Translations under genes and position numbers: made by a program | The notes under the pieces: model-generated | The model's input: the letters and a program-made list of their open reading frames with translations, nothing else | What the model was told of the DNA's origin: nothing | The model's database searches: none | Part shown: one piece after another, positions 1 to 64,000 of the stretch | Layout of the letters: each line of letters begins with the position of its first letter | How positions within the stretch are numbered: the first letter of the stretch is position 1 | From: Melioribacteraceae bacterium | Lineage (GTDB): Bacteria; Bacteroidota; Ignavibacteria; Ignavibacteriales; Melioribacteraceae | Direction: 5' to 3' | NCBI GenBank assembly: GCA_016342755.1 | Contig: JAEINS010000020.1 | Coordinates: 1-64,000, forward strand | Length of the DNA: 64,000 nucleotides

Positions 1-2
1 TA

Positions 3-110
3 ATGTGTGTAAATCGCTCAGGCTATTATGCATGGATAAAAAGAAAAACATCAAGAATTGCCTTAAGAGAAAAAATAAAACTTGAGACATGGTTCATATT
101 TTCAAACTAA
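3..110 (+). mobile_element. IS3-family transposase OrfB remnant (partial)
   Basis: The frame beginning at position 3 reads CVNRSGYYAWIKRKTSR followed by a charged helix. The V-x-RSGYYAW-x-K-R signature is typical of the N-terminal helix-turn-helix region (HTH_21) of IS3-family OrfB transposases. The frame meets a stop at 108-110, far before the DDE catalytic core, and resemblance is lost around position 90. This is therefore a 3'-truncated remnant; anything upstream lies outside the window. No terminal inverted repeat or target duplication could be identified. Confidence 0.6.
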
Positions 111-287
111 GTTAGTTTGTATATTATATACTTTTTCATTATACTCTATAACAATTTATTATATATAATATGGCATCAATTATATATTTAAGGGAGAAAT
201 TTATTTCCAAATATAGGGTGAAAAACTTATTTCATAAAAAGTCTTTCTATTTTAGAATGAGAAGTTTACTTGTAGGAGAGGCAAATA

Positions 288-1193
288 ATGGATTTATCGG
301 ATCCTAAATCGAAAGTGATTCTTGTATTATCAATTATTTGGTTAATCATAATTTTTGCAGTTACTGAAAACAGTTTTGGTTTTAGACACAGATCATCTCA
401 TTTCCTTTTTGCTTATTTGATTTATTCATTTCCAATAATAGCTGTATGGATTATTAAATGGATTAAAGGCGATTTTTTTGAAAATTATTTTATTGTCAAA
501 TCAGATATTTATAAAGAGAAAAGTCAAATCATAAGCATTGAGGATTTGATAAATCAGATTAAATTAAGAGAACAAATTAGGACCAATGAATCGCAAGATA
601 TGCTCAGAAAAAAAACTCTATTATTAACAGGTGTATCGATTCTCTGGTTATTCATAGTATTATATTCATTATTGGAGATTTCTCATAGGTTTACATTAGT
701 ATCATTTTTAATAATCATTTTTCCTCTATGGTGTTACTGGTATTATCTTTTCATATTGAAATATTATTATGAAGAAATTATTAAAGGTTTATTCTATTGT
801 TTCAAATGGCAATTATTATTATTAGCCACATTTATTTTGCCCAATATTGTAGGAGCCTTTGGGAGAGATAAATATATTGAAGTTTTTTCAGAGTGGATAA
901 TCTCGTTTTCACCAGGGGTGATAATAATTTTGATAATAGTCTTTTTTATTTATTCTCATGCAGAAGATTGGAAATGTTCTATTAAAGAATTTTATTCTGT
1001 TGCATATCAAATAATTATCTTTTCTCAGCTATTCTATTATGTTTTCATATTTATTAATAAACACGAAAAACTAAGAATATTCAGAGGTGAATACTTTTTT
1101 AATAATTTTTTATCACACTTAGGAATAATTTTATTACTCAGTATTCCTCTTATATACGTTAGGTGGAGAAATTTTAAGGGTAAAACTTTGTAA
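288..1193 (+). CDS. Multi-pass membrane protein of unknown function with an internal duplication
   Basis: I do not recognise the family. The 301-residue product has about eight hydrophobic segments (roughly residues 9-25, 37-57, 109-128, 137-157, 173-190, 205-222, 238-256 and 273-291), so it should sit in the inner membrane. Residues 7-57 and 107-157 resemble each other: each starts with a K-x-K or K-K cluster, then S-I-x-W-L-x-I, an acidic residue, an Arg, and an F-P-x4-W-x4-I pattern, suggesting a duplicated two-helix hairpin. A strong ribosome site (taggagagg) lies 6-7 bases before the ATG. It is the first of five same-strand genes in an AT-rich accessory block next to a transposase remnant. 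Confidence 0.75.
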   Translation: MDLSDPKSKVILVLSIIWLIIIFAVTENSFGFRHRSSHFLFAYLIYSFPIIAVWIIKWIKGDFFENYFIVKSDIYKEKSQIISIEDLINQIKLREQIRTNESQDMLRKKTLLLTGVSILWLFIVLYSLLEISHRFTLVSFLIIIFPLWCYWYYLFILKYYYEEIIKGLFYCFKWQLLLLATFILPNIVGAFGRDKYIEVFSEWIISFSPGVIIILIIVFFIYSHAEDWKCSIKEFYSVAYQIIIFSQLFYYVFIFINKHEKLRIFRGEYFFNNFLSHLGIILLLSIPLIYVRWRNFKGKTL

Positions 1194-1221
1194 ATAAACA
1201 GCCATCTAATTTGAGAATAAT

Positions 1222-1896
1222 ATGACCATGTTGAGTAAAAGAAAAATTAAATGTTTTGTTTGTCAAAAAGAAAGTGAACAAGATATTGTTTTAAGTACAA
1301 GTTCTGTAGGGTATGCAGATTTAGATTTTAGATTTCCACCACTAAAACGTTATACAATTGAATTTGATATTCAAAGATGTCCGAATTGTTTTTATTGCTC
1401 ACAAAATATCTCAAAAGGGATTGATGAAGTTAAGCAAATTATAACCACAGAGAAATATAAAACTATTATAATTAGTGATTTAGATGAAAAAGTAGCATCC
1501 TTCTTAGCTTCTGCTGAAATTTATACTCAATTAGGTAAAACTGCCTTAGCAGCTATTGACATTGTATATTGTACGTGGATTTATGATGATAGAGGAGATG
1601 TGGAAAGTGCTAAACTTTGTAGAATTTTAGCTAGTAATTATATAAAGAGTGCAATTAAAAATGGTAAGCAAGTTGGGACAGAAGAAGGTCAATCTGAACA
1701 ATTATTAATTGATGTATTACGTAGAGCGGGGATGTTTAAAGATGCCTTGGAACAATTGGAACAATTTAGAAGAAAAAAAATTATATCATCAGAAAATAGA
1801 GCCACTTTTCATAAAATCATGGATTATGAAGAAAATTTAATACAAAAAAAAGATGTTGATGGACACACTATTGGTGAAGCATTGAATATAAATTAA
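1222..1896 (+). CDS. DUF2225-like zinc-ribbon protein
   Basis: The 224-residue protein has two Cys pairs (CFVC near residue 11 and CPNCFYC near residue 56), which should form a zinc ribbon. Between them is the pattern Y-A-D-L-D-x-R-F-P-P-x-K-R, which I recognise from DUF2225-type proteins, where a P-D-L-D-x-R-P-P-x-M segment precedes the second Cys pair. The remainder is helical and TPR-like, also usual for that family. No signal peptide is visible, so it is probably cytoplasmic. Translation could begin at 1222 or at the ATG at 1228; neither has a clear ribosome site. Biochemical role unknown. Confidence 0.7.
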   Translation: MTMLSKRKIKCFVCQKESEQDIVLSTSSVGYADLDFRFPPLKRYTIEFDIQRCPNCFYCSQNISKGIDEVKQIITTEKYKTIIISDLDEKVASFLASAEIYTQLGKTALAAIDIVYCTWIYDDRGDVESAKLCRILASNYIKSAIKNGKQVGTEEGQSEQLLIDVLRRAGMFKDALEQLEQFRRKKIISSENRATFHKIMDYEENLIQKKDVDGHTIGEALNIN

Positions 1897-1916
1897 ATTT
1901 TCATTTGTAGCAGATA

Positions 1917-2156
1917 ATGTTGCAAAAGATTGGTTATAATATCATGGACTCATATGACAAAATACCTGCAATCATAATTTATTTCATATTTGGAAGTGGT
2001 TTTCTTTATTATGCAATTGGTACTATTTTCATGATGATAATAGAATCCTTTCCAAACAAACTAAGATGGAAGATAGAAAAATCAAAATTAATACATCCCA
2101 TCATCATCTTATTGGCAATAACAATAATGACTATATATACAATTTATGCTATATAA
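1917..2156 (+). CDS. Small two-helix membrane protein, hypothetical
   Basis: An open frame of 79 codons predicts two membrane helices at about residues 17-43 and 58-78. The ATG at 1944 (beginning MDSYDKIPA) is an alternative start giving 70 residues. No family was recognised. It lies 20 bases after the zinc-ribbon gene and 73 bases before the next membrane protein on the same strand, consistent with co-transcription. Short length and AT-rich composition keep the confidence moderate. Confidence 0.5.
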   Translation: MLQKIGYNIMDSYDKIPAIIIYFIFGSGFLYYAIGTIFMMIIESFPNKLRWKIEKSKLIHPIIILLAITIMTIYTIYAI

Positions 2157-2229
2157 TTTAATAATAAATAGTAATTGAAAGAATTCTTGCTAAAAGTGCG
2201 ACTAATTATTAAAAAAGAGGGATCATAAT

Positions 2230-2733
2230 ATGGAACTCATTAATAATGAAGCTAACAAAGAAATTACCATTAAAAAGAAATTTATTTATAAACCAGGACT
2301 AAAATGGATCATGTTCCTATTTTTTTCTTTTATAATTCCATGTATTAGTTATTGGATTAGTAATGAAGTTAAGTCATTATTAGAGTACTTTGAAATTTTA
2401 GCACTCTGGTTATTTAGTATCATCATTCCTATAATTATTGCATTAATCAATCGGATTTGGAAAAGAAAAGCTTCTTCAAATAAATTATTTGGACTTTATT
2501 ATTTTATTGCTTTATTAATTGGGCTGATATTAGGATTGATTCCAGCAATTGGAATGTATAATCATTTATCATCGATAAATGAAGCACCCAACAATGAGAT
2601 AGAACCAGTATTTATTTTTCTATTAATACATTTCGTATTTATCCTTCAATTCTATCTTCCAATAGTTGGTTTTAGGTATTTGATTCATTACACAAAAAAA
2701 ACGAAAGAAGAATCTCTTAAAAATAAGATCTAA
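2230..2733 (+). CDS. Four-helix membrane protein, hypothetical
   Basis: The 167-residue product begins with a short polar, lysine-rich segment and then has four hydrophobic stretches at roughly residues 25-44, 52-75, 90-112 and 127-150, ending in a basic tail. A good ribosome site (gaggg) precedes the ATG. No family was recognised. It follows the 79-codon membrane protein on the same strand and precedes the TPR gene by 47 bases. Confidence 0.65.
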   Translation: MELINNEANKEITIKKKFIYKPGLKWIMFLFFSFIIPCISYWISNEVKSLLEYFEILALWLFSIIIPIIIALINRIWKRKASSNKLFGLYYFIALLIGLILGLIPAIGMYNHLSSINEAPNNEIEPVFIFLLIHFVFILQFYLPIVGFRYLIHYTKKTKEESLKNKI

Positions 2734-2780
2734 ACTTAAAGTTTTAGACAAAAATTTAGACAGAAAAAATTAGGCGTAGA

Positions 2781-3989
2781 ATGACTAACGAAGAAGATTT
2801 TGATTATGAAGATGATGAGGAGTACGAGGAAGAAGAATTTATAAATCCTTGCCAAAGTCTAATTGATTCAAAACAATATAAAAAAGCTCTTGAGTGCTTA
2901 AAATACCACTTTAATGATAACTATTGGTTTGACTTTTATAATTCGATTCTCTTGTGCTATGAAAAGTTAGAAGATTATGAGGGCTTCTTTGACTATTGCA
3001 TCTACCTAATTTCAAATAATATTTCTGGTGATTATTTTGTTGAATACAGTTTGCTACCAGTTTTTACAAAGTATTATGGAGAAAAAGATTCCAAAATTAA
3101 ATTGACAGATTTTCTTTTAAATTCTTCATTACCCAAAGATATTAAGTATAAACTAATTGTTGAAAGTCCAAGTTTGAGCTTACCTAAAGATGAGGAGATT
3201 AATTACTTTCAAGAACTAGTAGAGTTAAACCCTAAAAATATTGAAGCAATTATTAATCTTGGATTGGCTTATTATAATTCTAAAGATTATTCAAAGGCTA
3301 TAGAAACTTTTGAGAAAGCTCTAGCAAATGATGATAAAAACGTTAAGATTTATTTAGAGCTTGCACATGTTTATCAAAAACTAAAAGATAAGAAAAGTGA
3401 GCTTAGGTATTTACTTAAAGCACTAGAGATATCACCGAATAATGAAATAGTTAAATTCCAAATGTCACTATTTCATGGAACTATTCGAGAAAAAACTCAA
3501 GAGGAAATTAATGACAACAAACAGGCAAAAACAGCATATAATAAAATATGGGGACATTATAACAAAGGAATTGAAGAAACCGAAAATCAAAATTATTTGA
3601 AAGCAATTGAAGAATTTACCACCGCAATTGCTCTATGTAAAGAACATGGATTTCCAGAAGCATTGAAAGCAAGAGGGTTTGTAAAAATAAAAATGGGGAA
3701 TTGGGAAGATGGAATTAAAGATATTGAGTTTCTAACTAAAGATAATCCATATGAAATAACTAAAATTATTAATCAGGGGATTGAGTTTTACCATTCGAAT
3801 CAATATAATAAAGCTATACGTGCGTTTTCAGTTATTATAGGTGTGCAACCAGAAAATGACGAATCCTATAGTTGGAGAGGGAAAGTTTATCTTAAAATGA
3901 ATGAAAGAGAAAAAGCCACTAAGGATTTTAACAAGGCATTAGAACTTGGAAGAATTGGTGTTCAGAAAATAATTTACAGTCTCCTCTAA
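2781..3989 (+). CDS. Tetratricopeptide-repeat protein with acidic N-terminus
   Basis: The 402-residue protein starts with about 20 mostly acidic residues. TPR units follow, with the canonical A-x2-LG-x-A-Y spacing, for example NLGLAYYNSKDYSKAIETF near residue 160, a second unit directly after it, and two more at about 265-300 and 335-390. TPR arrays are protein-interaction scaffolds. There is no signal peptide, so it is probably cytoplasmic. It is the last gene of the accessory plus-strand block and faces the convergent lipoprotein gene. Partners are unknown; the membrane proteins upstream are candidates by position only. Confidence 0.8.
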   Translation: MTNEEDFDYEDDEEYEEEEFINPCQSLIDSKQYKKALECLKYHFNDNYWFDFYNSILLCYEKLEDYEGFFDYCIYLISNNISGDYFVEYSLLPVFTKYYGEKDSKIKLTDFLLNSSLPKDIKYKLIVESPSLSLPKDEEINYFQELVELNPKNIEAIINLGLAYYNSKDYSKAIETFEKALANDDKNVKIYLELAHVYQKLKDKKSELRYLLKALEISPNNEIVKFQMSLFHGTIREKTQEEINDNKQAKTAYNKIWGHYNKGIEETENQNYLKAIEEFTTAIALCKEHGFPEALKARGFVKIKMGNWEDGIKDIEFLTKDNPYEITKIINQGIEFYHSNQYNKAIRAFSVIIGVQPENDESYSWRGKVYLKMNEREKATKDFNKALELGRIGVQKIIYSLL

Positions 3990-4092
3990 TGACAAATCTG
4001 GGCTTATATTTCTATCTTAGATCTATCTCGCCTAAAACAATGTGGAACAACTAAAGCCTATAAGGTTTTCTAAACAAGGCAATTTTCCTATA

Positions 4093-4941
4093 TTAAAAAT
4101 CAATAAGTTTAATTCCTCTAGAATATACAAGGTCAACGTAATAACTTAAATCTTTTACATTTTCCGGCTCAGTAAAATCAACAATTCTTCTTGTAACAAT
4201 ATTGGCAGTAACTGTTCCTGATACCGATGCAGAAGTAGTTTTATATTGAGAAATGATTATTCCCTCTTCATCAACAATAGTTTTGAACTTAATAGAGTTT
4301 GTATTCCCAATATATAGATTGTGATCTTTTGTCATATATATTCCTTCACAATTCCCATAATTATCTTTCCAATCAACAATACCATGAGCACTAAATTTTC
4401 TGCCTAGAGCTATGTAACTAAAGTCATCATCACTTTGTTCAGGACGTAAAATTGAATATTCTTTATTCGATTCAATGATTCTGGGATAGGCTGGAAAATG
4501 AGAATGAAATTTGTCTGGAACTCTAGTAGTATCTTTATATATAATATTTTTTTTCATGAAAATATTTATAGCCAACATAACATCACTTTGCTGGAATTCA
4601 ATCCAGGAATCACTAACTGAAACAGTGATTGGTCCTGATTCCAAATAAAATTGATGATTTACAGTACCAGTAGAATTAACAAATTTATAATCCGCCTCAA
4701 CAATTCCAACAAGTTCGTTTGTACCAACTGTCTCTGTAGCACTATTAAAGATGATTGAATAGATTTCTAATCCCATTAAAGTTTTATTGTCATCACCAAT
4801 ATAAGTTGCGGTGGCATAAACAGCTTTTTTGCCAAGCGGTAAATCTACTTGAACCGAGCCGTCTTTTTGTGGATTAGTTGAATTATCACAGCTTGCAATT
4901 AGCAAAATTGAAAAAAACGGAATAAATATTTTCTTGAACAT
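4093..4941 (-). CDS. Predicted lipoprotein of unknown function
   Basis: From the ATG at 4941 the protein is 282 residues and starts MFKKIFIPFFSILLIASCDN, a type II signal peptide with lipobox I-A-S-C. A G-rich ribosome site (gggggt) sits just upstream, whereas the in-frame ATG at 4986 would add 15 residues ahead of the signal. Mature residues alternate in a beta-rich pattern and no domain was recognised. It probably sits at the inner or outer membrane facing the periplasm. The neighbouring hydrolase gene on the same strand is 75 bases further upstream. Confidence 0.75.
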   Translation of the reverse strand: MFKKIFIPFFSILLIASCDNSTNPQKDGSVQVDLPLGKKAVYATATYIGDDNKTLMGLEIYSIIFNSATETVGTNELVGIVEADYKFVNSTGTVNHQFYLESGPITVSVSDSWIEFQQSDVMLAINIFMKKNIIYKDTTRVPDKFHSHFPAYPRIIESNKEYSILRPEQSDDDFSYIALGRKFSAHGIVDWKDNYGNCEGIYMTKDHNLYIGNTNSIKFKTIVDEEGIIISQYKTTSASVSGTVTANIVTRRIVDFTEPENVKDLSYYVDLVYSRGIKLIDF

Positions 4942-5015
4942 GCAACCCCCATTAAATTTTATAATCATAAAATTACTAATATTCAAATAAAAATATAAGT
5001 GAATAAAAAATTGAC

Positions 5016-6038
5016 CTAATTTTTTCTGAAAAATTCATGCGCAATTTTTACAACTTTTTCCATCTCACAGCCGATTGCTAAATGCCCGCAATTATTATCT
5101 AAAATTATAATCTCATTTCCTAAAGCTTTTGATAACTCAATTGCAGATGACGGATTTAATAAATGATCAGTTTTGGAAACAATCATTAGCAATTTTGTTT
5201 TTATTGCTTTCGCGGTTTTTGAAATATCATAATCAAAGTATTTTGTAATATCCTGATTATACATAGCTCTTAATTGATATTCCCAATTTGCCAGTGGAAA
5301 GTTTTCTTGTGCCGGAGTATCAAATTTTTTCAGGTAATTATTAAAGTCTAAACGATCTACATTTTCTACAACATATTTTGGCGTTCTTGCTAAAAGCAAT
5401 TGCATCATTTTTAACGATTTCATAATTTCTTTTTTACACATTCCAGCTTTTCTACCAGATTCAATTATTTGTAGCTGTGTTTTTTGATAAAGTAAATCAT
5501 TGCTACTTCTAAAAGGAGAACAAACATAAGGCAAGGCTTTTTCAATAAAATTAGGATATTTCACAATCCATTCAAAAATCTGCATACTTCCCATCGATCC
5601 GCCAATTGCACCGTAGACATGGTGAATATCTAAAGTTTCAATCATCATTTTATGCTGTGCTTCAATCATATCGGCAATAGAAAATCGGGGAAATAATGTG
5701 TCCGGCTGAGAACCGCTGTTAGAGGGAGAAGAAGAAATTCCGTTCCCGAAAGCATCAAAAATAATAACGAAAAATTTTGTGCTGTCAACAAGCTTATCAT
5801 TTTCACCAACCAATGATGAAACATGTTCACTAGTTCCGCCAAACCAGGTTGGAAATATTATTACATTAGATTTATCTTTATTAAGTCTACCAAATGTACG
5901 ATAGCCAAGTTTACAGTGTTCAATTACAGAATTGCTTTCTAATTTGAAGTTTCCTAAATCAGCAAATTTTTGCTGCGCGGAAATGAATATTGGAAATAAG
6001 AGAATTGCTAATATTAATCGTCGCATTTTAACCCACAT
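5016..6038 (-). CDS. Exported alpha/beta hydrolase of the homoserine O-acetyltransferase (MetX)-like family
   Basis: The 340-residue protein (or 336 from the ATG at 6026) begins with a signal peptide ending in ISAQQ. The nucleophile elbow GGSMGSMQIFEW matches the GGS-M-G-x-MQ elbow of MetX-like enzymes. An Asp in SKTDHLLNPS and a His in NNCGHLAIGCE complete the triad near the C-terminus. True MetX proteins are cytoplasmic methionine-biosynthesis enzymes; the export signal and absence of met genes nearby argue for an unrelated acyl-ester or acyl-transfer role in the periplasm. The substrate cannot be inferred. Confidence 0.8.
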   Translation of the reverse strand: MWVKMRRLILAILLFPIFISAQQKFADLGNFKLESNSVIEHCKLGYRTFGRLNKDKSNVIIFPTWFGGTSEHVSSLVGENDKLVDSTKFFVIIFDAFGNGISSSPSNSGSQPDTLFPRFSIADMIEAQHKMMIETLDIHHVYGAIGGSMGSMQIFEWIVKYPNFIEKALPYVCSPFRSSNDLLYQKTQLQIIESGRKAGMCKKEIMKSLKMMQLLLARTPKYVVENVDRLDFNNYLKKFDTPAQENFPLANWEYQLRAMYNQDITKYFDYDISKTAKAIKTKLLMIVSKTDHLLNPSSAIELSKALGNEIIILDNNCGHLAIGCEMEKVVKIAHEFFRKN

Positions 6039-6386
6039 AATAAATAATCAATTGGTAAATATAATATTATTTGAAACCATCTTTTTAAAAGAAATTTTGC
6101 GGAATTAAAAAATATCGTTACATTTGCATCAGTTCTTTTTAAGCAGCCCGCAAAAAGTAATTTTCAAAAGTGTGATTACCGAACACCACAAATCGGATTC
6201 ATACAGAAACAAATCAAAAAAAATCATAATTAACAGTTTAGAAAAGTCATTCAGAAAATTGAAAAGTTTAAATAATCTTATTCTTATAAGATTTCTCACG
6301 CAAACTTTACAAGTTGGGTTCGAAATGACATAGAAAATGAAATTCATACTTAGCCTACCGAAGTATGGAGAAGAAATGGTGCGAAA
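6039..6386. other. Intergenic region between divergent hydrolase and TonB-receptor genes
   Basis: AT-rich spacer of about 350 bases. Overlapping short open frames on both strands have no ribosome site or recognisable product and are not called. A degenerate intergenic repeat lies at about 6289-6329 (separate entry). No cobalamin or other riboswitch consensus was seen ahead of the receptor gene. Confidence 0.5.
6289..6329. repeat. Copy of a dispersed intergenic repeat (agatttctc ... tcgaaatgac)
   Basis: The blocks agatttctc (6289-6297) and tcgaaatgac (6320-6329) reappear in inverted orientation at 25908-25916 (gagaaatct) and 25891-25900 (gtcatttcga). The two copies differ in spacing, as expected for a decayed repeat family. 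Similar gtcatttcga-type intergenic repeats are common in Bacteroidetes genomes; that link is from memory. Confidence 0.5.
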
Positions 6387-8174
6387 ATGAAAAAATTAGT
6401 TTGTTTACTTTTTTTAGTATTATCAGTTAGTCTAACAGCTCAGGAAACAATGGAGCATGAGCTGGAAAATGTAGTTGTAACAGCCGGACGAGTTCCGTCA
6501 GAATTTTCCGAAATTTCCAGAAATGTTGTAATTCTCGATCCGGTTAAAATTGGGAATGCTCCGGTTAATTCAATTCAGGACTTGCTTCAGTTTATTCCGG
6601 GTGTGGATGTACGCCAGCGCGGAACGGAAGGAATTCAATCAGATGTAAGTATTAGAGGCGGATCGTTTGAGCAGGTTCTTGTTCTTATAGACGGAATAAA
6701 AATTACCGATCCGCAAACCGGACACCATAACATGAATTTGCCGGTAACTCTCGAAGACATCGACAGGATCGAGGTTTTAAAAGGTCAGGGTTCAAAAATA
6801 TACGGCGCAAATGCAGTAAGCGGTGTTATAAATATTATCACTAAATCACAGAGATCAAATTCTGTTTCAGTTGGATTAGACGGCGGTCAGAACGCTTATT
6901 ATAAATCATTTTTATCGGCAGCATACAATTACGATTTTATCTCCGCAAGAGTTTCAGCAAGTAAAAATAAGTCGGATGGATTTCAGCCAAATACTGATTT
7001 TGATGTAGAAAATTTTTCAGCCGGTATTACTTTAAATACTAAGATTGGTACAATAAATTCGATGTTTGGATACAACGATAAAAAATTTGGGGCGAGCGGT
7101 TTTTATTCGGGCAACAATGAATGGGAGCATACAACAACAAAATTCTTTAATGTTAAAGGTACTTTTGGAAGCAGCAAGTTTATTGTTACTCCAAAATTTT
7201 ATATTAGAAAAAATAATGATGATTACATCTGGAATCGCCAGCATCCGGAATTGTACAGAAATAATCACACTTCAAAAACATATGGATTTGAATTACAGGG
7301 CTCATATTATTCAGATTATGGTGTTACATCAATTGGCGGAGAATTTACAAGTGACAGCTTAAACAGCAATAGGTTAGGATTACATGAGCGGCAGAATAAA
7401 GGATTTTTCCTGGAACATCAGTTTAAAATTGGTGAAAAATTATCAATAAACACCGGAGCCTTTGCATACGATTATGATAAAATCGGCTGGAAAGTATGGC
7501 CGGGAATTGATTTTGCCTATAAAATAAATGAAAACTATAAGCTGTATTCTTCAATTGGCAAGGCTTTTAGAGTTCCTTCGTATACTGAATTGTATTACCT
7601 TGGAAATGATTCAAAAGGGAATTCGGATTTAAGACATGAAGAAACAACCAATTATGAATTAGGTCTGGTATTCTCAAATTCAAAAATATCAAGTTCAATT
7701 AGCCTGTTTAGAAAAGAAGGTAAAAATAACATTGACTGGGTTGCAGAGGAAACATTTTGGATTGCTTCAAACTTTGCAGAAGTTAATACAAACGGAGTTG
7801 AGGCCGATATAACACTTAATGATATTTTACCAAACACTAATATAAACTTAGGTTATGTTTATTTGGATTCTGATAAAAGTACAAATGGAAAACTATCGCG
7901 CGATTATTTAGAGCATTTAAAACATCAGGCAGTTTTAACTTTTATCAATAATTCGTTTTATGATATTTCACAGTCCTGGTCTTTCCGTTATGAAAAACGC
8001 GCAAATTTTAACGAGTTATTTTTAGTTGATGTAAAATTCTCGAGACAAATTTCCGATTTTAAGGTATACATTTCAGCTTCAAACCTGCTTGATAGAAAAT
8101 ATAAAAAGCATCTTTTTGCGGAATTGCCAGGCAGATGGATAAAAACCGGAATTAAATATAATTTTGAATTTTAA
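6387..8174 (+). CDS. TonB-dependent outer-membrane receptor (BtuB/CirA-like)
   Basis: The 595-residue protein has a signal peptide (cleavage after LTAQ), a TonB-box-like ENVVVTAGR segment around residue 28, and a plug domain at about 35-140 with the motifs LLQFIPGVDVRQRG, VLIDGIKITDP and IEVLKGQGSKIYG-x-NAVSGVINI. The rest has the alternating aromatic pattern of a 22-strand beta-barrel and ends in an aromatic residue, IKYNFEF, as outer-membrane proteins do. Such receptors take up cobalamin, siderophores or sugars using TonB energy. At 595 residues it is near the size of BtuB; the substrate is not decidable from sequence. No TonB or ABC genes lie nearby. Confidence 0.9.
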   Translation: MKKLVCLLFLVLSVSLTAQETMEHELENVVVTAGRVPSEFSEISRNVVILDPVKIGNAPVNSIQDLLQFIPGVDVRQRGTEGIQSDVSIRGGSFEQVLVLIDGIKITDPQTGHHNMNLPVTLEDIDRIEVLKGQGSKIYGANAVSGVINIITKSQRSNSVSVGLDGGQNAYYKSFLSAAYNYDFISARVSASKNKSDGFQPNTDFDVENFSAGITLNTKIGTINSMFGYNDKKFGASGFYSGNNEWEHTTTKFFNVKGTFGSSKFIVTPKFYIRKNNDDYIWNRQHPELYRNNHTSKTYGFELQGSYYSDYGVTSIGGEFTSDSLNSNRLGLHERQNKGFFLEHQFKIGEKLSINTGAFAYDYDKIGWKVWPGIDFAYKINENYKLYSSIGKAFRVPSYTELYYLGNDSKGNSDLRHEETTNYELGLVFSNSKISSSISLFRKEGKNNIDWVAEETFWIASNFAEVNTNGVEADITLNDILPNTNINLGYVYLDSDKSTNGKLSRDYLEHLKHQAVLTFINNSFYDISQSWSFRYEKRANFNELFLVDVKFSRQISDFKVYISASNLLDRKYKKHLFAELPGRWIKTGIKYNFEF

Positions 8175-8258
8175 TTTGAAAAAATAAAAAATGGAACTAA
8201 ACTTTTGTGTGTGGATACCGATAATTTAATTGACCACACAAATCTCTTTTACGAGAAT

Positions 8259-8300
8259 ACGACCTGTAGTTGCGCCCTCGACTGCAGGTCGTCCTTTTTT
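8259..8300 (+). terminator. Hairpin plus T-run downstream of the TonB-receptor gene
   Basis: Stem acgacctgtagt (8259-8270) pairs with actgcaggtcgt (8281-8292) with a single G-T wobble, a 10-base loop, and is followed by cctttttt. This fits a rho-independent terminator for the plus-strand receptor gene ending 85 bases upstream. Confidence 0.6.
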
Positions 8301-8479
8301 AAACAGTTTTAATAATTTCTATCATACTACTGTGCAGATCTCCAAAGAAGATCGTATCGGAGTGTAATGAAATAAAGCTTTGTTACATCAAATTTTTGAT
8401 GAAGTTTAAGGTCGCTAGATGTGAAAATATTATAATGTATTCCTCGATACGCTTTGCTGCCCGGAATGAATCTCAAATT

Positions 8480-8514
8480 AAAACCCTGGAGGTTTTTAAA
8501 ACCTCCAGGGTTTT
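8480..8514. terminator. Near-perfect bidirectional terminator hairpin
   Basis: A 17-base arm (8480-8496) is exactly reverse-complementary to 8498-8514 around a single central base. The inner part is ccctggagg/cctccaggg and A/T tracts flank both sides, so it can terminate on either strand. It sits three bases beyond the stop end of the minus-strand GH94 gene. Confidence 0.75.
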
Positions 8515-8516
8515 GG

Positions 8517-10952
8517 TTAACCTAAAATAATTTCAATATTATGCTCTGTGCCCGATTCATAAACCGGAAGAACATTACTATCTAATTTAACTCCGTCTGA
8601 GTATACTTCTTTAACACCTTTACAAACTGAAGAAGGATTTTTGATTGCAATATTATATTTAGCACCTCTAAAAATTCTCTGAACTTCAAACTCTTTCCAA
8701 TCCGATGGAATACAAGGATCAACTAACAACCCATCATAATCCGGCTTTATACCTAGAATATATTGGGTTATAGTGTAAAAGTTCCAGGCTGCGGTTCCTG
8801 TTAACCATGAGTTCTTTGCTTCGCCTGGTTTGAAAGCATCTTTACCTGCTATCATTTGAGAATATACATAAGGTTCGGTTCTATGAAGATCGCTTATTTC
8901 TTCTAAGTAAGAAGGCGCTATTTTTTTGTAGTAATCAAAAGCAGCATCTCCATTACCCAATAAAGTTTCACCAATCATTATCCATGGATTATTATGGCAG
9001 AAAATACCCGCGTTCTCTTTGTAACCTTTTGGATAAGTAGAAATTTCACCCATGTTAATATAGTATTTTGTAAACGCCGGATTATTAAGAACAATACCGT
9101 AATCACAGTCAAGATATTTTTTAACAGAATCTAACGCTGTTCTTGCACGTCCGTCTTCAACACCAATTCCTGCCATTACGCAGAAACCCTGAGATTCAAT
9201 AAATATTTTTCCTTCTTCGTTTTCGCTGCTGCCAATTTTTTCACCGTAAAAATCGTAAGCACGCAAGAACCATTTGCCATCCCAGCCATGTTTGTTTATA
9301 GCTTCAATCATTTTATCTACGTGTTTTCTAGCTTCGTCAGCTTCTTCGTTTTTATCAAGTTTATTACACAGATCGGCAAATTCATTTCCGTAAAGAACAA
9401 ATAACCCTGCTATCATTAAGGATTCAGCAACACCGCCTTCCTGGTTCTCTGTTGTCTGGAAAGATTCATCCGGATTATTTGAGAAGCAGTTTAGGTTTAG
9501 ACAATCGTTCCAGTCAGCACGGCCAATTAAAGGAAGTTTATGCGGTCCTAAATTATTAACTACATGATAGAATGAAAGTTTAAGATGTTCGAACAAACTT
9601 TTAGCTTTACTAACATCATTATCAAACGGAACCTGTTCCTTTAGAATTGACCAGTCGCCGGTTTCTTTTATATATGCGGTAGTTGAAAGAATTAACCAAA
9701 GCGGATCATCGTTAAAATTTCCGCCAACCTCAAAGTTCCCTTTTTTTGTTAACGGCTGATATTGATGATAAGCACCGCCATCTTCAAACTGAGTAGCGGC
9801 TATATCTAAAATTCTTTCTTTAGCTTTTTCGGGTATCTGATGCACAAAACCAATTAGATCCTGGTTAGAGTCTCGAAATCCCATTCCCCGTCCTATTCCG
9901 GATTCGAAATAAGAAGCACTTCTAGACATGTTAAATGTAACCATACACTGATACTGGTTCCATATATTCACCATTCTGTCTAGCTTTTCGTCATTACTCT
10001 TAACCTGGTAGACTGATAATAGGTTTGTCCAGTGATCAATTAAATCATTTAATGCCAGATCAACATTTACAACTGTGGAGTATTTTTCAATTAATTTTTC
10101 AGCTTTTGTTTTATTAATTATTCCATAAGATTCCCATTTTTGATCTTCTTCATTTTCAATATAACCAAGTATAAAAACGAATTCTTTCTCTTCACCAGGG
10201 TTTAATTCTACTTCTATATAATGTGATGCAATAGGCGACCAGCCGTGAGCCTCTGAATTAGCTGGTATTCCGCTTTCAACTACCTGAGGTTTATCAAAGC
10301 CATTATAAAGCCCTATGAATGTATCTCTATCGGTATCGTAACCATTTATAGCTGAGTTAACAGAGTAGAAGGCATAATGATCTCTTCGTTCTTTATATTC
10401 TGTTTTATGATAGATCACAGAATTTTTAATTTCAACTTCGCCTGTATTAAAATTACGCTGAAAGTTTGTCATATCATCCAAAGCATTCCATAAACAGAAT
10501 TCGGCAAAAGAAAAAAGCTTTACCGATTTTTTTTCAACAGAAGTATTTTTCAGTTTAACTTTTTGTATTTCGCAGTGGTCTTTTAACGGAACAAATGAAA
10601 GTACTTCAGCTTCAATAAAGTTTTTTTCGCCAGAAATTTTTGTGTAGCCTAATCCATGCCGGCATTCATAACTATCAAGTTCAGTTTTGCATGGTTTCCA
10701 TCCCGGGGACCACAAAGTTCCGTTGTCGTTTATATAAAAATATTTTCCACCGTCATCTACCGGAACGTTATTATATCTGTATCTGGTTATTCTTCTTAAT
10801 CTGGCATCTTTATAAAAACTGTATCCGCCGCCTGTATTTGTAATTATTGAAAAGAATTCTTCGCTTCCTAAATAGTTGATCCACGGATATGGAGTCTTAG
10901 GATCAGTAATTACATATTCTCTTTTCTCATCATCAAAATATCCAAATTTCAT
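8517..10952 (-). CDS. Cellobiose phosphorylase (GH94)
   Basis: The 811-residue cytoplasmic enzyme should split cellobiose with phosphate into glucose 1-phosphate and glucose (EC 2.4.1.20). The N-terminus ([16 protein letters not shown], then [10 protein letters not shown] and [14 protein letters not shown]) closely matches clostridial cellobiose phosphorylases as I remember them. [17 protein letters not shown] and the catalytic-acid region [11 protein letters not shown] are GH94 hallmarks, and the length is standard for the family. A chitobiose or related disaccharide specificity is possible but less likely given the strong N-terminal match. It follows the symporter gene by 28 bases, forming a transport-plus-phosphorolysis operon. 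Confidence 0.92.
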
Positions 10953-10980
10953 ATTTCTCTCTTTTTATTTATAATTAAAT

Positions 10981-12846
10981 CTAAGCATCTTGTTCAGATA
11001 GTTTATTCCACCAGGTTTTTTTAAGGACTAATGTTAAAGCGCAGGCTATAACTGCGCAAATAAATCCGTATAAAAATTCGTGAAAAACTAAAAACATAGG
11101 TAAAGCTACTAAGGCAGTCTGCCAGACTGTACCAATTGCAACGTTTATCATATCCATTTTGAAATTTTTATTTCTCACAAAGGCAGGATTCTCAGCAATA
11201 ACTTTTTCATGTATCGGTTTCCAGAATCCCCATGGTCTAACATTTTTATAGAATGCCTTTAATGTTTCCTCATCTGTAGGATCAGTTAATAATGTTGCTG
11301 CTATACTGCCAACTGTAGATATTATAAGTATTACTGGGAAGTAATATAGAATCCTTATATCAGGAGCAAAATTCGGGAAGAGTGACGGTAACAGATCTGG
11401 AAAGATCATTGGGCATGCGGCAACAATAATTCCACTTAACATTCCCCAGAAATAACCATTAGAATTAAATCTCCACCAATACCATTTTAATACGTTAGAA
11501 GCAGTATAACCTCCCCAAAGTGCCGAAACAATTATCTGTAAAACCTGGTTAACATTTTTAGCCTGTATGCCTAAAAATATGCTAACAACAACAACGATGA
11601 TACCAACTACATAGTTTGTAATTTTAACTGAATTTGTTGAGGAGTCAGGGTTTATATATTTTAAGTAAATATCATTTGTTACATAAGCCTGAGCCGCGTT
11701 AAGTGTTCCGGCAAAAGTTGACATAAATGCCGCTATCAATCCGGCAAGTAATAATCCTAATAATCCGGTAGGAACAAATTTATCAATTGTAGAAGGAAGA
11801 ATTTGTTCGAAGTCTATTTTTCCGGCAACTAATAAGTTTAGCTGATCGTAATATATAATAGCCAAGGCAGCAAAACCGGCAATCATTAAATAACGTACAG
11901 GCATTAAGATTGCAGAAACAAAACCGCTCATTTTAGCAGCTTCGGAAGGTGATTTTGTTGCTAAGATTTTCTGCATATCGTAGTTTGGAGCCGGTCCGGC
12001 AATACTTATAAGAACACCTTTAAACAACATCATCATAAACATTGCTGAAAAAAGTGAATATCCGTCTTCGGCAATTTTGTTATTTACCTCAGTAATATAG
12101 TTACCCCAATTAATATCCAGACTTCCACCAAAAAACGGATTCATCCAGCCTTCGGGTACATTTAATCCTTCTGCTCCAACTGCGTTGTAGGCAATAATTG
12201 CAATTGCAATAGAAGCAATTGTCATAATTGTATATTGAAGTACATCTGCCCAGACTATACTTGTCATCCCCCCGAGGACAGTATAGAATACAGCAAACAT
12301 TGTAAAAACAACTCCGTATAAATGAGGAACATATTCAAGAGAAATGTCTAATTGCAAAAACGAATTAACATATTCCCATGGAATAAAGATCATCATAAAT
12401 TTTCCAAGCCCGATAAATCCATAAGCCAAAAATCCCAATCCGCTTATGAGGGCAAAAACCACAACAATTCCGTGCGAGAGTGAACTTCCGGTTCCAATGC
12501 CAAATCTTGTTTCTATCCATTGGGCACCAGTTGTAACATTAGATCTTCGTAACCATGCTGAAAGAAAAACCATTAAAAATATTTGGTTAAATACAGGCCA
12601 TAACCAGGGTATCCAAATACTTTTTAATCCATAAACAAATGCCAGGGTAACTAACCACATAGTACCAGAAATATCAAACATTCCTGAAGCATTTGATAAT
12701 CCCAACATATACCAGGGTAGGGTATTTCCACCCAGAAAATAACTTTCTTTATTTTTTGTTGCTCTTCTTGAGAGAAAAGTACCTATAAAAATTGTTGCGG
12801 CTAAGTACAGTAGTATAATAAATACATCAATAAAATGAAGAGTCAT
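10981..12846 (-). CDS. Sodium:solute symporter (SSS family), probable disaccharide importer
   Basis: The 621-residue protein has a series of about 13-14 membrane helices with SSS-family features. The N-terminus runs DVFIILLYLAATIFIGTFLS then RRATKNKESYFLGG, followed by PWYMLGLSNASGM; GGMTSIVWADVLQY and GLIAAFMSTFAGTLNAAQAY are also family hallmarks. A ribosome site (aagga) precedes the ATG at 12846. The downstream cellobiose phosphorylase starts 28 bases after the stop, so it most likely imports cellobiose or a related beta-glucoside with Na+. The substrate is inferred only from this operon. Confidence 0.88.
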   Translation of the reverse strand: MTLHFIDVFIILLYLAATIFIGTFLSRRATKNKESYFLGGNTLPWYMLGLSNASGMFDISGTMWLVTLAFVYGLKSIWIPWLWPVFNQIFLMVFLSAWLRRSNVTTGAQWIETRFGIGTGSSLSHGIVVVFALISGLGFLAYGFIGLGKFMMIFIPWEYVNSFLQLDISLEYVPHLYGVVFTMFAVFYTVLGGMTSIVWADVLQYTIMTIASIAIAIIAYNAVGAEGLNVPEGWMNPFFGGSLDINWGNYITEVNNKIAEDGYSLFSAMFMMMLFKGVLISIAGPAPNYDMQKILATKSPSEAAKMSGFVSAILMPVRYLMIAGFAALAIIYYDQLNLLVAGKIDFEQILPSTIDKFVPTGLLGLLLAGLIAAFMSTFAGTLNAAQAYVTNDIYLKYINPDSSTNSVKITNYVVGIIVVVVSIFLGIQAKNVNQVLQIIVSALWGGYTASNVLKWYWWRFNSNGYFWGMLSGIIVAACPMIFPDLLPSLFPNFAPDIRILYYFPVILIISTVGSIAATLLTDPTDEETLKAFYKNVRPWGFWKPIHEKVIAENPAFVRNKNFKMDMINVAIGTVWQTALVALPMFLVFHEFLYGFICAVIACALTLVLKKTWWNKLSEQDA

Positions 12847-12953
12847 TTTAATCCTTTAAGTTGAGAATAATCTGTAAATTTAGCATGAATTGTACCAAAA
12901 TAATAAGGCGAAATCATCCTATTTTTCGATAAAAGCAGGCTGACATAAATCTG

Positions 12954-12994
12954 TTTTATCATAATGATAAAATAAATCCGGAAATATTTTATCA
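12954..12994. promoter_or_regulatory. Palindromic operator candidate in the symporter/M3-peptidase divergent region
   Basis: ttttatca (12954-12961) and tgataaaa (12965-12972) form a perfect inverted repeat around the centre taa. A third half-site ttttatca recurs at 12987-12994, and a related cgataaaa lies near 12927. The palindrome is about 110 bases upstream of the symporter start and about 100 upstream of the peptidase start. This is suggestive of a dimeric regulator site, but the sequence is AT-rich and no regulator is identified. Confidence 0.35.
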
Positions 12995-13073
12995 TTTTAA
13001 TAATTGCATGAGATTAACCTCTTATTTCCTTATATTTAACCCGTTTGTTAAAGTTCATATAAATGAGGAAAGA

Positions 13074-15167
13074 ATGAAAAGAAGTTTAATATTTTTAACA
13101 TTTTTAGGATTAATATTAATGTCATGTACAGAAGAAAAGAATCCGTTTTTCAGTAAGTTTGAAACTCCTTTTAACACACCCGATTTTACTAAAATAAAAG
13201 ATGAGCACTATTTACCGGCTTATAAAAAGGGCATTGAAGATCAGAAAAAGGAAATTGCTGAAATAGTTACTAATAGTGAAGAACCAACATTCAAGAATAC
13301 TATAGAAGCTCTGGATGAATCCGGTTTACTATTAGACAATGTAAGCGCTGTTTATAATGGTGTTAAGGGAACAGATACAAATCCGGTATTACAAAAAATA
13401 TCTAAAGAAATAGCTCCTATGTTATCGGCGCATAATGATGATATAAAGTTAAACGAAAAATTATTTGCAAGAATTAAATCTGTTTACGATAAAAAAGACA
13501 GTTTAAATCTTAATAGAGAGCAGGAATTACTGCTTGAAGAATTTTATTCTGATTTTGTACGGGGCGGCGCAAATTTAGATGAAACCCAAAAAAATGAGTT
13601 AAGAGTCGTCAACAAAGAATTATCGTTATTAACATTAAAATTTGGCGATAACGTTCTTGAAGATAATAACGCCTTTCAATTAGTTATTGATAATAAAGAT
13701 GATCTTGAAGGACTTCCTCAATCGGTAATTGATGCTTCTTCAGAAGCTGCTAAAGCAAATAAACTTGAAGGAAAGTGGTTATTTACAATTGATAAACCGA
13801 GTTTAATTCCGTTTTTGATGTATTCATCAAAAAGAGATTTAAGAGAAAAAATGTACAAAGGTTACATAAATAAAGGCGATAACAATAACAATACTGATAA
13901 TAAAAAAGTATTATCAAAAATAGCTGCTTTAAGAGTAACAAAGGCAAATTTACTTGGATTCAAAACTTATGCTGATTTTGTGCTCGATATCAATATGGCA
14001 AAAGAGCCCAAAAATGTTTACAAATTATTAAACGATCTTTGGAAACCAGCTCTGGTAAATGCTAAAAAAGAGGTTAAAGAACTTCAGAAACTGATTAATA
14101 AAGAAGGAAATGATTTTGAGCTTAAAGCCTGGGACTGGTGGTTTTATGCGGAAAAATTAAAGAAAGAAAAATATGCAATTGATGATGAAGTTTTAAGACC
14201 ATATTTTCAATTGGAAAATGTTAGAAAAGGTGCATTTGATGTTGCAAATAAACTTTGGGGAATTACATTAACTGAGAGAACAGATATTCCGGTTTATAAT
14301 CCCGAGGTTAAGGTTTATGAAGTAAAAGAAGCCGATGGAAAACATATTGGTATTCTTTATACTGATTATTTTCCGCGCGCAAGTAAACAGAGTGGTGCCT
14401 GGATGGATGCATTTAGAAAGCAGTATACAATTGATGGAAAAGAGTTTACCCCGATTATTTATAATGTTGGTAATTTTTCAAAACCCACAGCTGATAAACC
14501 TTCATTATTAAGTTTTGATGAAGTATCAACTCTTTTCCATGAGTTTGGACATGCTCTTCACGGATTACTTTCAAAATGCCAGTATAGAACTTTATCGGGT
14601 ACATCAGTTGCAAGAGATTTTGTGGAACTGCCGTCACAGATAATGGAAAACTGGGCATCTGAACCAGAAGTATTAAGAATGTATGCTAAACATTATAAAA
14701 CCGGAGAAGTGATTCCTGATGAGTTAATTGAAAAGTTGGAAAACGCTTCTCATTTTAATCAGGGATTTATAACAGTTGAATATTTATCAGCAGCATTTTT
14801 AGATATGGACTGGCACACTTTGGATAAAGCAGAAGAGCTTTCCGCAAATGAATTTGAAAATAATTCATTAAATGGAATTGGACTGATCCCGGAAATAGCT
14901 GTCAGATACAGAAGTCCTTATTTCAAACATATATTTAGCGGCGGATATGCTTCCGGTTATTACAGTTATGTCTGGGCGGAAGTTCTTGACGCGGACGCAT
15001 TTGCTGCTTTTAAAGAAAAAGGAATTTTTGATCAAGAAACTGCAAAAGCTTTTAGAGAAAATGTTCTTGCAAAAGGCGGAACTGAAGAGGCTATGACTCT
15101 CTATAGAAATTTCCGTGGAGAAGAACCAAAAGTTGATGCACTATTAAAAAGAAAAGGTTTGTTGTAA
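13074..15167 (+). CDS. M3-family zinc oligopeptidase, lipoprotein (Dcp-like)
   Basis: From the ATG at 13074 (ribosome site tgagga, 7 bases upstream) the 697-residue product starts MKRSLIFLTFLGLILMSCTE, a lipobox-type signal ending in M-S-C. The body is full-length for peptidyl-dipeptidase Dcp / oligopeptidase A. The catalytic zinc motif STLFHEFGHALHG is present with the downstream Glu region (FVELPSQIMENWA) and the C-terminal Y-x-Y-x-W segment (GYYSYVWAEVLDADAF). It should trim peptides in the periplasm, releasing dipeptides from C-termini if Dcp-like. The upstream in-frame ATG at 13008 would put 22 residues before the signal and is rejected. Confidence 0.9.
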   Translation: MKRSLIFLTFLGLILMSCTEEKNPFFSKFETPFNTPDFTKIKDEHYLPAYKKGIEDQKKEIAEIVTNSEEPTFKNTIEALDESGLLLDNVSAVYNGVKGTDTNPVLQKISKEIAPMLSAHNDDIKLNEKLFARIKSVYDKKDSLNLNREQELLLEEFYSDFVRGGANLDETQKNELRVVNKELSLLTLKFGDNVLEDNNAFQLVIDNKDDLEGLPQSVIDASSEAAKANKLEGKWLFTIDKPSLIPFLMYSSKRDLREKMYKGYINKGDNNNNTDNKKVLSKIAALRVTKANLLGFKTYADFVLDINMAKEPKNVYKLLNDLWKPALVNAKKEVKELQKLINKEGNDFELKAWDWWFYAEKLKKEKYAIDDEVLRPYFQLENVRKGAFDVANKLWGITLTERTDIPVYNPEVKVYEVKEADGKHIGILYTDYFPRASKQSGAWMDAFRKQYTIDGKEFTPIIYNVGNFSKPTADKPSLLSFDEVSTLFHEFGHALHGLLSKCQYRTLSGTSVARDFVELPSQIMENWASEPEVLRMYAKHYKTGEVIPDELIEKLENASHFNQGFITVEYLSAAFLDMDWHTLDKAEELSANEFENNSLNGIGLIPEIAVRYRSPYFKHIFSGGYASGYYSYVWAEVLDADAFAAFKEKGIFDQETAKAFRENVLAKGGTEEAMTLYRNFRGEEPKVDALLKRKGLL

Positions 15168-15176
15168 AACTTTGCT

Positions 15177-15208
15177 AATTAACCCATGGTTTTAACCATG
15201 GGTTAATT
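15177..15208. terminator. Hairpin between convergent M3-peptidase and aldo/keto-reductase genes
   Basis: A 15-base arm (15177-15191, core aacccatggtt) is exactly complementary to 15194-15208 around a two-base centre, ten bases after the peptidase stop. There is no long T-run, so it may work as an mRNA 3'-end stabiliser as much as a terminator. Confidence 0.5.
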
Positions 15209-15276
15209 AAATTAAAACTATTAAGAAATTCCGCTGCGTAAAACATACTTCCTTCATACAAAAATTCAAATTAAGT

Positions 15277-16143
15277 TTATTCTTCATCGCCCTTAAAAAG
15301 GGAAGTAATATTATGTTTCTCAACATCTTTTAACATAATAGAATCATCCGGTTTAGAGGTAAGCTTTGAAGCGGTATCCAAAACTTTTGTTAACAGATTT
15401 ATATCTCCGGGCGTATTAAGAAAAACATTTGGATTACCTAAAACCCAGTTAACCGAATTACTAATCGCATTATCATCCGTAATAGGATTGTACCAGACGT
15501 TGTGTTTAGCTTGTTCCGATGTTAATAATCCTTTGGCCAAAGATTTTATAGTCTGAACGGCAATTTCTTTTTCCACACATATATTTAATAGTTTATTGAA
15601 TTCTTCAGTATACAGTGGATTTTGCATTAACACAAAATTGTAAGGAACCAGAACTGAATCAAAGTCAAATTTTTCCAGACTTTTAATATGCATTCTTGGT
15701 GCCGCTAAACCATGTCCGGTTACTCCAATATATTTAACTAATCCTTCATCACGGGCTTCAATAAAAGCGTGGATTGCACCGTCATCACTAAACGCTGTTT
15801 CCCATTGCGCCGGATTTACTAAATAATGCATCTGCCATAAATCGATACTGTCTGTTTTTAATCTATCCAAAGATTGATGCAGTTGTTCTTTAGCTTCTTT
15901 ATATGTGCGGTTTTCAGATTTTGTAGCCAGAAAAAAATCTTTGCGATGTTCTTTCATCCAGGGGCCAATCCGCAGTTCAGAATTACCATAACTAGCGGCT
16001 GTGTCAATATGATTTATTCCATATTCTAATATTAGATCAAGAGTTTTATCGGCTTCAGCCTGACTGCATTCGCTAAGGGCAAATGCTCCGAATATTGTTC
16101 TGCTGCTTTGGTGACCGGTTTTACCAAAATTTTTATACTGCAT
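15277..16143 (-). CDS. Aldo/keto reductase
   Basis: The 288-residue protein has a complete AKR catalytic tetrad: Asp and Tyr in HIDTAASYGNSE, Lys in FFLATKSENR and His in DLWQMHYL. The TIM-barrel length is about right for the family, and it should be an NAD(P)H-dependent cytoplasmic oxidoreductase acting on a carbonyl. The substrate is unknown. It lies 82 bases downstream of a minus-strand group (zinc-ribbon, a second AKR, a small zinc-ribbon membrane protein) and may be transcribed with it. In contrast to the AKR homologue 400 bases upstream, nothing catalytic is missing here. Confidence 0.88.
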   Translation of the reverse strand: MQYKNFGKTGHQSSRTIFGAFALSECSQAEADKTLDLILEYGINHIDTAASYGNSELRIGPWMKEHRKDFFLATKSENRTYKEAKEQLHQSLDRLKTDSIDLWQMHYLVNPAQWETAFSDDGAIHAFIEARDEGLVKYIGVTGHGLAAPRMHIKSLEKFDFDSVLVPYNFVLMQNPLYTEEFNKLLNICVEKEIAVQTIKSLAKGLLTSEQAKHNVWYNPITDDNAISNSVNWVLGNPNVFLNTPGDINLLTKVLDTASKLTSKPDDSIMLKDVEKHNITSLFKGDEE

Positions 16144-16225
16144 CTTATTATTCCATTATTTGATTTGAAAATAAAAGTAGTAAATAATTCTTTTAAATGA
16201 GAAGCCGCATCAAAACAAAATTATT

Positions 16226-16531
16226 TTATTTTTTATGAACAGTATAAATTCTTACCTGCCGCGGGAAATCTACAAATATAGAAATAAAATAAATCAGCAA
16301 TGAAATCAGCGGATAAACAGGATTCAAATTATCTATTAGAAAAAGTATAGTTAAATAACTTGTAAACAGACCGCCGATCCAAATACATAAAGCTCTAAAC
16401 AGTGTAAATGTTAATTCGGATTCACAATGTTCACAAATAAATTTTTTGTATAAAGATGAATTGAATATTTGAGAATTTGAAAACGGTTTTTTACATACAG
16501 GACATTTTAATTTCACGAAAACCCCGGTCAT
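16226..16531 (-). CDS. Small zinc-ribbon membrane protein
   Basis: The 101-residue protein starts with a zinc ribbon (CPVCKKPF near residue 10, CEHCESEL near residue 34) followed by two membrane helices at about residues 45-65 and 69-90. It starts 20 bases after the end of the AKR-like gene on the same strand. A start at the internal GTG (residue 6) is possible. Function unknown; such proteins are often membrane-bound metal-binding or assembly factors, but nothing specific can be said. Confidence 0.65.
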   Translation of the reverse strand: MTGVFVKLKCPVCKKPFSNSQIFNSSLYKKFICEHCESELTFTLFRALCIWIGGLFTSYLTILFLIDNLNPVYPLISLLIYFISIFVDFPRQVRIYTVHKK

Positions 16532-16551
16532 TAAATATTATTTTTCATAAA

Positions 16552-17466
16552 CTACATACTCCAGCGTTCTGCTTTTATATCGGTTTCATCTGACCATCTT
16601 TTTTGCAGAGAACTTATTTCATCCAAAATATCGGAAGGAAGTATTTTAATATTTTCTTTGGCTTTTAAGAATTGATTTAAGTTTTCAATTTTACTGGAAG
16701 AGCCAACAGTTGCTTTAACCATAGGAAAACTATGAGCAAATCGCATACAGAATTCCGTCCAGTTTTTTATGCCGGATCTCTCAAATATTGGAGCCATTTC
16801 AACAGCTCTTTTCTGTAAATAATCTTTCCACGCAAAACCAGGAATATCTCTTAGACTGTGAACCGGTCCCCCGGAAACTGTACGCATTGCAATAACAGGA
16901 TAATTTCTGGTTGCAATTTCATTCCAAAGTTCGTTTGCCGCAAATCTTTGTAACGGATTAAGATAAAATATAAATCCATCAATAATTCCTTCTAAATACC
17001 CGGCCCGCAGAGCTTTTAAAGGCGCATCAGATGTCCATGGAAAAACTTCTACAACAAATCCTTTAACCAATCCTTCATTTTTTAATTCTTCAAAAACCTT
17101 AAAACAGTTACCGCCGTTTGCAAAATCTTGTTCAAGTCCGCCGCTTAAACAGAGCTGACCTAACTGTACACCATCAATTCCTAAAGGATTTATATTTTCC
17201 AGAATTGATTCTCTAAGCTGGGGAATATTCTCCCATCCCATTTTAATTATTATTTTAGGGATATTGTTTTGCTTATTCCTAAAAGTTTCTCCAAGTACTT
17301 CTAAAGCATCGCCATACATTCTTGCGGTGTGAAACCATACTCCCGATTCCATTGCGGCGTAAGCTGTTTTTAAGCGCTGTTCCCGCGGAATTTTGTCGTC
17401 GCCTAATCTTGTTGTTCCATAAATGTAAGGTGTAATTTCGCTAATTGATGATCTATTATCTGACAT
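16552..17466 (-). CDS. Aldo/keto-reductase-like protein lacking catalytic residues
   Basis: The 304-residue protein has the AKR barrel plan: an N-terminal strand IYGTTRLGDD, then GVWFHTARMYGD, IIIKMGW, and a C-terminal VGSSSKIENLNQFLKA. At the position where active AKRs have D-T/S-A-x2-YG it reads H-T-A-x2-YG, so the catalytic Asp is His. The strand that normally carries Q-x-H reads VQLGQLC, without His. Tyr and Lys remain. It may bind a nucleotide or act on an unusual substrate rather than perform classic reduction. Its ATG overlaps the upstream zinc-ribbon gene stop by one base (taatg), indicating translational coupling. Confidence 0.75.
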   Translation of the reverse strand: MSDNRSSISEITPYIYGTTRLGDDKIPREQRLKTAYAAMESGVWFHTARMYGDALEVLGETFRNKQNNIPKIIIKMGWENIPQLRESILENINPLGIDGVQLGQLCLSGGLEQDFANGGNCFKVFEELKNEGLVKGFVVEVFPWTSDAPLKALRAGYLEGIIDGFIFYLNPLQRFAANELWNEIATRNYPVIAMRTVSGGPVHSLRDIPGFAWKDYLQKRAVEMAPIFERSGIKNWTEFCMRFAHSFPMVKATVGSSSKIENLNQFLKAKENIKILPSDILDEISSLQKRWSDETDIKAERWSM

Positions 17467-17951
17467 TATTCATTTCCTTCCTGATCTAAAATTTGTTCTA
17501 TTGTAACTTTTGTTTCAAGGTATTCGTTTAGCGGAACCATAAGTTTAATTTCGTTAACAATATGTCCGTCGTAATCGCCGGAGGCTCTGAACAATGAATA
17601 ATCGACACCGCCAAGCGAAATTGGATTTGCTTTTCTATCGAATCTAAAAGGATGAAAACCTTCCTGATTAAGCAGTGTAACCAAATAATCAATTTCAACA
17701 GAATCACTCGATCCGTAAACACGCACCATCGACTGATAAATTTCGAGATCAGAATGTTCGTTGCACAAAAATTTATCATTAACATCTTGTCCGCAATCGG
17801 GGCAAAATTCTTTTGCGCAAATTATGCATGTACCTTCAGCTTCTTTATCTGAATGATTAGCACATGTTTTTTCTACAAACAGAGATCCGCAGTTTGGACA
17901 GTATTCACTTTTTTCATCAAGTTCAAAATCGCATTTTTCACATGTAAGCAT
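17466..17951 (-). CDS. Zinc-ribbon / B-box-like protein with a C-terminal DUF2007-like domain
   Basis: The 161-residue protein opens with a zinc ribbon (CEKCDFEL, CPNCGSLF) followed by a second Cys/His-rich unit (CANHSDKEAEGTCIICAKEF, CPDCG, CNEH) reminiscent of B-box zinc fingers. The C-terminal half (VRVYGSSDSVEIDYLVTLLN) resembles the DUF2007 putative signal-transducing fold. It is cytoplasmic. The stop overlaps the start of the AKR-like gene by one base, so the two are very likely coupled. A related zinc-ribbon plus DUF2007 protein is at 28743-29087. Confidence 0.7.
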   Translation of the reverse strand: MLTCEKCDFELDEKSEYCPNCGSLFVEKTCANHSDKEAEGTCIICAKEFCPDCGQDVNDKFLCNEHSDLEIYQSMVRVYGSSDSVEIDYLVTLLNQEGFHPFRFDRKANPISLGGVDYSLFRASGDYDGHIVNEIKLMVPLNEYLETKVTIEQILDQEGNE

Positions 17952-18314
17952 TTAGGTTTCCCAAAAATTTATGAAATGAAAATTAAAATAAACATTTTAT
18001 CTATTTATTGAAAATGGTTTTCAGCAGGTATTTACTCTTCGGAATTTCAAGAATTAAGAATGTACCGCTAATTTATAATCAAATGAATTAGGATAAATTG
18101 TCTATTTATGTAAACTCCGGTTAAAGTGATAACTTCTCTTAATAACTAAAAAATGTTCAAAGTGATAATAAAAACAACATTTTTCACACAATTCATCTAA
18201 ACTATGTTAAGCAGACTTAACAGCAGACAGATAAAAAAAATTAAAAACCGGGCAGTAATAAAAGGTTGTTTGCTGGTACATAAATTGCAAAACATATTCA
18301 AAATTGAAGTTTTG

Positions 18315-18668
18315 ATGAATGACACAAAAAAATATGATTCAGTTTTAGTTATAACAGAAGATAACAGTCTTCGCAAAGGAATTGCTCTCTCTTTCTTTCC
18401 ATATTTTTCAAGCGTAAGTGCTCCTTCATCGTATACAAAAGCGGCAATTCTTATCAGTGAAAAAAAATATGACTGTGTTGTTTTAGACTTTGCAATGTGC
18501 TGTAAAAATGATCTTGAACTTTATAAGCAGATCATAACTTCTGGAATTTCAGATAATGTTTTTGTTCTCGCGTTTAGTCTCAGTGAAAAAAATCAAGAAA
18601 TAATTGAACAAAATAATATTAAGAATATTGTTAATTCAATTGATGAAGTGATTCAAAATTTCAAATAA
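18315..18668 (+). CDS. Response-regulator receiver-like domain protein
   Basis: From the ATG at 18315 the product is 117 residues and has the pattern of a CheY-like receiver: SVLVITEDN at the first strand, KYDCVVLDFAM carrying the phospho-acceptor Asp after strand 3, and a strand-4 region NVFVLAFSLSE. The usual T/S after strand 4 is present (S in AFS), while the strand-5 Lys is not clear (NIKNIVNSID). It may be a degenerate receiver. An in-frame ATG at 18204 would add 37 basic residues not typical of a receiver. No kinase or DNA-binding output domain is present. Confidence 0.65.
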   Translation: MNDTKKYDSVLVITEDNSLRKGIALSFFPYFSSVSAPSSYTKAAILISEKKYDCVVLDFAMCCKNDLELYKQIITSGISDNVFVLAFSLSEKNQEIIEQNNIKNIVNSIDEVIQNFK

Positions 18669-18714
18669 AAATTATGAGAGGAATTAGTTATACAAATTAT
18701 AATCGGAGGAAAAC

Positions 18715-20013
18715 ATGAAACTAAAAATTACATTATTATCATTTATCATTATTTTTTTAATGGGAAGCATTACCAATTACTGTAAAGAAAATTCATTAAA
18801 GGAAAAACTTCAAAAACCAAATTCTACACTCACAGATTTTTTTAGAGATCAGATAATTGAAGACTGGATTGACGGAGAATGGGTTATTTCAAGCAAAACA
18901 ATTGTTACCGAAACCAGCGGAAAAGTGAATAGAGTGGTAACTGAAGCCTGGGAAGACGGAGCTGTTATTTATGCTACAAGATGGACTTTCAATTACAATG
19001 GTGATAGTGAGATAAGTGAATGGATAAGTGAAGTGGATGAAGATGGAACCGGAAATTTTGTTTATACATCAAAAGAAATAATGACTTATACTGGTGGCAA
19101 AAACACAGGTGCGTTATCGCAAACCTGGGAAGACGGGGAATGGTTTGATAATTCGAGAGATACATATACATATTCTGGTGATAAACTTACACAAATGCTT
19201 ACCGAGGAAAATATGATAGTAAGCTGGGAAAATGAATATCTGGTAACCTATAATTATAGCGGCGATAACTTAGCGGAACAGCTTTGGCAGGATTGGGACG
19301 GATCGGGCTGGATAAACGCAACAAGATATATGTATACATACGATAATCAAAACAGGGAAACAAGCAGTGCAATGGAAAACTGGGATGGTGCAGCCTGGAC
19401 AGCTTTTAGCACTACAACAAAGGCTTATGATGTAAATGGTGATATGGTTGAAGAAGAGTATGGAGGCGAAATTATGCCTGGCTTTGTTATAAAAGATAAA
19501 ACAGTTTACACATACGAAAATCATAAAGTAGTTTTGGAAGAAAATTATGATTGGGATTTTATAACAAATGATTATTATACTTTTAAAACAAGTCAAATAT
19601 CTCACACATATAATGATGACCTTCTATATCAAAGCATTGAGCAGTTATGGGATCCATTAAATAATATATCTGTGAATTCAAGTAGAACTACTTACGGGAA
19701 AGTTACTGATGTAGATGAGCAACCTGTTATACCTGAATATTTTGAACTGGCGAATTATCCAAATCCTTTCAATCCAAATACAAACATTCAATTTTTACTT
19801 CCGGAACAACATGTATTATCTATTAATATTTATAATATAAAAGGAGAACTAATAAACCGGATTGTAAATAAACAATTCTATAATGCCGGTACTCATAAAG
19901 TAAGCTGGAATGGTGACAATTTAACAGGGGAAAAAGTTTCATCAGGAGTTTATCTAATAAGTGTTTCATCAGAAAAATTTAATAAGATAAGAAAGTGTGT
20001 ACTGATGAAATAA
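18715..20013 (+). CDS. T9SS-secreted protein with tandem W-x-D-G repeats
   Basis: The 432-residue protein has a perfect ribosome site (ggagg), an N-terminal signal-like segment and a C-terminal type IX sorting domain from about residue 345 (NYPNPFNPNTNIQF, VSSGVYLISV, then K-x3-K-CVLMK), so it should be exported through the outer membrane. The middle holds at least five imperfect repeats of 35-45 residues, each with W-x-D-G-x-W-type cores (DWIDGEWVISS, AWEDGAVIYA, TWEDGEWFDN, DWDGSGWINA, NWDGAAWTAF) followed by Thr/Tyr-rich strands and a Y-x-G-x-K turn. They resemble YD-type beta repeats. Role unknown; adhesin or surface layer is a guess. Confidence 0.8.
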   Translation: MKLKITLLSFIIIFLMGSITNYCKENSLKEKLQKPNSTLTDFFRDQIIEDWIDGEWVISSKTIVTETSGKVNRVVTEAWEDGAVIYATRWTFNYNGDSEISEWISEVDEDGTGNFVYTSKEIMTYTGGKNTGALSQTWEDGEWFDNSRDTYTYSGDKLTQMLTEENMIVSWENEYLVTYNYSGDNLAEQLWQDWDGSGWINATRYMYTYDNQNRETSSAMENWDGAAWTAFSTTTKAYDVNGDMVEEEYGGEIMPGFVIKDKTVYTYENHKVVLEENYDWDFITNDYYTFKTSQISHTYNDDLLYQSIEQLWDPLNNISVNSSRTTYGKVTDVDEQPVIPEYFELANYPNPFNPNTNIQFLLPEQHVLSINIYNIKGELINRIVNKQFYNAGTHKVSWNGDNLTGEKVSSGVYLISVSSEKFNKIRKCVLMK

Positions 20014-20050
20014 GAAGGTCAGTTTAAAATTGAATGAATTGTCTGAAACA

Positions 20051-20080
20051 AAAAAACCGGCTAGTGATAGCCGGTTTTTT
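20051..20080. terminator. Bidirectional rho-independent terminator
   Basis: aaaaaaccggct (20051-20062), loop agtgat, agccggtttttt (20069-20080): a perfect 12-base stem with A and T tracts on both sides, placed between the convergent T9SS gene and the NTF2-like gene. Confidence 0.85.
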
Positions 20081-20097
20081 ATTGAAACATATAAAAC

Positions 20098-20538
20098 TTA
20101 TTCTTTTTCTAAAGTAGAAAGAACACTAACAATTTTCCAGGTTCCATCAACTTTGAACAATGAAATATATTCAATCTGTTTTAAGTTTGAAGTAGCAACA
20201 TTTAAAGTTGCATGTGCCATTTGCTCAGTAACTTCAACAGAAGAAATAGCAACTTCTTTCCAGAAACCCAGTCTTCCGCTTGCTAATGATTTTAAGAAAT
20301 CAGAAGCAGACGATTCTGTAACTTTATTAACAATAGCATTTAATTTAATGAAATTTGATTTTGAATAAAGTACATCTTTTAAATCGTCAGCATTTCTTTT
20401 GTTCATGCTTTGTACATAGTTTTCAATTGTCTTTTTAACAATCGCTTCTTCAGCAGCTTTATCAAAATTGCCTGCCATTAAGGAAGTTGAAAATAAGAAA
20501 AGTGTAAACAAAATAATGGTTGTTTTTAGCGCCTTCAT
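20098..20538 (-). CDS. Exported NTF2/SnoaL-like (putative lumazine-binding family) protein
   Basis: The 146-residue protein has a clear signal peptide (MKALKTTIILFTLFLFSTS, cleavage after LMAG). The body has the cone-shaped NTF2 pattern: an N-terminal helix with AIVKKTIENYVQSMNKRNADDL, then strands, ending VDGTWKIVSVLS, as in small periplasmic lumazine-binding-like or DUF4440 proteins. The function of these proteins is generally unknown. It stands alone on the minus strand between two hairpins. Confidence 0.7.
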   Translation of the reverse strand: MKALKTTIILFTLFLFSTSLMAGNFDKAAEEAIVKKTIENYVQSMNKRNADDLKDVLYSKSNFIKLNAIVNKVTESSASDFLKSLASGRLGFWKEVAISSVEVTEQMAHATLNVATSNLKQIEYISLFKVDGTWKIVSVLSTLEKE

Positions 20539-20861
20539 AACATAAATCCCTATAATTTAAAATTAAAAATAATTAATTAAGATTTTGAAAATATTGGCCT
20601 ATTATATTTCCAAAATGTAATATCAAAAACTTAGACGCACCAGACGTCAATTTGTTCAGAAAGGATAATATATCCGTTTATTAGAGAAAAAAATCCTCAT
20701 ACCAAAATTAATATAATCCTTAATAAAATTCAAAATTATATTTTAGTGATGTGATTTGACAACGGGAAAGAAAAGAAATAGACAGACTGAAATAATGTTT
20801 TTATGGAACAGAGGATAATTTGGGAAAGCAGGGACGTTATTTTTAACGTCCCTGTTAAAAT
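20539..20861. other. Intergenic region upstream of the NTF2-like gene and downstream of ccmF
   Basis: About 320 bases, AT-rich, no credible gene. A hairpin near its right end is listed separately at 20829-20854; otherwise nothing recognisable. Confidence 0.5.
20829..20854 (-). terminator. Hairpin after ccmF
   Basis: cagggacgtta (20829-20839) pairs perfectly with taacgtccctg (20844-20854) around a tttt loop, eight bases beyond the ccmF stop. On the minus strand the run of T after it is weak (ctttccc), so termination efficiency is uncertain. Confidence 0.55.
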
Positions 20862-23258
20862 TTATTGAGCTTTAGCCCGTCTTATTGTAGAAACCGTAAA
20901 TCCAAATACCATAACTAAAACGCCCAGCCATACAAGTCCTATAAATGGTTTGGTACTTGCTTCAATAGTGAACACTTCTTTATGATCATGAACATCAGTT
21001 TCAGGCTGATCTAAATTTGATAACTGAATCTGGATAGTTCCGCCGGCATCCAGGTTGGTCATGTTTATTCTAAGATTAGCTTCTTTTATTTCAACTGTGC
21101 TAAAACTTTTTTCTCCGTTTACAAGTTCCATTACTGGTTCAGCCTGATAAGTTTTACTATTGTAAGCAATCTTTAAAACTGCCCCGATTCTGAAAGCGGC
21201 ACCGGTTTGCATTGCCGACATAGCGTCACGGTTAAAATTGAAGGCTTCGAATAAAATCTTTCGTCCTTCAAATTCAGCTGAATTACCTTTTTTAAGAGTT
21301 TCTGTCTGGCCTTCAGCGGCATGCGCTTTTGAGCCGTCATCAAAACCAATAGGCGAAATATAGAAGTCGGATGTAAGCATGTTCAGAATATCAGGTTCGC
21401 GCATCATACTATTATTAAATTCGCTTCTAAACATTACAGGCGATATAACACCAACTTCTTCTGAGCCATTTTTTATATTTACGTTAAAAGCAAATCTTGT
21501 ACCATTTTGTATTGGTGTGTATCCGGTAAAAGTTAGTTCGTAACCGTGAGCTTGTGTAGGAACGTCTTTAACCAAATCCATTTGCTTGTCTTTAGAAAAA
21601 TTTCCGGAAGCAATTACGCCTAAAAAGAAAATAGCCATTCCAATATGAGAAATATAACCGCCGGTAAATAGTTTTCTTCCCCGCATAATTTTTATTAAAA
21701 ATTCTAAATTCACAACTAATGCAAAGACAGCGGAAAATAAAAATAGAACAAGCATAAAATCATATAAGCTACTAATAAATACAATTGCCGCGGTTAATAA
21801 TACTGAAAGTCCTAAAGCCGGGATCATGCTTTTAATTAGAGAATTACTTTCAGATTCCCGCCATTTTAAGTAAATGCTTAATCCGTTGAAAATACCGATA
21901 ATAATAACTATTGGAAGATTCATTTCGTTATAGAAACTTATTTCTACCGTTTTGCCAAAGATAGGCATTGATGTACCGGCAAGAATAATTAATGCTGAAG
22001 CAAGAATTACAACGGCTGCTGAGAAAAGTGATAATTCTCTCGAAAGAAAAGATTCGTTATTTTTAGTAATACTTTCAAGCGATTTCCATCTCCATGAAAA
22101 AGCCGCAAATCCTAAAATTGTGAAAGTTAGAATGAACGATAAAAGAAATAAATAAGCAGTCATTCCGGGATCAACAAACGAATGAACTGACGCTTCGCCT
22201 AAAATTCCGCTTCTGGTTAAGAATGTGCTGTACAACACAAAAAGATAAGTAAACATAGCCAGAAGAAGATTTGTCTTTATAAAAGTACCGTTACCACCCT
22301 CTTTCTGAGTTTTCTTTTGAACAATTAAAGTATGAATTGCGGCAACACTAACCAGCCATGGAACAAGACTTGAGTTTTCTACCGGATCCCAGCCCCAGTA
22401 ACCGCCCCAGCCAAGAACTCCGTAAGCCCAGTAACCGCCAAGCATAATTGCTAATCCAAGAACCATAGAACCAGCTAACATCCATGGGAAAGCATGTTTA
22501 ATCCATGTACGATATTCATTTTTTAACAGTGCCGCAAATGCTAAAGCAAATGGAACTGTTGACATTGCAAATCCAACAAATAAAATTGGAGGATGAATCT
22601 GCATCCAGAAATTTTGCAATAATGGATTTAATCCTTTTCCATGAATAAAGAAATCTTTGGCCTCAATTCCGTTAGCGGCAAGAACTCCTATTAAATCGCT
22701 GTTAACCTGAAGCAGAGTGGCGTTTGATCGAGTATCGGTAAATATAAAACTATCAAGAGCCGGAATATTCAGAAAATTCTGATTTAAAAATTTAAGATCA
22801 ACGTAGGTTGGGTTTGTCCATAAATACGCAAAAGGACTTTTCAATAACGGGTTGATCATGATAAGTAAAAACACAATTGTTAAAGTAAATACAGCCATTA
22901 CTCTTGGTTCAAGATCGCCGCGTTTAGAACTGAAGTCTAAAAGTATAATTCCAATAATAGCCGAGAATAATGTCCAGAGTAAAAAACTTCCCTCCTGACC
23001 GGCAAAAAAGGTAGACATTAAAAGTCCGGTAGAAAGATCTTCGCCGCTGTAGCTGAATATATATTGATAATGAAACTGGTGAGTCAGGATTGCGTACAAT
23101 AACAATGCAGACGCAGCAATAATAAAGACAGTCATTAAATGATAACCAATCCTTGCAAGCTGCAGAGTATTCGATTTACCTTTATATGTGTAATAATACA
23201 TTACTGATGAAAAAATACCAGTAAGTAAAGCTAATGTAAGTAATATATTTCCTGCCAT
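20862..23258 (-). CDS. ccmF: Cytochrome c maturation protein CcmF (haem lyase)
   Basis: The 798-residue polytopic inner-membrane protein carries the haem-handling tryptophan-rich motif WGGYWGWDPVENSSLVPWL at about residue 275, flanked by His residues such as that in QIHPPILFVGF, as in CcmF/CcsA-type haem proteins. It is longer than the E. coli protein (about 650), with an extended periplasmic domain near residues 560-770 and a final membrane helix. CcmF attaches haem delivered by CcmE to apocytochrome c at the periplasmic face. It lies 56 bases after ccmE, completing ccmC-ccmD-ccmE-ccmF. Confidence 0.92.
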   Translation of the reverse strand: MAGNILLTLALLTGIFSSVMYYYTYKGKSNTLQLARIGYHLMTVFIIAASALLLYAILTHQFHYQYIFSYSGEDLSTGLLMSTFFAGQEGSFLLWTLFSAIIGIILLDFSSKRGDLEPRVMAVFTLTIVFLLIMINPLLKSPFAYLWTNPTYVDLKFLNQNFLNIPALDSFIFTDTRSNATLLQVNSDLIGVLAANGIEAKDFFIHGKGLNPLLQNFWMQIHPPILFVGFAMSTVPFALAFAALLKNEYRTWIKHAFPWMLAGSMVLGLAIMLGGYWAYGVLGWGGYWGWDPVENSSLVPWLVSVAAIHTLIVQKKTQKEGGNGTFIKTNLLLAMFTYLFVLYSTFLTRSGILGEASVHSFVDPGMTAYLFLLSFILTFTILGFAAFSWRWKSLESITKNNESFLSRELSLFSAAVVILASALIILAGTSMPIFGKTVEISFYNEMNLPIVIIIGIFNGLSIYLKWRESESNSLIKSMIPALGLSVLLTAAIVFISSLYDFMLVLFLFSAVFALVVNLEFLIKIMRGRKLFTGGYISHIGMAIFFLGVIASGNFSKDKQMDLVKDVPTQAHGYELTFTGYTPIQNGTRFAFNVNIKNGSEEVGVISPVMFRSEFNNSMMREPDILNMLTSDFYISPIGFDDGSKAHAAEGQTETLKKGNSAEFEGRKILFEAFNFNRDAMSAMQTGAAFRIGAVLKIAYNSKTYQAEPVMELVNGEKSFSTVEIKEANLRINMTNLDAGGTIQIQLSNLDQPETDVHDHKEVFTIEASTKPFIGLVWLGVLVMVFGFTVSTIRRAKAQ

Positions 23259-23314
23259 TAAAAAATCTCCAATGGAATATTTTGTTTTTTAATTGTTAGT
23301 TAGAAGTATTAAGT

Positions 23315-23713
23315 CTACGAAGTTCTGCTCTGAGTACTTTGTTCGTAAGTTTCTTCATATTTAGATGGACACTTAGTTAAGATATCCGAAGCAAGGAATA
23401 ATCCATCTCTGTATTTTCCGGTAACAACAACTGATGTTGAGGATTCAAAATTATTAGGAATAGTTCCTTTGTAAATAACCTTAAGTTCAGTACCTCTGTC
23501 ATCAACCATATAGAACGAGAAAATATTTTTCTCCATATCAATATTATATTTCTTTTCTTTTACCCAGGCTCCGGTTGCCTTTATAGTTTTATTGGAAGAT
23601 TTTATCATCTCAAAATTGTTTTCATAAGCAACACTTGTCTGAGTTAATAAATAACCCATAATGCTCATGAAAATAACAATAATAAATCCGCCTATTATAT
23701 ATTTATTCTTCAT
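23315..23713 (-). CDS. ccmE: Haem chaperone CcmE, Cys variant
   Basis: From the ATG at 23713 the protein is 132 residues, with one N-terminal membrane anchor (about residues 5-24) and an OB-fold periplasmic domain. CcmE carries haem covalently from CcmC to CcmF. The motif that normally reads H-x3-Y at the haem-binding site here reads LTKCPSKYE, so the haem-binding His is Cys, as in the CXXXY CcmE class described from archaea and some deltaproteobacteria. The start overlaps the end of ccmD by 11 bases, with ggagaa just upstream as ribosome site. An upstream in-frame ATG at 23743 lies inside ccmD and is rejected. Confidence 0.9.
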   Translation of the reverse strand: MKNKYIIGGFIIVIFMSIMGYLLTQTSVAYENNFEMIKSSNKTIKATGAWVKEKKYNIDMEKNIFSFYMVDDRGTELKVIYKGTIPNNFESSTSVVVTGKYRDGLFLASDILTKCPSKYEETYEQSTQSRTS

Positions 23714-23864
23714 TACTTTTTTCTCCTTCCAGTTCCAGTTCAATCGATTTAAGCCTTTTATCGGTTTTATTCAGGAATAAGAAGATTCCCGCCCAGACAA
23801 CAAGCACAATTAAAAGAACTATATAAATAGAATTGTTTTCCAGAAAAGTATAAAAACCTTCCAA
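23703..23864 (-). CDS. ccmD: CcmD-like small membrane protein (TTG start)
   Basis: A 53-codon frame between ccmC and ccmE starts with TTG at 23864: EGFYTFLENNSIYIV, a single membrane helix (about residues 12-31), a K-T-D-K-R-L-K cytoplasmic segment and an acidic end. This is the size and plan of CcmD, the small subunit that holds CcmC-haem-CcmE. The ribosome site gaggtg overlaps the ccmC stop and precedes the TTG by about 5 bases. The stop overlaps the ccmE start. CcmD sequences are poorly conserved, so identification rests on position, size and topology. Confidence 0.8.
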   Translation of the reverse strand: MEGFYTFLENNSIYIVLLIVLVVWAGIFLFLNKTDKRLKSIELELEGEKSNEE

Positions 23865-23872
23865 AATTCACC

Positions 23873-24577
23873 TCAAATTAACTTTTTAAAAACTTTGTCT
23901 TTGATGATTAATGATTTATAACTGATCTTCCACATCCAAAAATATAGTATAGTAAATGCTATTAGCGAAAGGAAGAAAATCAGAAGCATATTTCCGTTCA
24001 TGTGAAAATTTACAACAGGTCCCATAGAATCACTATCCGATGAACCCGGATGGAGTCCGACCATAATTCTTGGCATTATAAAAACAAAAAATGGAACTGT
24101 AAGAAATGCAAAAATTGAATAGACCGCAGAGAGCCGAGCTTTTTTATCTTCATTTTCAATTGCCGATCTTAAAGCAAATAAAGAACCGTAAATAAGCATT
24201 AATATAAAAATACTTGTCTGCCTTGGATCCCAGTTCCAGTAAGTTCCCCAGTTAAATTTTGCCCAGATTGCTCCGGTTACAGTTGCAAGAACACAGAATA
24301 GAAAGCCAAGCTGAAGAGCCGCTAAAGACTTTGCGTCATCATCTAAATCCTTCTTGCGTAAATATTTTACACCCGAAATCATTGCCGATAAAAACGCGAT
24401 TACTGTTATCCACGCGGTTGGTACATGAAAAAATATTATTTTAGCTTTTTCTTCCAGTCCGCGGATTATAGGGAATTCGTACCAGTTTGCCGGAGTTTCA
24501 ACAATAGGGAACGATATTCCGCCAATAATTACAAACGACATTAGACCGAATAAAACAGCTTTTATGATGTTATTCAT
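23873..24577 (-). CDS. ccmC: Haem exporter/handling protein CcmC
   Basis: The 234-residue protein has six membrane helices and the CcmC haem motif WGTYWNWDPRQTSIFILML near residue 113, with an upstream HVPTAWITVIAF segment and the downstream HPGSSD segment providing haem-ligand His residues. CcmC with CcmD loads haem onto CcmE. It is the first gene of the minus-strand ccm operon; CcmD starts eight bases after its stop. ccmA/ccmB, ccmG and ccmH are not in this window. Confidence 0.92.
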   Translation of the reverse strand: MNNIIKAVLFGLMSFVIIGGISFPIVETPANWYEFPIIRGLEEKAKIIFFHVPTAWITVIAFLSAMISGVKYLRKKDLDDDAKSLAALQLGFLFCVLATVTGAIWAKFNWGTYWNWDPRQTSIFILMLIYGSLFALRSAIENEDKKARLSAVYSIFAFLTVPFFVFIMPRIMVGLHPGSSDSDSMGPVVNFHMNGNMLLIFFLSLIAFTILYFWMWKISYKSLIIKDKVFKKLI

Positions 24578-24889
24578 TTATATCCTAAAGTATTTTTTTT
24601 GAACTCTAAATATATAACATCTCGTTAAGATAGAAAAGTTAAATCAAATAGAAAAGGGAATTATATGTCTGAATTTTTTGAGAGCAGTAAGTGCAAATAA
24701 TCAAAGCAATAGAGTAAATATTCTATAATTATAAGACATATAAAATAGCTCTCTCAAATGGCATAACATTCATAAAATCAATATATTAACATTTCTAAAA
24801 TGTTAAGTTTTCACACTTTGATAAACCCGGTGTGAGAGCAATATATCATTACAAGAAGTTATGAGTTTTTTTATAATTATGGGGATTAT
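24578..24889. other. Divergent promoter region between ccmC and the kinase gene
   Basis: About 310 AT-rich bases. A loose inverted repeat ttcacac ... gtgtgag around 24810-24837 and the A/T-rich stretch tataatta shortly before the kinase start may be part of its promoter. Neither is strong enough to call as a site. Confidence 0.35.
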
Positions 24890-25819
24890 ATGTCATACCT
24901 AATTGGAATGGACGGAGGCGGTACAAAAACAAAATGTGTTATTACAGATTTTGAGTATAATGTACAGCACGAATGTACCGGAGGTCCATCCACATTTCTA
25001 ATCAATGGAACTGAAACAGTTTCAGAAACATTGTATAAGTTAATTACAGAATGTAAAGAAAAACTGAGTATCGGCTTTTCGGATATTAAATCGATTGTGT
25101 TAGGTACAACAGGTGCCGGGCGCAGATCGGACGCTGAAAGAATGGAAAACGCTTTTAAATTATACTGCGATAATAAAGGTGTTGAGCTTAAGAATTTCAG
25201 TGTTGAAAGTGACGCGAGGATTGCTCTTGAAGGAGCTTTTTCCGGGAAGCCTGGAAGTATTTTTATTGCCGGAACCGGATCTATAATGTTTGGTAAAGAT
25301 ATTGAAGGTGAAATTCATCGTGTTGGCGGATTTGGAAGATTTATTGGTGATGAAGGAAGCGGTTACATGCTTGGCAAACTTGGTTTAACCGCTGTTGCAA
25401 AAGAGCTTGACGGCCGCGGAATTTCTACAATGTTAACGAAGATGATTGCCGCTCAGTTTGGAATTACTGAAGCACCACAATTGATAATTGAGATCTACAA
25501 AAATAATTTTGATATAGCGAGTGTAGCTCCTTTGGTTATTGAAGCTGCTGAAAAAGAAGATGAAATCTGCTCAGAAATTGTTGATCATGAAGTTGAAGAA
25601 TTGGTTCTTCACATTAGAGCGATGAAAGAAAAAATTACAGAGAAAAGATTTTATCTCTCATTAATTGGCGGAACAATTACAACGGATAATTATTACGCAC
25701 GCTTATTTAAAGAAAAAGTATTTAAGTTATTCCCGGATGTATTTATAAAAGATGCCGATTATCCGCCTGAACTTGGTGCAGTAATTATGGCAAAAAAAAA
25801 ATTACATGTTGTTGAATAA
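24890..25819 (+). CDS. BadF/BadG/BcrA-type sugar kinase, N-acetylglucosamine-kinase-like
   Basis: The 309-residue protein has the ASKHA ATPase signature motifs: phosphate-1 DGGGTKTKC near residue 8, GTTGAGRR at about 70, phosphate-2 IAGTGSIMFG at about 123, GGFGRFIGDEGSGYMLG at about 142 and an adenosine motif LIGGTITTDNYY. This arrangement is that of the BadF/BadG family that includes N-acetylglucosamine kinases. Cytoplasmic. The AmpG-like transporter gene follows after 208 bases, so phosphorylation of GlcNAc from recycled muropeptides is plausible. BadF-family members also include unrelated reductase activators, but the GlcNAc-kinase-like GDEGSG motif argues against those. Confidence 0.82.
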   Translation: MSYLIGMDGGGTKTKCVITDFEYNVQHECTGGPSTFLINGTETVSETLYKLITECKEKLSIGFSDIKSIVLGTTGAGRRSDAERMENAFKLYCDNKGVELKNFSVESDARIALEGAFSGKPGSIFIAGTGSIMFGKDIEGEIHRVGGFGRFIGDEGSGYMLGKLGLTAVAKELDGRGISTMLTKMIAAQFGITEAPQLIIEIYKNNFDIASVAPLVIEAAEKEDEICSEIVDHEVEELVLHIRAMKEKITEKRFYLSLIGGTITTDNYYARLFKEKVFKLFPDVFIKDADYPPELGAVIMAKKKLHVVE

Positions 25820-25890
25820 AATGGTGAGACCTCGAGATGCTGTTTATCTCGGCGCTGTTCGATGAACCTTACATTGTGATTTGAAAATTT

Positions 25891-25960
25891 GTCATTTCGA
25901 CCGAAGGGAGAAATCTTTTTCTGAAAAGATCTCCCACGATAAATCTGTTCGAGATAACAG
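25891..25960. repeat. Dispersed intergenic repeat with imperfect palindrome
   Basis: gtcatttcga (25891-25900) and gagaaatct (25908-25916) are inverted matches to blocks at 6320-6329 and 6289-6297. Internally gggagaaatctttt pairs with aaaagatctccc (a two-base bulge), and the ends gtcatttcga/ttcgagataac are loosely complementary, so the unit can fold. A separate small stem (cgagat/atctcg, 25833-25851) lies just upstream. Confidence 0.55.
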
Positions 25961-26027
25961 AAGATAGTTGACAACAAATGTATTTACTAAAATTATTGTA
26001 CTAATGTTGATAGGAGTTTAAATTTTA

Positions 26028-27869
26028 ATGGCTAACGAAAAAAAAACAAGTAGAAATCCGTGGGCTTGGGTTCCTTCTCTTTACTACGCTGAGGGAATAC
26101 CGTACATAATAGTTATGACTGTTTCTGTTATTATGTATAAACGTCTTGGGATATCGAACACTGATATAGCACTTTATACAAGCTGGCTTTATCTGCCGTG
26201 GGTTATAAAACCATTGTGGTCGCCAATTGTAGATATATTCAAAACAAAACGATTCTGGATTATTATAATGCAGCTCTTTGTAGGAGCCGGACTTGCCGGT
26301 GTTGCATTAACAATTCCCGTCCCGGGCTTTTTTCAATATACGTTAATGTTTTTCTGGCTGCTCGCGTTTAGTTCCGCCACGCATGATATTGCCGCGGATG
26401 GATTTTATATGCTGGGTTTGTCTGAACATAAACAGGCTTATTTTGTTGGGATCAGATCAACATTTTATCGGCTGGCAATGATAACCGGACAGGGACTTTT
26501 AATTATTCTTGCCGGATATTTTGAAAGTACAACCGGACTTCCTCCTGTTGATTTAGGAGTTTATTCAAATCCGAGTGCCCGGGTTCAGGTTATTAATCCC
26601 GATTCACTTTCTTTTGAAAAAATGGAAGGTGAGTTAAGAATAATAACTAGTGCAGAGGATTTAGAGATAAGCACAAAAAGTATTTCAAGAACTGAAGCTG
26701 ATTCTATCATTGCAATGGCAAAAACATGGAATATAACAAATGGCTTTTACAGTGAAGAAAAAAGAGCGCAAACCATAGAAGCAAAGAAAAATGAAATGAG
26801 CGGATTCGAAAGATTCATTCAAAATACATTTGGTGTGCAGAAAGAAGTTGTTTCATCAACTAATGTTGCTGGTAATGTCGGACTTATTTATTTCCATCTT
26901 TCAAACATTCCGGAAGAGGAAATTGTTGTTAACTTTGGTTCAAGCGGCGGTGATAATAGTATTGCTCTTATTGAAGGAACAAGAATTACTTTCAACAAAT
27001 CGAATTGGAATAAACCTGCGTTTGCTGTTATTCAGTTAGATCCAAAACTTAAATTTGCTTCCATGGCTAAGTTTGAAGCCCGTGCGGGTAATGTTAAATT
27101 ATCATGGGTAATTACATTTTCAATTTTAACAGGACTCTTTTTATGTTTCTTTGTTTATCATAAATTTATGCTGCCATATTCTCCAAGTGATAAACCATCC
27201 ATTTCCAATGGAGAAAAGTCAGTATTTAAAGAATTTATAGATACATTTGTGCTCTTCTTTAAAAAAGATAAAATTGGAATCGCGATTGCGTTTTTACTTG
27301 TTTACAGACTTGGTGAATCACAGTTAGTTAAGTTGGCATCACCATTTTTACTGGATGCAAGAGAGATTGGCGGACTTGGTCTTACAACCGGCGAAGTAGG
27401 ACTTGTATATGGAACAGTCGGAATTATTGCGTTAACATTAGGCGGAATTTTAGGCGGAATTTTAGCTGCCAGACATGGGTTAAAAAAATGGCTGTGGTGG
27501 ATGCTTATTGCCATCAACTTGCCAAATACAGTTTACATTTATTTATCGTATGTAATGCCTGAATCATTTTTTATGATAAACCTGGCTGTTGCAGTTGAGC
27601 AGTTTGGTTATGGATTTGGTTTTACAGCTTATATGCTTTATATGATTTATATTTCGGATGGTGAACATAAAACAGCACACTTTGCAATAACAACTGGTTT
27701 TATGGCTTTAGGAATGATGATTCCGGGAATGATAAGCGGATGGCTTCAGGAATTAATTGGTTATCAGCATTTCTTTATCTGGGTTATTATAGCAACCGTT
27801 CCGGCGTTTATAATTACCAGATTCATTCCGCTTAGTGATACATTTGGTATGAAAGGAAATAAAGAATAA
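26028..27869 (+). CDS. MFS transporter of the AmpG/PAT type with a large periplasmic insertion
   Basis: The 613-residue protein matches the AmpG-like plan: WVPSLYYAEGIPYIIV at residue 14 and LYTSWLYLPWVIKPLWSPIVD at about 49, with about 12 membrane helices overall. AmpG-like permeases import muropeptides or other peptidoglycan fragments with protons. Unusually, about 190 residues (roughly 168-357) are inserted between helix 5 and helix 6, of soluble and partly beta-rich character; this loop probably faces the periplasm. The preceding gene encodes a GlcNAc-kinase-like protein, which supports but does not prove a role in cell-wall recycling. Confidence 0.82.
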   Translation: MANEKKTSRNPWAWVPSLYYAEGIPYIIVMTVSVIMYKRLGISNTDIALYTSWLYLPWVIKPLWSPIVDIFKTKRFWIIIMQLFVGAGLAGVALTIPVPGFFQYTLMFFWLLAFSSATHDIAADGFYMLGLSEHKQAYFVGIRSTFYRLAMITGQGLLIILAGYFESTTGLPPVDLGVYSNPSARVQVINPDSLSFEKMEGELRIITSAEDLEISTKSISRTEADSIIAMAKTWNITNGFYSEEKRAQTIEAKKNEMSGFERFIQNTFGVQKEVVSSTNVAGNVGLIYFHLSNIPEEEIVVNFGSSGGDNSIALIEGTRITFNKSNWNKPAFAVIQLDPKLKFASMAKFEARAGNVKLSWVITFSILTGLFLCFFVYHKFMLPYSPSDKPSISNGEKSVFKEFIDTFVLFFKKDKIGIAIAFLLVYRLGESQLVKLASPFLLDAREIGGLGLTTGEVGLVYGTVGIIALTLGGILGGILAARHGLKKWLWWMLIAINLPNTVYIYLSYVMPESFFMINLAVAVEQFGYGFGFTAYMLYMIYISDGEHKTAHFAITTGFMALGMMIPGMISGWLQELIGYQHFFIWVIIATVPAFIITRFIPLSDTFGMKGNKE

Positions 27870-27872
27870 TAT

Positions 27873-27907
27873 AAAAAGCCCGACTTTTCAAAAAAGTCGG
27901 GCTTTTT
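27873..27907. terminator. Bidirectional rho-independent terminator
   Basis: aaaaagcccgactttt (27873-27888) and aaaagtcgggcttttt (27892-27907) form a perfect 16-base stem with a three-base loop and a following T-run, between the convergent transporter and cdsA genes. Confidence 0.9.
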
Positions 27908-27909
27908 TT

Positions 27910-28734
27910 TTACTTCACAAAATAATAGAAATACAAATAGACAACTGGTGCTGTAAATAAAAGAGAATCGAAACGGTCTAAAACTCCTCCATGACCGGGA
28001 ATAAGGGCAGAGGAATCTTTTATATTTGCGTCTCGTTTAAAAAGGCTTTCAACAAGATCACCCATCTGACCAATAATTCCGATAATCAAACCTAGTATAA
28101 GTGCTTTTGACCAATGAATGAAATCAAGAATTGTATAATTTAGAATCAGCATTGCGATAATTGAAAACACAAAACCGGCAATTGCACCTTCCCAGCTTTT
28201 CTTGGGACTTACCCGCGGGAATAATTTGTTTTTACCAAACTTGATTCCTAAAAAGAACGCGGCAGAATCACAAACCCAGAGTGTAATTAATAGTGATATA
28301 ATAATATATCCGCCATTAATATAGATTGTTGTAAATTCGCTGTACAATTCTCTAAGTGCCAGAATTGATGCCGAGAAAAGCCCAATATAAAAGATCCCCA
28401 GCAATGAGGCGCCGGTATTGGCAATTGCTGAGGATTTGTTTCTAAATAGTTCAATTAGCAAAAGAAGAAAAACAATTATAATCGATAAATTTTGAAACTC
28501 TATAAATCCATAATAATTATTTAGTATAATTGCTCCAACTGAAGCTAATCCAATAAATAAATTGGGATAGAATTTTTTGTTTTGAGTAAATGAGTAAAAC
28601 TCATAAAAAGCCAAAAGACCTATTCCAAGTGTAAAAGTCATAAAGAATTCATTCCCCAATAAACATACCGCTATAATTAAGGGAACAGCTACTAATGCAA
28701 CTAGAATTCTTTTAGCAGTATTGTTTTTAGGCAT
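27910..28734 (-). CDS. cdsA: Phosphatidate cytidylyltransferase
   Basis: The 274-residue membrane enzyme makes CDP-diacylglycerol from phosphatidate and CTP, the branch point of phospholipid synthesis. The C-terminal CDS signature is intact (SLFKRDANIKDSSALIPGHG followed directly by G-V-L-D-R-F-D), preceded by the acidic GQMGDLVE segment. Eight or so membrane helices precede it, and the length is normal. It is the last of three minus-strand genes with intergenic gaps of nine bases or fewer (CPBP protease, DUF2007, cdsA). Confidence 0.93.
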   Translation of the reverse strand: MPKNNTAKRILVALVAVPLIIAVCLLGNEFFMTFTLGIGLLAFYEFYSFTQNKKFYPNLFIGLASVGAIILNNYYGFIEFQNLSIIIVFLLLLIELFRNKSSAIANTGASLLGIFYIGLFSASILALRELYSEFTTIYINGGYIIISLLITLWVCDSAAFFLGIKFGKNKLFPRVSPKKSWEGAIAGFVFSIIAMLILNYTILDFIHWSKALILGLIIGIIGQMGDLVESLFKRDANIKDSSALIPGHGGVLDRFDSLLFTAPVVYLYFYYFVK

Positions 28735-28742
28735 ATTATGTA

Positions 28743-29087
28743 TTAATCCTCTTCTAAATTTTTAGATTGTTCCGAAATATCATTTGTAATTTCTACCGCA
28801 GTTTCCGCATCAGATTTTCTAACTAAAACTTTAATTACTGTTAAGTCTCCATCAGTTGGGAAGTTTCTGTCTTTCTGATCTAAAATAAGCGTTTCAATTT
28901 CCGCTCCTTCAAGATTCGATTTTAACATTTGCGCTTCATAATCGGTTTTACAAGTGCAAAGAATTACCCAGTCGGAAGGATTAACAAGATTCCCTTCGAA
29001 CGCATCAACAGTTATCAGTTCAGTTTTACAATCCGGACATATTTTAATACCATCAACATATTCATACTCACAGCTTGGGCAAATCAT
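28743..29087 (-). CDS. Zinc-ribbon DUF2007 protein (putative signal transducer)
   Basis: The 114-residue protein has an N-terminal zinc ribbon (CPSCEYEY, CPDCKTEL) and a DUF2007 domain: a strand WVILCTCKTDYEAQMLKSNL followed by IETLILDQKD and a strand VIKVLVRKSDAETA. DUF2007 is annotated as a putative signal-transducing fold without a known ligand. It lies between the CPBP protease and cdsA genes with gaps of nine and eight bases, so it is part of that operon. Confidence 0.8.
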   Translation of the reverse strand: MICPSCEYEYVDGIKICPDCKTELITVDAFEGNLVNPSDWVILCTCKTDYEAQMLKSNLEGAEIETLILDQKDRNFPTDGDLTVIKVLVRKSDAETAVEITNDISEQSKNLEED

Positions 29088-29096
29088 TTTGTCCTC

Positions 29097-30071
29097 CTAT
29101 TTGTTTGTGAGTGGATCATTGTACTTCTTCTTAGCGTAGTATATAAACGTGAAAAATATTGACAAAAGCAAGAAAAAGCTTATCACATTTAGCCCAATGG
29201 AATCTGTATTTGCAATCTCAGAACTAAGGATATCCTCAGTTCCAAAAGTTAAATAAGCAACTATAGCAATAAAATTATTGAGGAAGTGTAAAACAACAGC
29301 TATTAGTATTGAATTGCTTGTATAAGTCACAAATCCAAAGTATAATCCAAGAATTGTGAGTCCTATAAAACCATAAGGGTTAAAATGATATAAACCAAAG
29401 AATATTGCCGTTATTAATGCTCCAAGGAATTTACCGGTTTTTAACTCAAAGCTTTTTTGCAGATAACCTCTAAAAAAAACTTCCTCGCAAATTGCCGGAG
29501 TTACAGCTACAACCAGCACAATAAAGGCAGATTCTACAAACGAACTGCTCGAAAGCATCTTTGTATAAGTTTTTTCCACAAGTTCGCCAAATTGATCTAA
29601 TAATTCTTTTAAACTATTTATTATTGGAACAGCATCAGCTAACTGTTTAAATATATAATCCTGAATATAAATAAGATTTTGAAGCAATGGCGTTAAAATA
29701 ATTAATCCGATTGTGAAAAAAAGTATTTCGCCAATTGAAGGGATTTTTAATCTGATAACGCGGGTAACATCCTGATAAACTAATTTAGTGAGTAGTAATG
29801 CCGGGAAAAGTATAAACATAACTTGTCCGCCCATTGTTAACAGCCGCACAAGGTTTACATCAGCATTCTCAACGTCCATTCCGAAAATCATTAATGTTAA
29901 AAGTCCGCCGCCAATCTGGTAAAGTATAAATATTGCTATTAGTCCAAAGAAACCGGCTGTTAACGGCGGTATGGCCGGAGTTAATTCATTTAAAGAACCG
30001 GATTTATTTTCGTTCAGGTCGGGTTCGTTGTTGTCTTGATTGTTATTGTCGAAATTTTCCATAGCCGCCAA
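29097..30071 (-). CDS. CPBP-family intramembrane metalloprotease
   Basis: The 324-residue protein has eight or so membrane helices and the three CPBP/ABI motifs: EEVFFRGYLQKSF (Glu-Glu-x3-Arg) near residue 192, FFGLYHFNPYG (F-x3-H) around 225, and VVLHFLNNF (H-x3-N) near 260. Eukaryotic relatives (Rce1) cleave CAAX proteins; bacterial members have varied or unknown roles. A polar, Asn/Asp-rich N-terminal tail of about 35 residues precedes the first helix. Start may be the ATG at 30071 or 30062. First gene of the operon with DUF2007 and cdsA. Confidence 0.85.
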   Translation of the reverse strand: MAAMENFDNNNQDNNEPDLNENKSGSLNELTPAIPPLTAGFFGLIAIFILYQIGGGLLTLMIFGMDVENADVNLVRLLTMGGQVMFILFPALLLTKLVYQDVTRVIRLKIPSIGEILFFTIGLIILTPLLQNLIYIQDYIFKQLADAVPIINSLKELLDQFGELVEKTYTKMLSSSSFVESAFIVLVVAVTPAICEEVFFRGYLQKSFELKTGKFLGALITAIFFGLYHFNPYGFIGLTILGLYFGFVTYTSNSILIAVVLHFLNNFIAIVAYLTFGTEDILSSEIANTDSIGLNVISFFLLLSIFFTFIYYAKKKYNDPLTNK

Positions 30072-30262
30072 AATAACAAATTTGATCTAATTAAAACAGA
30101 GTGTGATGATTTTAATATTTGCGGACATTATGAGTAATACAAAGCTGTTATTCCGGCTGATATTATTTCCAATTTTTTCCCGTAATAAGTTTATCAACAA
30201 ACTCAGAGTTAAATTTATTTGGGATGATACTTTATTACTATCCCGATGATTATCCATTTTAT

Positions 30263-31051
30263 TTAATCTTTATGAAGTGATAAAGTCGGGTTTTTTAAAC
30301 CTTCATATTTTGTAAGCTCAGCATCAATAGATCCGATAAGAATTTTAGTTTTCACTTTAACCGGCATTCGTAAATCATCATCAGTCATCCAAACAACAAT
30401 TGTTCCTTCACTTTTGAATAATCCGCCTTCTTCAATTACCGGTTCAATCATAATACAATCGAAAGTACCGGCTTCAACACTAACAGTTTCTCTACCATGG
30501 TAAACTACTTTTAGCGGATATGTTTTATTCTGATAAAAATTTTCCAGAATAAATGTATGACCAATTTCCTTATCCTTGTAATCCAGAGTTCTGAAATAAT
30601 AGAATGCTGAAACAATATCGTTTACATATCGGTTAATTTCATACTGACCTTTACTAGTTTTCACTTTTTCCTTTCTCTGATCGAAAAAAGCTGAAAAATC
30701 TTTTTTAAATTTTCCTTCACGAATGTGCTGTTCAAAACGCCATGGGAAAAGTCCGGCAGTATCTAAGTAGGTTATATAACTATCGCGTACTTTATAAAAA
30801 GGATCGAAGCTGGGAACAGAGTTTACTTTAAAGGCAATATAATAAGAGTCACGTCCGGAAATCCTTTTAATTTTAGGAATTTCCATTGTTGCTATTCCGG
30901 CAGTAACAAAACCATACTTTACATCGAAAGTAAGTTTTTCGCCAACGCCAAAGGCTTTATTTTCAAGTTGTCTAAACTCAACTTTTTGCGCATTTAATTT
31001 TAGTACAAATGTAAACGCGATTATTACCATTAAGATTGTCTTTTTCATCAT
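30263..31051 (-). CDS. Exported DUF3108 family protein
   Basis: The 262-residue protein has a signal peptide (MMKKTILMVIIAFTFVLKLN) and then the DUF3108 pattern: AFGVGEKLTFDVKYGFVTAG, FKVNSVPSFDPFYKVRDSY, FYYFRTLDYK and a VVWMTDDDLRMPVKVKTK ending. DUF3108 proteins are periplasmic beta-rich proteins of unknown function, often associated with envelope biogenesis. The start may be either Met of the MM pair. It is separated by about 190-210 bases from both neighbours, so is probably its own transcription unit. Confidence 0.82.
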   Translation of the reverse strand: MMKKTILMVIIAFTFVLKLNAQKVEFRQLENKAFGVGEKLTFDVKYGFVTAGIATMEIPKIKRISGRDSYYIAFKVNSVPSFDPFYKVRDSYITYLDTAGLFPWRFEQHIREGKFKKDFSAFFDQRKEKVKTSKGQYEINRYVNDIVSAFYYFRTLDYKDKEIGHTFILENFYQNKTYPLKVVYHGRETVSVEAGTFDCIMIEPVIEEGGLFKSEGTIVVWMTDDDLRMPVKVKTKILIGSIDAELTKYEGLKNPTLSLHKD

Positions 31052-31262
31052 AACCTCCGCAGAGTTTCCAATAGTTTATCGAACATAATTACTCAATTCC
31101 TATAAAATCTTTTCTTGAACTGAATATTTGGATATTTGTTCCAACTCTTATGCCAGATTTAGATTGGCTTAAAATAGTTGAAATCATAAACTTTGAATTA
31201 TAATTTAATATTTTATGACCATTTTAAGAATCAAATTGTATATTAAATTCTACACAACTTAA

Positions 31263-31880
31263 TTATTTCCCGGAAACAAAGGGATTATCTTTTATAAAAA
31301 AGCGCCAGGGTAATTCTACCGATTTTTTAATCCCGATACGTGTAGTTACTACAATTTTTTGTGATGAAATATTTTGGGCATCGGAAATAAAAATTCTATC
31401 GCTTAAAAGATTTTCGCCATTATTATTTTTAGAAAGATTATATGCCAGGCAAATTTTCCCCGGTCCGTTTGTTAAATTATTGAATTCTTTTTTTGATAAA
31501 TCAGAATGGCCAAACCGATTAGTTCCCATAGCATCAATTCCAGTTAGAGGCTCAATTCCCCTAATTAATACAGCACTTCCCGAATCTTGATAGCCGGTTA
31601 TAACATTTGCGCAAAAGTACATTCCATAAATAAAGTAGATGTACAAATGCCCGCCGCCCATAAACATTACTTCGTTGCGCTTTGTTACACCTTTAAATGA
31701 GTGTGCGGCTTCATCATTAATTTTATTATAGGCTTCAACTTCAACAATTTTACCTGATAAAAATGTGCCGTCTTCGTTCACTTTGCAAAAGGATTTCCCT
31801 AACAATTCTTTTGCGACAGTTAAAACATCTTGCGTATAAAATTCTTTGGTGAGTTTATTTAAGGAAGTCCCAATAGCCAT
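31263..31880 (-). CDS. DNA-3-methyladenine glycosylase (AAG/Mpg type)
   Basis: The 205-residue protein has the AAG/Mpg motifs: TVAKELLGKSF, GKIVEVEAYN with the catalytic Glu, EAAHSFKGVTKRNEVMF, and the tyrosine-rich DNA-binding strand YIYFIYGMYFCANVIT. It removes alkylated purines to start base excision repair. Length is typical for the family. It lies 12 bases after the TPR gene and is the last gene of the sigma-54-regulator/lptE run. Confidence 0.92.
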   Translation of the reverse strand: MAIGTSLNKLTKEFYTQDVLTVAKELLGKSFCKVNEDGTFLSGKIVEVEAYNKINDEAAHSFKGVTKRNEVMFMGGGHLYIYFIYGMYFCANVITGYQDSGSAVLIRGIEPLTGIDAMGTNRFGHSDLSKKEFNNLTNGPGKICLAYNLSKNNNGENLLSDRIFISDAQNISSQKIVVTTRIGIKKSVELPWRFFIKDNPFVSGK

Positions 31881-31892
31881 TTGAACCGGCTG

Positions 31893-32561
31893 TTATTTAA
31901 ATTGCGAATCTAATTTAGCTTCGAGGTCACTTATCTGTCTGGTTAGAATATCGGACTTTTCAGGATTCTGTTCCATTAGTTTCTTATAAACTGATATAGC
32001 TTTATTAAGATTGCCCTGCGCAACATATATTCCGGCAACAGTTTCAGAAACAATTTCTTCTTCATCTTCAAGATCATTGTACGTATCGTCACCAGATATA
32101 TATTCCTCCGATAAACCATTTGAGGAAATCTTAGCACTGTTCAGTTTGCTCGCTAAATCATCAAGGTTGTCTTCAAAAGATAAAGGCTTTTGTTCGTCTG
32201 GTTCAACTTCTATATCATCAATATTATTGGGAATAAATGAGGCGCGTTTACTTTCTGATAATAATGAATGGCGTTCTTTAATTGAATAAAGTTTACCTAC
32301 ATAATATTTGTAAGTACTTTTGGAATCGATTAAATCGCATCCCTTTCTCAAAATTTCTTCTGCTTTATCAAAATCACCAACTGCCGCTAAAGCCTGAGAA
32401 TAAATTATATAAGCGGTAGAATAGTCCGGATAAATCTCCAATCCCTTCTCTAAAATATTTAGAGCCTTATCAATATGCTTTTTCTCTAGCTCTGTTTCCG
32501 CTACTTTAGCAAATAAAGGCGAGTTGGTATTAAATTCATATATAAGTGAAAATTTATCCAT
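31893..32561 (-). CDS. Tetratricopeptide-repeat protein
   Basis: The 222-residue protein has three recognisable TPR-like units: about residues 23-56 (HIDKALNILEKGLEIYPDY), 57-90 (FDKAEEILRKGCDL) and near the C-terminus (NLNKAISVYKKLMEQNPEK), separated by an acidic low-complexity linker of about 70 residues. No signal peptide; probably cytoplasmic. It starts nine bases after the GT2 gene and precedes the glycosylase gene by 12 bases. TPR proteins are scaffolds; its partner is unknown. Confidence 0.82.
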   Translation of the reverse strand: MDKFSLIYEFNTNSPLFAKVAETELEKKHIDKALNILEKGLEIYPDYSTAYIIYSQALAAVGDFDKAEEILRKGCDLIDSKSTYKYYVGKLYSIKERHSLLSESKRASFIPNNIDDIEVEPDEQKPLSFEDNLDDLASKLNSAKISSNGLSEEYISGDDTYNDLEDEEEIVSETVAGIYVAQGNLNKAISVYKKLMEQNPEKSDILTRQISDLEAKLDSQFK

Positions 32562-32570
32562 GAGTTATTA

Positions 32571-34025
32571 CTATTTAATTAAAGAATGTTTTAGTGATAA
32601 CAAAGATACACTTCCAAAACCAAAAGTAAAAATTATATGGAAGGGTAACGACGCAATTTCGTTAAAATAAATTGAAGCCGCAACACCAAGTGAACAATAG
32701 ACGGCAAAAAACATTTCAACTAAAGTTACTTTACTTAGTTTTATTTCGTTTAAGTATTTCTTCTTTTTAATTGAACTTGATTTATTCTGTATCATGAACT
32801 TTGGGGTTCTGATAAAATCGGAACGTTTATTAAAAAGTCCTTCGAAAACAGCAAGTGAGTTATTAACAGCAAGTCCAATGCTGCCGGCCATAAATAAAGG
32901 GAAATATAAGGTTTTTTTAACCCAGTCTTTTGAAATGTCTTTTTGCGAATAAAGGAAATATAAAAAGGAACTAATAAGACCAAGTACAAAAACCGACATA
33001 AAGTTAAATATTGAATGATCGGCGATATTATTTTTTACAAAAACAAGCGGCAGATTAAGCAGAGATACAACCAGTAATATTGGGAACGATAAATTACTTA
33101 GCAACTGGTAAGTAGATTGAAGCTTTATTTTAGCCGGTATATCCGATCTCCAGAGAAGAGGAATAATTTTCCGCGCGGTTTCAATTGTTCCTTTAGTCCA
33201 TCTAAACTGCTGGGCTTTAAGCGAATTCATTTCAGCCGGTAGTTCACCCGGACTGGTTATATTATTAAGGAATTTAAATTTCCATCCTTTTAACTGCGCT
33301 CTATAACTGAGATCAAGATCTTCTGTTAAAGTATCAGAGTGCCAATTCCCGGCATCTTCAATACAGCTTTTTCTCCAAATACCACCGGTGCCATTGAAGT
33401 TTATAAAAAAACCGGATTTATTTTTAACTGTCTGATCAATTACAAAATGACTGTTTAAGGAAAGTGCCTGAAGTTTTGTTAAAACAGAATAATCTTCATT
33501 TATATGATCCCATCGTGTTTGTACCATTCCAATTTTAGAATCATTAAAATAAGGAAGAGTGTCTAACAGAAAATTTTCTGAAGGAATAAAATCGGCATCA
33601 AATATAGCGATAAACTCACCATCAGCCTTTAGTAAACCTTCTTTTAACGCTCCGGCTTTAAAACCATCTCTGTCCTTTCTGATTATCTGACTTATATTAA
33701 ATCCGGCAATTGTTTTACTGGCAACTAAACGTTTAACAATTGAACTTGTTGTGTCAGTAGAATCATCAAGTATCTGAATTTCAAATTTATCAATCGGATA
33801 ATTCAATTTACAAACAGCGTTTATCAATCTTTCCACAACATTTATTTCGTTGTAAATTGGCAGTTGAATTGTTATGAACGGGAATTTGTCTTGTAAAATC
33901 GGGAGATTAATATCAGAATTATATTTACCCCGATAGAATAACATGATTAAACCATGCAATCCCCAAAAGAGAAGTAATAATAGCGCAATTACATAAACGC
34001 ACAATATAATTTCGGAGAAGTACAT
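32571..34025 (-). CDS. Membrane-bound family 2 glycosyltransferase
   Basis: The 484-residue protein has one N-terminal membrane helix, a GT2 domain with LDDSTDTT (Asp pair), IFDADF, the acidic TEDLDLSYRAQLKG and the Q-x2-R-W motif QQFRWTKG, and about five C-terminal membrane helices. This is the plan of cellulose-synthase-like or ceramide-glucosyltransferase-like enzymes that polymerise or transfer sugars at the inner membrane. Acceptor and donor are not predictable. It follows lptE by five bases and precedes the TPR gene by nine, so it is in the same operon. Confidence 0.9.
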   Translation of the reverse strand: MYFSEIILCVYVIALLLLLFWGLHGLIMLFYRGKYNSDINLPILQDKFPFITIQLPIYNEINVVERLINAVCKLNYPIDKFEIQILDDSTDTTSSIVKRLVASKTIAGFNISQIIRKDRDGFKAGALKEGLLKADGEFIAIFDADFIPSENFLLDTLPYFNDSKIGMVQTRWDHINEDYSVLTKLQALSLNSHFVIDQTVKNKSGFFINFNGTGGIWRKSCIEDAGNWHSDTLTEDLDLSYRAQLKGWKFKFLNNITSPGELPAEMNSLKAQQFRWTKGTIETARKIIPLLWRSDIPAKIKLQSTYQLLSNLSFPILLVVSLLNLPLVFVKNNIADHSIFNFMSVFVLGLISSFLYFLYSQKDISKDWVKKTLYFPLFMAGSIGLAVNNSLAVFEGLFNKRSDFIRTPKFMIQNKSSSIKKKKYLNEIKLSKVTLVEMFFAVYCSLGVAASIYFNEIASLPFHIIFTFGFGSVSLLSLKHSLIK

Positions 34026-34030
34026 AATAA

Positions 34031-34561
34031 CTACCAGTTAGAAACTACTCCAAGTAGTATATCTTCACAAATCTTAGTTATAGTGTCATCAATAGCAGTT
34101 TGTCTGGCCGCAAAAGGATCTTCATCAGTTTGGTAATTACTGTAATCAGAAAATTGTTTGTCAAATATTGTTTTGCGTTTAACCATATCTCTGTACATTA
34201 CTTTAACTGTAATAGTAAGTCTTCGCGAGGATATTGATTCGCCGCCGTCCTGATCATTTTGACTAACAATGTCCGGAGCATCTTTAATAGAAGTTACAGT
34301 ACATTCTAAAAGAGCGTCGGCATTTTCTTTTTCGGTAACAAAAAGTGTATTGTCATCAAGGAAGTTCTGAATTAATTCAGAAGTAAATTTGTCTCTAAGT
34401 TCAGGTTCACCAGAACCGCTTTTGTCCTTAAAATCAATTATAGCAATTGAATTAAGATGCGGCGGAACAGAAGCTCCGGTAAATGAATAGCTGCATCCTT
34501 TTAAAAAAATTGCTAAAGGAACCAAAACTAAGTAGATATATTTTTTATAAGCCATATTCAT
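34031..34561 (-). CDS. LptE-type LPS-assembly lipoprotein
   Basis: From the ATG at 34561 the protein is 176 residues with a lipoprotein signal (IFLKGC as lipobox) and the pattern of the Bacteroidetes LptE family: CSYSFTGASVPPHLNSIAI, IDFKDKSGSGEPELRDKFT, then beta strands and helices. LptE plugs the LptD barrel in the outer membrane for lipopolysaccharide insertion. The start overlaps the end of the sigma-54 regulator gene by 17 bases. An earlier in-frame start at 34588 would lie further inside that gene and put residues before the signal. An ATG at 34555 is also possible. Confidence 0.85.
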   Translation of the reverse strand: MNMAYKKYIYLVLVPLAIFLKGCSYSFTGASVPPHLNSIAIIDFKDKSGSGEPELRDKFTSELIQNFLDDNTLFVTEKENADALLECTVTSIKDAPDIVSQNDQDGGESISSRRLTITVKVMYRDMVKRKTIFDKQFSDYSNYQTDEDPFAARQTAIDDTITKICEDILLGVVSNW

Positions 34562-35651
34562 TAATCTTTCTATATAAAGTCCGCTCACTTATATTTAATA
34601 ACCTGGCGGCTTTACGCTTATTTTGCTTTGTATAATTGAGCGCATTAATTATAGCTCTCCGCTCCATATCATCCATCGGAATTACATCTTCAACTTCCAT
34701 TGAGCCATTATTGTAAGTTTGCATCTCATTTTGGTTTTTGAAAGCCAATTGTTTTAAATCCAATAAATCTTTTTTAATCTCTATTAAAGCCCGGTATATC
34801 ATCTCCCGGTCTAATGCTTCGGGCGATTTATTTAAGTGTATCGGCAGGTTTCTATTTTCATCTAATCCTACTGAACTTGATAACAAAGGTATAATTGAAT
34901 CATGTTCTATTATACCGGTTCTGCTTAATGCCGATGCTGTCTCAATAACATTTTTTAACTCACGTATGTTCCCGGGCCATTTATACTGGTACATTAAAGC
35001 GTATGCGTTTTGTGTTATTCTGGGAATATCGATGTTATTCTTTTTTGCATAAAGCTCTAAAAAATAATCCGCCAAAATCCCAATGTCTTCAACACGGTCT
35101 CTTAAAGGAGGAATATTTAAAGTAACTGCTTTTAATCTGAAATAAAGATCATTTCTAAATCGTTTAACATCAACTTCTTTTTGAAGATCTTTATTAGCTG
35201 CGGCTAAAATTCTAACATCAACCTTGGTTACAGTCTCACTGCCAATTTTCATAAACTCTTTTGTTTCTAAAACCCGAAGCAGTTTAACCTGAGTTGTTAA
35301 AGGCATTTCCGCTATTTCATCCAAAAAAAGTGTTCCGCCGTCAGCTATTTCAAAATAACCTTTTCTATCATCCATAGCACCTGTGAAAGAACCTTTTTTG
35401 TGTCCAAACAATTCGCTCTCTAAAATTCCTTCTGGAATGGCACCACAGTTTACGCTAACAAGTTTTTTATTGCCTCTGTCGCTATATTCGTGAAGGGCTC
35501 TTGTAAATACTTCTTTGCCAACACCGCTTTCACCAAATAATAGAACAGAAATATCTGATTTAGCAACCTGCATAGTAATATCAACTAAATCATTAATTTC
35601 TTTTGATTTACTAATTATACCGTATTGATTCTTAAATTCTGAGATTGTCAT
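34545..35651 (-). CDS. Sigma-54-interacting transcriptional activator (AAA+ plus Fis-type HTH, no receiver)
   Basis: From the ATG at 35651 the protein is 368 residues. The AAA+ domain carries Walker A GESGVGKEVFTRALHEY, the sigma-54 contact loop ELFGHKKGSFTGA (GSFTGA instead of the commoner GAFTGA) and Walker B GGTLFLDEIAEM. A Fis-type helix-turn-helix ends the protein (NKRKAARLLNISERTLYRKI). There is no receiver or sensory domain at the N-terminus, as in the form I recall linked to lptE in Bacteroidetes. The target promoters are unknown. lptE overlaps its 3' end. An upstream ATG at 35693 would add 14 hydrophobic residues and is rejected. Confidence 0.9.
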   Translation of the reverse strand: MTISEFKNQYGIISKSKEINDLVDITMQVAKSDISVLLFGESGVGKEVFTRALHEYSDRGNKKLVSVNCGAIPEGILESELFGHKKGSFTGAMDDRKGYFEIADGGTLFLDEIAEMPLTTQVKLLRVLETKEFMKIGSETVTKVDVRILAAANKDLQKEVDVKRFRNDLYFRLKAVTLNIPPLRDRVEDIGILADYFLELYAKKNNIDIPRITQNAYALMYQYKWPGNIRELKNVIETASALSRTGIIEHDSIIPLLSSSVGLDENRNLPIHLNKSPEALDREMIYRALIEIKKDLLDLKQLAFKNQNEMQTYNNGSMEVEDVIPMDDMERRAIINALNYTKQNKRKAARLLNISERTLYRKINEYGL

Positions 35652-35734
35652 AAATATTAAACTAAATTGAAATTGAACTTTAAAATATAACAAATAAGAA
35701 ATAAAAATTTGTGATTAAAACTTTACACTACTGA

Positions 35735-36502
35735 TCATAAATTTTCAATTAATCCGTCATCTGTTATAATTACATTTTGTTTTATCAGCGGCGGTAAATT
35801 CTGGTGCCAGCTAAAAATAGTCTGTTCATCTTCATCATCTATATGAGAAAGGTATAATTTTACATTTGGGCGGCTGAGTAAAAAATTATCAAATTCTGAC
35901 ACTGATATGTGAGTTGTTTCGGTAATGAAATATCCAAACCCGGAATCATCAAATAAGCTGAGATCATCGGAACTGCCTACATCGGAAGTATAAACCAGAT
36001 TTGTATCTTTTGAAGAAATTAGAAAGCTTGATGAATTCCATGGAATATTTTGCTCTCTAACTTCATCCTTCTTTTTAATATGCGAATTTTTACGCGGCAT
36101 AATTACTAAGTTATCATTTATATTAATTTGTGTGTTATTCTCAAAGCCAATTATATCTATTTGAAAAGCAATAGTTTCTTTGAACAAATAACAAGCGTTC
36201 AAAAAATTCCAAATATCATGAGCAAACATTTTATACAAATATATTTTCAACGGTTCAGTTCTATTACATAATTTCATCTGAGTAATTAACGATGGTAAAC
36301 CTGTGTAGTGATCAGCATGATTATGACTAACTATTATATCTGTAATTGAATTGAAATTAATACCGCTGTTTAATAAAGCTCGCGAAACACTATCGCCACA
36401 ATCTATTAAAAGGGTTGTTCTGTTTTTTTCAACTAACAGTGAAGAGTGAAATCGTTTTAATGAAGTTTTACCTGAGCCGGTTCCGACAAATGTAAGTTTC
36501 AA
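35735..36502 (-). CDS. Metallo-beta-lactamase-fold hydrolase (RNase Z-like), TTG start
   Basis: The 255-residue protein starts with the typical first strand KLTFVGTGSG. The start is a TTG at 36502, preceded by a strong ribosome site (ccggag). An in-frame ATG at 36547 would add 15 hydrophobic residues unlike the family. The zinc motif SHNHADHYTGLP (H-x-H-x-DH) is followed by a His in KNSHIKK, an Asp in YTSDVGSSDD and a C-terminal LYLSHIDDED, completing the MBL set. It resembles tRNase Z but is shorter than the usual 300 residues. The substrate (tRNA 3' end or another phosphodiester) is unresolved. Confidence 0.82.
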   Translation of the reverse strand: MKLTFVGTGSGKTSLKRFHSSLLVEKNRTTLLIDCGDSVSRALLNSGINFNSITDIIVSHNHADHYTGLPSLITQMKLCNRTEPLKIYLYKMFAHDIWNFLNACYLFKETIAFQIDIIGFENNTQININDNLVIMPRKNSHIKKKDEVREQNIPWNSSSFLISSKDTNLVYTSDVGSSDDLSLFDDSGFGYFITETTHISVSEFDNFLLSRPNVKLYLSHIDDEDEQTIFSWHQNLPPLIKQNVIITDDGLIENL

Positions 36503-36628
36503 AATTACTCCGGATAAAAAAATGAAATTGCAAATAACAAAATACAAATATCAACAGTGTTCTTGTTTTTAGAATTGTAGTTTATTGTTTTGGAATTCGT
36601 ATTTCTTTTGCTGTTTTTAATCTGCAGT

Positions 36629-37348
36629 TTAATCAATCTCTATAATTCTTCCATTCAGCTTAAAGATTTTCTTAATATGATCGAGATAGTTTTGGGCTGA
36701 TGATTTATTTTCAAACTGACCAACAGTAACAACATTCAATAAACTTCCGCCAACATCTTTAATATGTATTTCGGCGTACTGGTTTTCGGATTCAAATTTT
36801 TGTTTTAAGTTTTTCGCGTTTTTTTCACTAAGAAAAGCACCGGCCTGAATTGTGAATTTATAGCTTTGTTTTTCTGTTTCTTGTTTCACTGCAGTTTTGT
36901 GAGTTTCAGTTTTAATAACATGAGCAGCAGTTTCTGCCAAATCCTGATCAGGTATAGTACGGTCAGCGGCTTTTATATATTGCGAATTCGGGAATTCAGA
37001 TTTCAGTTTGTCTAAATAAGTTCCAGCTTTTTTATAGATACCTAAAGAATAATAATATGAGAATATTTTATAAAGAACCGCATCCGCGTATGTAAAATTT
37101 TTGCTTTTCTCAAGTATACTTAAATACTTCTGTAAAGATTCTTCGCCGTCGGTGGTTAACACTGCATCAAGATATAATACGTTAAGATCATCCGGATTGT
37201 TTTTAATCAATTTTAATAAGCTATTGTTTGCTTCAACAACATCACCTTTCTCAACCATCGATAGATAAACATCAATATCAACTTCCTGCGCAAAGGCGGA
37301 TGTGGTTAAAGTAAAACCGAGTAATATTAATAATGCAGTTTTTTTCAT
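36629..37348 (-). CDS. Exported SPOR-domain protein
   Basis: The 239-residue protein has a signal peptide (MKKTALLILLGFTLTTSAFA, then Q), a helical TPR-like region at about residues 30-125, a short linker, and a C-terminal SPOR domain (FTIQAGAFLSEKNAKNLKQK, then LLNVVTVGQFENKSSAQNYL). SPOR domains bind denuded peptidoglycan, often at division sites. It lies 35 bases after miaB and 126 bases before the MBL gene. A role in cell-wall or division is inferred from the domain only. Confidence 0.85.
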   Translation of the reverse strand: MKKTALLILLGFTLTTSAFAQEVDIDVYLSMVEKGDVVEANNSLLKLIKNNPDDLNVLYLDAVLTTDGEESLQKYLSILEKSKNFTYADAVLYKIFSYYYSLGIYKKAGTYLDKLKSEFPNSQYIKAADRTIPDQDLAETAAHVIKTETHKTAVKQETEKQSYKFTIQAGAFLSEKNAKNLKQKFESENQYAEIHIKDVGGSLLNVVTVGQFENKSSAQNYLDHIKKIFKLNGRIIEID

Positions 37349-37383
37349 AACAATAATTTTTTTCGTGAAATTACAAAGTGAAT

Positions 37384-38733
37384 TTAAGCAGTTAAATTAA
37401 TCTTTTCATTACCAGGTAAAACTATTTCAATTAAATCAGCAAAAAGTGTTGCTGATGTAGCTCTATTAATTTTAACCTTTACATACGAGCCAACACCGGC
37501 ATCTTCTGAATAAGGGAAAATTGCTACTTTGTTTGAATCTGTCCGTCCTGCCAAAAACTGGTCAGACTTTTTACTAGATCCTTCTACAAGAAGAATTTGT
37601 TCTTTACCAATTAATTCCTGATTATTTTCAAAAGAGATTTTATGTTGAAGATCAATAATTTCACTTAAGCGTTTTGTTTTTATCGCTTCGGAAACATTGT
37701 CTTCAAGATTATACGCTTTTGTACCTTCTCTTGGTGAGTACTTGAACATATAAGCACCATTAAATCGGCTTCTTTTTATAACCTCTAAAGTTGCGTCATG
37801 ATCTTCATCCGATTCATTTGGGAAGCCTGCAATTATATCAGTTGAAAAACTAACATTAGGAATTAATTCTTTAGCTTTATCTATAATACTGTTATAGTGT
37901 TCAATTGTGTAAGTTCTCTTCATCTCATCCAGAACTTTATTAGAGCCAGACTGTACGGGCAGATGAATGTAATTGCAAATGTTTTCGTGATCAGCAATTG
38001 TCTGAAGAAGTTTTTCAGAAATATCTTTAGGATGTGATGTAGAAAACCTGATTCTCATTGATCTGTCAATAACCGCGCATGAAGCTAACAGATCCGCGAA
38101 ATCATTTCCTTCAGAATTATACGAGTTTACATTTTGACCGAGAAGGGTAATTTCTCTAAAACCTCTTTCAGAAAGTTTTTTAACGTCGGCTACAACCGAT
38201 TCTAAATCAACACTTCTTTCACGACCCCTTGTATAAGGCACTACACAATACGAACAAAAATTATTGCAGCCGCGCATTATAGAAATCCATGCGGAAATTC
38301 CTTCTTCACGAAATGGTTCTATATCATCGTATGTTTCAGTCCGCGAAAGTTTTACACCAATTCCTTTTTCACCGGTAAAGGCGTTATCAATAAATTCCGG
38401 CAGTCTTCTATATTCATCAGGACCAACAACAAGATCAACCATTTTTTGTTCGTCCATTAATCTTTTTCTTAATCTTTCGGCCATGCAGCCAAGAACACCA
38501 ATTACAGTATCGGCTCTATTTTCTTTTAACTTTTTTAAATTGCCAAGTCTTCCATGAATTCTTACTTCCGCATTTTCTCTAATACTGCATGTATTTAATA
38601 AAATTACATTTGCTTCTTCAGCAACTTCAGTAATTCTGTAACCTTTATTTTTTAATATTCCCATAACAAGTTCAGAGTCAGCTACATTCATCTGGCACCC
38701 GTATGTTTCTATATATACTTTGTTAATACTCAT
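37384..38733 (-). CDS. miaB: tRNA-2-methylthio-N6-dimethylallyladenosine synthase MiaB
   Basis: The 449-residue radical-SAM enzyme adds a methylthio group to i6A37 of tRNA. All cluster residues are visible: the N-terminal UPF0004 cysteines (TYGCQMNVADSE, LLNTCSIRENA, IGVLGCMAERL), the radical-SAM CNNFCSYCVVPYTRGRERS (C-x3-C-x2-C) near residue 155, the I-H-L-P-V-Q-S-G-S region and a C-terminal TRAM domain. Length is normal. It is followed by the SPOR-domain gene and preceded by a 44-codon membrane-peptide gene. Confidence 0.95.
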   Translation of the reverse strand: MSINKVYIETYGCQMNVADSELVMGILKNKGYRITEVAEEANVILLNTCSIRENAEVRIHGRLGNLKKLKENRADTVIGVLGCMAERLRKRLMDEQKMVDLVVGPDEYRRLPEFIDNAFTGEKGIGVKLSRTETYDDIEPFREEGISAWISIMRGCNNFCSYCVVPYTRGRERSVDLESVVADVKKLSERGFREITLLGQNVNSYNSEGNDFADLLASCAVIDRSMRIRFSTSHPKDISEKLLQTIADHENICNYIHLPVQSGSNKVLDEMKRTYTIEHYNSIIDKAKELIPNVSFSTDIIAGFPNESDEDHDATLEVIKRSRFNGAYMFKYSPREGTKAYNLEDNVSEAIKTKRLSEIIDLQHKISFENNQELIGKEQILLVEGSSKKSDQFLAGRTDSNKVAIFPYSEDAGVGSYVKVKINRATSATLFADLIEIVLPGNEKINLTA

Positions 38734-38764
38734 TCTTTTCTTCTTTCTGACTAAGTCGGTTTTA

Positions 38765-38899
38765 TTACAGTGTGGTAAAAAGATACATCAAATAATTAAA
38801 AGCTATAAATCCTAAAATGAATAATAGTATTAATATTATTCTGCTCGATCTTTTTCTGTCACGAGTGATGTCATTATCATTAAAATTTTTTTTAAACAT
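38765..38899 (-). CDS. Small single-helix membrane peptide, hypothetical
   Basis: A 44-codon frame 31 bases upstream of miaB: MFKKNFNDNDITRDRKRSSR followed by one membrane helix (about residues 21-40) and a short tail. The polar basic N-terminus and single hydrophobic segment fit a bitopic membrane protein. A ggatgaa stretch precedes the ATG. The spacing to miaB suggests co-transcription. Short length keeps confidence moderate; a homologue search would settle it. Confidence 0.5.
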   Translation of the reverse strand: MFKKNFNDNDITRDRKRSSRIILILLFILGFIAFNYLMYLFTTL

Positions 38900-39127
38900 T
38901 TCATCCAAAAATGGTTAAGTGAAATTAACTAACCTACAAAGCTATGAAGAAGATATATCTTTTACAATATAGAGATTTTTTTGTGGAGCGGATAATGACT
39001 TTACAGATGTAAAATAAAGTATGTTAAAAGAGTAAAAATTAATTATCTGATAATTTGGAATTTATGATACGCAGGTTTATGTTTCGGTCTTAGCAATTAT
39101 GAATTTTTTAAATAAAAAAATATCGGC

Positions 39128-39820
39128 ATGAATAAGGACACATTAAAAAAAGCCGCTGCGGAAAAAGCAGTAGAAGAAATTGAATCGGGGATGACAATAG
39201 GATTGGGAACAGGTTCAACAGCTTATTTTGCGATTATAAAAATTGCGGAATTAATTAAAGAGGGAAGACTTAAAAATATAAAAGCTATTCCTACTTCGAA
39301 GCAGACTGAAGAATTAGCCAGAGAAAATAATATACCCTTAACCACATTTGCTGAAAGCTCTTGTATTGATATTACTATTGACGGAGCGGATGAAGTTGAC
39401 CGGAAACTGAATTTAATTAAAGGCGGCGGCGGTGCTTTGCTAAGAGAAAAAGTTGTAGCGCAGTCTACAAAGAAAAATATTATTGTTGTTGATGAGTCTA
39501 AACTTTCTGAAAATCTAGGCGATAATTTCTTTGTTCCAGTAGAAGTTTTGGAATATGCGCTTGAACCGGAAAAAAAGTTTTTACAAGAACTGGGCGCGTT
39601 AGTTAAGATTAGAAGAGACATAGAAAATAAAATTTTTAAAACAGATGAAAACAATATTATTCTCGATTGTACATTTGGCAGTATAAATGAACCGGCTGAT
39701 TTAAACAAACAGTTAAACGAAAGAGCCGGAATTGTAGGGCACGGATTGTTTATTGAGTTAGCTTCTAAAGTAATTGTTGCTTCGGAAGAAAAAGGAATTT
39801 TTACTTTAGAAAATAAATAA
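39128..39820 (+). CDS. rpiA: Ribose-5-phosphate isomerase A
   Basis: The 230-residue enzyme interconverts ribose 5-phosphate and ribulose 5-phosphate in the pentose phosphate pathway. The motifs TIGLGTGSTAYF, IPTSKQTEELA, IDGADEVDRKLNLIKGGGGA (with the catalytic Asp-Glu region) and LLREKVVAQ match RpiA, and the length is standard. It stands alone on the plus strand between the miaB group and a long non-coding stretch. Confidence 0.95.
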   Translation: MNKDTLKKAAAEKAVEEIESGMTIGLGTGSTAYFAIIKIAELIKEGRLKNIKAIPTSKQTEELARENNIPLTTFAESSCIDITIDGADEVDRKLNLIKGGGGALLREKVVAQSTKKNIIVVDESKLSENLGDNFFVPVEVLEYALEPEKKFLQELGALVKIRRDIENKIFKTDENNIILDCTFGSINEPADLNKQLNERAGIVGHGLFIELASKVIVASEEKGIFTLENK

Positions 39821-40807
39821 AAGTAAAACTTACTTGTAAAATAGTATTGTTATATATTAGAGGCTGAATTAGCGCAAATTTACCTTTATGAGATATTTGA
39901 TTCATTTTAGTGCAGTAAACGTAAATACTATTAGTAATATTTAAACTGTTTTATAGTTGGAATGTTAATTGCTAAGTTACATAGTGTGTTATATTTTTAC
40001 TTAAATTCTAGTTATTTTAATTTGTTCTAAAATTTTTTGAAAATGTTTTATTTAGGTATAAAAATAAATGTTTTATTTCAAGTGGTAAAAAAAATTACTT
40101 TTATTTTTTTTTTTCATAAAAATGTATAAATTTAGTATTATCATAAATTGTAAAATCTATTGTGCGGATATGAATGTAATAATTTTCAATTTTGAGCTTG
40201 CAAGTCGTGAAGGGTGGCAAAACGTATTGAGGAATTCTATTTCCAGATATAGGCTTTCCATAGGTAGTATCCCAAAAGTATCTTTATTATTAGGTTTTAC
40301 GAATATAGTATTTGCCGGTTTTAAAAAGCTGGGTTATTGAGGTTTAAACGAAGAAAATTCTTTATACTTGGAAAAGAATTTTAAAATAGAATTAAGTTTA
40401 GTTATAGTAAAATAGCAATGTTTTTAGGTGTATATATAAAATGATGTTAAAAAATATACTGTTAAGTTGAATTTAAATTCAAATTTAAAGAAAATATATA
40501 TTGACAAGAACTTGACAAATTTATATTTTTGGCTTGATGTTATGTATTCTTATACTTTTTGGTGTATTCTATATATACATAAATTTGTTCTTATTAAAGT
40601 AAAGCACTAAATTATTTGAGATAAATTATTAAACTATCAACATTTATCACTAAATTGAAAAGGGAAAAGGAACTGAGAATTAACAAAAAAAATAAGGAGA
40701 GCTTTCATGAGAAGAAATTTACCGCCATAAATGGGGGCGAATTATTTTTTAAAAAAGTTTTACAATCAAATCAAATTAACAATTTTTCAATCAACATGGA
40801 GAAAAAC
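39821..40807. other. Long AT-rich leader region upstream of the giant T9SS gene
   Basis: Nearly 1 kb without a credible gene. It is very AT-rich with long A and T runs. Frames at 40122-40340 and the 5' extension of the giant gene from a TTG at 40655 lack a signal or domain and are not called. A promoter-like element lies at 40501-40531 (separate entry). No riboswitch or structured RNA was recognised. Confidence 0.5.
40501..40531 (+). promoter_or_regulatory. Bacteroidetes-type promoter candidate for the giant T9SS gene
   Basis: ttg at 40501 is followed 20 bases later by tatttttg (40524-40531), an exact fit to the TAnnTTTG -7 element with a ttg -33 element. A second ttgaca lies at 40512, 11 bases (one helix turn) after the first. 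Transcription from here would give a leader of about 270 bases before the ATG at 40808. The surrounding AT richness makes chance matches possible. Confidence 0.4.
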
Positions 40808-43800
40808 ATGAATCTACACAAGCTTACTAAAAAGTTTGGTTTCCTGCTTGTTCTACTGGTGGTGTTAGCCGGTAGTACTTTTGCTCAAACCACTTTTTAT
40901 GTCAACAGAGACATAGGTTCTGACGGGCGTGATGGTTCGCAAGCAACCTTACTTGTGCCTGATGATGGTGTTACTGGTCCTAAATTGACCGTAACTGATG
41001 CTATGAACGGTGCTGTTGACGGTGATATTATTTCTGTTGCTTATTCTGCTTTAAATAAGTATGCCGAAGGTGATATTACTGTAACAAAAGAATTAACTTT
41101 CACATCTACCGGTGCAGGTACTCCTGTATTTACAGGTGGTTTAATAATTAACCAAGTTGCTGCTGGCGATGATGTTGAATTTATTGGTCCCTTTCATTTT
41201 GAAGCTGACGGTGTTGCAAACCTTGGACTTGATATGCAAGTGGGTGATTTAACAGGTGCTGATAATTTAACAATAGAAGAAAGTGTTCATTTATTAAATG
41301 ATACTTGGACTTTAAGTGGTCAGTTAAATTATGTTGGTGTTATCAACTTTGAATATGAAAACACAACTGCCGCTGCGATTGATTTTGTAACTGGTGATGA
41401 GTTTCCTGTAACTGCAAGTACTGGTGTTGTTACTAATCTTGATTTAACAAAAACTGGTGCAGGTGCTGTTACTCTTGAATTAAATGAAGATAAAACTATC
41501 AATGGTGTTTTAACTACTGCTGGTGCAGTTGATTTAGGTACTAATACATTATTTATAGCTGGTAACTCAGTTGCACATGCTATAGGTGGAGATGTTACTA
41601 ACGGTACTGTTGATTTTGACCTTGATGGTGGTAACGCAACTATTACTGGAGCTTTTGATTTAGATAATTTAGTAGTTGGTTCTACTGAAACTCCTGCGGT
41701 TGCTAGAACTTTAGCTGTTAACACTGTTGTTGAAATTAATAATGTAACTGCTAATAACAATGTTGTTACTGACTTAAACAACACTGGTGATATTCTTGGT
41801 AACTTAACTAATAATAGTTCCGGTGATATGACTACTGCTAATGATGGTGATATCGTTGGAAACGTTACATTAACTGGTGCTGGTAATATTACTCTAGATG
41901 CCGCAGGTGCAAATGCATCAGATATCGGTGGAAATATTTTAGTTTCCGGTACTGGTACTTTAACTTGGAATGATGGTGTTCTTGATAACATTAATGCTAT
42001 TAACGTTGGCGGTAATGTAGATTTAACAACTCAAGTTGATGTTTCTGCTGCTGGTAATGAAACTGGTTTAGCTTTAATTACCTTTATAGATGTTCCTGTT
42101 GTTGTTACTGGTGATGTAACAAATAGTTTTGATATTACCGGTACTACTGAAAATGCTGGTGATAATGATAATGATAATGGTATTATATTATTTGAAACTG
42201 ATGCTTCTGGTGATGTTACTCTTGGTAATGTTGTAAACGAATCAACAAACAATGTTGTTGTTGATGGAGGAAGTACTTCTGATAATAATGGTATTATAGA
42301 ATTCGATTTTGATGCTGCTGGTGCTGGTGGTGGTGCAACATTTACTGCTAAAGATATTACAAACTCTTCTTCTGCTAGCAACGTTGCTAGTGCTTCTGGT
42401 AATATTCAATTTAGTGGTACAACTGTTGACCCTATTGTAGTTGAAGATGTATTAAATACATCTAACACAACTATTGCTGCTAGTGGTTTAATTGATTTTG
42501 GTGGAACTGCTACAGGTGATTTCACTGCTAACTCAATTACAACATCTGGTTCTACAGATGGTGGTAATATTATAATTACAGATGGTACAGTTACTATAGT
42601 TAGAAATCCTTCTGCTACTGGTACTGTAACTAACTCTCGTACTGTTGCTGGTGCAGATATTGTATTTGGTCTTGGTACTACAGCAATACAGGGTAGTTTA
42701 ATAAATAGTGGTGCAGCTCTTATATCTTTTGATGCTACTGCTAATCCTGTTACTGTTACTTATGCTATTCAGTCTTCAGGTGCTGGTAATATAACTTTCG
42801 CTTCAATTGGTGGTGGTATTTCTGCCAATAGTGTAAGTTTAACCGGTTCTGGTGACATTTTAGCTGTTGCACATACAGGTTCTTTTACAGCATCTACAAC
42901 TACTGTAAACGGTACTGGTGCAGTTCTTGATTTATCTGCATCTCATACTGTTGCTCCTAGTTTTGGTGTTCTTACTATCACTGATGGTACTTTAGATGCA
43001 ACTGCTGCAACTGGTGTAGATTTTTCAACTAATTCATTTACAATGGATGGTGGAACTCTTAATTTAACTGGTGTTAATGCTGGTGCTGATGAAGATTTAT
43101 TAGTTGCTAACGGTTTTAGTTTAACTGGCGGTACTGTAGTTTTAACTGATATCCAAAACATAACAGTTTCTGGTACTTCTTTAGTTTATGGTGGTGTTTC
43201 TACTAACCCTACTGTTACATTAGGTGGTGCCACTACTGCTATAGTATTTGATGAACCAATTCCAAACGTTCTTCAAACTATGACTATTGGTGATAATTTC
43301 CCAGAATGGCCTGGTGATTTAAATGTAGCTAACCCTGCAAATATTTCTACTGTAGTTAGATTTACTGGTGGAAATTTAACTGTGCTTGAAGATGTTACAT
43401 TTAATACTAATAGTGTTTTAAATGCAATTCAAATTGATGGTGCAAAAATATATATAGGTGATAATAATCAACCTGCAACTGGTGGTACTTTTGCAAATAC
43501 AACAGGTTATACAACTGTAAACGATGGTCGTGTTGTAATGAGTGGTAGTCAAGCTCAGCAAGTAACACACGGTGGTGGTGCTGTTGTATTTGGTGGTTTC
43601 GAAGTTGATAACAATGCTGGAACTGCTGGTCCTGCTAATGCTGACGTTTATATTGGTGCTCAGGCAACTAATGAAGCAAATGCTGTATTTGATGATTTCT
43701 TCTATTTAGCTGAAGGTTCTGTTGAAGGTGCTGATATTTCTTTTAATGGTGCTTTACCTTATCCTACAATAGTAAGAAATAACGGTACTTTTTTAGTTGA

Positions 43801-46800
43801 ACCAACATGGGTTTCTAAAGTTAACATAACTTATATTGGTACAGAAAAAACTACTGCGTCTGAAGTTCCTACTACAGTTACTGTATTAAATAACATGACA
43901 ATCCAGACAACTAATCATACTGCTGGTGGTGCACAAGCTGGATACGGTGTTGTTTCTTTAGGTGCTAATGCACAGGTTAATGGTACTTTAACTGTTAAAG
44001 AGAAGCAAACTTTAGACTTAAACACTTTTGATTTAACTTTAGCCGGTTCTACAGTTGTATTAACTGGTGATATTGCTGGTGCTGCTGGTGATAAAGTTAT
44101 TTTAGCTGCTACTGCTGGTACTACTATTGATGGTGCTGGTTATTTACCAAACGTTGAAGTTGCTAACGGTTCTGTTGGTAACGTAATTACAGAAAATATT
44201 GCCGGTTTAGTAGATGATTTACTTAATGGCGATAATGATAGAAATAATAATGATGATACAACTCCTGATGCTTCTATCACTTATGCTGGTGGTGGTGCTG
44301 TTGCTGGTGATGCATCTGATTTAACAATCACATTCCCTGCATTAGCTGCTGCTCCTGCTCCTCAGTATCATTTTGCTAATTTAACAATGGCAGATGAATT
44401 TGAAACATTTACATTAGGTTCTAATGCTGCAATGATGGGTGATGCAACTTTCCATGGTACAACTGATCTTGGTACATTTACATTACAACACCAAGGTACA
44501 GCTCCTACATTTGATGGTACTTCTACAGTTGGTAATGGTACATTAGAATTTGTTACAACTGCTACAGATATTCAGGTAACAACATCTGCTGCTACTGTTG
44601 CTGCTAATGTTATTTTTGATGTTCCTGAAACTGCGGCTGCTCCAAATAGTAACGGTACAGTTACTTTTGATGTTGGTAATGCTGGACAAAATAGCTTAAC
44701 AATTACTGGTAATGTTACTCTTCAAGATGACGCTACAAGTAATGATAATAATGGTACTACTGTTGAAATTGGTAACGGTAAAACTTTAACATTAGCTGGT
44801 ACAAACGTTGATGTTGCTGCCAATTCTAATTTCACTGTAACTGGTGGTGCTGGTGTTGGTACAGGTTTACTTGTATTAAACGTTGCTGTTCCTAATACAT
44901 TATTAACTTATACAACAGCTGCTAATACTTCAGTTGCTAACTTAGAAGTTGCTGATGATGTAACTTTAGCTGGTGCTGTAGTTGGTAGTGATTTAACAGT
45001 TTATAATTTTACACACTCTGACGGTTTATTAACATTTGGTACTGCTGATTTAGTAGTTACTAATTTGTTTGATAGAACAGGCGATGGTACATATAATGGT
45101 GATGGTGTTTTACTTATTGATAACACTGTTCCTGTTGCAAACTTTAAACATGCTAATTTTGCAAGTCCAACAAACATGGTTATTAATAACCTAGAATTTG
45201 AAGCTGGTATTACAATGCAAAATGCTGGTGCACAACTTATTGTTGTTGAAAACTTAACAATTGATAATGTTGATGTAGATAACCAAGTTGCTGCTAGTGC
45301 TAGTTTAATTACTGTTGGTGATGCTACAACTGTTCCTACAGTTAAAGCTATTGGTGCTGGTGCTGATGTTAGTTCTAATCAGTTAACATTTGCTAATGCT
45401 AACGCTGACTTTGTATTTGAAGGTGCTGCATTTACTGTTGCAACTAACATTTGGCCAGAAGCTTCAACTGCTGATGGTATGGTTGCAAGAGACGTAACTG
45501 TTGATATGGTTGCTGCTGGTACTGTTTTAACTTTAACTGATAGCAGATATATTGGTGGAGACCTTGATCTTTTAGATGGTGTTCTTACTTGGGATAATCC
45601 TGATGTATTGGAAATTGCAAGTGGAAGTACTATTAAGAGAGTTAATGGTATGTTAGATAGAAATGCAAATGCAAATGCTGTAGTTGGTACATTAACTGCT
45701 CCTTTAGTTAACTTAGAATACCAAGGTGCATATGATACTGATATTGAGTATTCTTTACCTCTTGAGGTTAATAATTTTGAATTATTAACTGCTGCTTCTG
45801 TAATTGATATTGTTAGTCCGAGATCAACAGTTGGTGTTACTCCTTCAATTGATGGAGTTGTTACATTAGCTCTTGGGTCAGGAATCAATGTAGATGCAAA
45901 TACAACATTTACACAAGTATTAACAATTCCAGATGGCTCTTTAGTAGATGTAGGTGCTAATGTTGTTGCTCCTGCAAGTGCTACTGCAACTTTCCCAGCT
46001 GGTATTATTATTTCTCCAGATGCTGGTGCTGTTGCTCCTTTAGGTGGTAACTTAACTGTAACTAATGGTTTAGCTAATGTTACTGCTGCTGGTATTACTA
46101 ACAATGGTATGATTAATAATAACGAAGTTATTACTACTGTTGGTGGTTTAACAATGGGTACTTCTGCTGTTTATACTGGTACAGGTACTGATGTATTAAA
46201 CGCTGATTCTTTAGTAACTGCTGGTACAGTTAATTTAGAAGATGGTTCTGCAATTAACATGACTGGTAATGCTGTATTAGGTGGTGCATTAGATTTTAAT
46301 GCTGCTGCTGTTGCTGCTAACTTAGTATTTGCTACTTTAACTACTTCAGGTAACTTAAATATTACTGGAACTGTTGCAAATGGCAATAATCTTGACGTAG
46401 TATTTAACGCACTTGACGCAGATCAAGATGTTACTATACCTACTGCTGGTGTAACAGTTCACGATTTTACAATGAACCAAACATCTGCTGTAGTTCCTCC
46501 AAATGTTACAAAAAATATTGTTGAAGTAACTGGTGGTAACTTAGTAATTGATGGTACATTAAACTTAACACGCGGTATTTTAGATGCTGGTGATAATAAT
46601 GTATCTGTTAATTTAACTGTAAATGGTGCTGGAATTATTACTGGTACTGGTGTTAACAGAGCACTTGCTCATCCTACACATATATCGCATGTAGTTGGTA
46701 ATTTAGGAGTAAATATTCCTGTTGCTTCAATTGGTAGAATTGAATGGCCAGTTGGTGCTACAAATGGAGATTACAGACCAGTTGCAATTACATTTACAGC

Positions 46801-49594
46801 TGGAAACGCAACTATTACTGGAACAAGATTATCTGTTGGTCATGTTGATGGCGAACCAGCTGGTATTAAAGGTTTACCAGTAGATGGCGGTTTTAAATAT
46901 AATGTAGTACCACCAGTAGAAAACCAAATTGGTGGAAAAGCTCCTTATTCATGGTCAATAAGTGCAACTCCTAGTTTAGGTGCTTCTCAAGCTTATGACT
47001 TAGAATTAGTTGGAACTGAATTTGCAAGACCATTCCAAGAAGTTAATGATTTAAGAATCATTAAGAGATTTGATGGTGAAGTTACTGCAAATGCGTGGTT
47101 CTTACACGGAAGTAATGATAATTATACAAATATATTAGAAGAAAATAATCCTACTCCAGACGATACTCTAATTACTGTTAGAAATGTTGGTTCTACTGGT
47201 GGATTAGTTCCTCAAAAAGGATTCTTTACAATTGGTATTCCTACACAAGCTCCTATATTTACAACTGTTCCTGCAAATGCTGTTGTTGCTGAAGCTGATA
47301 GTGTAGATGCACAATTTGTAGCTGAAGATCAAGATGCAATTGCTTCTGCAATTCTGTATTCTGTTGAAGCTGTTACTCCTGTTATTCCAGATTCTACATA
47401 TTCAATTGATGAAACTGGTAAATTAACTTTCAAACCTAATTATGATTTAGGTTCTGTAGCTGGTACAATGTATGAATTTACAGTAAAAGCTACAAAAGCA
47501 ACTGATTCATTATCATTTGTAACAGTTATGGATACAATTACTGTTACTGACGTAAATAGAGTTCCTGTAGCTGGCGTTGTTCCTAGTGATACATCATTTG
47601 TTGCCGAAGGTTCAACACAAAGTTGGATATTAGCTGCTACTGATATGGATATTGATAATGGTGGTTTTGTATATGCATTACAAACTGTTGTACCTGCAAC
47701 TGGTGATATTACTTTAGTTGGAGATTCTTTAGCATTTGCTCCTGCATATGGTACAGATGGCAATTCTTATGAAGTAACTTTAAGAATTACAGATGTTCCA
47801 GTTGGTGGTGCATTATTTGTTGACACAACTTTAACATTTGTTGTTTCTAATACAAATAGAGCTCCTGTTATGGTTGAAATGGCTGATACTACTGTTGACG
47901 AAGGCGCAACTTTAGAATTAAACTTTGCTGCAAATACAACTGAGCCTGATGGTGATGCTGTAACATTTGCATTCAGTTTAACTAAAGGTGGTGTTGTAGT
48001 TGCTGATAGTGGTGCTATTGCAGCAGGTGTTTATACATGGGTTCCAAAATATAATCAAGCTGGTATTTATGAATTAGTTGTTACTGCCACTGATGATAGT
48101 TTACTTGCTGTGAAAGATACAGTTATGGTTACGGTTAATGATCTTAACGTAGCTCCTGTATGGGTAGCTGTACTGCCTACACAAACAGTATATGTTGGTG
48201 ATACATTAACATTCAATTACGATGCTGAAGATTTAGACATGGATGCTTTAACTTATGCATTTGTTGGAAATTTCCCAGCAGACGCGACTTTAGATGCCGC
48301 AACTGGTGAATTTAGCTGGGCTCCTAAAACAGCTTCTACATTCCCTGTTTTAATTAAAGTATCTGTTACAGACGGTATTACAACAATAAATACTCAGGCA
48401 GAAATAACTATCGAAGTTACTACTGTTGAAGTTGCTGGTGTTGTAACTTATGAAAATGCTGGTACTGACCCAATAAAAGATGCAACTGTTAAGTTAATGC
48501 AAGGTTCAGTGGTAGTTGATTCAACTACTACAGATTCAACTGGTGCATATAAATTTACAGAAGTAAATGGCGGTGAGTATTCTATAATGGTTTCTTCAGA
48601 AGCTGTATGGCCTACTTCTGCAGTATTAGCGTCTGACGCTTTATTAGCTGCACGCAGTTCTGTTGATACAACTGTTATGTTAACTGATATGCAAAAATTA
48701 GCTGGTGATGTAACTGATGATACTGCTGTTAACGCTTTTGACGCTCTTAAAATTCTACAAAGAGTTGTTAAAATGGTTGACAAGTTTGCTGTAGCTGACT
48801 GGCAGTTTGAAACTAAAGCTGCATTTACAGTTGGTACATCAAACGTAAATAAAGATTTCTTAGCAATTGCTGCTGGTGATGTTAACAAAAGTTATACAAT
48901 GGCTGGTGCTTTAGCAAAAGAAAATGTAACTGTAGTTGAAGAAGAAGCTTTAAGAATTGCTCCTAAAGCTGAATTTGAATTACCAATTAAATTAGATGCG
49001 GTTTCTGAAGTAAGCGCGTTCACATTTAGATTAGCTTACCAGTCTGACAAAATGGAATTAGTTTCTGTTGCATCTAAAGCTCAAGGTCTTATGTCTTCTG
49101 CAAAAGATGGTGTTATTTCTCTAGCATGGGCTGACTTAAGCGGTAATAAAGCTCTAGTATTAGAAGATGATGCTGTTGTAGTTCTTACTTTCAAAGCGAC
49201 TGAAGAATTTGCAAAATCTGAAACTGCTGGATTAACACTTGAACTAGGTGAAGTAGTTAACAAGTTAGGTAAAGATGTAAGTGCAAATATTTCATTACAG
49301 GGTGCTGAAATAGCAATACCTGAAAACTTTGCATTAAACCAAAACTATCCTAACCCATTCAATCCAACTACTACTATTGCATACGATATGCCGATTGCTG
49401 GTAAAGTAACTCTTAAAGTATTCAATACCTTAGGTCAGGAAGTTTCTACTATAGTAAATGAAGTTAGAGAAGCTGGAACTCACAAAGCTATATTTAATGC
49501 TACTAACATGGCAAGTGGTATCTACTTCTTCAACATTACGGTGGAAGGTACAAAGAACTTTGTACAAACTAAGAAAATGGTATTATTGAAGTAA
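40808..49594 (+). CDS. Giant T9SS-secreted surface protein: beta-helix-like repeats, Ig-like repeats, dockerin-like and cohesin-like modules
   Basis: From the ATG at 40808 (ribosome site tggaga) the protein is 2928 residues, with a 27-residue signal peptide ending in AGSTFAQ. The first mature residues (TFYVNRDIGSDGRDGSQA) match the opening of right-handed beta-helix proteins. Residues to about 2000 are Gly/Thr/Asn/Val/Ala-rich strand repeats like adhesins. Four Ig/cadherin-like repeats follow (about 2148-2540), then a carboxypeptidase-regulatory-like module (about 2542-2625), a dockerin-like segment (GDVTDDTAVNAFDALKILQR, about 2631-2700), a cohesin-like module (about 2716-2835) and a T9SS tail (NQNYPNPFNPTTTIAY; KKMVLLK). 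I saw no Cys anywhere. Probably a surface adhesin or matrix protein. Confidence 0.88.
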   Translation: MNLHKLTKKFGFLLVLLVVLAGSTFAQTTFYVNRDIGSDGRDGSQATLLVPDDGVTGPKLTVTDAMNGAVDGDIISVAYSALNKYAEGDITVTKELTFTSTGAGTPVFTGGLIINQVAAGDDVEFIGPFHFEADGVANLGLDMQVGDLTGADNLTIEESVHLLNDTWTLSGQLNYVGVINFEYENTTAAAIDFVTGDEFPVTASTGVVTNLDLTKTGAGAVTLELNEDKTINGVLTTAGAVDLGTNTLFIAGNSVAHAIGGDVTNGTVDFDLDGGNATITGAFDLDNLVVGSTETPAVARTLAVNTVVEINNVTANNNVVTDLNNTGDILGNLTNNSSGDMTTANDGDIVGNVTLTGAGNITLDAAGANASDIGGNILVSGTGTLTWNDGVLDNINAINVGGNVDLTTQVDVSAAGNETGLALITFIDVPVVVTGDVTNSFDITGTTENAGDNDNDNGIILFETDASGDVTLGNVVNESTNNVVVDGGSTSDNNGIIEFDFDAAGAGGGATFTAKDITNSSSASNVASASGNIQFSGTTVDPIVVEDVLNTSNTTIAASGLIDFGGTATGDFTANSITTSGSTDGGNIIITDGTVTIVRNPSATGTVTNSRTVAGADIVFGLGTTAIQGSLINSGAALISFDATANPVTVTYAIQSSGAGNITFASIGGGISANSVSLTGSGDILAVAHTGSFTASTTTVNGTGAVLDLSASHTVAPSFGVLTITDGTLDATAATGVDFSTNSFTMDGGTLNLTGVNAGADEDLLVANGFSLTGGTVVLTDIQNITVSGTSLVYGGVSTNPTVTLGGATTAIVFDEPIPNVLQTMTIGDNFPEWPGDLNVANPANISTVVRFTGGNLTVLEDVTFNTNSVLNAIQIDGAKIYIGDNNQPATGGTFANTTGYTTVNDGRVVMSGSQAQQVTHGGGAVVFGGFEVDNNAGTAGPANADVYIGAQATNEANAVFDDFFYLAEGSVEGADISFNGALPYPTIVRNNGTFLVEPTWVSKVNITYIGTEKTTASEVPTTVTVLNNMTIQTTNHTAGGAQAGYGVVSLGANAQVNGTLTVKEKQTLDLNTFDLTLAGSTVVLTGDIAGAAGDKVILAATAGTTIDGAGYLPNVEVANGSVGNVITENIAGLVDDLLNGDNDRNNNDDTTPDASITYAGGGAVAGDASDLTITFPALAAAPAPQYHFANLTMADEFETFTLGSNAAMMGDATFHGTTDLGTFTLQHQGTAPTFDGTSTVGNGTLEFVTTATDIQVTTSAATVAANVIFDVPETAAAPNSNGTVTFDVGNAGQNSLTITGNVTLQDDATSNDNNGTTVEIGNGKTLTLAGTNVDVAANSNFTVTGGAGVGTGLLVLNVAVPNTLLTYTTAANTSVANLEVADDVTLAGAVVGSDLTVYNFTHSDGLLTFGTADLVVTNLFDRTGDGTYNGDGVLLIDNTVPVANFKHANFASPTNMVINNLEFEAGITMQNAGAQLIVVENLTIDNVDVDNQVAASASLITVGDATTVPTVKAIGAGADVSSNQLTFANANADFVFEGAAFTVATNIWPEASTADGMVARDVTVDMVAAGTVLTLTDSRYIGGDLDLLDGVLTWDNPDVLEIASGSTIKRVNGMLDRNANANAVVGTLTAPLVNLEYQGAYDTDIEYSLPLEVNNFELLTAASVIDIVSPRSTVGVTPSIDGVVTLALGSGINVDANTTFTQVLTIPDGSLVDVGANVVAPASATATFPAGIIISPDAGAVAPLGGNLTVTNGLANVTAAGITNNGMINNNEVITTVGGLTMGTSAVYTGTGTDVLNADSLVTAGTVNLEDGSAINMTGNAVLGGALDFNAAAVAANLVFATLTTSGNLNITGTVANGNNLDVVFNALDADQDVTIPTAGVTVHDFTMNQTSAVVPPNVTKNIVEVTGGNLVIDGTLNLTRGILDAGDNNVSVNLTVNGAGIITGTGVNRALAHPTHISHVVGNLGVNIPVASIGRIEWPVGATNGDYRPVAITFTAGNATITGTRLSVGHVDGEPAGIKGLPVDGGFKYNVVPPVENQIGGKAPYSWSISATPSLGASQAYDLELVGTEFARPFQEVNDLRIIKRFDGEVTANAWFLHGSNDNYTNILEENNPTPDDTLITVRNVGSTGGLVPQKGFFTIGIPTQAPIFTTVPANAVVAEADSVDAQFVAEDQDAIASAILYSVEAVTPVIPDSTYSIDETGKLTFKPNYDLGSVAGTMYEFTVKATKATDSLSFVTVMDTITVTDVNRVPVAGVVPSDTSFVAEGSTQSWILAATDMDIDNGGFVYALQTVVPATGDITLVGDSLAFAPAYGTDGNSYEVTLRITDVPVGGALFVDTTLTFVVSNTNRAPVMVEMADTTVDEGATLELNFAANTTEPDGDAVTFAFSLTKGGVVVADSGAIAAGVYTWVPKYNQAGIYELVVTATDDSLLAVKDTVMVTVNDLNVAPVWVAVLPTQTVYVGDTLTFNYDAEDLDMDALTYAFVGNFPADATLDAATGEFSWAPKTASTFPVLIKVSVTDGITTINTQAEITIEVTTVEVAGVVTYENAGTDPIKDATVKLMQGSVVVDSTTTDSTGAYKFTEVNGGEYSIMVSSEAVWPTSAVLASDALLAARSSVDTTVMLTDMQKLAGDVTDDTAVNAFDALKILQRVVKMVDKFAVADWQFETKAAFTVGTSNVNKDFLAIAAGDVNKSYTMAGALAKENVTVVEEEALRIAPKAEFELPIKLDAVSEVSAFTFRLAYQSDKMELVSVASKAQGLMSSAKDGVISLAWADLSGNKALVLEDDAVVVLTFKATEEFAKSETAGLTLELGEVVNKLGKDVSANISLQGAEIAIPENFALNQNYPNPFNPTTTIAYDMPIAGKVTLKVFNTLGQEVSTIVNEVREAGTHKAIFNATNMASGIYFFNITVEGTKNFVQTKKMVLLK

Positions 49595-49616
49595 TTCAAT
49601 TATCATAAATGGAAGT

Positions 49617-49653
49617 AAGGGTTAAGAAATTAACCCTTCTTCTTTTCTTTTTT
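49617..49653 (+). terminator. Terminator hairpin with GAAA loop between the two large T9SS genes
   Basis: aagggttaa (49617-49625), loop gaaa, ttaaccctt (49630-49638), then a pyrimidine/T-rich tail to 49653. It sits 22 bases after the giant gene stop, so the next gene may have its own promoter or depend on read-through. Confidence 0.75.
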
Positions 49654-49685
49654 AATTAAATTTTTATCATGTGAGGAAAAAGTAT

Positions 49686-52600
49686 ATGAAAAAATTCATC
49701 TCATTGCTGAGCATTATATTATTGTTCTTCACTTGTACTATTAGTGGCCAAACCACCGTGAGTATTCCTGATACAACTGTGGCTGAGAATGTCGAAGTTT
49801 TACTTCCAGTAAAATCCGGCGCTCTTGCTGAAGTTGGATCATTTAGTTTGAATATTGCTTTTGATACTACTGCAGTTGAATATAAGGGTATAGAAAATAA
49901 TGTATTTACAACTGGAACTTTTATTGTTAATGATACAACCGATGCCGGTGTTCTTTATATTGGCTGGTTTGGTACTGATGCAGTTGAAGTTACAGATAAA
50001 TTATTTGACCTTAAATTTCAATACAAAAGTGGTTCAAGTGCCGTTCAGTTCACGGGTTCAAACGAAATAACAGATCTTAATAATATTCCATATACAGTTA
50101 ATTTTGTGAATGGAAGTGTGGGTTCAGTACCTGCTGCTTTAGGTCTTGGTGAAGTAACTGGTGAAAGTGGAGATACAGTTAAGGTTCCATTTAATGCTGT
50201 TAATTTAGAAGGCATTGGTTCAATGGGATTTTATATAAATTATGATACTGCAGCTGTTGAGTATGTTGGTTTAACTGATGATATAGTCGGTTTTACTGCT
50301 ACTCCAATGGAAACTGCAGATGGTCAGGTTATTTTAACCTGGATTTCAATTACTGGGACTCCTTTTACTTTAGAAGAGGGTGTTTTAGTTAATTTAAATT
50401 TTGTTATTAAGGCTGGTACAACAGATTTAACATTTGTTGCTCCCACTGAAATAACTGATACAGAAAATAATGTTTTAGCTTTGGTACCAACAAATGGAAA
50501 AATCACTGAAGATGTTCCTCCAGCGTTGGTTCCTAGTTTAATTTTAGGTAAAGTTTTAGCTAATCTGGGTTCAGATGTTGTTGTACCAATGAATGCGGTT
50601 GCTATTGAGGATTTAGCTTCTTTTACTATGACTATAGCATTTGATACAGCAGTTGTAAGCTTTGTTGAAGTTCAGAATGTTGCTGCTGGAACATTAGTTG
50701 CAAATGCTGAAAATGGTATTTTGAATTTAGCCTGGTTTGATACAACTCCTTATGCTGAAACTGAAGGTAAATTTGCTGATTTAGTTTTCAATTATAAAAG
50801 TGGAACTTCTGCTCTTGATTTAGAAGCTGCACAAATCACTGATATTAATGGTGCTTCATTAGCTATTACTTTAGTTGACGGTAGTGTTATGTTAAATCCT
50901 AACGTTGCTCCTGTTATTACAGCTCCAGAATCAATGAGTTTTGTTGAAGGTGCTAATGTTTTAGTTCCATTAACAACAAGCGATATAAATAGTGATGTAT
51001 TAACTGTTACAGCTATTGAAGATTTACCTGAAGGTAGTTCAATTTCTCCAACAGCATTATTTATTAATAATGCGGGCGTAAGTGCCGGTTCTTATACTTT
51101 CACTTTAGTTGTTAGTGACGGTATGGCAACTGATACTGCTGTTACAACAGTTAATGTTACAGAATATATGGCTCCTAAAGCTATAGATTACTGGAAAAAA
51201 ACTGTTTCATTTGGTATGTCAGGTCAATCAGTTCAATATTCTGCTGTTGATGGTGAAGGCAAAGTATGGGCTACTAATTATGGTGTTCCTGGTGAAGTTG
51301 GTTTGTATGTATTTAATTCAGATACAACACAGGCATCTTTTAGTCCTATTACTACTGGTCTTAATGAAAATGGTGAAGTTATTGAGCTTTCCCAGGTTGG
51401 TGGTGTTGCATATTCTGATGGTGTTATATATGCTATTTCTTATGCAACCAAAACAGTTGTTAAATATAATGCGGCTGATGGTACACCATTAAATGGATGG
51501 ACTCTTGCATTTAGTCCTGGTGATCTTGATATAGATGTTTCTGGAAATATATACGTTGGAAATAAAGTTGCTGCAATGTTTAGTGTTTTCAACAGCGAAG
51601 GTATTGAATATAAAGGTTCACCAGTTGGTGTTGCCGGATGGCATATTAACAGAGGACTTAGTGTTACTCGTGATGGATCTAAAGTATTCTTAGCTGACGA
51701 AAGCAGTGATAAAATTGCTATGTTTGAAGGTGGCATTGTTTCTTCTGATTCATGTGCATTTGTTGCTGGTGAAGATTTCAAAAATTCTGGATTAACTGAT
51801 CCTAAAGCATGTGAAATTGATCCATTTGGCAGAATGTGGATTTCTGATTATGGTAATAATAGAGTTCTGATATATGGTTTAGATAAAACTCTTATTCAGG
51901 AAATATCTATTACTAACCCTGATGGAGCCGCATTTGATTACGAAAATGGACTTGCTTACATTAATCATTTTGGTGGCGATAACATGATTTCGCAATTTAT
52001 TGCGAGTTATCCTGATGCTGAGTTGCCATTGATTGAAGCTGCGACAGATGGAACATTAGATCAAGAATGGACATCGAATGCACTTGGTGGTGATATAACT
52101 TTAACAGTTGTTGACTCTACTGCTAGCGCATGGGGTAGCCATATTGTTCGTTATGACGATGCTGGTTATACTGGATTAGCGCTTATCAAAAAAACATTTG
52201 AGGAAAGTTATACAGTTTCTTCTGATATATATCTAGAAGGCGAAGTTTCTGAAACATTCCCATTATATACTGGAATTGCTATTAAATCTGCTGTTGATGA
52301 ATTAAAATATTATAGATTCATCTATAGAAATTCTTCTACTGATATGGGTCAGTTAAAACTTCAGGGTTATGATGGTGCTAGCTGGCACATTTCTAAAACC
52401 TGGAATGTTGGAACTGAAATTGATCAATTAGAAACTGGATGGCATAATTTTAAAGTAGCTGTTGATGGAAGTAAATTATATGTTTATATGGATAACCAGT
52501 TATTAGCCGGAAGTCCTATTCAGCTTACTGAAGCAGAAGCATTCTTAACTAAAGGTATGCCTGGTATCTACGTATATAATACTGCTAATGGTTATGTTGA

Positions 52601-53528
52601 TTTTGATAACTTTACAGTTGCTGAAAATAAACAATTAGAATATTCTATTGCTGATGTTCAGACTCCTGCTGATTCAACTGGCGATTCTCAACTTAAAGGT
52701 GAATACGTAATTACTGGTGGTATTGTTACTGCTGTTGAATTGGATGGCGACGGAAATGTTAAGCAATATTTCATTCAAGATGCACCTGGTGCATGGAATG
52801 GTGTTTTAGTATATGATCAATCAACTGTTGCAGTTGGAGATTCACTATATTTCCAAGGTATGGTTGATGAGTATTATGACAAAACTGAACTTAAACTTGT
52901 TAGTGGTTTAAGAATAGTTGCAAGTGGTATTGCTTTACCTGAAGCTGTTGCTTTAGCTAATACTGCTGATGTTAATAATGAAATGTATGAAGGTGTTCTT
53001 GTTTCTATTCAAAGTGCACAATGTATAGAAGGTAACAATAATTATGGTGAAGCAAAATTTGATGATGGATCTGGTTCTGTTATGACTGATGATTTGTTAA
53101 CTGATGCTTTCCCATTTGTTGTTGATGAATTCTATGATATTATTGGTGTTGTTGATTATTCATTTAATAACTTCAAAATTCTTTACCGTTCTGGTGAAGG
53201 TTCTGATATTACTGATATAAATGATCAAGATGAAAGTGAAACATTACCTGTTGAATTTGCTTTGGATCAAAACTATCCAAACCCATTCAACCCGACTACA
53301 AATATCAAATTTGCGCTAAAAGTTGACTCTAAAGTAACATTAAGCATTTATAATGTGCTTGGTGAGCAAGTAGCTAACTTAGTTAATGAAGATATGGCAG
53401 TTGGTGTTAAAACTGTTAATTTCAATGCTATTAGTCTTTCAAGTGGAATTTATTTCTACAGACTGGAAGCAAGAGGAAATGATGGTTCTAACTTCATAGA
53501 TGTTAAGAAGATGACTTTGTTAAAATAG
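49686..53528 (+). CDS. T9SS-secreted multimodular protein with three cohesin-like domains
   Basis: From the ATG at 49686 (ribosome site gagga; a GTG at 49671 is the alternative) the protein is 1280 residues with a signal peptide ending ISGQ. Three cohesin-like modules lie at about 23-146, 150-274 and 283-401; they share FDTTAVEYKGI-type, ADLVFNYKSG-type and EITD-type strands. An Ig-like module (408-500), a propeller-like region with NHL-type repeats (about 505-790), a lectin/LamG-like region (about 800-960), an OB-like DUF5689-type segment (about 975-1140) and a T9SS tail (DQNYPNPFNPTTNIKF; KKMTLLK) follow. It is the adjacent downstream gene to the giant protein, probably a partner on the surface. 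Confidence 0.85.
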   Translation: MKKFISLLSIILLFFTCTISGQTTVSIPDTTVAENVEVLLPVKSGALAEVGSFSLNIAFDTTAVEYKGIENNVFTTGTFIVNDTTDAGVLYIGWFGTDAVEVTDKLFDLKFQYKSGSSAVQFTGSNEITDLNNIPYTVNFVNGSVGSVPAALGLGEVTGESGDTVKVPFNAVNLEGIGSMGFYINYDTAAVEYVGLTDDIVGFTATPMETADGQVILTWISITGTPFTLEEGVLVNLNFVIKAGTTDLTFVAPTEITDTENNVLALVPTNGKITEDVPPALVPSLILGKVLANLGSDVVVPMNAVAIEDLASFTMTIAFDTAVVSFVEVQNVAAGTLVANAENGILNLAWFDTTPYAETEGKFADLVFNYKSGTSALDLEAAQITDINGASLAITLVDGSVMLNPNVAPVITAPESMSFVEGANVLVPLTTSDINSDVLTVTAIEDLPEGSSISPTALFINNAGVSAGSYTFTLVVSDGMATDTAVTTVNVTEYMAPKAIDYWKKTVSFGMSGQSVQYSAVDGEGKVWATNYGVPGEVGLYVFNSDTTQASFSPITTGLNENGEVIELSQVGGVAYSDGVIYAISYATKTVVKYNAADGTPLNGWTLAFSPGDLDIDVSGNIYVGNKVAAMFSVFNSEGIEYKGSPVGVAGWHINRGLSVTRDGSKVFLADESSDKIAMFEGGIVSSDSCAFVAGEDFKNSGLTDPKACEIDPFGRMWISDYGNNRVLIYGLDKTLIQEISITNPDGAAFDYENGLAYINHFGGDNMISQFIASYPDAELPLIEAATDGTLDQEWTSNALGGDITLTVVDSTASAWGSHIVRYDDAGYTGLALIKKTFEESYTVSSDIYLEGEVSETFPLYTGIAIKSAVDELKYYRFIYRNSSTDMGQLKLQGYDGASWHISKTWNVGTEIDQLETGWHNFKVAVDGSKLYVYMDNQLLAGSPIQLTEAEAFLTKGMPGIYVYNTANGYVDFDNFTVAENKQLEYSIADVQTPADSTGDSQLKGEYVITGGIVTAVELDGDGNVKQYFIQDAPGAWNGVLVYDQSTVAVGDSLYFQGMVDEYYDKTELKLVSGLRIVASGIALPEAVALANTADVNNEMYEGVLVSIQSAQCIEGNNNYGEAKFDDGSGSVMTDDLLTDAFPFVVDEFYDIIGVVDYSFNNFKILYRSGEGSDITDINDQDESETLPVEFALDQNYPNPFNPTTNIKFALKVDSKVTLSIYNVLGEQVANLVNEDMAVGVKTVNFNAISLSSGIYFYRLEARGNDGSNFIDVKKMTLLK

Positions 53529-53913
53529 TTTTTCTTCATGTATAGATTTATGGAGCTCCGTTTTGCGGAGCTCTTTTTATTTTAAATTTTCTATAATCCT
53601 CAAAGATTTTTTATACCCTCAGATTAAAACTAGTTACCTAATAGTTCCGAAATAACTTTCGAACCGAAAAATGCAAATTTATTTGGGTAATCCGTTAATC
53701 CAATCACATGTATAAATATTCCTATTGAAACACAATAAAGATACATCTTAAATGATCAGGTGACTGCTATTGGCTCAGCAATTTTAATCATAATGTTTTG
53801 GTTAATATTATCCATAAGTATAACTTAATTCATTCAGTAACAAATAATGGCTCTGTATAAGACCCTTTTTTGGCATAAAAGTGGACTATAAGAACTATTA
53901 CTTATAATCTCTA
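53529..53913. other. Intergenic region ahead of the polysaccharide cluster
   Basis: About 385 bases, AT-rich, no credible gene. The left end holds the terminator at 53554-53579. The right end should contain the promoter of the polysaccharide genes, but I could not settle on -35/-10 or TAnnTTTG elements. No JUMPstart-type sequence was seen. Confidence 0.5.
53554..53579 (+). terminator. Rho-independent terminator after the cohesin-like T9SS gene
   Basis: gagctccg (53554-53561), loop ttttg, cggagctc (53567-53574), then ttttt: a perfect GC-rich eight-base stem and T-run, 26 bases after the stop. Confidence 0.9.
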
Positions 53914-54732
53914 ATGGTTGCCACAATGAATTCTGAAAAGAAAAAAATATCCGTTATTATACTTTGCGGTGGGCAAGGTACACGACTAAGAGAGGAAACA
54001 GAATACAAACCCAAGCCTATGGTGGAAATTGGAGGAAAGCCGATTCTTTGGCATATAATGAAAATATATTCTTTCTATGGTTTCAATAACTTTATACTTG
54101 CATTAGGATACAAAGGATATTTGATCAAAAATTATTTCTTGAATTATAAATATTATAATAATGACTTTACACTTGATATGGGCAAAAATGGTTTTACGTT
54201 GCACGAAAAAAATGGGACTTCAGAAAAAAATTGGACAATAACATTTGTGGATACTGGAGAAAATTCCATGACCGGTGCCAGAATAAAAAATTGTTCAAAG
54301 TATATTAATACAGAAAATTTTGCAGTAACTTATGGAGATGGAGTTTCGAATGTAAATTTAGAGAAAGAATTTCAATTCCATGTAGATCATAATAAAGCCG
54401 TAACAATGTTAGGTGTTAATCCATTATCCAAATTTGGAGAACTAGTTATTGACGGTGATCAGGTAATGAATTTTAGTGAAAAGCCACAGGTAAATAGTTC
54501 TATTATTAATGGTGGATATTTTTTCATGAAGAAGCGATTTCTAAACTACTTAGACACCTCAGCTAATTGTATTCTGGAAAATGGGCCTTTAGAAAAGGCT
54601 TCATTGGATGGAGAAGTTATGATCTATAAACACCGTGATGAATGGTATTGCATGGATACATATCGCGATTATTTATTTTTAAATGATATGTGGGGAAAGA
54701 ATAAAAGACCATGGGCCATATGGGAAAAATGA
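53914..54732 (+). CDS. rfbF: Glucose-1-phosphate cytidylyltransferase
   Basis: The 272-residue protein makes CDP-glucose from glucose 1-phosphate and CTP. It has the nucleotidyltransferase start ILCGGQGTRLREETEYKPKP, then MVEIGGKPILWHIMKIYSFY, FAVTYGDGVSNVN and a C-terminal DRDYLFLNDMW-type ending typical of RfbF. It should feed CDP-activated deoxysugar synthesis for a surface glycan. The start may be 53914 or the ATG at 53926. The SDR gene overlaps its stop (atga), marking translational coupling. Confidence 0.9.
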   Translation: MVATMNSEKKKISVIILCGGQGTRLREETEYKPKPMVEIGGKPILWHIMKIYSFYGFNNFILALGYKGYLIKNYFLNYKYYNNDFTLDMGKNGFTLHEKNGTSEKNWTITFVDTGENSMTGARIKNCSKYINTENFAVTYGDGVSNVNLEKEFQFHVDHNKAVTMLGVNPLSKFGELVIDGDQVMNFSEKPQVNSSIINGGYFFMKKRFLNYLDTSANCILENGPLEKASLDGEVMIYKHRDEWYCMDTYRDYLFLNDMWGKNKRPWAIWEK

Positions 54733-55781
54733 ATTCAAAAATAGACATTCGCAAAATTTTAGTTACTGGTTCCGAGGGATATATTGGATCAGTTTTGATG
54801 CCACTACTAGTTGAAAAAGGATATGAAATAACCGGATTGGATACCTGCTTTTATTCGGCTGGAAATTTCGACAAAAAATTAAATGTTAATTACAATTTAC
54901 TGAAGAAAGATATTAGAGATATTTCTGAAGATACTCTTGAAAACTTTGATGCAGTTATACATTTGGCTGCTCTAAGCAACGATCCACTTGGTATGTTAGA
55001 TGAAAAACTAACTTTTGATATTAACTATACCGCATCGTTAGAACTGGCAAAAATGGCTCGAAAAGTGGGTGTAAAAAGATTTGTTTTTTCAAGTTCATGT
55101 TCTTTATATGGATATTCTAATAATGTTTTAACTGAGAAAGATATACCAAATCCACAAACTGCTTATGGTAAATCGAAAATAATGGCAGAACGAGAAATAT
55201 CAAAATTGGCTGATGATCATTTTAGTCCTGTTTTTTTAAGAAACGCAACAGCTTTTGGAATTTCTCCGAGAATGCGATTTGATTTAGTTGTAAACAGTCT
55301 AACCGGTTTTGCAAAAACAAAAAATGAAATTAGAATATTAGGCGATGGTACACCCTGGAGACCTTTAGTTCATGTAAATGATATTAGTAACGCAATAATA
55401 ACTGTTTTGCGGGCATCAAAGAGCGTTATTCATAATCAGGCTTTTAATGTTGGCTCAAATAAAGAGAATTATCAAATAAAAACAATAGCCGAATGTGTTA
55501 AAAAACAATATAGTAATTGTGAAGTTAGAATAATGCAAAAAATGGCTAGTGATACAAGAAACTACTCTGTTTCATTCAATAAATTGAATTCTGAGTTGGG
55601 ATTTAATTCTGAAATTTCTCTTGAAGAAGGAATTGCAATAAATGCATCATGTTATGAAAAAATTATGCTGAATAAAGCAATCTTTGAATCTTCTCTTTAC
55701 ACAAGACTAAAACAAATTGAATTGCTGATCGATCAAAAAAAAATCGATAAAAAACTGCGATGGATAAATAATGAATTTTGA
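54729..55781 (+). CDS. NAD(P)-dependent sugar epimerase/dehydratase (extended SDR)
   Basis: The 350-residue protein (from the ATG at 54729 that overlaps the rfbF stop) has the nucleotide-binding GSEGYIGSVLMPLL near residue 15, VIHLAALSNDPLG, a Ser-rich strand FSSSCSLYGYS and the catalytic Y-x3-K in AYGKSK. It should oxidise or epimerise an NDP-hexose for the polysaccharide. A CDP-glucose 4,6-dehydratase (RfbG) would be expected after rfbF; this protein does not look like a classic RfbG to me, so the exact step is open. The next gene starts 11 bases before its stop. Confidence 0.82.
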   Translation: MNSKIDIRKILVTGSEGYIGSVLMPLLVEKGYEITGLDTCFYSAGNFDKKLNVNYNLLKKDIRDISEDTLENFDAVIHLAALSNDPLGMLDEKLTFDINYTASLELAKMARKVGVKRFVFSSSCSLYGYSNNVLTEKDIPNPQTAYGKSKIMAEREISKLADDHFSPVFLRNATAFGISPRMRFDLVVNSLTGFAKTKNEIRILGDGTPWRPLVHVNDISNAIITVLRASKSVIHNQAFNVGSNKENYQIKTIAECVKKQYSNCEVRIMQKMASDTRNYSVSFNKLNSELGFNSEISLEEGIAINASCYEKIMLNKAIFESSLYTRLKQIELLIDQKKIDKKLRWINNEF

Positions 55782-56286
55782 AAAAACCATTATAGACGGA
55801 GTTTTTATAATAACCACTGAACCATTTATTGACGAACGTGGTTTTTTTGAACGTATTTATTGTAAAAAGGAATTCTCTAATATTGTAGATCCCAAAGAAT
55901 TTGTTCAGTTTAATCATTCTTTTACAAAAGAAAAAGGTACAATACGTGGATTACATTATCAATTGCCACCCAAAAAGGAACGAAAAATAGTTAAGTGTAT
56001 TCGTGGTAAAATTTTTGATGTTGTAGTAGATGTTAGGGCAAATAGCCCAACTTATTTTCAGTGGATAGCTGTTGAACTTAGCGATAAAAATAGAAAAATG
56101 ATTTACATTCCGGAAGGATGCGCACATGGATTTCAGACATTAGTGAATAATTGTGAACTTATTTATTTTCATACACAGTATTATTGCAAAGAGTTAGAAA
56201 AGAGTATCTTTTATAATGATTTGAAATTGAATATTGGCTGGCCAATGACAGTAACAAAAATCTCCGAAAAAGATTTAAATGCATAG
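55771..56286 (+). CDS. RmlC/RfbC-like sugar 3,5-epimerase family protein
   Basis: The 171-residue protein has the dTDP-4-dehydrorhamnose 3,5-epimerase pattern: FIDERGFFERIY, KGTIRGLHYQLPP with the catalytic His, KIVKCIRGKIFDVVVDVR, and IPEGCAHGFQTL. The strand normally reading Y-K-x-T-D-x-Y reads YFHTQYY here, so the Asp of that motif is replaced. It may be a one-site epimerase or isomerase variant acting on a CDP- or dTDP-4-keto sugar rather than full RmlC. It overlaps the SDR gene by 11 bases. Confidence 0.85.
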   Translation: MNFEKTIIDGVFIITTEPFIDERGFFERIYCKKEFSNIVDPKEFVQFNHSFTKEKGTIRGLHYQLPPKKERKIVKCIRGKIFDVVVDVRANSPTYFQWIAVELSDKNRKMIYIPEGCAHGFQTLVNNCELIYFHTQYYCKELEKSIFYNDLKLNIGWPMTVTKISEKDLNA

Positions 56287-56314
56287 TGAATAATAATTAT
56301 TTGGTGACTAAAAA

Positions 56315-57544
56315 TTGAAATGTAGATTTTGTAATAATGAATTAAAACATGTTTTTTTAGACTTAGGCTATTCTCCTCCATCTAATGCATTCTTAAATTT
56401 GAAACAACTTAATGAGCCTGAGATTCATTATCCACTAAGGGTATTTGTTTGTGAAAAGTGTTATCTAGTGCAATCCAGCACAACACATAATTCTAGCGAA
56501 ATATTTAATAAAGACTATGTGTATTATTCGTCTTATTCAAAGAATTGGTTGAGTCAGTCTAAAAAATATACTGAATACATGATTAATAGATTTCATTTAT
56601 CAAGTGAATCTTTTGTTTTGGAAGTTGCTTCAAACGATGGTTATTTGTTACAATATTTTGCTAATAGCGGAATTCCGGTTTTAGGAATTGAACCTTCATC
56701 TGGTCCCGCAGAAATTGCTTTATCTAAAGGAATTCCAACTGAAATTACTTTTTTCGGATCAGCATGTGCAAAAAAATTAAAAGCTAAAGGTGTGCAGAGT
56801 GATTTGATAGTTGCCAATAATGTAATTGCTCATATTCCTGATATTAATGATTTTGTATCAGGATTTAAATATGTATTAAAGGAAGAGGGAATTATTACGC
56901 TCGAATTCCAGCACCTTGTTAATATAATATCAGAAATTCAATTTGATACAATATACCATGAGCATTATTATTATCACTCTCTTATAACGCTGAACAAGAT
57001 TTTTCTTAAGAATGATCTCGAAATTTTTGATATTCAATGCCTGACCTCACATGGAGGATCGTTACGAGTTTTTGCTAAAAACAAAAGTAATAAAACTTAT
57101 GCAGCTACAGAAAGATTTAAAAAGTTGTTGAAAAAAGAAGAACAGATTGGAATTAATAGACTTGAGTATTATCAAGGATTTCAATTAAGAGTTAATGATA
57201 TCAAAAATAAATTATTAGCCTTTCTTATTACGACAAAAAACAATAATCATTCAGTAATTGGATACGGTGCCGCTGCAAAAGGTAATACATTAATAAATTA
57301 TTGTGGTATAAAAAAAGACTTACTAAATTATGTTGTTGATGCTTCTCCTCATAAAGTAGGATTATTTTTACCTGCTTCCCATATTCCGGTTTACGATAGA
57401 AGCATGATAACAAAAACCAAGCCTGATTATGTCTTAATTTTACCATGGAATCTGAAAGATGAAATTATGACAGAACATTCATATATAGAAGAATGGGGTG
57501 GCAAATTTGTAATTGCTATTCCTGATTTAACTGTATTAAATTAA
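56315..57544 (+). CDS. Sugar C-methyltransferase (SAM-dependent, TylCIII/NovU-like)
   Basis: The 409-residue protein starts with TTG at 56315 (KCRFCNNELKHVFLD, with a ggtga ribosome site). A zinc-binding N-terminal domain (C-x2-C ... C-x2-C, VFVCEKCYLVQ) is followed by a methyltransferase core (VLEVASNDGYLLQYFA, GIEPSSGPAEIA) and a C-terminal domain (VIGYGAAAKGNTLINYCGI). This is the three-domain layout of NDP-hexose C-3-methyltransferases, which make branched 3-C-methyl deoxysugars. The SAM-binding glycine loop reads E-V-A-S-N-D-G as usual for this family. Donor nucleotide is inferred to be CDP from rfbF. Confidence 0.88.
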   Translation: MKCRFCNNELKHVFLDLGYSPPSNAFLNLKQLNEPEIHYPLRVFVCEKCYLVQSSTTHNSSEIFNKDYVYYSSYSKNWLSQSKKYTEYMINRFHLSSESFVLEVASNDGYLLQYFANSGIPVLGIEPSSGPAEIALSKGIPTEITFFGSACAKKLKAKGVQSDLIVANNVIAHIPDINDFVSGFKYVLKEEGIITLEFQHLVNIISEIQFDTIYHEHYYYHSLITLNKIFLKNDLEIFDIQCLTSHGGSLRVFAKNKSNKTYAATERFKKLLKKEEQIGINRLEYYQGFQLRVNDIKNKLLAFLITTKNNNHSVIGYGAAAKGNTLINYCGIKKDLLNYVVDASPHKVGLFLPASHIPVYDRSMITKTKPDYVLILPWNLKDEIMTEHSYIEEWGGKFVIAIPDLTVLN

Positions 57545-57568
57545 AGAGAAATCCATTGGAGAATAAAA

Positions 57569-58693
57569 ATGATACCGGTCTTTAAGCCTTTAATAGAGAA
57601 AGAAGAAATAGATGCAGCTGTTGGTGCGTTAGAAATGGGTTGGCTAGGAATGGGCAAATTTGTAAACGAATTTGAAAATAAAATAAAACAAATTATCGGT
57701 GCAGATGATAGGGAAGTAATTGCTGTTGGAACTGGTACGGCTGCAATACATTTGGCGTTATTGATTGCTGGAATTGGTCCTGGTGATGAAGTAATTACTC
57801 CCTCCTTTAATAATGTTTGCGATTTTCAGTCAATATTAACTACTGGAGCAGAAGTTGTTTTTTGCGATATTGATGAAAATTCATTATGTATTGATCTAGA
57901 AAGCGCAGAAAAACTGATAACCAGCAAAACTAAGGCAATTATTGCAATGGATTATGACTGTGTTTTATGTGAACATGATAAGTTAGGTGAATTGGCTAAA
58001 AAATACAACTTACGTGTAATACATGATGCATCACATTCTTTTGGTTCAAAGTACAAAGGAAAAATGGTTGGTAGTTTCTCCGATATTACAACATTTAGTT
58101 TTGATCCAGTAAAAACAATTACCTGTATTGATGGCGGAGCAATAGTAGTAAAATCAGAAGAAGAAAAAAAAATTCTTCATGAGATGAGATTGGTGGGAAT
58201 GATGCAACCAGCAGATATAATGTATGAGAATAAACGAGCCTGGACTTATGATGTTCAGAGAGTTGGATATCGTTATCATATGGCAAATCTTCATGCCGCT
58301 ATCGGATTATCACAATTAGAAAAGTTTGATGAAATTTCCCGAAATAGATTTAATTTATGTAATTACTACTCTAAAAAGTTAAAGAATATTCCAGAAATAA
58401 TAATTCCTAAAACAGATTTTCAAGGAATAACACCATTTCTATATTATATAAGAGTTCCAGCAGAATCGAGAGATGAACTGAGAAACTATTTATATTCAAA
58501 CGGAATAGATACTGGAATTCACTGGCAACCGGGACACTGGTTTTCATTATTAAAAAATTGTCGCAAGAGTGATTTATCAATTACAAATAAAATTGGAGAA
58601 GAAATATTATCTCTTCCATTGCATTCAGATATGAGCCTGGAAACAGTTGACATAATTATTAATGCGATTAAATTCTTTTTCAATAAACGATGA
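57569..58693 (+). CDS. DegT/DnrJ/EryC1/StrS-type aminotransferase
   Basis: The 374-residue PLP enzyme has the family start IPVFKPLIEKEEIDAAV, AVGTGTAAIHLALL, DEVITPSFNN, IHDASHSFGSKYKGKM with Asp and His for cofactor, and the PLP Lys in TFSFDPVKTITCIDGGA. It transfers an amino group from glutamate to a 3- or 4-keto NDP-sugar. The sequence at the usual H-x-Y-G position (MDYDCVLCEHDKL) is not typical, but the PLP Lys and aromatic stack are present. It lies 24 bases after the C-methyltransferase gene. Confidence 0.88.
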   Translation: MIPVFKPLIEKEEIDAAVGALEMGWLGMGKFVNEFENKIKQIIGADDREVIAVGTGTAAIHLALLIAGIGPGDEVITPSFNNVCDFQSILTTGAEVVFCDIDENSLCIDLESAEKLITSKTKAIIAMDYDCVLCEHDKLGELAKKYNLRVIHDASHSFGSKYKGKMVGSFSDITTFSFDPVKTITCIDGGAIVVKSEEEKKILHEMRLVGMMQPADIMYENKRAWTYDVQRVGYRYHMANLHAAIGLSQLEKFDEISRNRFNLCNYYSKKLKNIPEIIIPKTDFQGITPFLYYIRVPAESRDELRNYLYSNGIDTGIHWQPGHWFSLLKNCRKSDLSITNKIGEEILSLPLHSDMSLETVDIIINAIKFFFNKR

Positions 58694-58696
58694 ACG

Positions 58697-59476
58697 ATGA
58701 TGAATAAACAAGAACAAATGATAGAATTTTGGTCCAAAAGAGCAAATCAATATAAGAACGATCCTCGTGCAAATACTAATGATATTTGGTTGAGAGAACT
58801 TGAAATAAAGTATATTAACCAAATAATATCAAAAAACTCCTTTAATTCAATACTAGATTTTGGGTGTGCTAATGGATATACAACTACCAAGTTATTTAAG
58901 TTAAATCCTAGCCTAACTATAACCGGCATTGATATAAATAAAGAAATGATTGAACTAGCAAAAAACAATATTGATGAAAGCATGGAGGGTAAGTTAAATT
59001 ATCTTGTTAAAGATTTACTTAACAAGGGAAAAATCTCTGAAAAATATGATTTTATTTATTGTGTTAGGGCAATTCAAAATATTGAATCTCAAGAAAAACA
59101 GAAAAACATTACTAACATTCTAATTGAAATGTTAAATGATGGTGGGAAACTATTATATATAGAATCCTATGAAAAATATTATGAACTATTGAATAAAGAT
59201 AGAGAAGAACTTGGTTTAGAAGGGTTGCCAATTCATAAACATCTAACTTTATTAGATGAGGAATTTGATAGTTATGTTTCATCGAAACTACAATTTATTT
59301 CCGAAACATTTTTAGCCTCATCTTATTACCTAGTTACAAGATTATTGTATTCAAAAATGGCGAAAGAAAATCAAGAAAAGATAGATTATACTCATCAAAT
59401 TCATGAAATCGCTTCAAAATTACCTCAAATTGGTAATTATGGCCCACTCAAAGCAATGTTATTCCAAAAAAAATGA
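58697..59476 (+). CDS. Class I SAM-dependent methyltransferase
   Basis: The 259-residue protein has the SAM-binding loop SILDFGCANGYTTTKLF near residue 52, the acidic end of strand 2 in ITGIDINKEMIELAK, and the strand-4 motif KYDFIYCVRAIQNIE. Methylation target unknown; in this context a sugar or lipid carrier is likely. It starts three bases after the aminotransferase stop. A start at either Met of the MM pair is possible. Confidence 0.82.
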   Translation: MMNKQEQMIEFWSKRANQYKNDPRANTNDIWLRELEIKYINQIISKNSFNSILDFGCANGYTTTKLFKLNPSLTITGIDINKEMIELAKNNIDESMEGKLNYLVKDLLNKGKISEKYDFIYCVRAIQNIESQEKQKNITNILIEMLNDGGKLLYIESYEKYYELLNKDREELGLEGLPIHKHLTLLDEEFDSYVSSKLQFISETFLASSYYLVTRLLYSKMAKENQEKIDYTHQIHEIASKLPQIGNYGPLKAMLFQKK

Positions 59477-59483
59477 GGATACT

Positions 59484-60272
59484 ATGGCATTAGTTACTAA
59501 ATCAATCAAAAGTATAAATATAGATATCGAAAATGAAAATATTATATTAAACAATGACAAGGAAAATACAATAACATTTAATTCTCCCGAAGCTTTTAAT
59601 TTAATTTCAAATTTATGGCTACGCTTAGGGTGGGACACGAAATATGTCTATTCATTTACTTGGTTAGGAAGACCCATTATTCAATTACCAGAGGATTTAA
59701 TAAGAATACAGGAAGTAATTTTTCAAGTTAAACCTGATGTTATAATTGAAACTGGTATTGCACATGGTGGAGGACTTATTTTTTACGCATCTTTATGTAG
59801 GGCAATGGGTAAAGGAAAAGTAGTTGGTGTTGATGTAGATATAAGATTACATAACAGAAAAGCAATTGAAGAACATGAAATGTTTAAATACATAAGTATT
59901 TTTGAAGGCGATTCCATCGATAGTGAAATTGTAAAAAAAGTAGGCGATACAATTAAACCAAATGATACTGTGATTGTTTTTTTAGATTCTAATCACACAA
60001 AAGAACATGTACTTAATGAATTACTCGCATATTCCAAATTTGTCACAAAAGATTCTTATATAGTTGCTATGGATGGTATAATGAAAGATATTGTGGGTGC
60101 TCCGAGAACAAAGCCTGATTGGAGTTGGAATAATCCTCAAGAAGCAATTTTTGAATTTGTTAAACAAAATTCAAATTTTGAAGTAGAAGAACCTGCATTT
60201 CCTTTTAATGAAGGAGCAATTAACAAAAGGGTTACTTATTGGCCAAATGCTTTTATTAAGAGAATAAAATGA
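59484..60272 (+). CDS. Cephalosporin-hydroxylase-like / CmcI-type methyltransferase
   Basis: From the ATG at 59484 (gagga ribosome site) the protein is 262 residues. It has the CmcI/rhamnosyl-O-methyltransferase pattern: YSFTWLGRPIIQLPEDLIRI, DVIIETGIAHGGGLIFYASL, KVVGVDVDIRLHNRKAIEEH, FEGDSIDSEI and VIVFLDSNHTKEHVLNEL. In polysaccharide clusters these proteins probably O-methylate sugars. The upstream ATG at 59403 overlaps the preceding methyltransferase gene and adds residues that do not fit, so it is rejected. Confidence 0.85.
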   Translation: MALVTKSIKSINIDIENENIILNNDKENTITFNSPEAFNLISNLWLRLGWDTKYVYSFTWLGRPIIQLPEDLIRIQEVIFQVKPDVIIETGIAHGGGLIFYASLCRAMGKGKVVGVDVDIRLHNRKAIEEHEMFKYISIFEGDSIDSEIVKKVGDTIKPNDTVIVFLDSNHTKEHVLNELLAYSKFVTKDSYIVAMDGIMKDIVGAPRTKPDWSWNNPQEAIFEFVKQNSNFEVEEPAFPFNEGAINKRVTYWPNAFIKRIK

Positions 60273-60293
60273 TTATAAAGTTTGAGGTTAATA

Positions 60294-63200
60294 GTGAATC
60301 CACTAATTAATATAATTATTCCAACAAGGGAAAGAGCAGAAACTCTTTACTGGACAATTTTAAGTTGCTTAGAACAAGATTATGAAAATTTTAGAATTGT
60401 TGTTAGCGATAATTGTAGCGAAGATGAAACTGAAAAAATTGTAAAAAAAATTAAAAGTGATAAGGTTACTTATATTCGCACTCCTCAAAGAGTATCTATG
60501 AGTGAAAATTGGGAATTTGCTCTAGAACAAATAAGTGAAGGATTTGTATGTTATCTTGGTGACGATGATGGTCTAGTTCAGAACTCATTATCTAAATTAG
60601 TCGAAATAATTTCAAAAACTAACAAACTGGCATATAGAACTCCAAATATTACTCATTATTGGCCGGATATCTGCGATGAGAATATTGCTGGGAGTATTGG
60701 TAATTTACCAATTAGGGATGATTATGAAATTATTGATTGTCAATCATTTCAAAGGGCAGTTTTTGAGAAATTAGAATTTTATCATCCATATTTTCTCGAT
60801 TTGCCAACAGTATACCAAAGTTTTGTGAATTTTGAATTATTAAAAAAAATCAGAGAAAAAAATAATAAATTTTTTCTCTCTTCTTTCCCAGATTTATATA
60901 GTGCAGTTGCAATATCATCAGAAATAGATGAATATGTACTTGTTCATAGGCCTGTAACAATAAATGCTATGGGTAAATTTAGTAATGGAGTTGCGAATAA
61001 AAATTTTTTTAATGAAAAATCAAAAGAAGTAAAACGTTTTTTTGTAGAAAACAAATATCAATTTGATGAAAGATTAGTTGAAAAAGGTAAAATTCTTACC
61101 CGATCATTAACACATCCAATAATTATAGCAGATCAATTTATAAAGGTTCGTAGGCATAATAAAAATATTCCCGAAATAGATTTTAAAAATGTTATCAAAA
61201 GATCAACTGAGTGTTTGTGGAGAAAAAGACCCAAAGAAATATATGATTCTGTTATAGAAGATATTAGAATGGTAGCAGAGATTAATAACTTAGAAAGCTT
61301 TGCTGAGGAGGAAATTAAAAAACATCCCTATGTTCATATAGAACCACGTAAAGAACCGCCATTATACGTTGATGAGATAAATAGAGTTTTAAGTATTGAT
61401 TCTACAAAGTATGGCGTTAAAAACATTCTTGATACAGGAAGATTCATTAATACTCTTATTAGTCAACCAGAAATAAAAAAACTTTTTTCGGATAAAAACG
61501 ATATTCCTGCACACGCATTTGCTATTCCTCAAAAAACAAATAAAAATACGCTTTTCGCTCAAGTTAACCCAAATTCCGCAGAGAATTTTTCTCAGTCGCA
61601 AACTAACAAACTAATTATAATTACCGAAGGTTTTCCGGCTTTATCAGAAACTTTTATTCTTGATCAAATAACGGGATATATTGATAATGGTGTTGATGTT
61701 GAAATTTGGACTTTGAGGTTGATGGATCAGGATAAAGTTCATCCTTCTGTAATTAAGTACAATTTAATGAAGCTAGTTACAGAGATTAAATTACCCGAAT
61801 CAAATTATTCCGATATATCTGAATGGACAAATCGATTTTATCAAATAAATGAAGTTTCTAGAACAGAAGACATAGGAAAAATTCATGTTCATTATGGAAC
61901 CTGTTTTAATAGTTTGGCACAGTTGTTTTATAGTGATCAAAATTCTAAAGTAATAGTCTCCTTTCATGGATATGATGCCTCTATGTTTATTAAGGAAGCT
62001 GGAGATAATTGTTATAATTTTCTTTTCCAAAGGGCAAACTTAATTACAACACCAAGTCAATACATGAAAAATAAATTAACATGTATTGGCTGTTTTGAAG
62101 AAAAAATAAAAATCCATAGATATGGAATAGATTTAGACCTATTTCAAAATAAATATAATGTTGGAAAAAACAGAATAATAAAACTCTTATCTATTTGCCG
62201 CTTAGTTGAGAAAAAAGGAATCGAGTACGCTATATCTGCGATTATAAAACTTGAAAAGCTAAAAAATATTCGATATAAAATTGTTGGTGAAGGTCCATTA
62301 AAAAATGATTTAATTGGTTTAATAAATAGTTTGAAGTTAAATGATGTTATCGAAATTGTTCCATTTGTTGATAGAGACGGAGTGATTGAAGAAATGTTAA
62401 ATGCTGATATATTTATTCTGCCGAGCATTACAGCACAAAGCGGAGATCAAGAAGGAATTCCGGTTTCTTTAACTGAAGCTCATGCGATGGGTTTGCCAGT
62501 TATTTCAACATATCACTCTGGTATTCCTGAATTAGTTGAGCATGGAAGTACCGGTCTTCTCTCAGAAGAAAAGGATGTTGAAGGAATTGCAAAAAACTTA
62601 AGTGAGCTGATTAATAATAGTTCTTTGAGAATGGAGTTAAGTAAAAATGCCAGAGTAAAGGTAGAATCAGAATTTGATATTAAAAAACAAAATGAAAAAT
62701 TACTTAAATACTTTTTTGAAAAGGATAAATCTGTAAAAGCCTTTACCACAGTAAATCCAAAAATTTCGATTTGTATTCCAACATATAACAGAGCAAATTT
62801 TATAAAGTATGCTATCAATAGTGCTTTAAATCAAAACTACAATAACTATGAAGTAATTGTAGTTGATGATGGTTCGACAGATAATACAAAAGAGATAGTA
62901 GATTCTTTTAGTGATACACGAATTAGATATTTTTATAAACCTCACACAAATACACCCGCTACAAGGAACCTATGTATTGATAAAGCTTCTGGAGAATACA
63001 TTTTATGGCTTGATAGTGATGATGAATTATATTCGGGAATTATAGAGGACTATTTAAACACACTAAATAATTATAAAGATGTTCAAATTGTTTATTGCAA
63101 ACTTCGTGCAGTTGATGAAAAGGGTAATGAAAAAAGGGTCTTTGAATATGAGGATTATTATAATCGCACAAATGATGCATATACATTCTTGTTTACAGGG

Positions 63201-64000
63201 CAACCAATACCAAACGGCGGAACACTTGTAAAAAAAACTATCTATGATGAAGTTGGAAAGTTTAACACAGAATTCAAACGTGCACATGATTACGAATTCT
63301 ACTCAAGATTATTTATTACGCAGAAATACAACCTTAAGTATGTTGATAAATTTTTATATAAATATAGAATTCATGATAGCAACATAACACTAAATACTTC
63401 TGGTATAATAGATCTCTCTTATGAAGTTAAAATACTTAAAAGTATACTAGATCGTTGTAATTACAAAGATTTTTTCCCAAAGTTAGATTGGAAGAATCAT
63501 CCGCAAGAATGTGAAGCAATGGCTAATTTAAATATTGGAATTAAATTTTACCAATTAGGTGGTTTTAATCAATCAGAAAATTATTTTGAAAAGTTTATTA
63601 TAAATGATAATTCAAATCAAAACTTTTTGGAGTTGTTCAACCTACTTATCAAAGACCAAAAATACAATCTTGCAAATTCATTATTGATAAAAACAATTAA
63701 TAAAATTACTAAATACGAATCGTTTACTGAAGTAAAAAGCGCTTTGTTAACCATTGGCAATTTGAATGAAAACGTACATAGAAATGCAGAAGAATTAGCA
63801 AATAAAGATCCCATCGATATAATTTTTCTTACTCACAATAGATTAGAATATTTCAAAAAAACAATTGAATCATTAAAGGTTAATACCCGTTATCCTTATC
63901 GTATTACAGTCGTAGATAATGCAAGTGATAATGAAGTAGTAGAATACTTAAAAGAACATGAAAATGAATTTCACAAAGTTATTTATAACCCTCAGAATGA
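60294..64000 (+). CDS. Giant multi-domain glycosyltransferase, GT2-GT4-GT2-GT2 (3' end beyond window)
   Basis: A single open frame starts with GTG at 60294 (ribosome site gagg) and has no stop to the window end, at least 1235 codons. Domains: GT2 at residues 1-220 (INIIIPTRERAETLYW, LGDDDG); a helical linker; GT4 at about 440-810 (TEGFPALSETFILDQ, SFHGYDAS, CRLVEKKGIEYA, EGIPVSLTEAHAMG with E-x7-E); GT2 at about 824-1035 (ISICIPTYNRANFIKYAINS, VVDDGSTDN, LWLDSDDE); a TPR-like stretch; and a third GT2 from about 1174 (IIFLTHNRLEYFKK, VVDNASDN). It should build a surface glycan in the cytoplasm. The C-terminus is unseen. Confidence 0.9.
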   Translation, partial: MNPLINIIIPTRERAETLYWTILSCLEQDYENFRIVVSDNCSEDETEKIVKKIKSDKVTYIRTPQRVSMSENWEFALEQISEGFVCYLGDDDGLVQNSLSKLVEIISKTNKLAYRTPNITHYWPDICDENIAGSIGNLPIRDDYEIIDCQSFQRAVFEKLEFYHPYFLDLPTVYQSFVNFELLKKIREKNNKFFLSSFPDLYSAVAISSEIDEYVLVHRPVTINAMGKFSNGVANKNFFNEKSKEVKRFFVENKYQFDERLVEKGKILTRSLTHPIIIADQFIKVRRHNKNIPEIDFKNVIKRSTECLWRKRPKEIYDSVIEDIRMVAEINNLESFAEEEIKKHPYVHIEPRKEPPLYVDEINRVLSIDSTKYGVKNILDTGRFINTLISQPEIKKLFSDKNDIPAHAFAIPQKTNKNTLFAQVNPNSAENFSQSQTNKLIIITEGFPALSETFILDQITGYIDNGVDVEIWTLRLMDQDKVHPSVIKYNLMKLVTEIKLPESNYSDISEWTNRFYQINEVSRTEDIGKIHVHYGTCFNSLAQLFYSDQNSKVIVSFHGYDASMFIKEAGDNCYNFLFQRANLITTPSQYMKNKLTCIGCFEEKIKIHRYGIDLDLFQNKYNVGKNRIIKLLSICRLVEKKGIEYAISAIIKLEKLKNIRYKIVGEGPLKNDLIGLINSLKLNDVIEIVPFVDRDGVIEEMLNADIFILPSITAQSGDQEGIPVSLTEAHAMGLPVISTYHSGIPELVEHGSTGLLSEEKDVEGIAKNLSELINNSSLRMELSKNARVKVESEFDIKKQNEKLLKYFFEKDKSVKAFTTVNPKISICIPTYNRANFIKYAINSALNQNYNNYEVIVVDDGSTDNTKEIVDSFSDTRIRYFYKPHTNTPATRNLCIDKASGEYILWLDSDDELYSGIIEDYLNTLNNYKDVQIVYCKLRAVDEKGNEKRVFEYEDYYNRTNDAYTFLFTGQPIPNGGTLVKKTIYDEVGKFNTEFKRAHDYEFYSRLFITQKYNLKYVDKFLYKYRIHDSNITLNTSGIIDLSYEVKILKSILDRCNYKDFFPKLDWKNHPQECEAMANLNIGIKFYQLGGFNQSENYFEKFIINDNSNQNFLELFNLLIKDQKYNLANSLLIKTINKITKYESFTEVKSALLTIGNLNENVHRNAEELANKDPIDIIFLTHNRLEYFKKTIESLKVNTRYPYRITVVDNASDNEVVEYLKEHENEFHKVIYNPQN

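Follow-up and report, generated by a model that had tools for sequence, protein, structure and literature searches.

A conserved gene pair with cohesin and dockerin-like modules and type IX secretion tails in a Melioribacteraceae bacterium

Domain layout of genes A and B

A stretch of 64,000 nucleotides from a Melioribacteraceae bacterium (GCA_016342755.1, contig JAEINS010000020.1, positions 1 to 64,000 of the forward strand), hereafter the window, was analyzed for two adjacent genes on the forward strand. Gene A (40808..49594) encodes a secreted giant protein of ~2930 amino acids with the signal peptide MNLHKLTKKFGFLLVLLVVLAGSTFAQ, and gene B (49686..53528) encodes a secreted multi-cohesin protein of ~1280 amino acids. 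The starts of both genes were revised to the likely positions 40808 and 49686, where N-terminal signal peptides are evident by eye; the start codon of gene A was inferred from its signal peptide and from a homologue (L050).

Gene A opens with a long repetitive region of ~2100 amino acids (40889..47300), the beginning of which resembles its homologues, with the pattern '(Y/F)VN..xGxD'. A Pfam scan of 40790-47300 gave zero matches, and judging by their sequence these repeats are probably parallel beta-helix or adhesin-like. They are followed by Ig-like domains (Big_9 and He_PIG by Pfam; 47855..48420), the X-like module with the candidate dockerin, a cohesin, and the tail for the type IX secretion system (T9SS). 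No enzymatic domain was found in gene A by Pfam scans. The AF2 model of the whole C-terminal block was confident (pTM 0.88).

The cohesin of gene A (48923..49321) matched Pfam PF00963 on 48917-49330 with 41.5 bits in a single-domain scan, against a cutoff of 24.1. It was also reported by the genome search and was missed when the whole protein was scanned, presumably an effect of bias correction in a repetitive protein. Because of this miss, absence from a whole-protein Pfam scan was not trusted. Its AF2 model (pLDDT 91) matched the solved cohesin 6kgc by VIA (Z 15.2, rmsd 2.2, 130 aligned). Gene B carries three tandem cohesins at 49752..50120, 50130..50510, and 50517..50894 (PF00963, 79.3 bits in three stretches). 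We conclude that the cohesins of both genes are genuine, based on Pfam for both and on the jelly-roll fold comparison for the A module, the one module that it covered. In a cohesin tree, the module of gene A and those of gene B fell into separate clusters, referred to below as A-type and B-type.

Downstream of its cohesins, gene B encodes a weak Ig-like match (He_PIG; 50907..51161; under the Pfam cutoff) and a region (51200..53050) with weak propeller-like (SGL/NHL) matches and a partial match to the OB-like N-terminal part of ExeM/NucH, all under full cutoffs. A ConA-like region within the same interval is possible. Pfam scans of the two proteins showed no cellulose-binding module (CBM). Both proteins end in a T9SS type A sorting domain (49346..49582 in gene A and 53274..53480 in gene B), with PF18962 and TIGR04183 above cutoff in each; 147 such tail matches were counted in the whole genome. 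An initial annotation of the window had placed a dockerin-like loop, the motif AAGDVNKSY, and a cohesin in the giant protein, three tandem cohesins in the next gene, and T9SS tails on both, and all of these were found where it had placed them.

A dockerin apparently inserted in a TTR-like domain

The dockerin of gene A appears to be inserted within a TTR (transthyretin)/CarboxypepD-like beta-sandwich. The first part of this domain, an X-like module, occupies 48428..48597. The predicted dockerin core follows at 48599..48790 and consists of helix 1 (SDALLAARSSV), a linker helix, the calcium loop GDVTDDTAVNAFD (48704-48742), and helix 3. The TTR-like domain is then completed by further strands and a terminal GDVNKSY (48800..48895, with the motif at 48875-48895).

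Taken alone, this dockerin scored 13 bits against PF00404, below the cutoff of 22.9. Several of its homologues passed that cutoff, the best with 45.2 bits, and homologue profiles built without the window sequence gave 83 to 143 bits for the whole protein and 88 to 151 bits for the dockerin segment. The best of 498 shuffled segments reached 10 bits. A profile of the dockerin family (A1) matched the solved dockerins 4fl4_A (2e-10) and 1ohz (7.6e-8), and the family profile also matched the X-dockerins 4wi0 and 2b59. Since independent profiles score 83 to 151 bits and several relatives pass, we take the predicted dockerin to be genuine, if atypical, despite its failure in Pfam. Profile searches thus bore out both module assignments of the initial annotation, by Pfam for the cohesins and by homologue profiles for the dockerin.

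Searches with a structural model of the X-dockerin were dominated by the surrounding domain. In the VIA structural search, TTR-like domains spanning residues 1-150 filled the list and no isolated dockerin appeared; Foldseek listed the X-dockerins 4wi0 and 2b59 with an rmsd of about 12. The prominence of TTR-like domains is not evidence against a dockerin.

Loop 2 of the dockerin is present, with Thr at position 3, and loop 1 is not contiguous. The initial annotation had read AAGDVNKSY (48869-48895) as a partial second loop; instead, GDVNxS forms the conserved C-terminus of the domain, with G and D invariant in 30/30 sequences, and its behavior in the following comparison is that of a displaced loop 1 start. 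When GDVNxS was moved to the front, the score as an ordinary dockerin rose in all 30 sequences, from a mean of 35.1 to 44.6 bits, compared with a mean of 36.7 bits for shuffled tails. These relocation scores suggest that the first calcium loop is split, its start appearing to lie at the C-terminal end of the TTR-like domain. A literature search of titles and abstracts revealed no apparent natural circularly permuted dockerin. The clostridial cellulosome, with its type I/II cohesins, shares the cohesin fold, the dockerin sequence family, and a beta-sandwich X module joined to a dockerin, but in the X-dockerin dyad of CipA the dockerin follows the X module rather than being inserted in a TTR-like domain.

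The dockerin of gene A is also degenerate. Calcium position 3 holds Thr instead of Asn, and A-S / A-F replace S-T at the positions that serve recognition in clostridial type I dockerins. Because calcium and recognition residues are both affected, its affinity may be low.

Conservation of the locus and content of the genome

Among testable loci, a gene ending in dockerin, cohesin, and T9SS tail had a same-strand cohesin gene directly downstream in 16 of 19 from Ignavibacteriales (15 of 18 if the window is left out) and in 31 of 56 overall. These proportions do not come from an unbiased sample, since the homologous loci were picked for containing the module. Similar gene pairs occur in many Bacteroidota. 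Five Melioribacteraceae loci, including that of Melioribacter roseus, retain the architecture but with a dockerin of the ordinary two-loop kind where the window has the embedded one, and four more loci of the order are close variants. At the M. roseus locus (chromosome ~577-592 kb), a giant dockerin-cohesin-T9SS gene precedes cohesin-T9SS genes as in the window, but its dockerin is an ordinary tandem one (GDVGGDGNIASDDAS...ADVNNDGIIGAYDAA) that is not TTR-embedded, and each gene downstream has one or two cohesins, versus three in gene B. Operon inheritance alone could also keep genes such as A and B together.

By genome, cohesins co-occurred with strong dockerins (18/20 genomes with a strong dockerin versus 46/93 of the others; Fisher p 6e-4). 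The 4.73 Mb genome of the window encodes eight recognised cohesins in four ORFs. No dockerin other than that of gene A was found in it, and so the search for further dockerin-bearing T9SS enzymes envisaged in the initial annotation came back empty. Searching genome contigs with the window's own dockerin segment gave zero matches, and a tighter dockerin alignment worked. Two weak PF00404 matches elsewhere in the genome were rejected as single calcium-loop motifs in unrelated secreted proteins. A search of plasmids for the dockerin module gave zero matches, and plasmid transfer of the module was rejected.

Possible docking partners and function

The cohesin and dockerin modules, the tails on both proteins, and the conserved gene neighbourhood together make it likely, as far as sequence can tell, that A and B assemble into a T9SS-anchored complex. 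We consider it fairly probable that the dockerin of A docks on the cohesins of B to form a surface adhesin or sheath complex. Both proteins would be secreted by the T9SS and anchored on the outer surface. A, an adhesin-like giant, would expose a C-terminal block of TTR-embedded dockerin, A-type cohesin, and T9SS tail, and B would show its three B-type cohesins at the N-terminus, far from its own anchor. After export, the dockerin of A would dock onto a B cohesin, probably in a calcium-dependent manner, and one B could collect up to three A proteins, giving a surface fibre or sheath. Binding, partner choice, stoichiometry, and the role in adhesion are what we infer from this arrangement. No enzyme in the organism was found to carry a dockerin, which argues for cell-surface coupling of adhesin-like proteins rather than for a cellulosome.

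It is also conceivable that the dockerin of A binds its own adjacent cohesin in cis. Under this reading, which we regard as unlikely, A closes on itself like a clasp through the A-type cohesin ~20 residues downstream or chains to the next A, with B acting as a cohesin adhesin of its own. In its favor, dockerins in T9SS-tailed proteins come fused to an A-type cohesin in nearly all cases, these cohesins form one cluster spanning Ignavibacteria to Bacteroidota, and the whole A block was modeled with confidence. However, some 20 residues may not give the tether enough length for binding in cis, and about 46 proteins from relatives and other Bacteroidota, mostly secreted, end in a dockerin with no cohesin or tail behind it. 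At two loci, L062 and L106, such a tail-less dockerin gene adjoins a one-cohesin T9SS gene; the L106 cohesin is B-type in the tree, which did not include that of L062.

The tail-less proteins, which include polysaccharide (NodB) deacetylases and a CotH kinase, hint at a wider docking system. We tentatively raise, as a rather doubtful extension, that across the phylum the TTR-embedded split-loop dockerin lets secreted proteins lacking a T9SS signal be carried or captured by cohesin-T9SS proteins, by piggyback type IX secretion or by surface capture. A search of titles and abstracts yielded nothing relevant as a precedent for T9SS piggybacking.

Cohesins may also be purely structural beta-sandwiches. 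That the modules no longer bind each other and persist as relic spacers in large surface proteins is, in our judgment, quite improbable. The degenerate residues of the gene A dockerin are consistent with it, as is the presence of PF00963 matches in 64/113 genomes of the order, the majority of which have no strong member of this dockerin family. But the dockerin family as a whole strongly conserves its calcium-loop and recognition residues (DVNN..VNSTDAL), and M. roseus is among those with an ordinary dockerin at this position.

The initial annotation had raised a possible link to cellulose, with which it considered a cellobiose operon at 8.5-13 kb consistent but no proof. The window also encodes a GH94 and a sodium:solute symporter, the genome holds four GH9 matches, and a T9SS cellulosome-like complex has been proposed in Cloacimonadota (PMC8542988). 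Of the parts of a cellulosome, a multi-cohesin scaffoldin is present in gene B; no dockerin-bearing polysaccharide-degrading enzyme was found in the genome. The sole dockerin found belongs to gene A, which has no recognised enzymatic domain, no GH9 gene was found to carry one, and the best GH9 also lacks a T9SS tail. M. roseus, which has the same locus and is cellulolytic, has cellulases reported without dockerin (PMC3534657). An enzyme complex of the cellulosome type that serves the use of cellulose is therefore rejected as very improbable and already largely refuted for this genome.

The modules, tails, and gene neighbourhood of the proposed T9SS-anchored scaffold stand, without the cellulosome link, and its claimed novelty is only partial. 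From Cloacimonadota genomes, Williams et al. 2021 had already deduced a scaffoldin that bears cohesins and a T9SS-type C-terminal domain, together with dockerin-tailed enzymes (PMC8542988). That cellulosome-like complex, of Candidatus Stygibacter, likewise combines dockerin proteins with a large cohesin protein whose T9SS-type domain would serve surface attachment, but its dockerins lie at the C-termini of enzymes (GH18, GH57, S8, C25) and its scaffoldin bears CBMs (PMC8542988), whereas here the only dockerin found sits on a giant that lacks a recognised enzymatic domain, fused to a cohesin and a T9SS tail, beside a separate multi-cohesin neighbour. Unlike the clostridial cellulosome, the locus relies on T9SS instead of SLH or sortase anchoring and has no enzymes and no CBM3. 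Noncellulosomal cohesins (Archaeoglobus fulgidus 2xdh and Clostridium perfringens NagJ) resemble its cohesins in fold and sequence and are used outside cellulose degradation, as is likely here, but do not come as a conserved two-gene T9SS locus with a dockerin-cohesin fusion.

Cohesin–dockerin pairs couple proteins strongly and lend themselves to engineering; most of what is known of them comes from the cellulosomes of Gram-positive bacteria. The locus described here is a T9SS-anchored surface counterpart that is conserved across Ignavibacteria and present in the cultured M. roseus, with a dockerin that appears structurally rearranged. If the predicted binding is true, it would represent a non-cellulosomal use of the cohesin–dockerin pair and would suggest, in a form open to experiment, how proteins without a tail could arrive at the outer surface of T9SS bacteria or be retained there.

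Modules of the two giant proteins

Gene A (likely 40808-49594) and gene B (likely 49686-53528), separated by ~90 bases on the same strand, each encode a giant secreted protein. The C-terminus of gene A carries, in order, an X-like/dockerin block (a dockerin plus a transthyretin-like beta-sandwich), a cohesin, and a T9SS sorting tail (DOC-COH-T9), and gene B encodes a signal peptide followed at once by three cohesins, with a T9SS tail at the C-terminus. The motifs quoted in the initial annotation were located where it had placed them.

The cohesin-like modules were confirmed in both proteins. Pfam PF00963 (cutoff 24.1) matched three stretches of gene B (79.3 bits) and the isolated cohesin module of gene A (41.5 bits). 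In an AlphaFold2 model of 48425-49330 based on 18 aligned natural homologues (mean pLDDT 91.1, pTM 0.88), residues 167-299 matched solved cohesins (Z 15.2, rmsd 2.2 Å over 130 residues). The claimed dockerin of gene A was likewise borne out, although Pfam alone would have missed it, since its own sequence scored just 13 bits against PF00404. It belongs to a well-conserved domain of ~100 residues, and against profiles made without the window sequence it reached 83 to 151 bits, whereas none of 498 shuffles exceeded 10 bits. The family profile matched solved dockerins (4fl4_A, 2e-10; 1ohz, 7.6e-8) and, when the N-terminal part was included, X-dockerin dyads of clostridial scaffoldins (4wi0, 3.9e-6; 2b59, 8e-4). 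Several relatives exceeded the PF00404 cutoff by themselves, reaching 45.2 bits.

A proposed embedded dockerin with a putative split calcium loop

The 161-residue X-like/dockerin unit was modeled with a pLDDT of 96.5, and 80 of the 81 residues of the transthyretin-like domain 5aq0 aligned to it (Z 8.7, rmsd 1.6). Because these ~80 residues, nearly the whole transthyretin-like domain, align across model residues 1 to 150, and helices 69-114 correspond to the dockerin, we infer from the model that the dockerin is inserted between strands of that domain. Its N-terminal half-motif, xVNSTDALL, has a calcium-loop end without the start; the C-terminal GDVNxS looks, by sequence, like the missing start. 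D71 and D152 (model numbering), the latter within GDVNxS, were invariant (30/30). Melioribacter roseus and others carry at this position an ordinary dockerin whose two loops are each contiguous. Shifting GDVNxS in silico to the front raised the score against these ordinary dockerins in every one of 30 sequences, from a mean of 35.1 to one of 44.6 bits (36.7 bits with the tail letters shuffled), and from this gain we propose that the first calcium loop may be split or permuted.

Conservation of the gene pair

A cohesin gene lies directly after the DOC-COH-T9 gene on the same strand in 31 of 56 testable cases, and in 16 of 19 testable Ignavibacteriales cases, the window included. Downstream genes with four cohesins are frequent among the Bacteroidota loci. 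Nine further loci with an ordinary two-loop dockerin, chosen for having both dockerin and cohesin, comprised five genomes in which a giant DOC-COH-T9 gene precedes cohesin genes (G006, G008 [M. roseus], G015, G030, and G099) and four with variant arrangements, such as cohesins ahead of the dockerin (G022, G067, G112, and G119). Dockerin-adjacent cohesins clustered in a tree (39/41), apart from those of neighbour proteins, with many weak forks and unsettled bootstrap values. A Pfam cohesin was present in 18 of 20 genomes with a strong dockerin match versus 46 of 93 others (p 6e-4, optimistic because the genomes are related).

Both the window and G005 have the pair beside miaB and rpiA, and rpiA is also seen in G031. 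An ABC cluster, resembling gldA-type genes on reading the sequence, follows the pair in G031, G005, and G108; at that position in the window lies a surface-glycan cluster. This biosynthesis cluster (53914-63998; also in locus L194), directly downstream of gene B, encodes a nucleotidyltransferase, an epimerase, a dTDP-sugar isomerase, a C-methyltransferase, a DegT aminotransferase, a rhamnosyl O-methyltransferase/CmcI-like protein, and fused glycosyltransferases. Three Bacteroidota loci (L166, L170, and L184) carry tandem genes that each end in dockerin-cohesin-T9SS, which suggests chains of such proteins.

The initial annotation held that such an arrangement would be new. The general idea is not, since a cohesin scaffoldin anchored by the T9SS, together with dockerin-bearing enzymes, was proposed in Cloacimonadota (Williams et al. 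2021, PMC8542988); for the DOC-COH-T9 gene pair or an embedded split dockerin, no description was found in the literature searched, which covered few subscription papers.

Tail-less dockerin proteins and the predicted surface assembly

About 46 proteins in the examined loci, possibly including a few near-duplicates and a few incomplete at the start, end within 25 residues after the dockerin and have no T9SS tail. Those scanned with Pfam include NodB-type polysaccharide deacetylases, DMFA2_C proteins, a CotH kinase, CARDB proteins, and a C39-like peptidase. Small operons at L062:350-9265, L106:5256-11385, and L137 encode such proteins (DMFA2_C, CotH kinase) beside a one-cohesin protein, T9SS-tailed where the gene end is covered, and are possible cargo-carrier pairs; for most other tail-less genes, no adjacent cohesin gene was found within the stretch examined. 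Nine loci (L059, L060, L061, L096, L097, L098, L099, L101, and L113), four assigned by Pfam scan and the remainder by like size and layout, encode NodB-type deacetylases ending in an embedded dockerin without a T9SS tail, and none has an adjoining cohesin gene. The Bacteroidetes MAG RA.bin97 has many loci of the same dockerin family (L141, L144, L172, L178, L180, and others) and is a candidate for an expanded system.

The window's genome has one dockerin, and its recognised cohesins number eight, spread over four ORFs. A second three-cohesin T9SS protein (L045:4255-7494, contig C34; 1080 aa), with Kre9/KNH-like and Big_9 domains, has cohesins nearest to B cohesin 1. No dockerin was found on the genome's GH9 enzymes, and the window's GH94 and transporter genes make sense without any surface complex. 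We therefore favor a surface assembly of adhesin-like proteins, in which the dockerin of gene A is probably held by the cohesins of gene B through predicted binding. Self-association through gene A's own cohesin appears rather unlikely, and loss of binding between the modules is somewhat less likely again. An enzyme complex is highly improbable given the dockerin-free GH9 enzymes, and the cellulose link raised in the initial annotation was not upheld. The cellulases of M. roseus were described in 2013 as having no dockerin or scaffoldin domains (PMC3534657), which agrees with a non-cellulase role.
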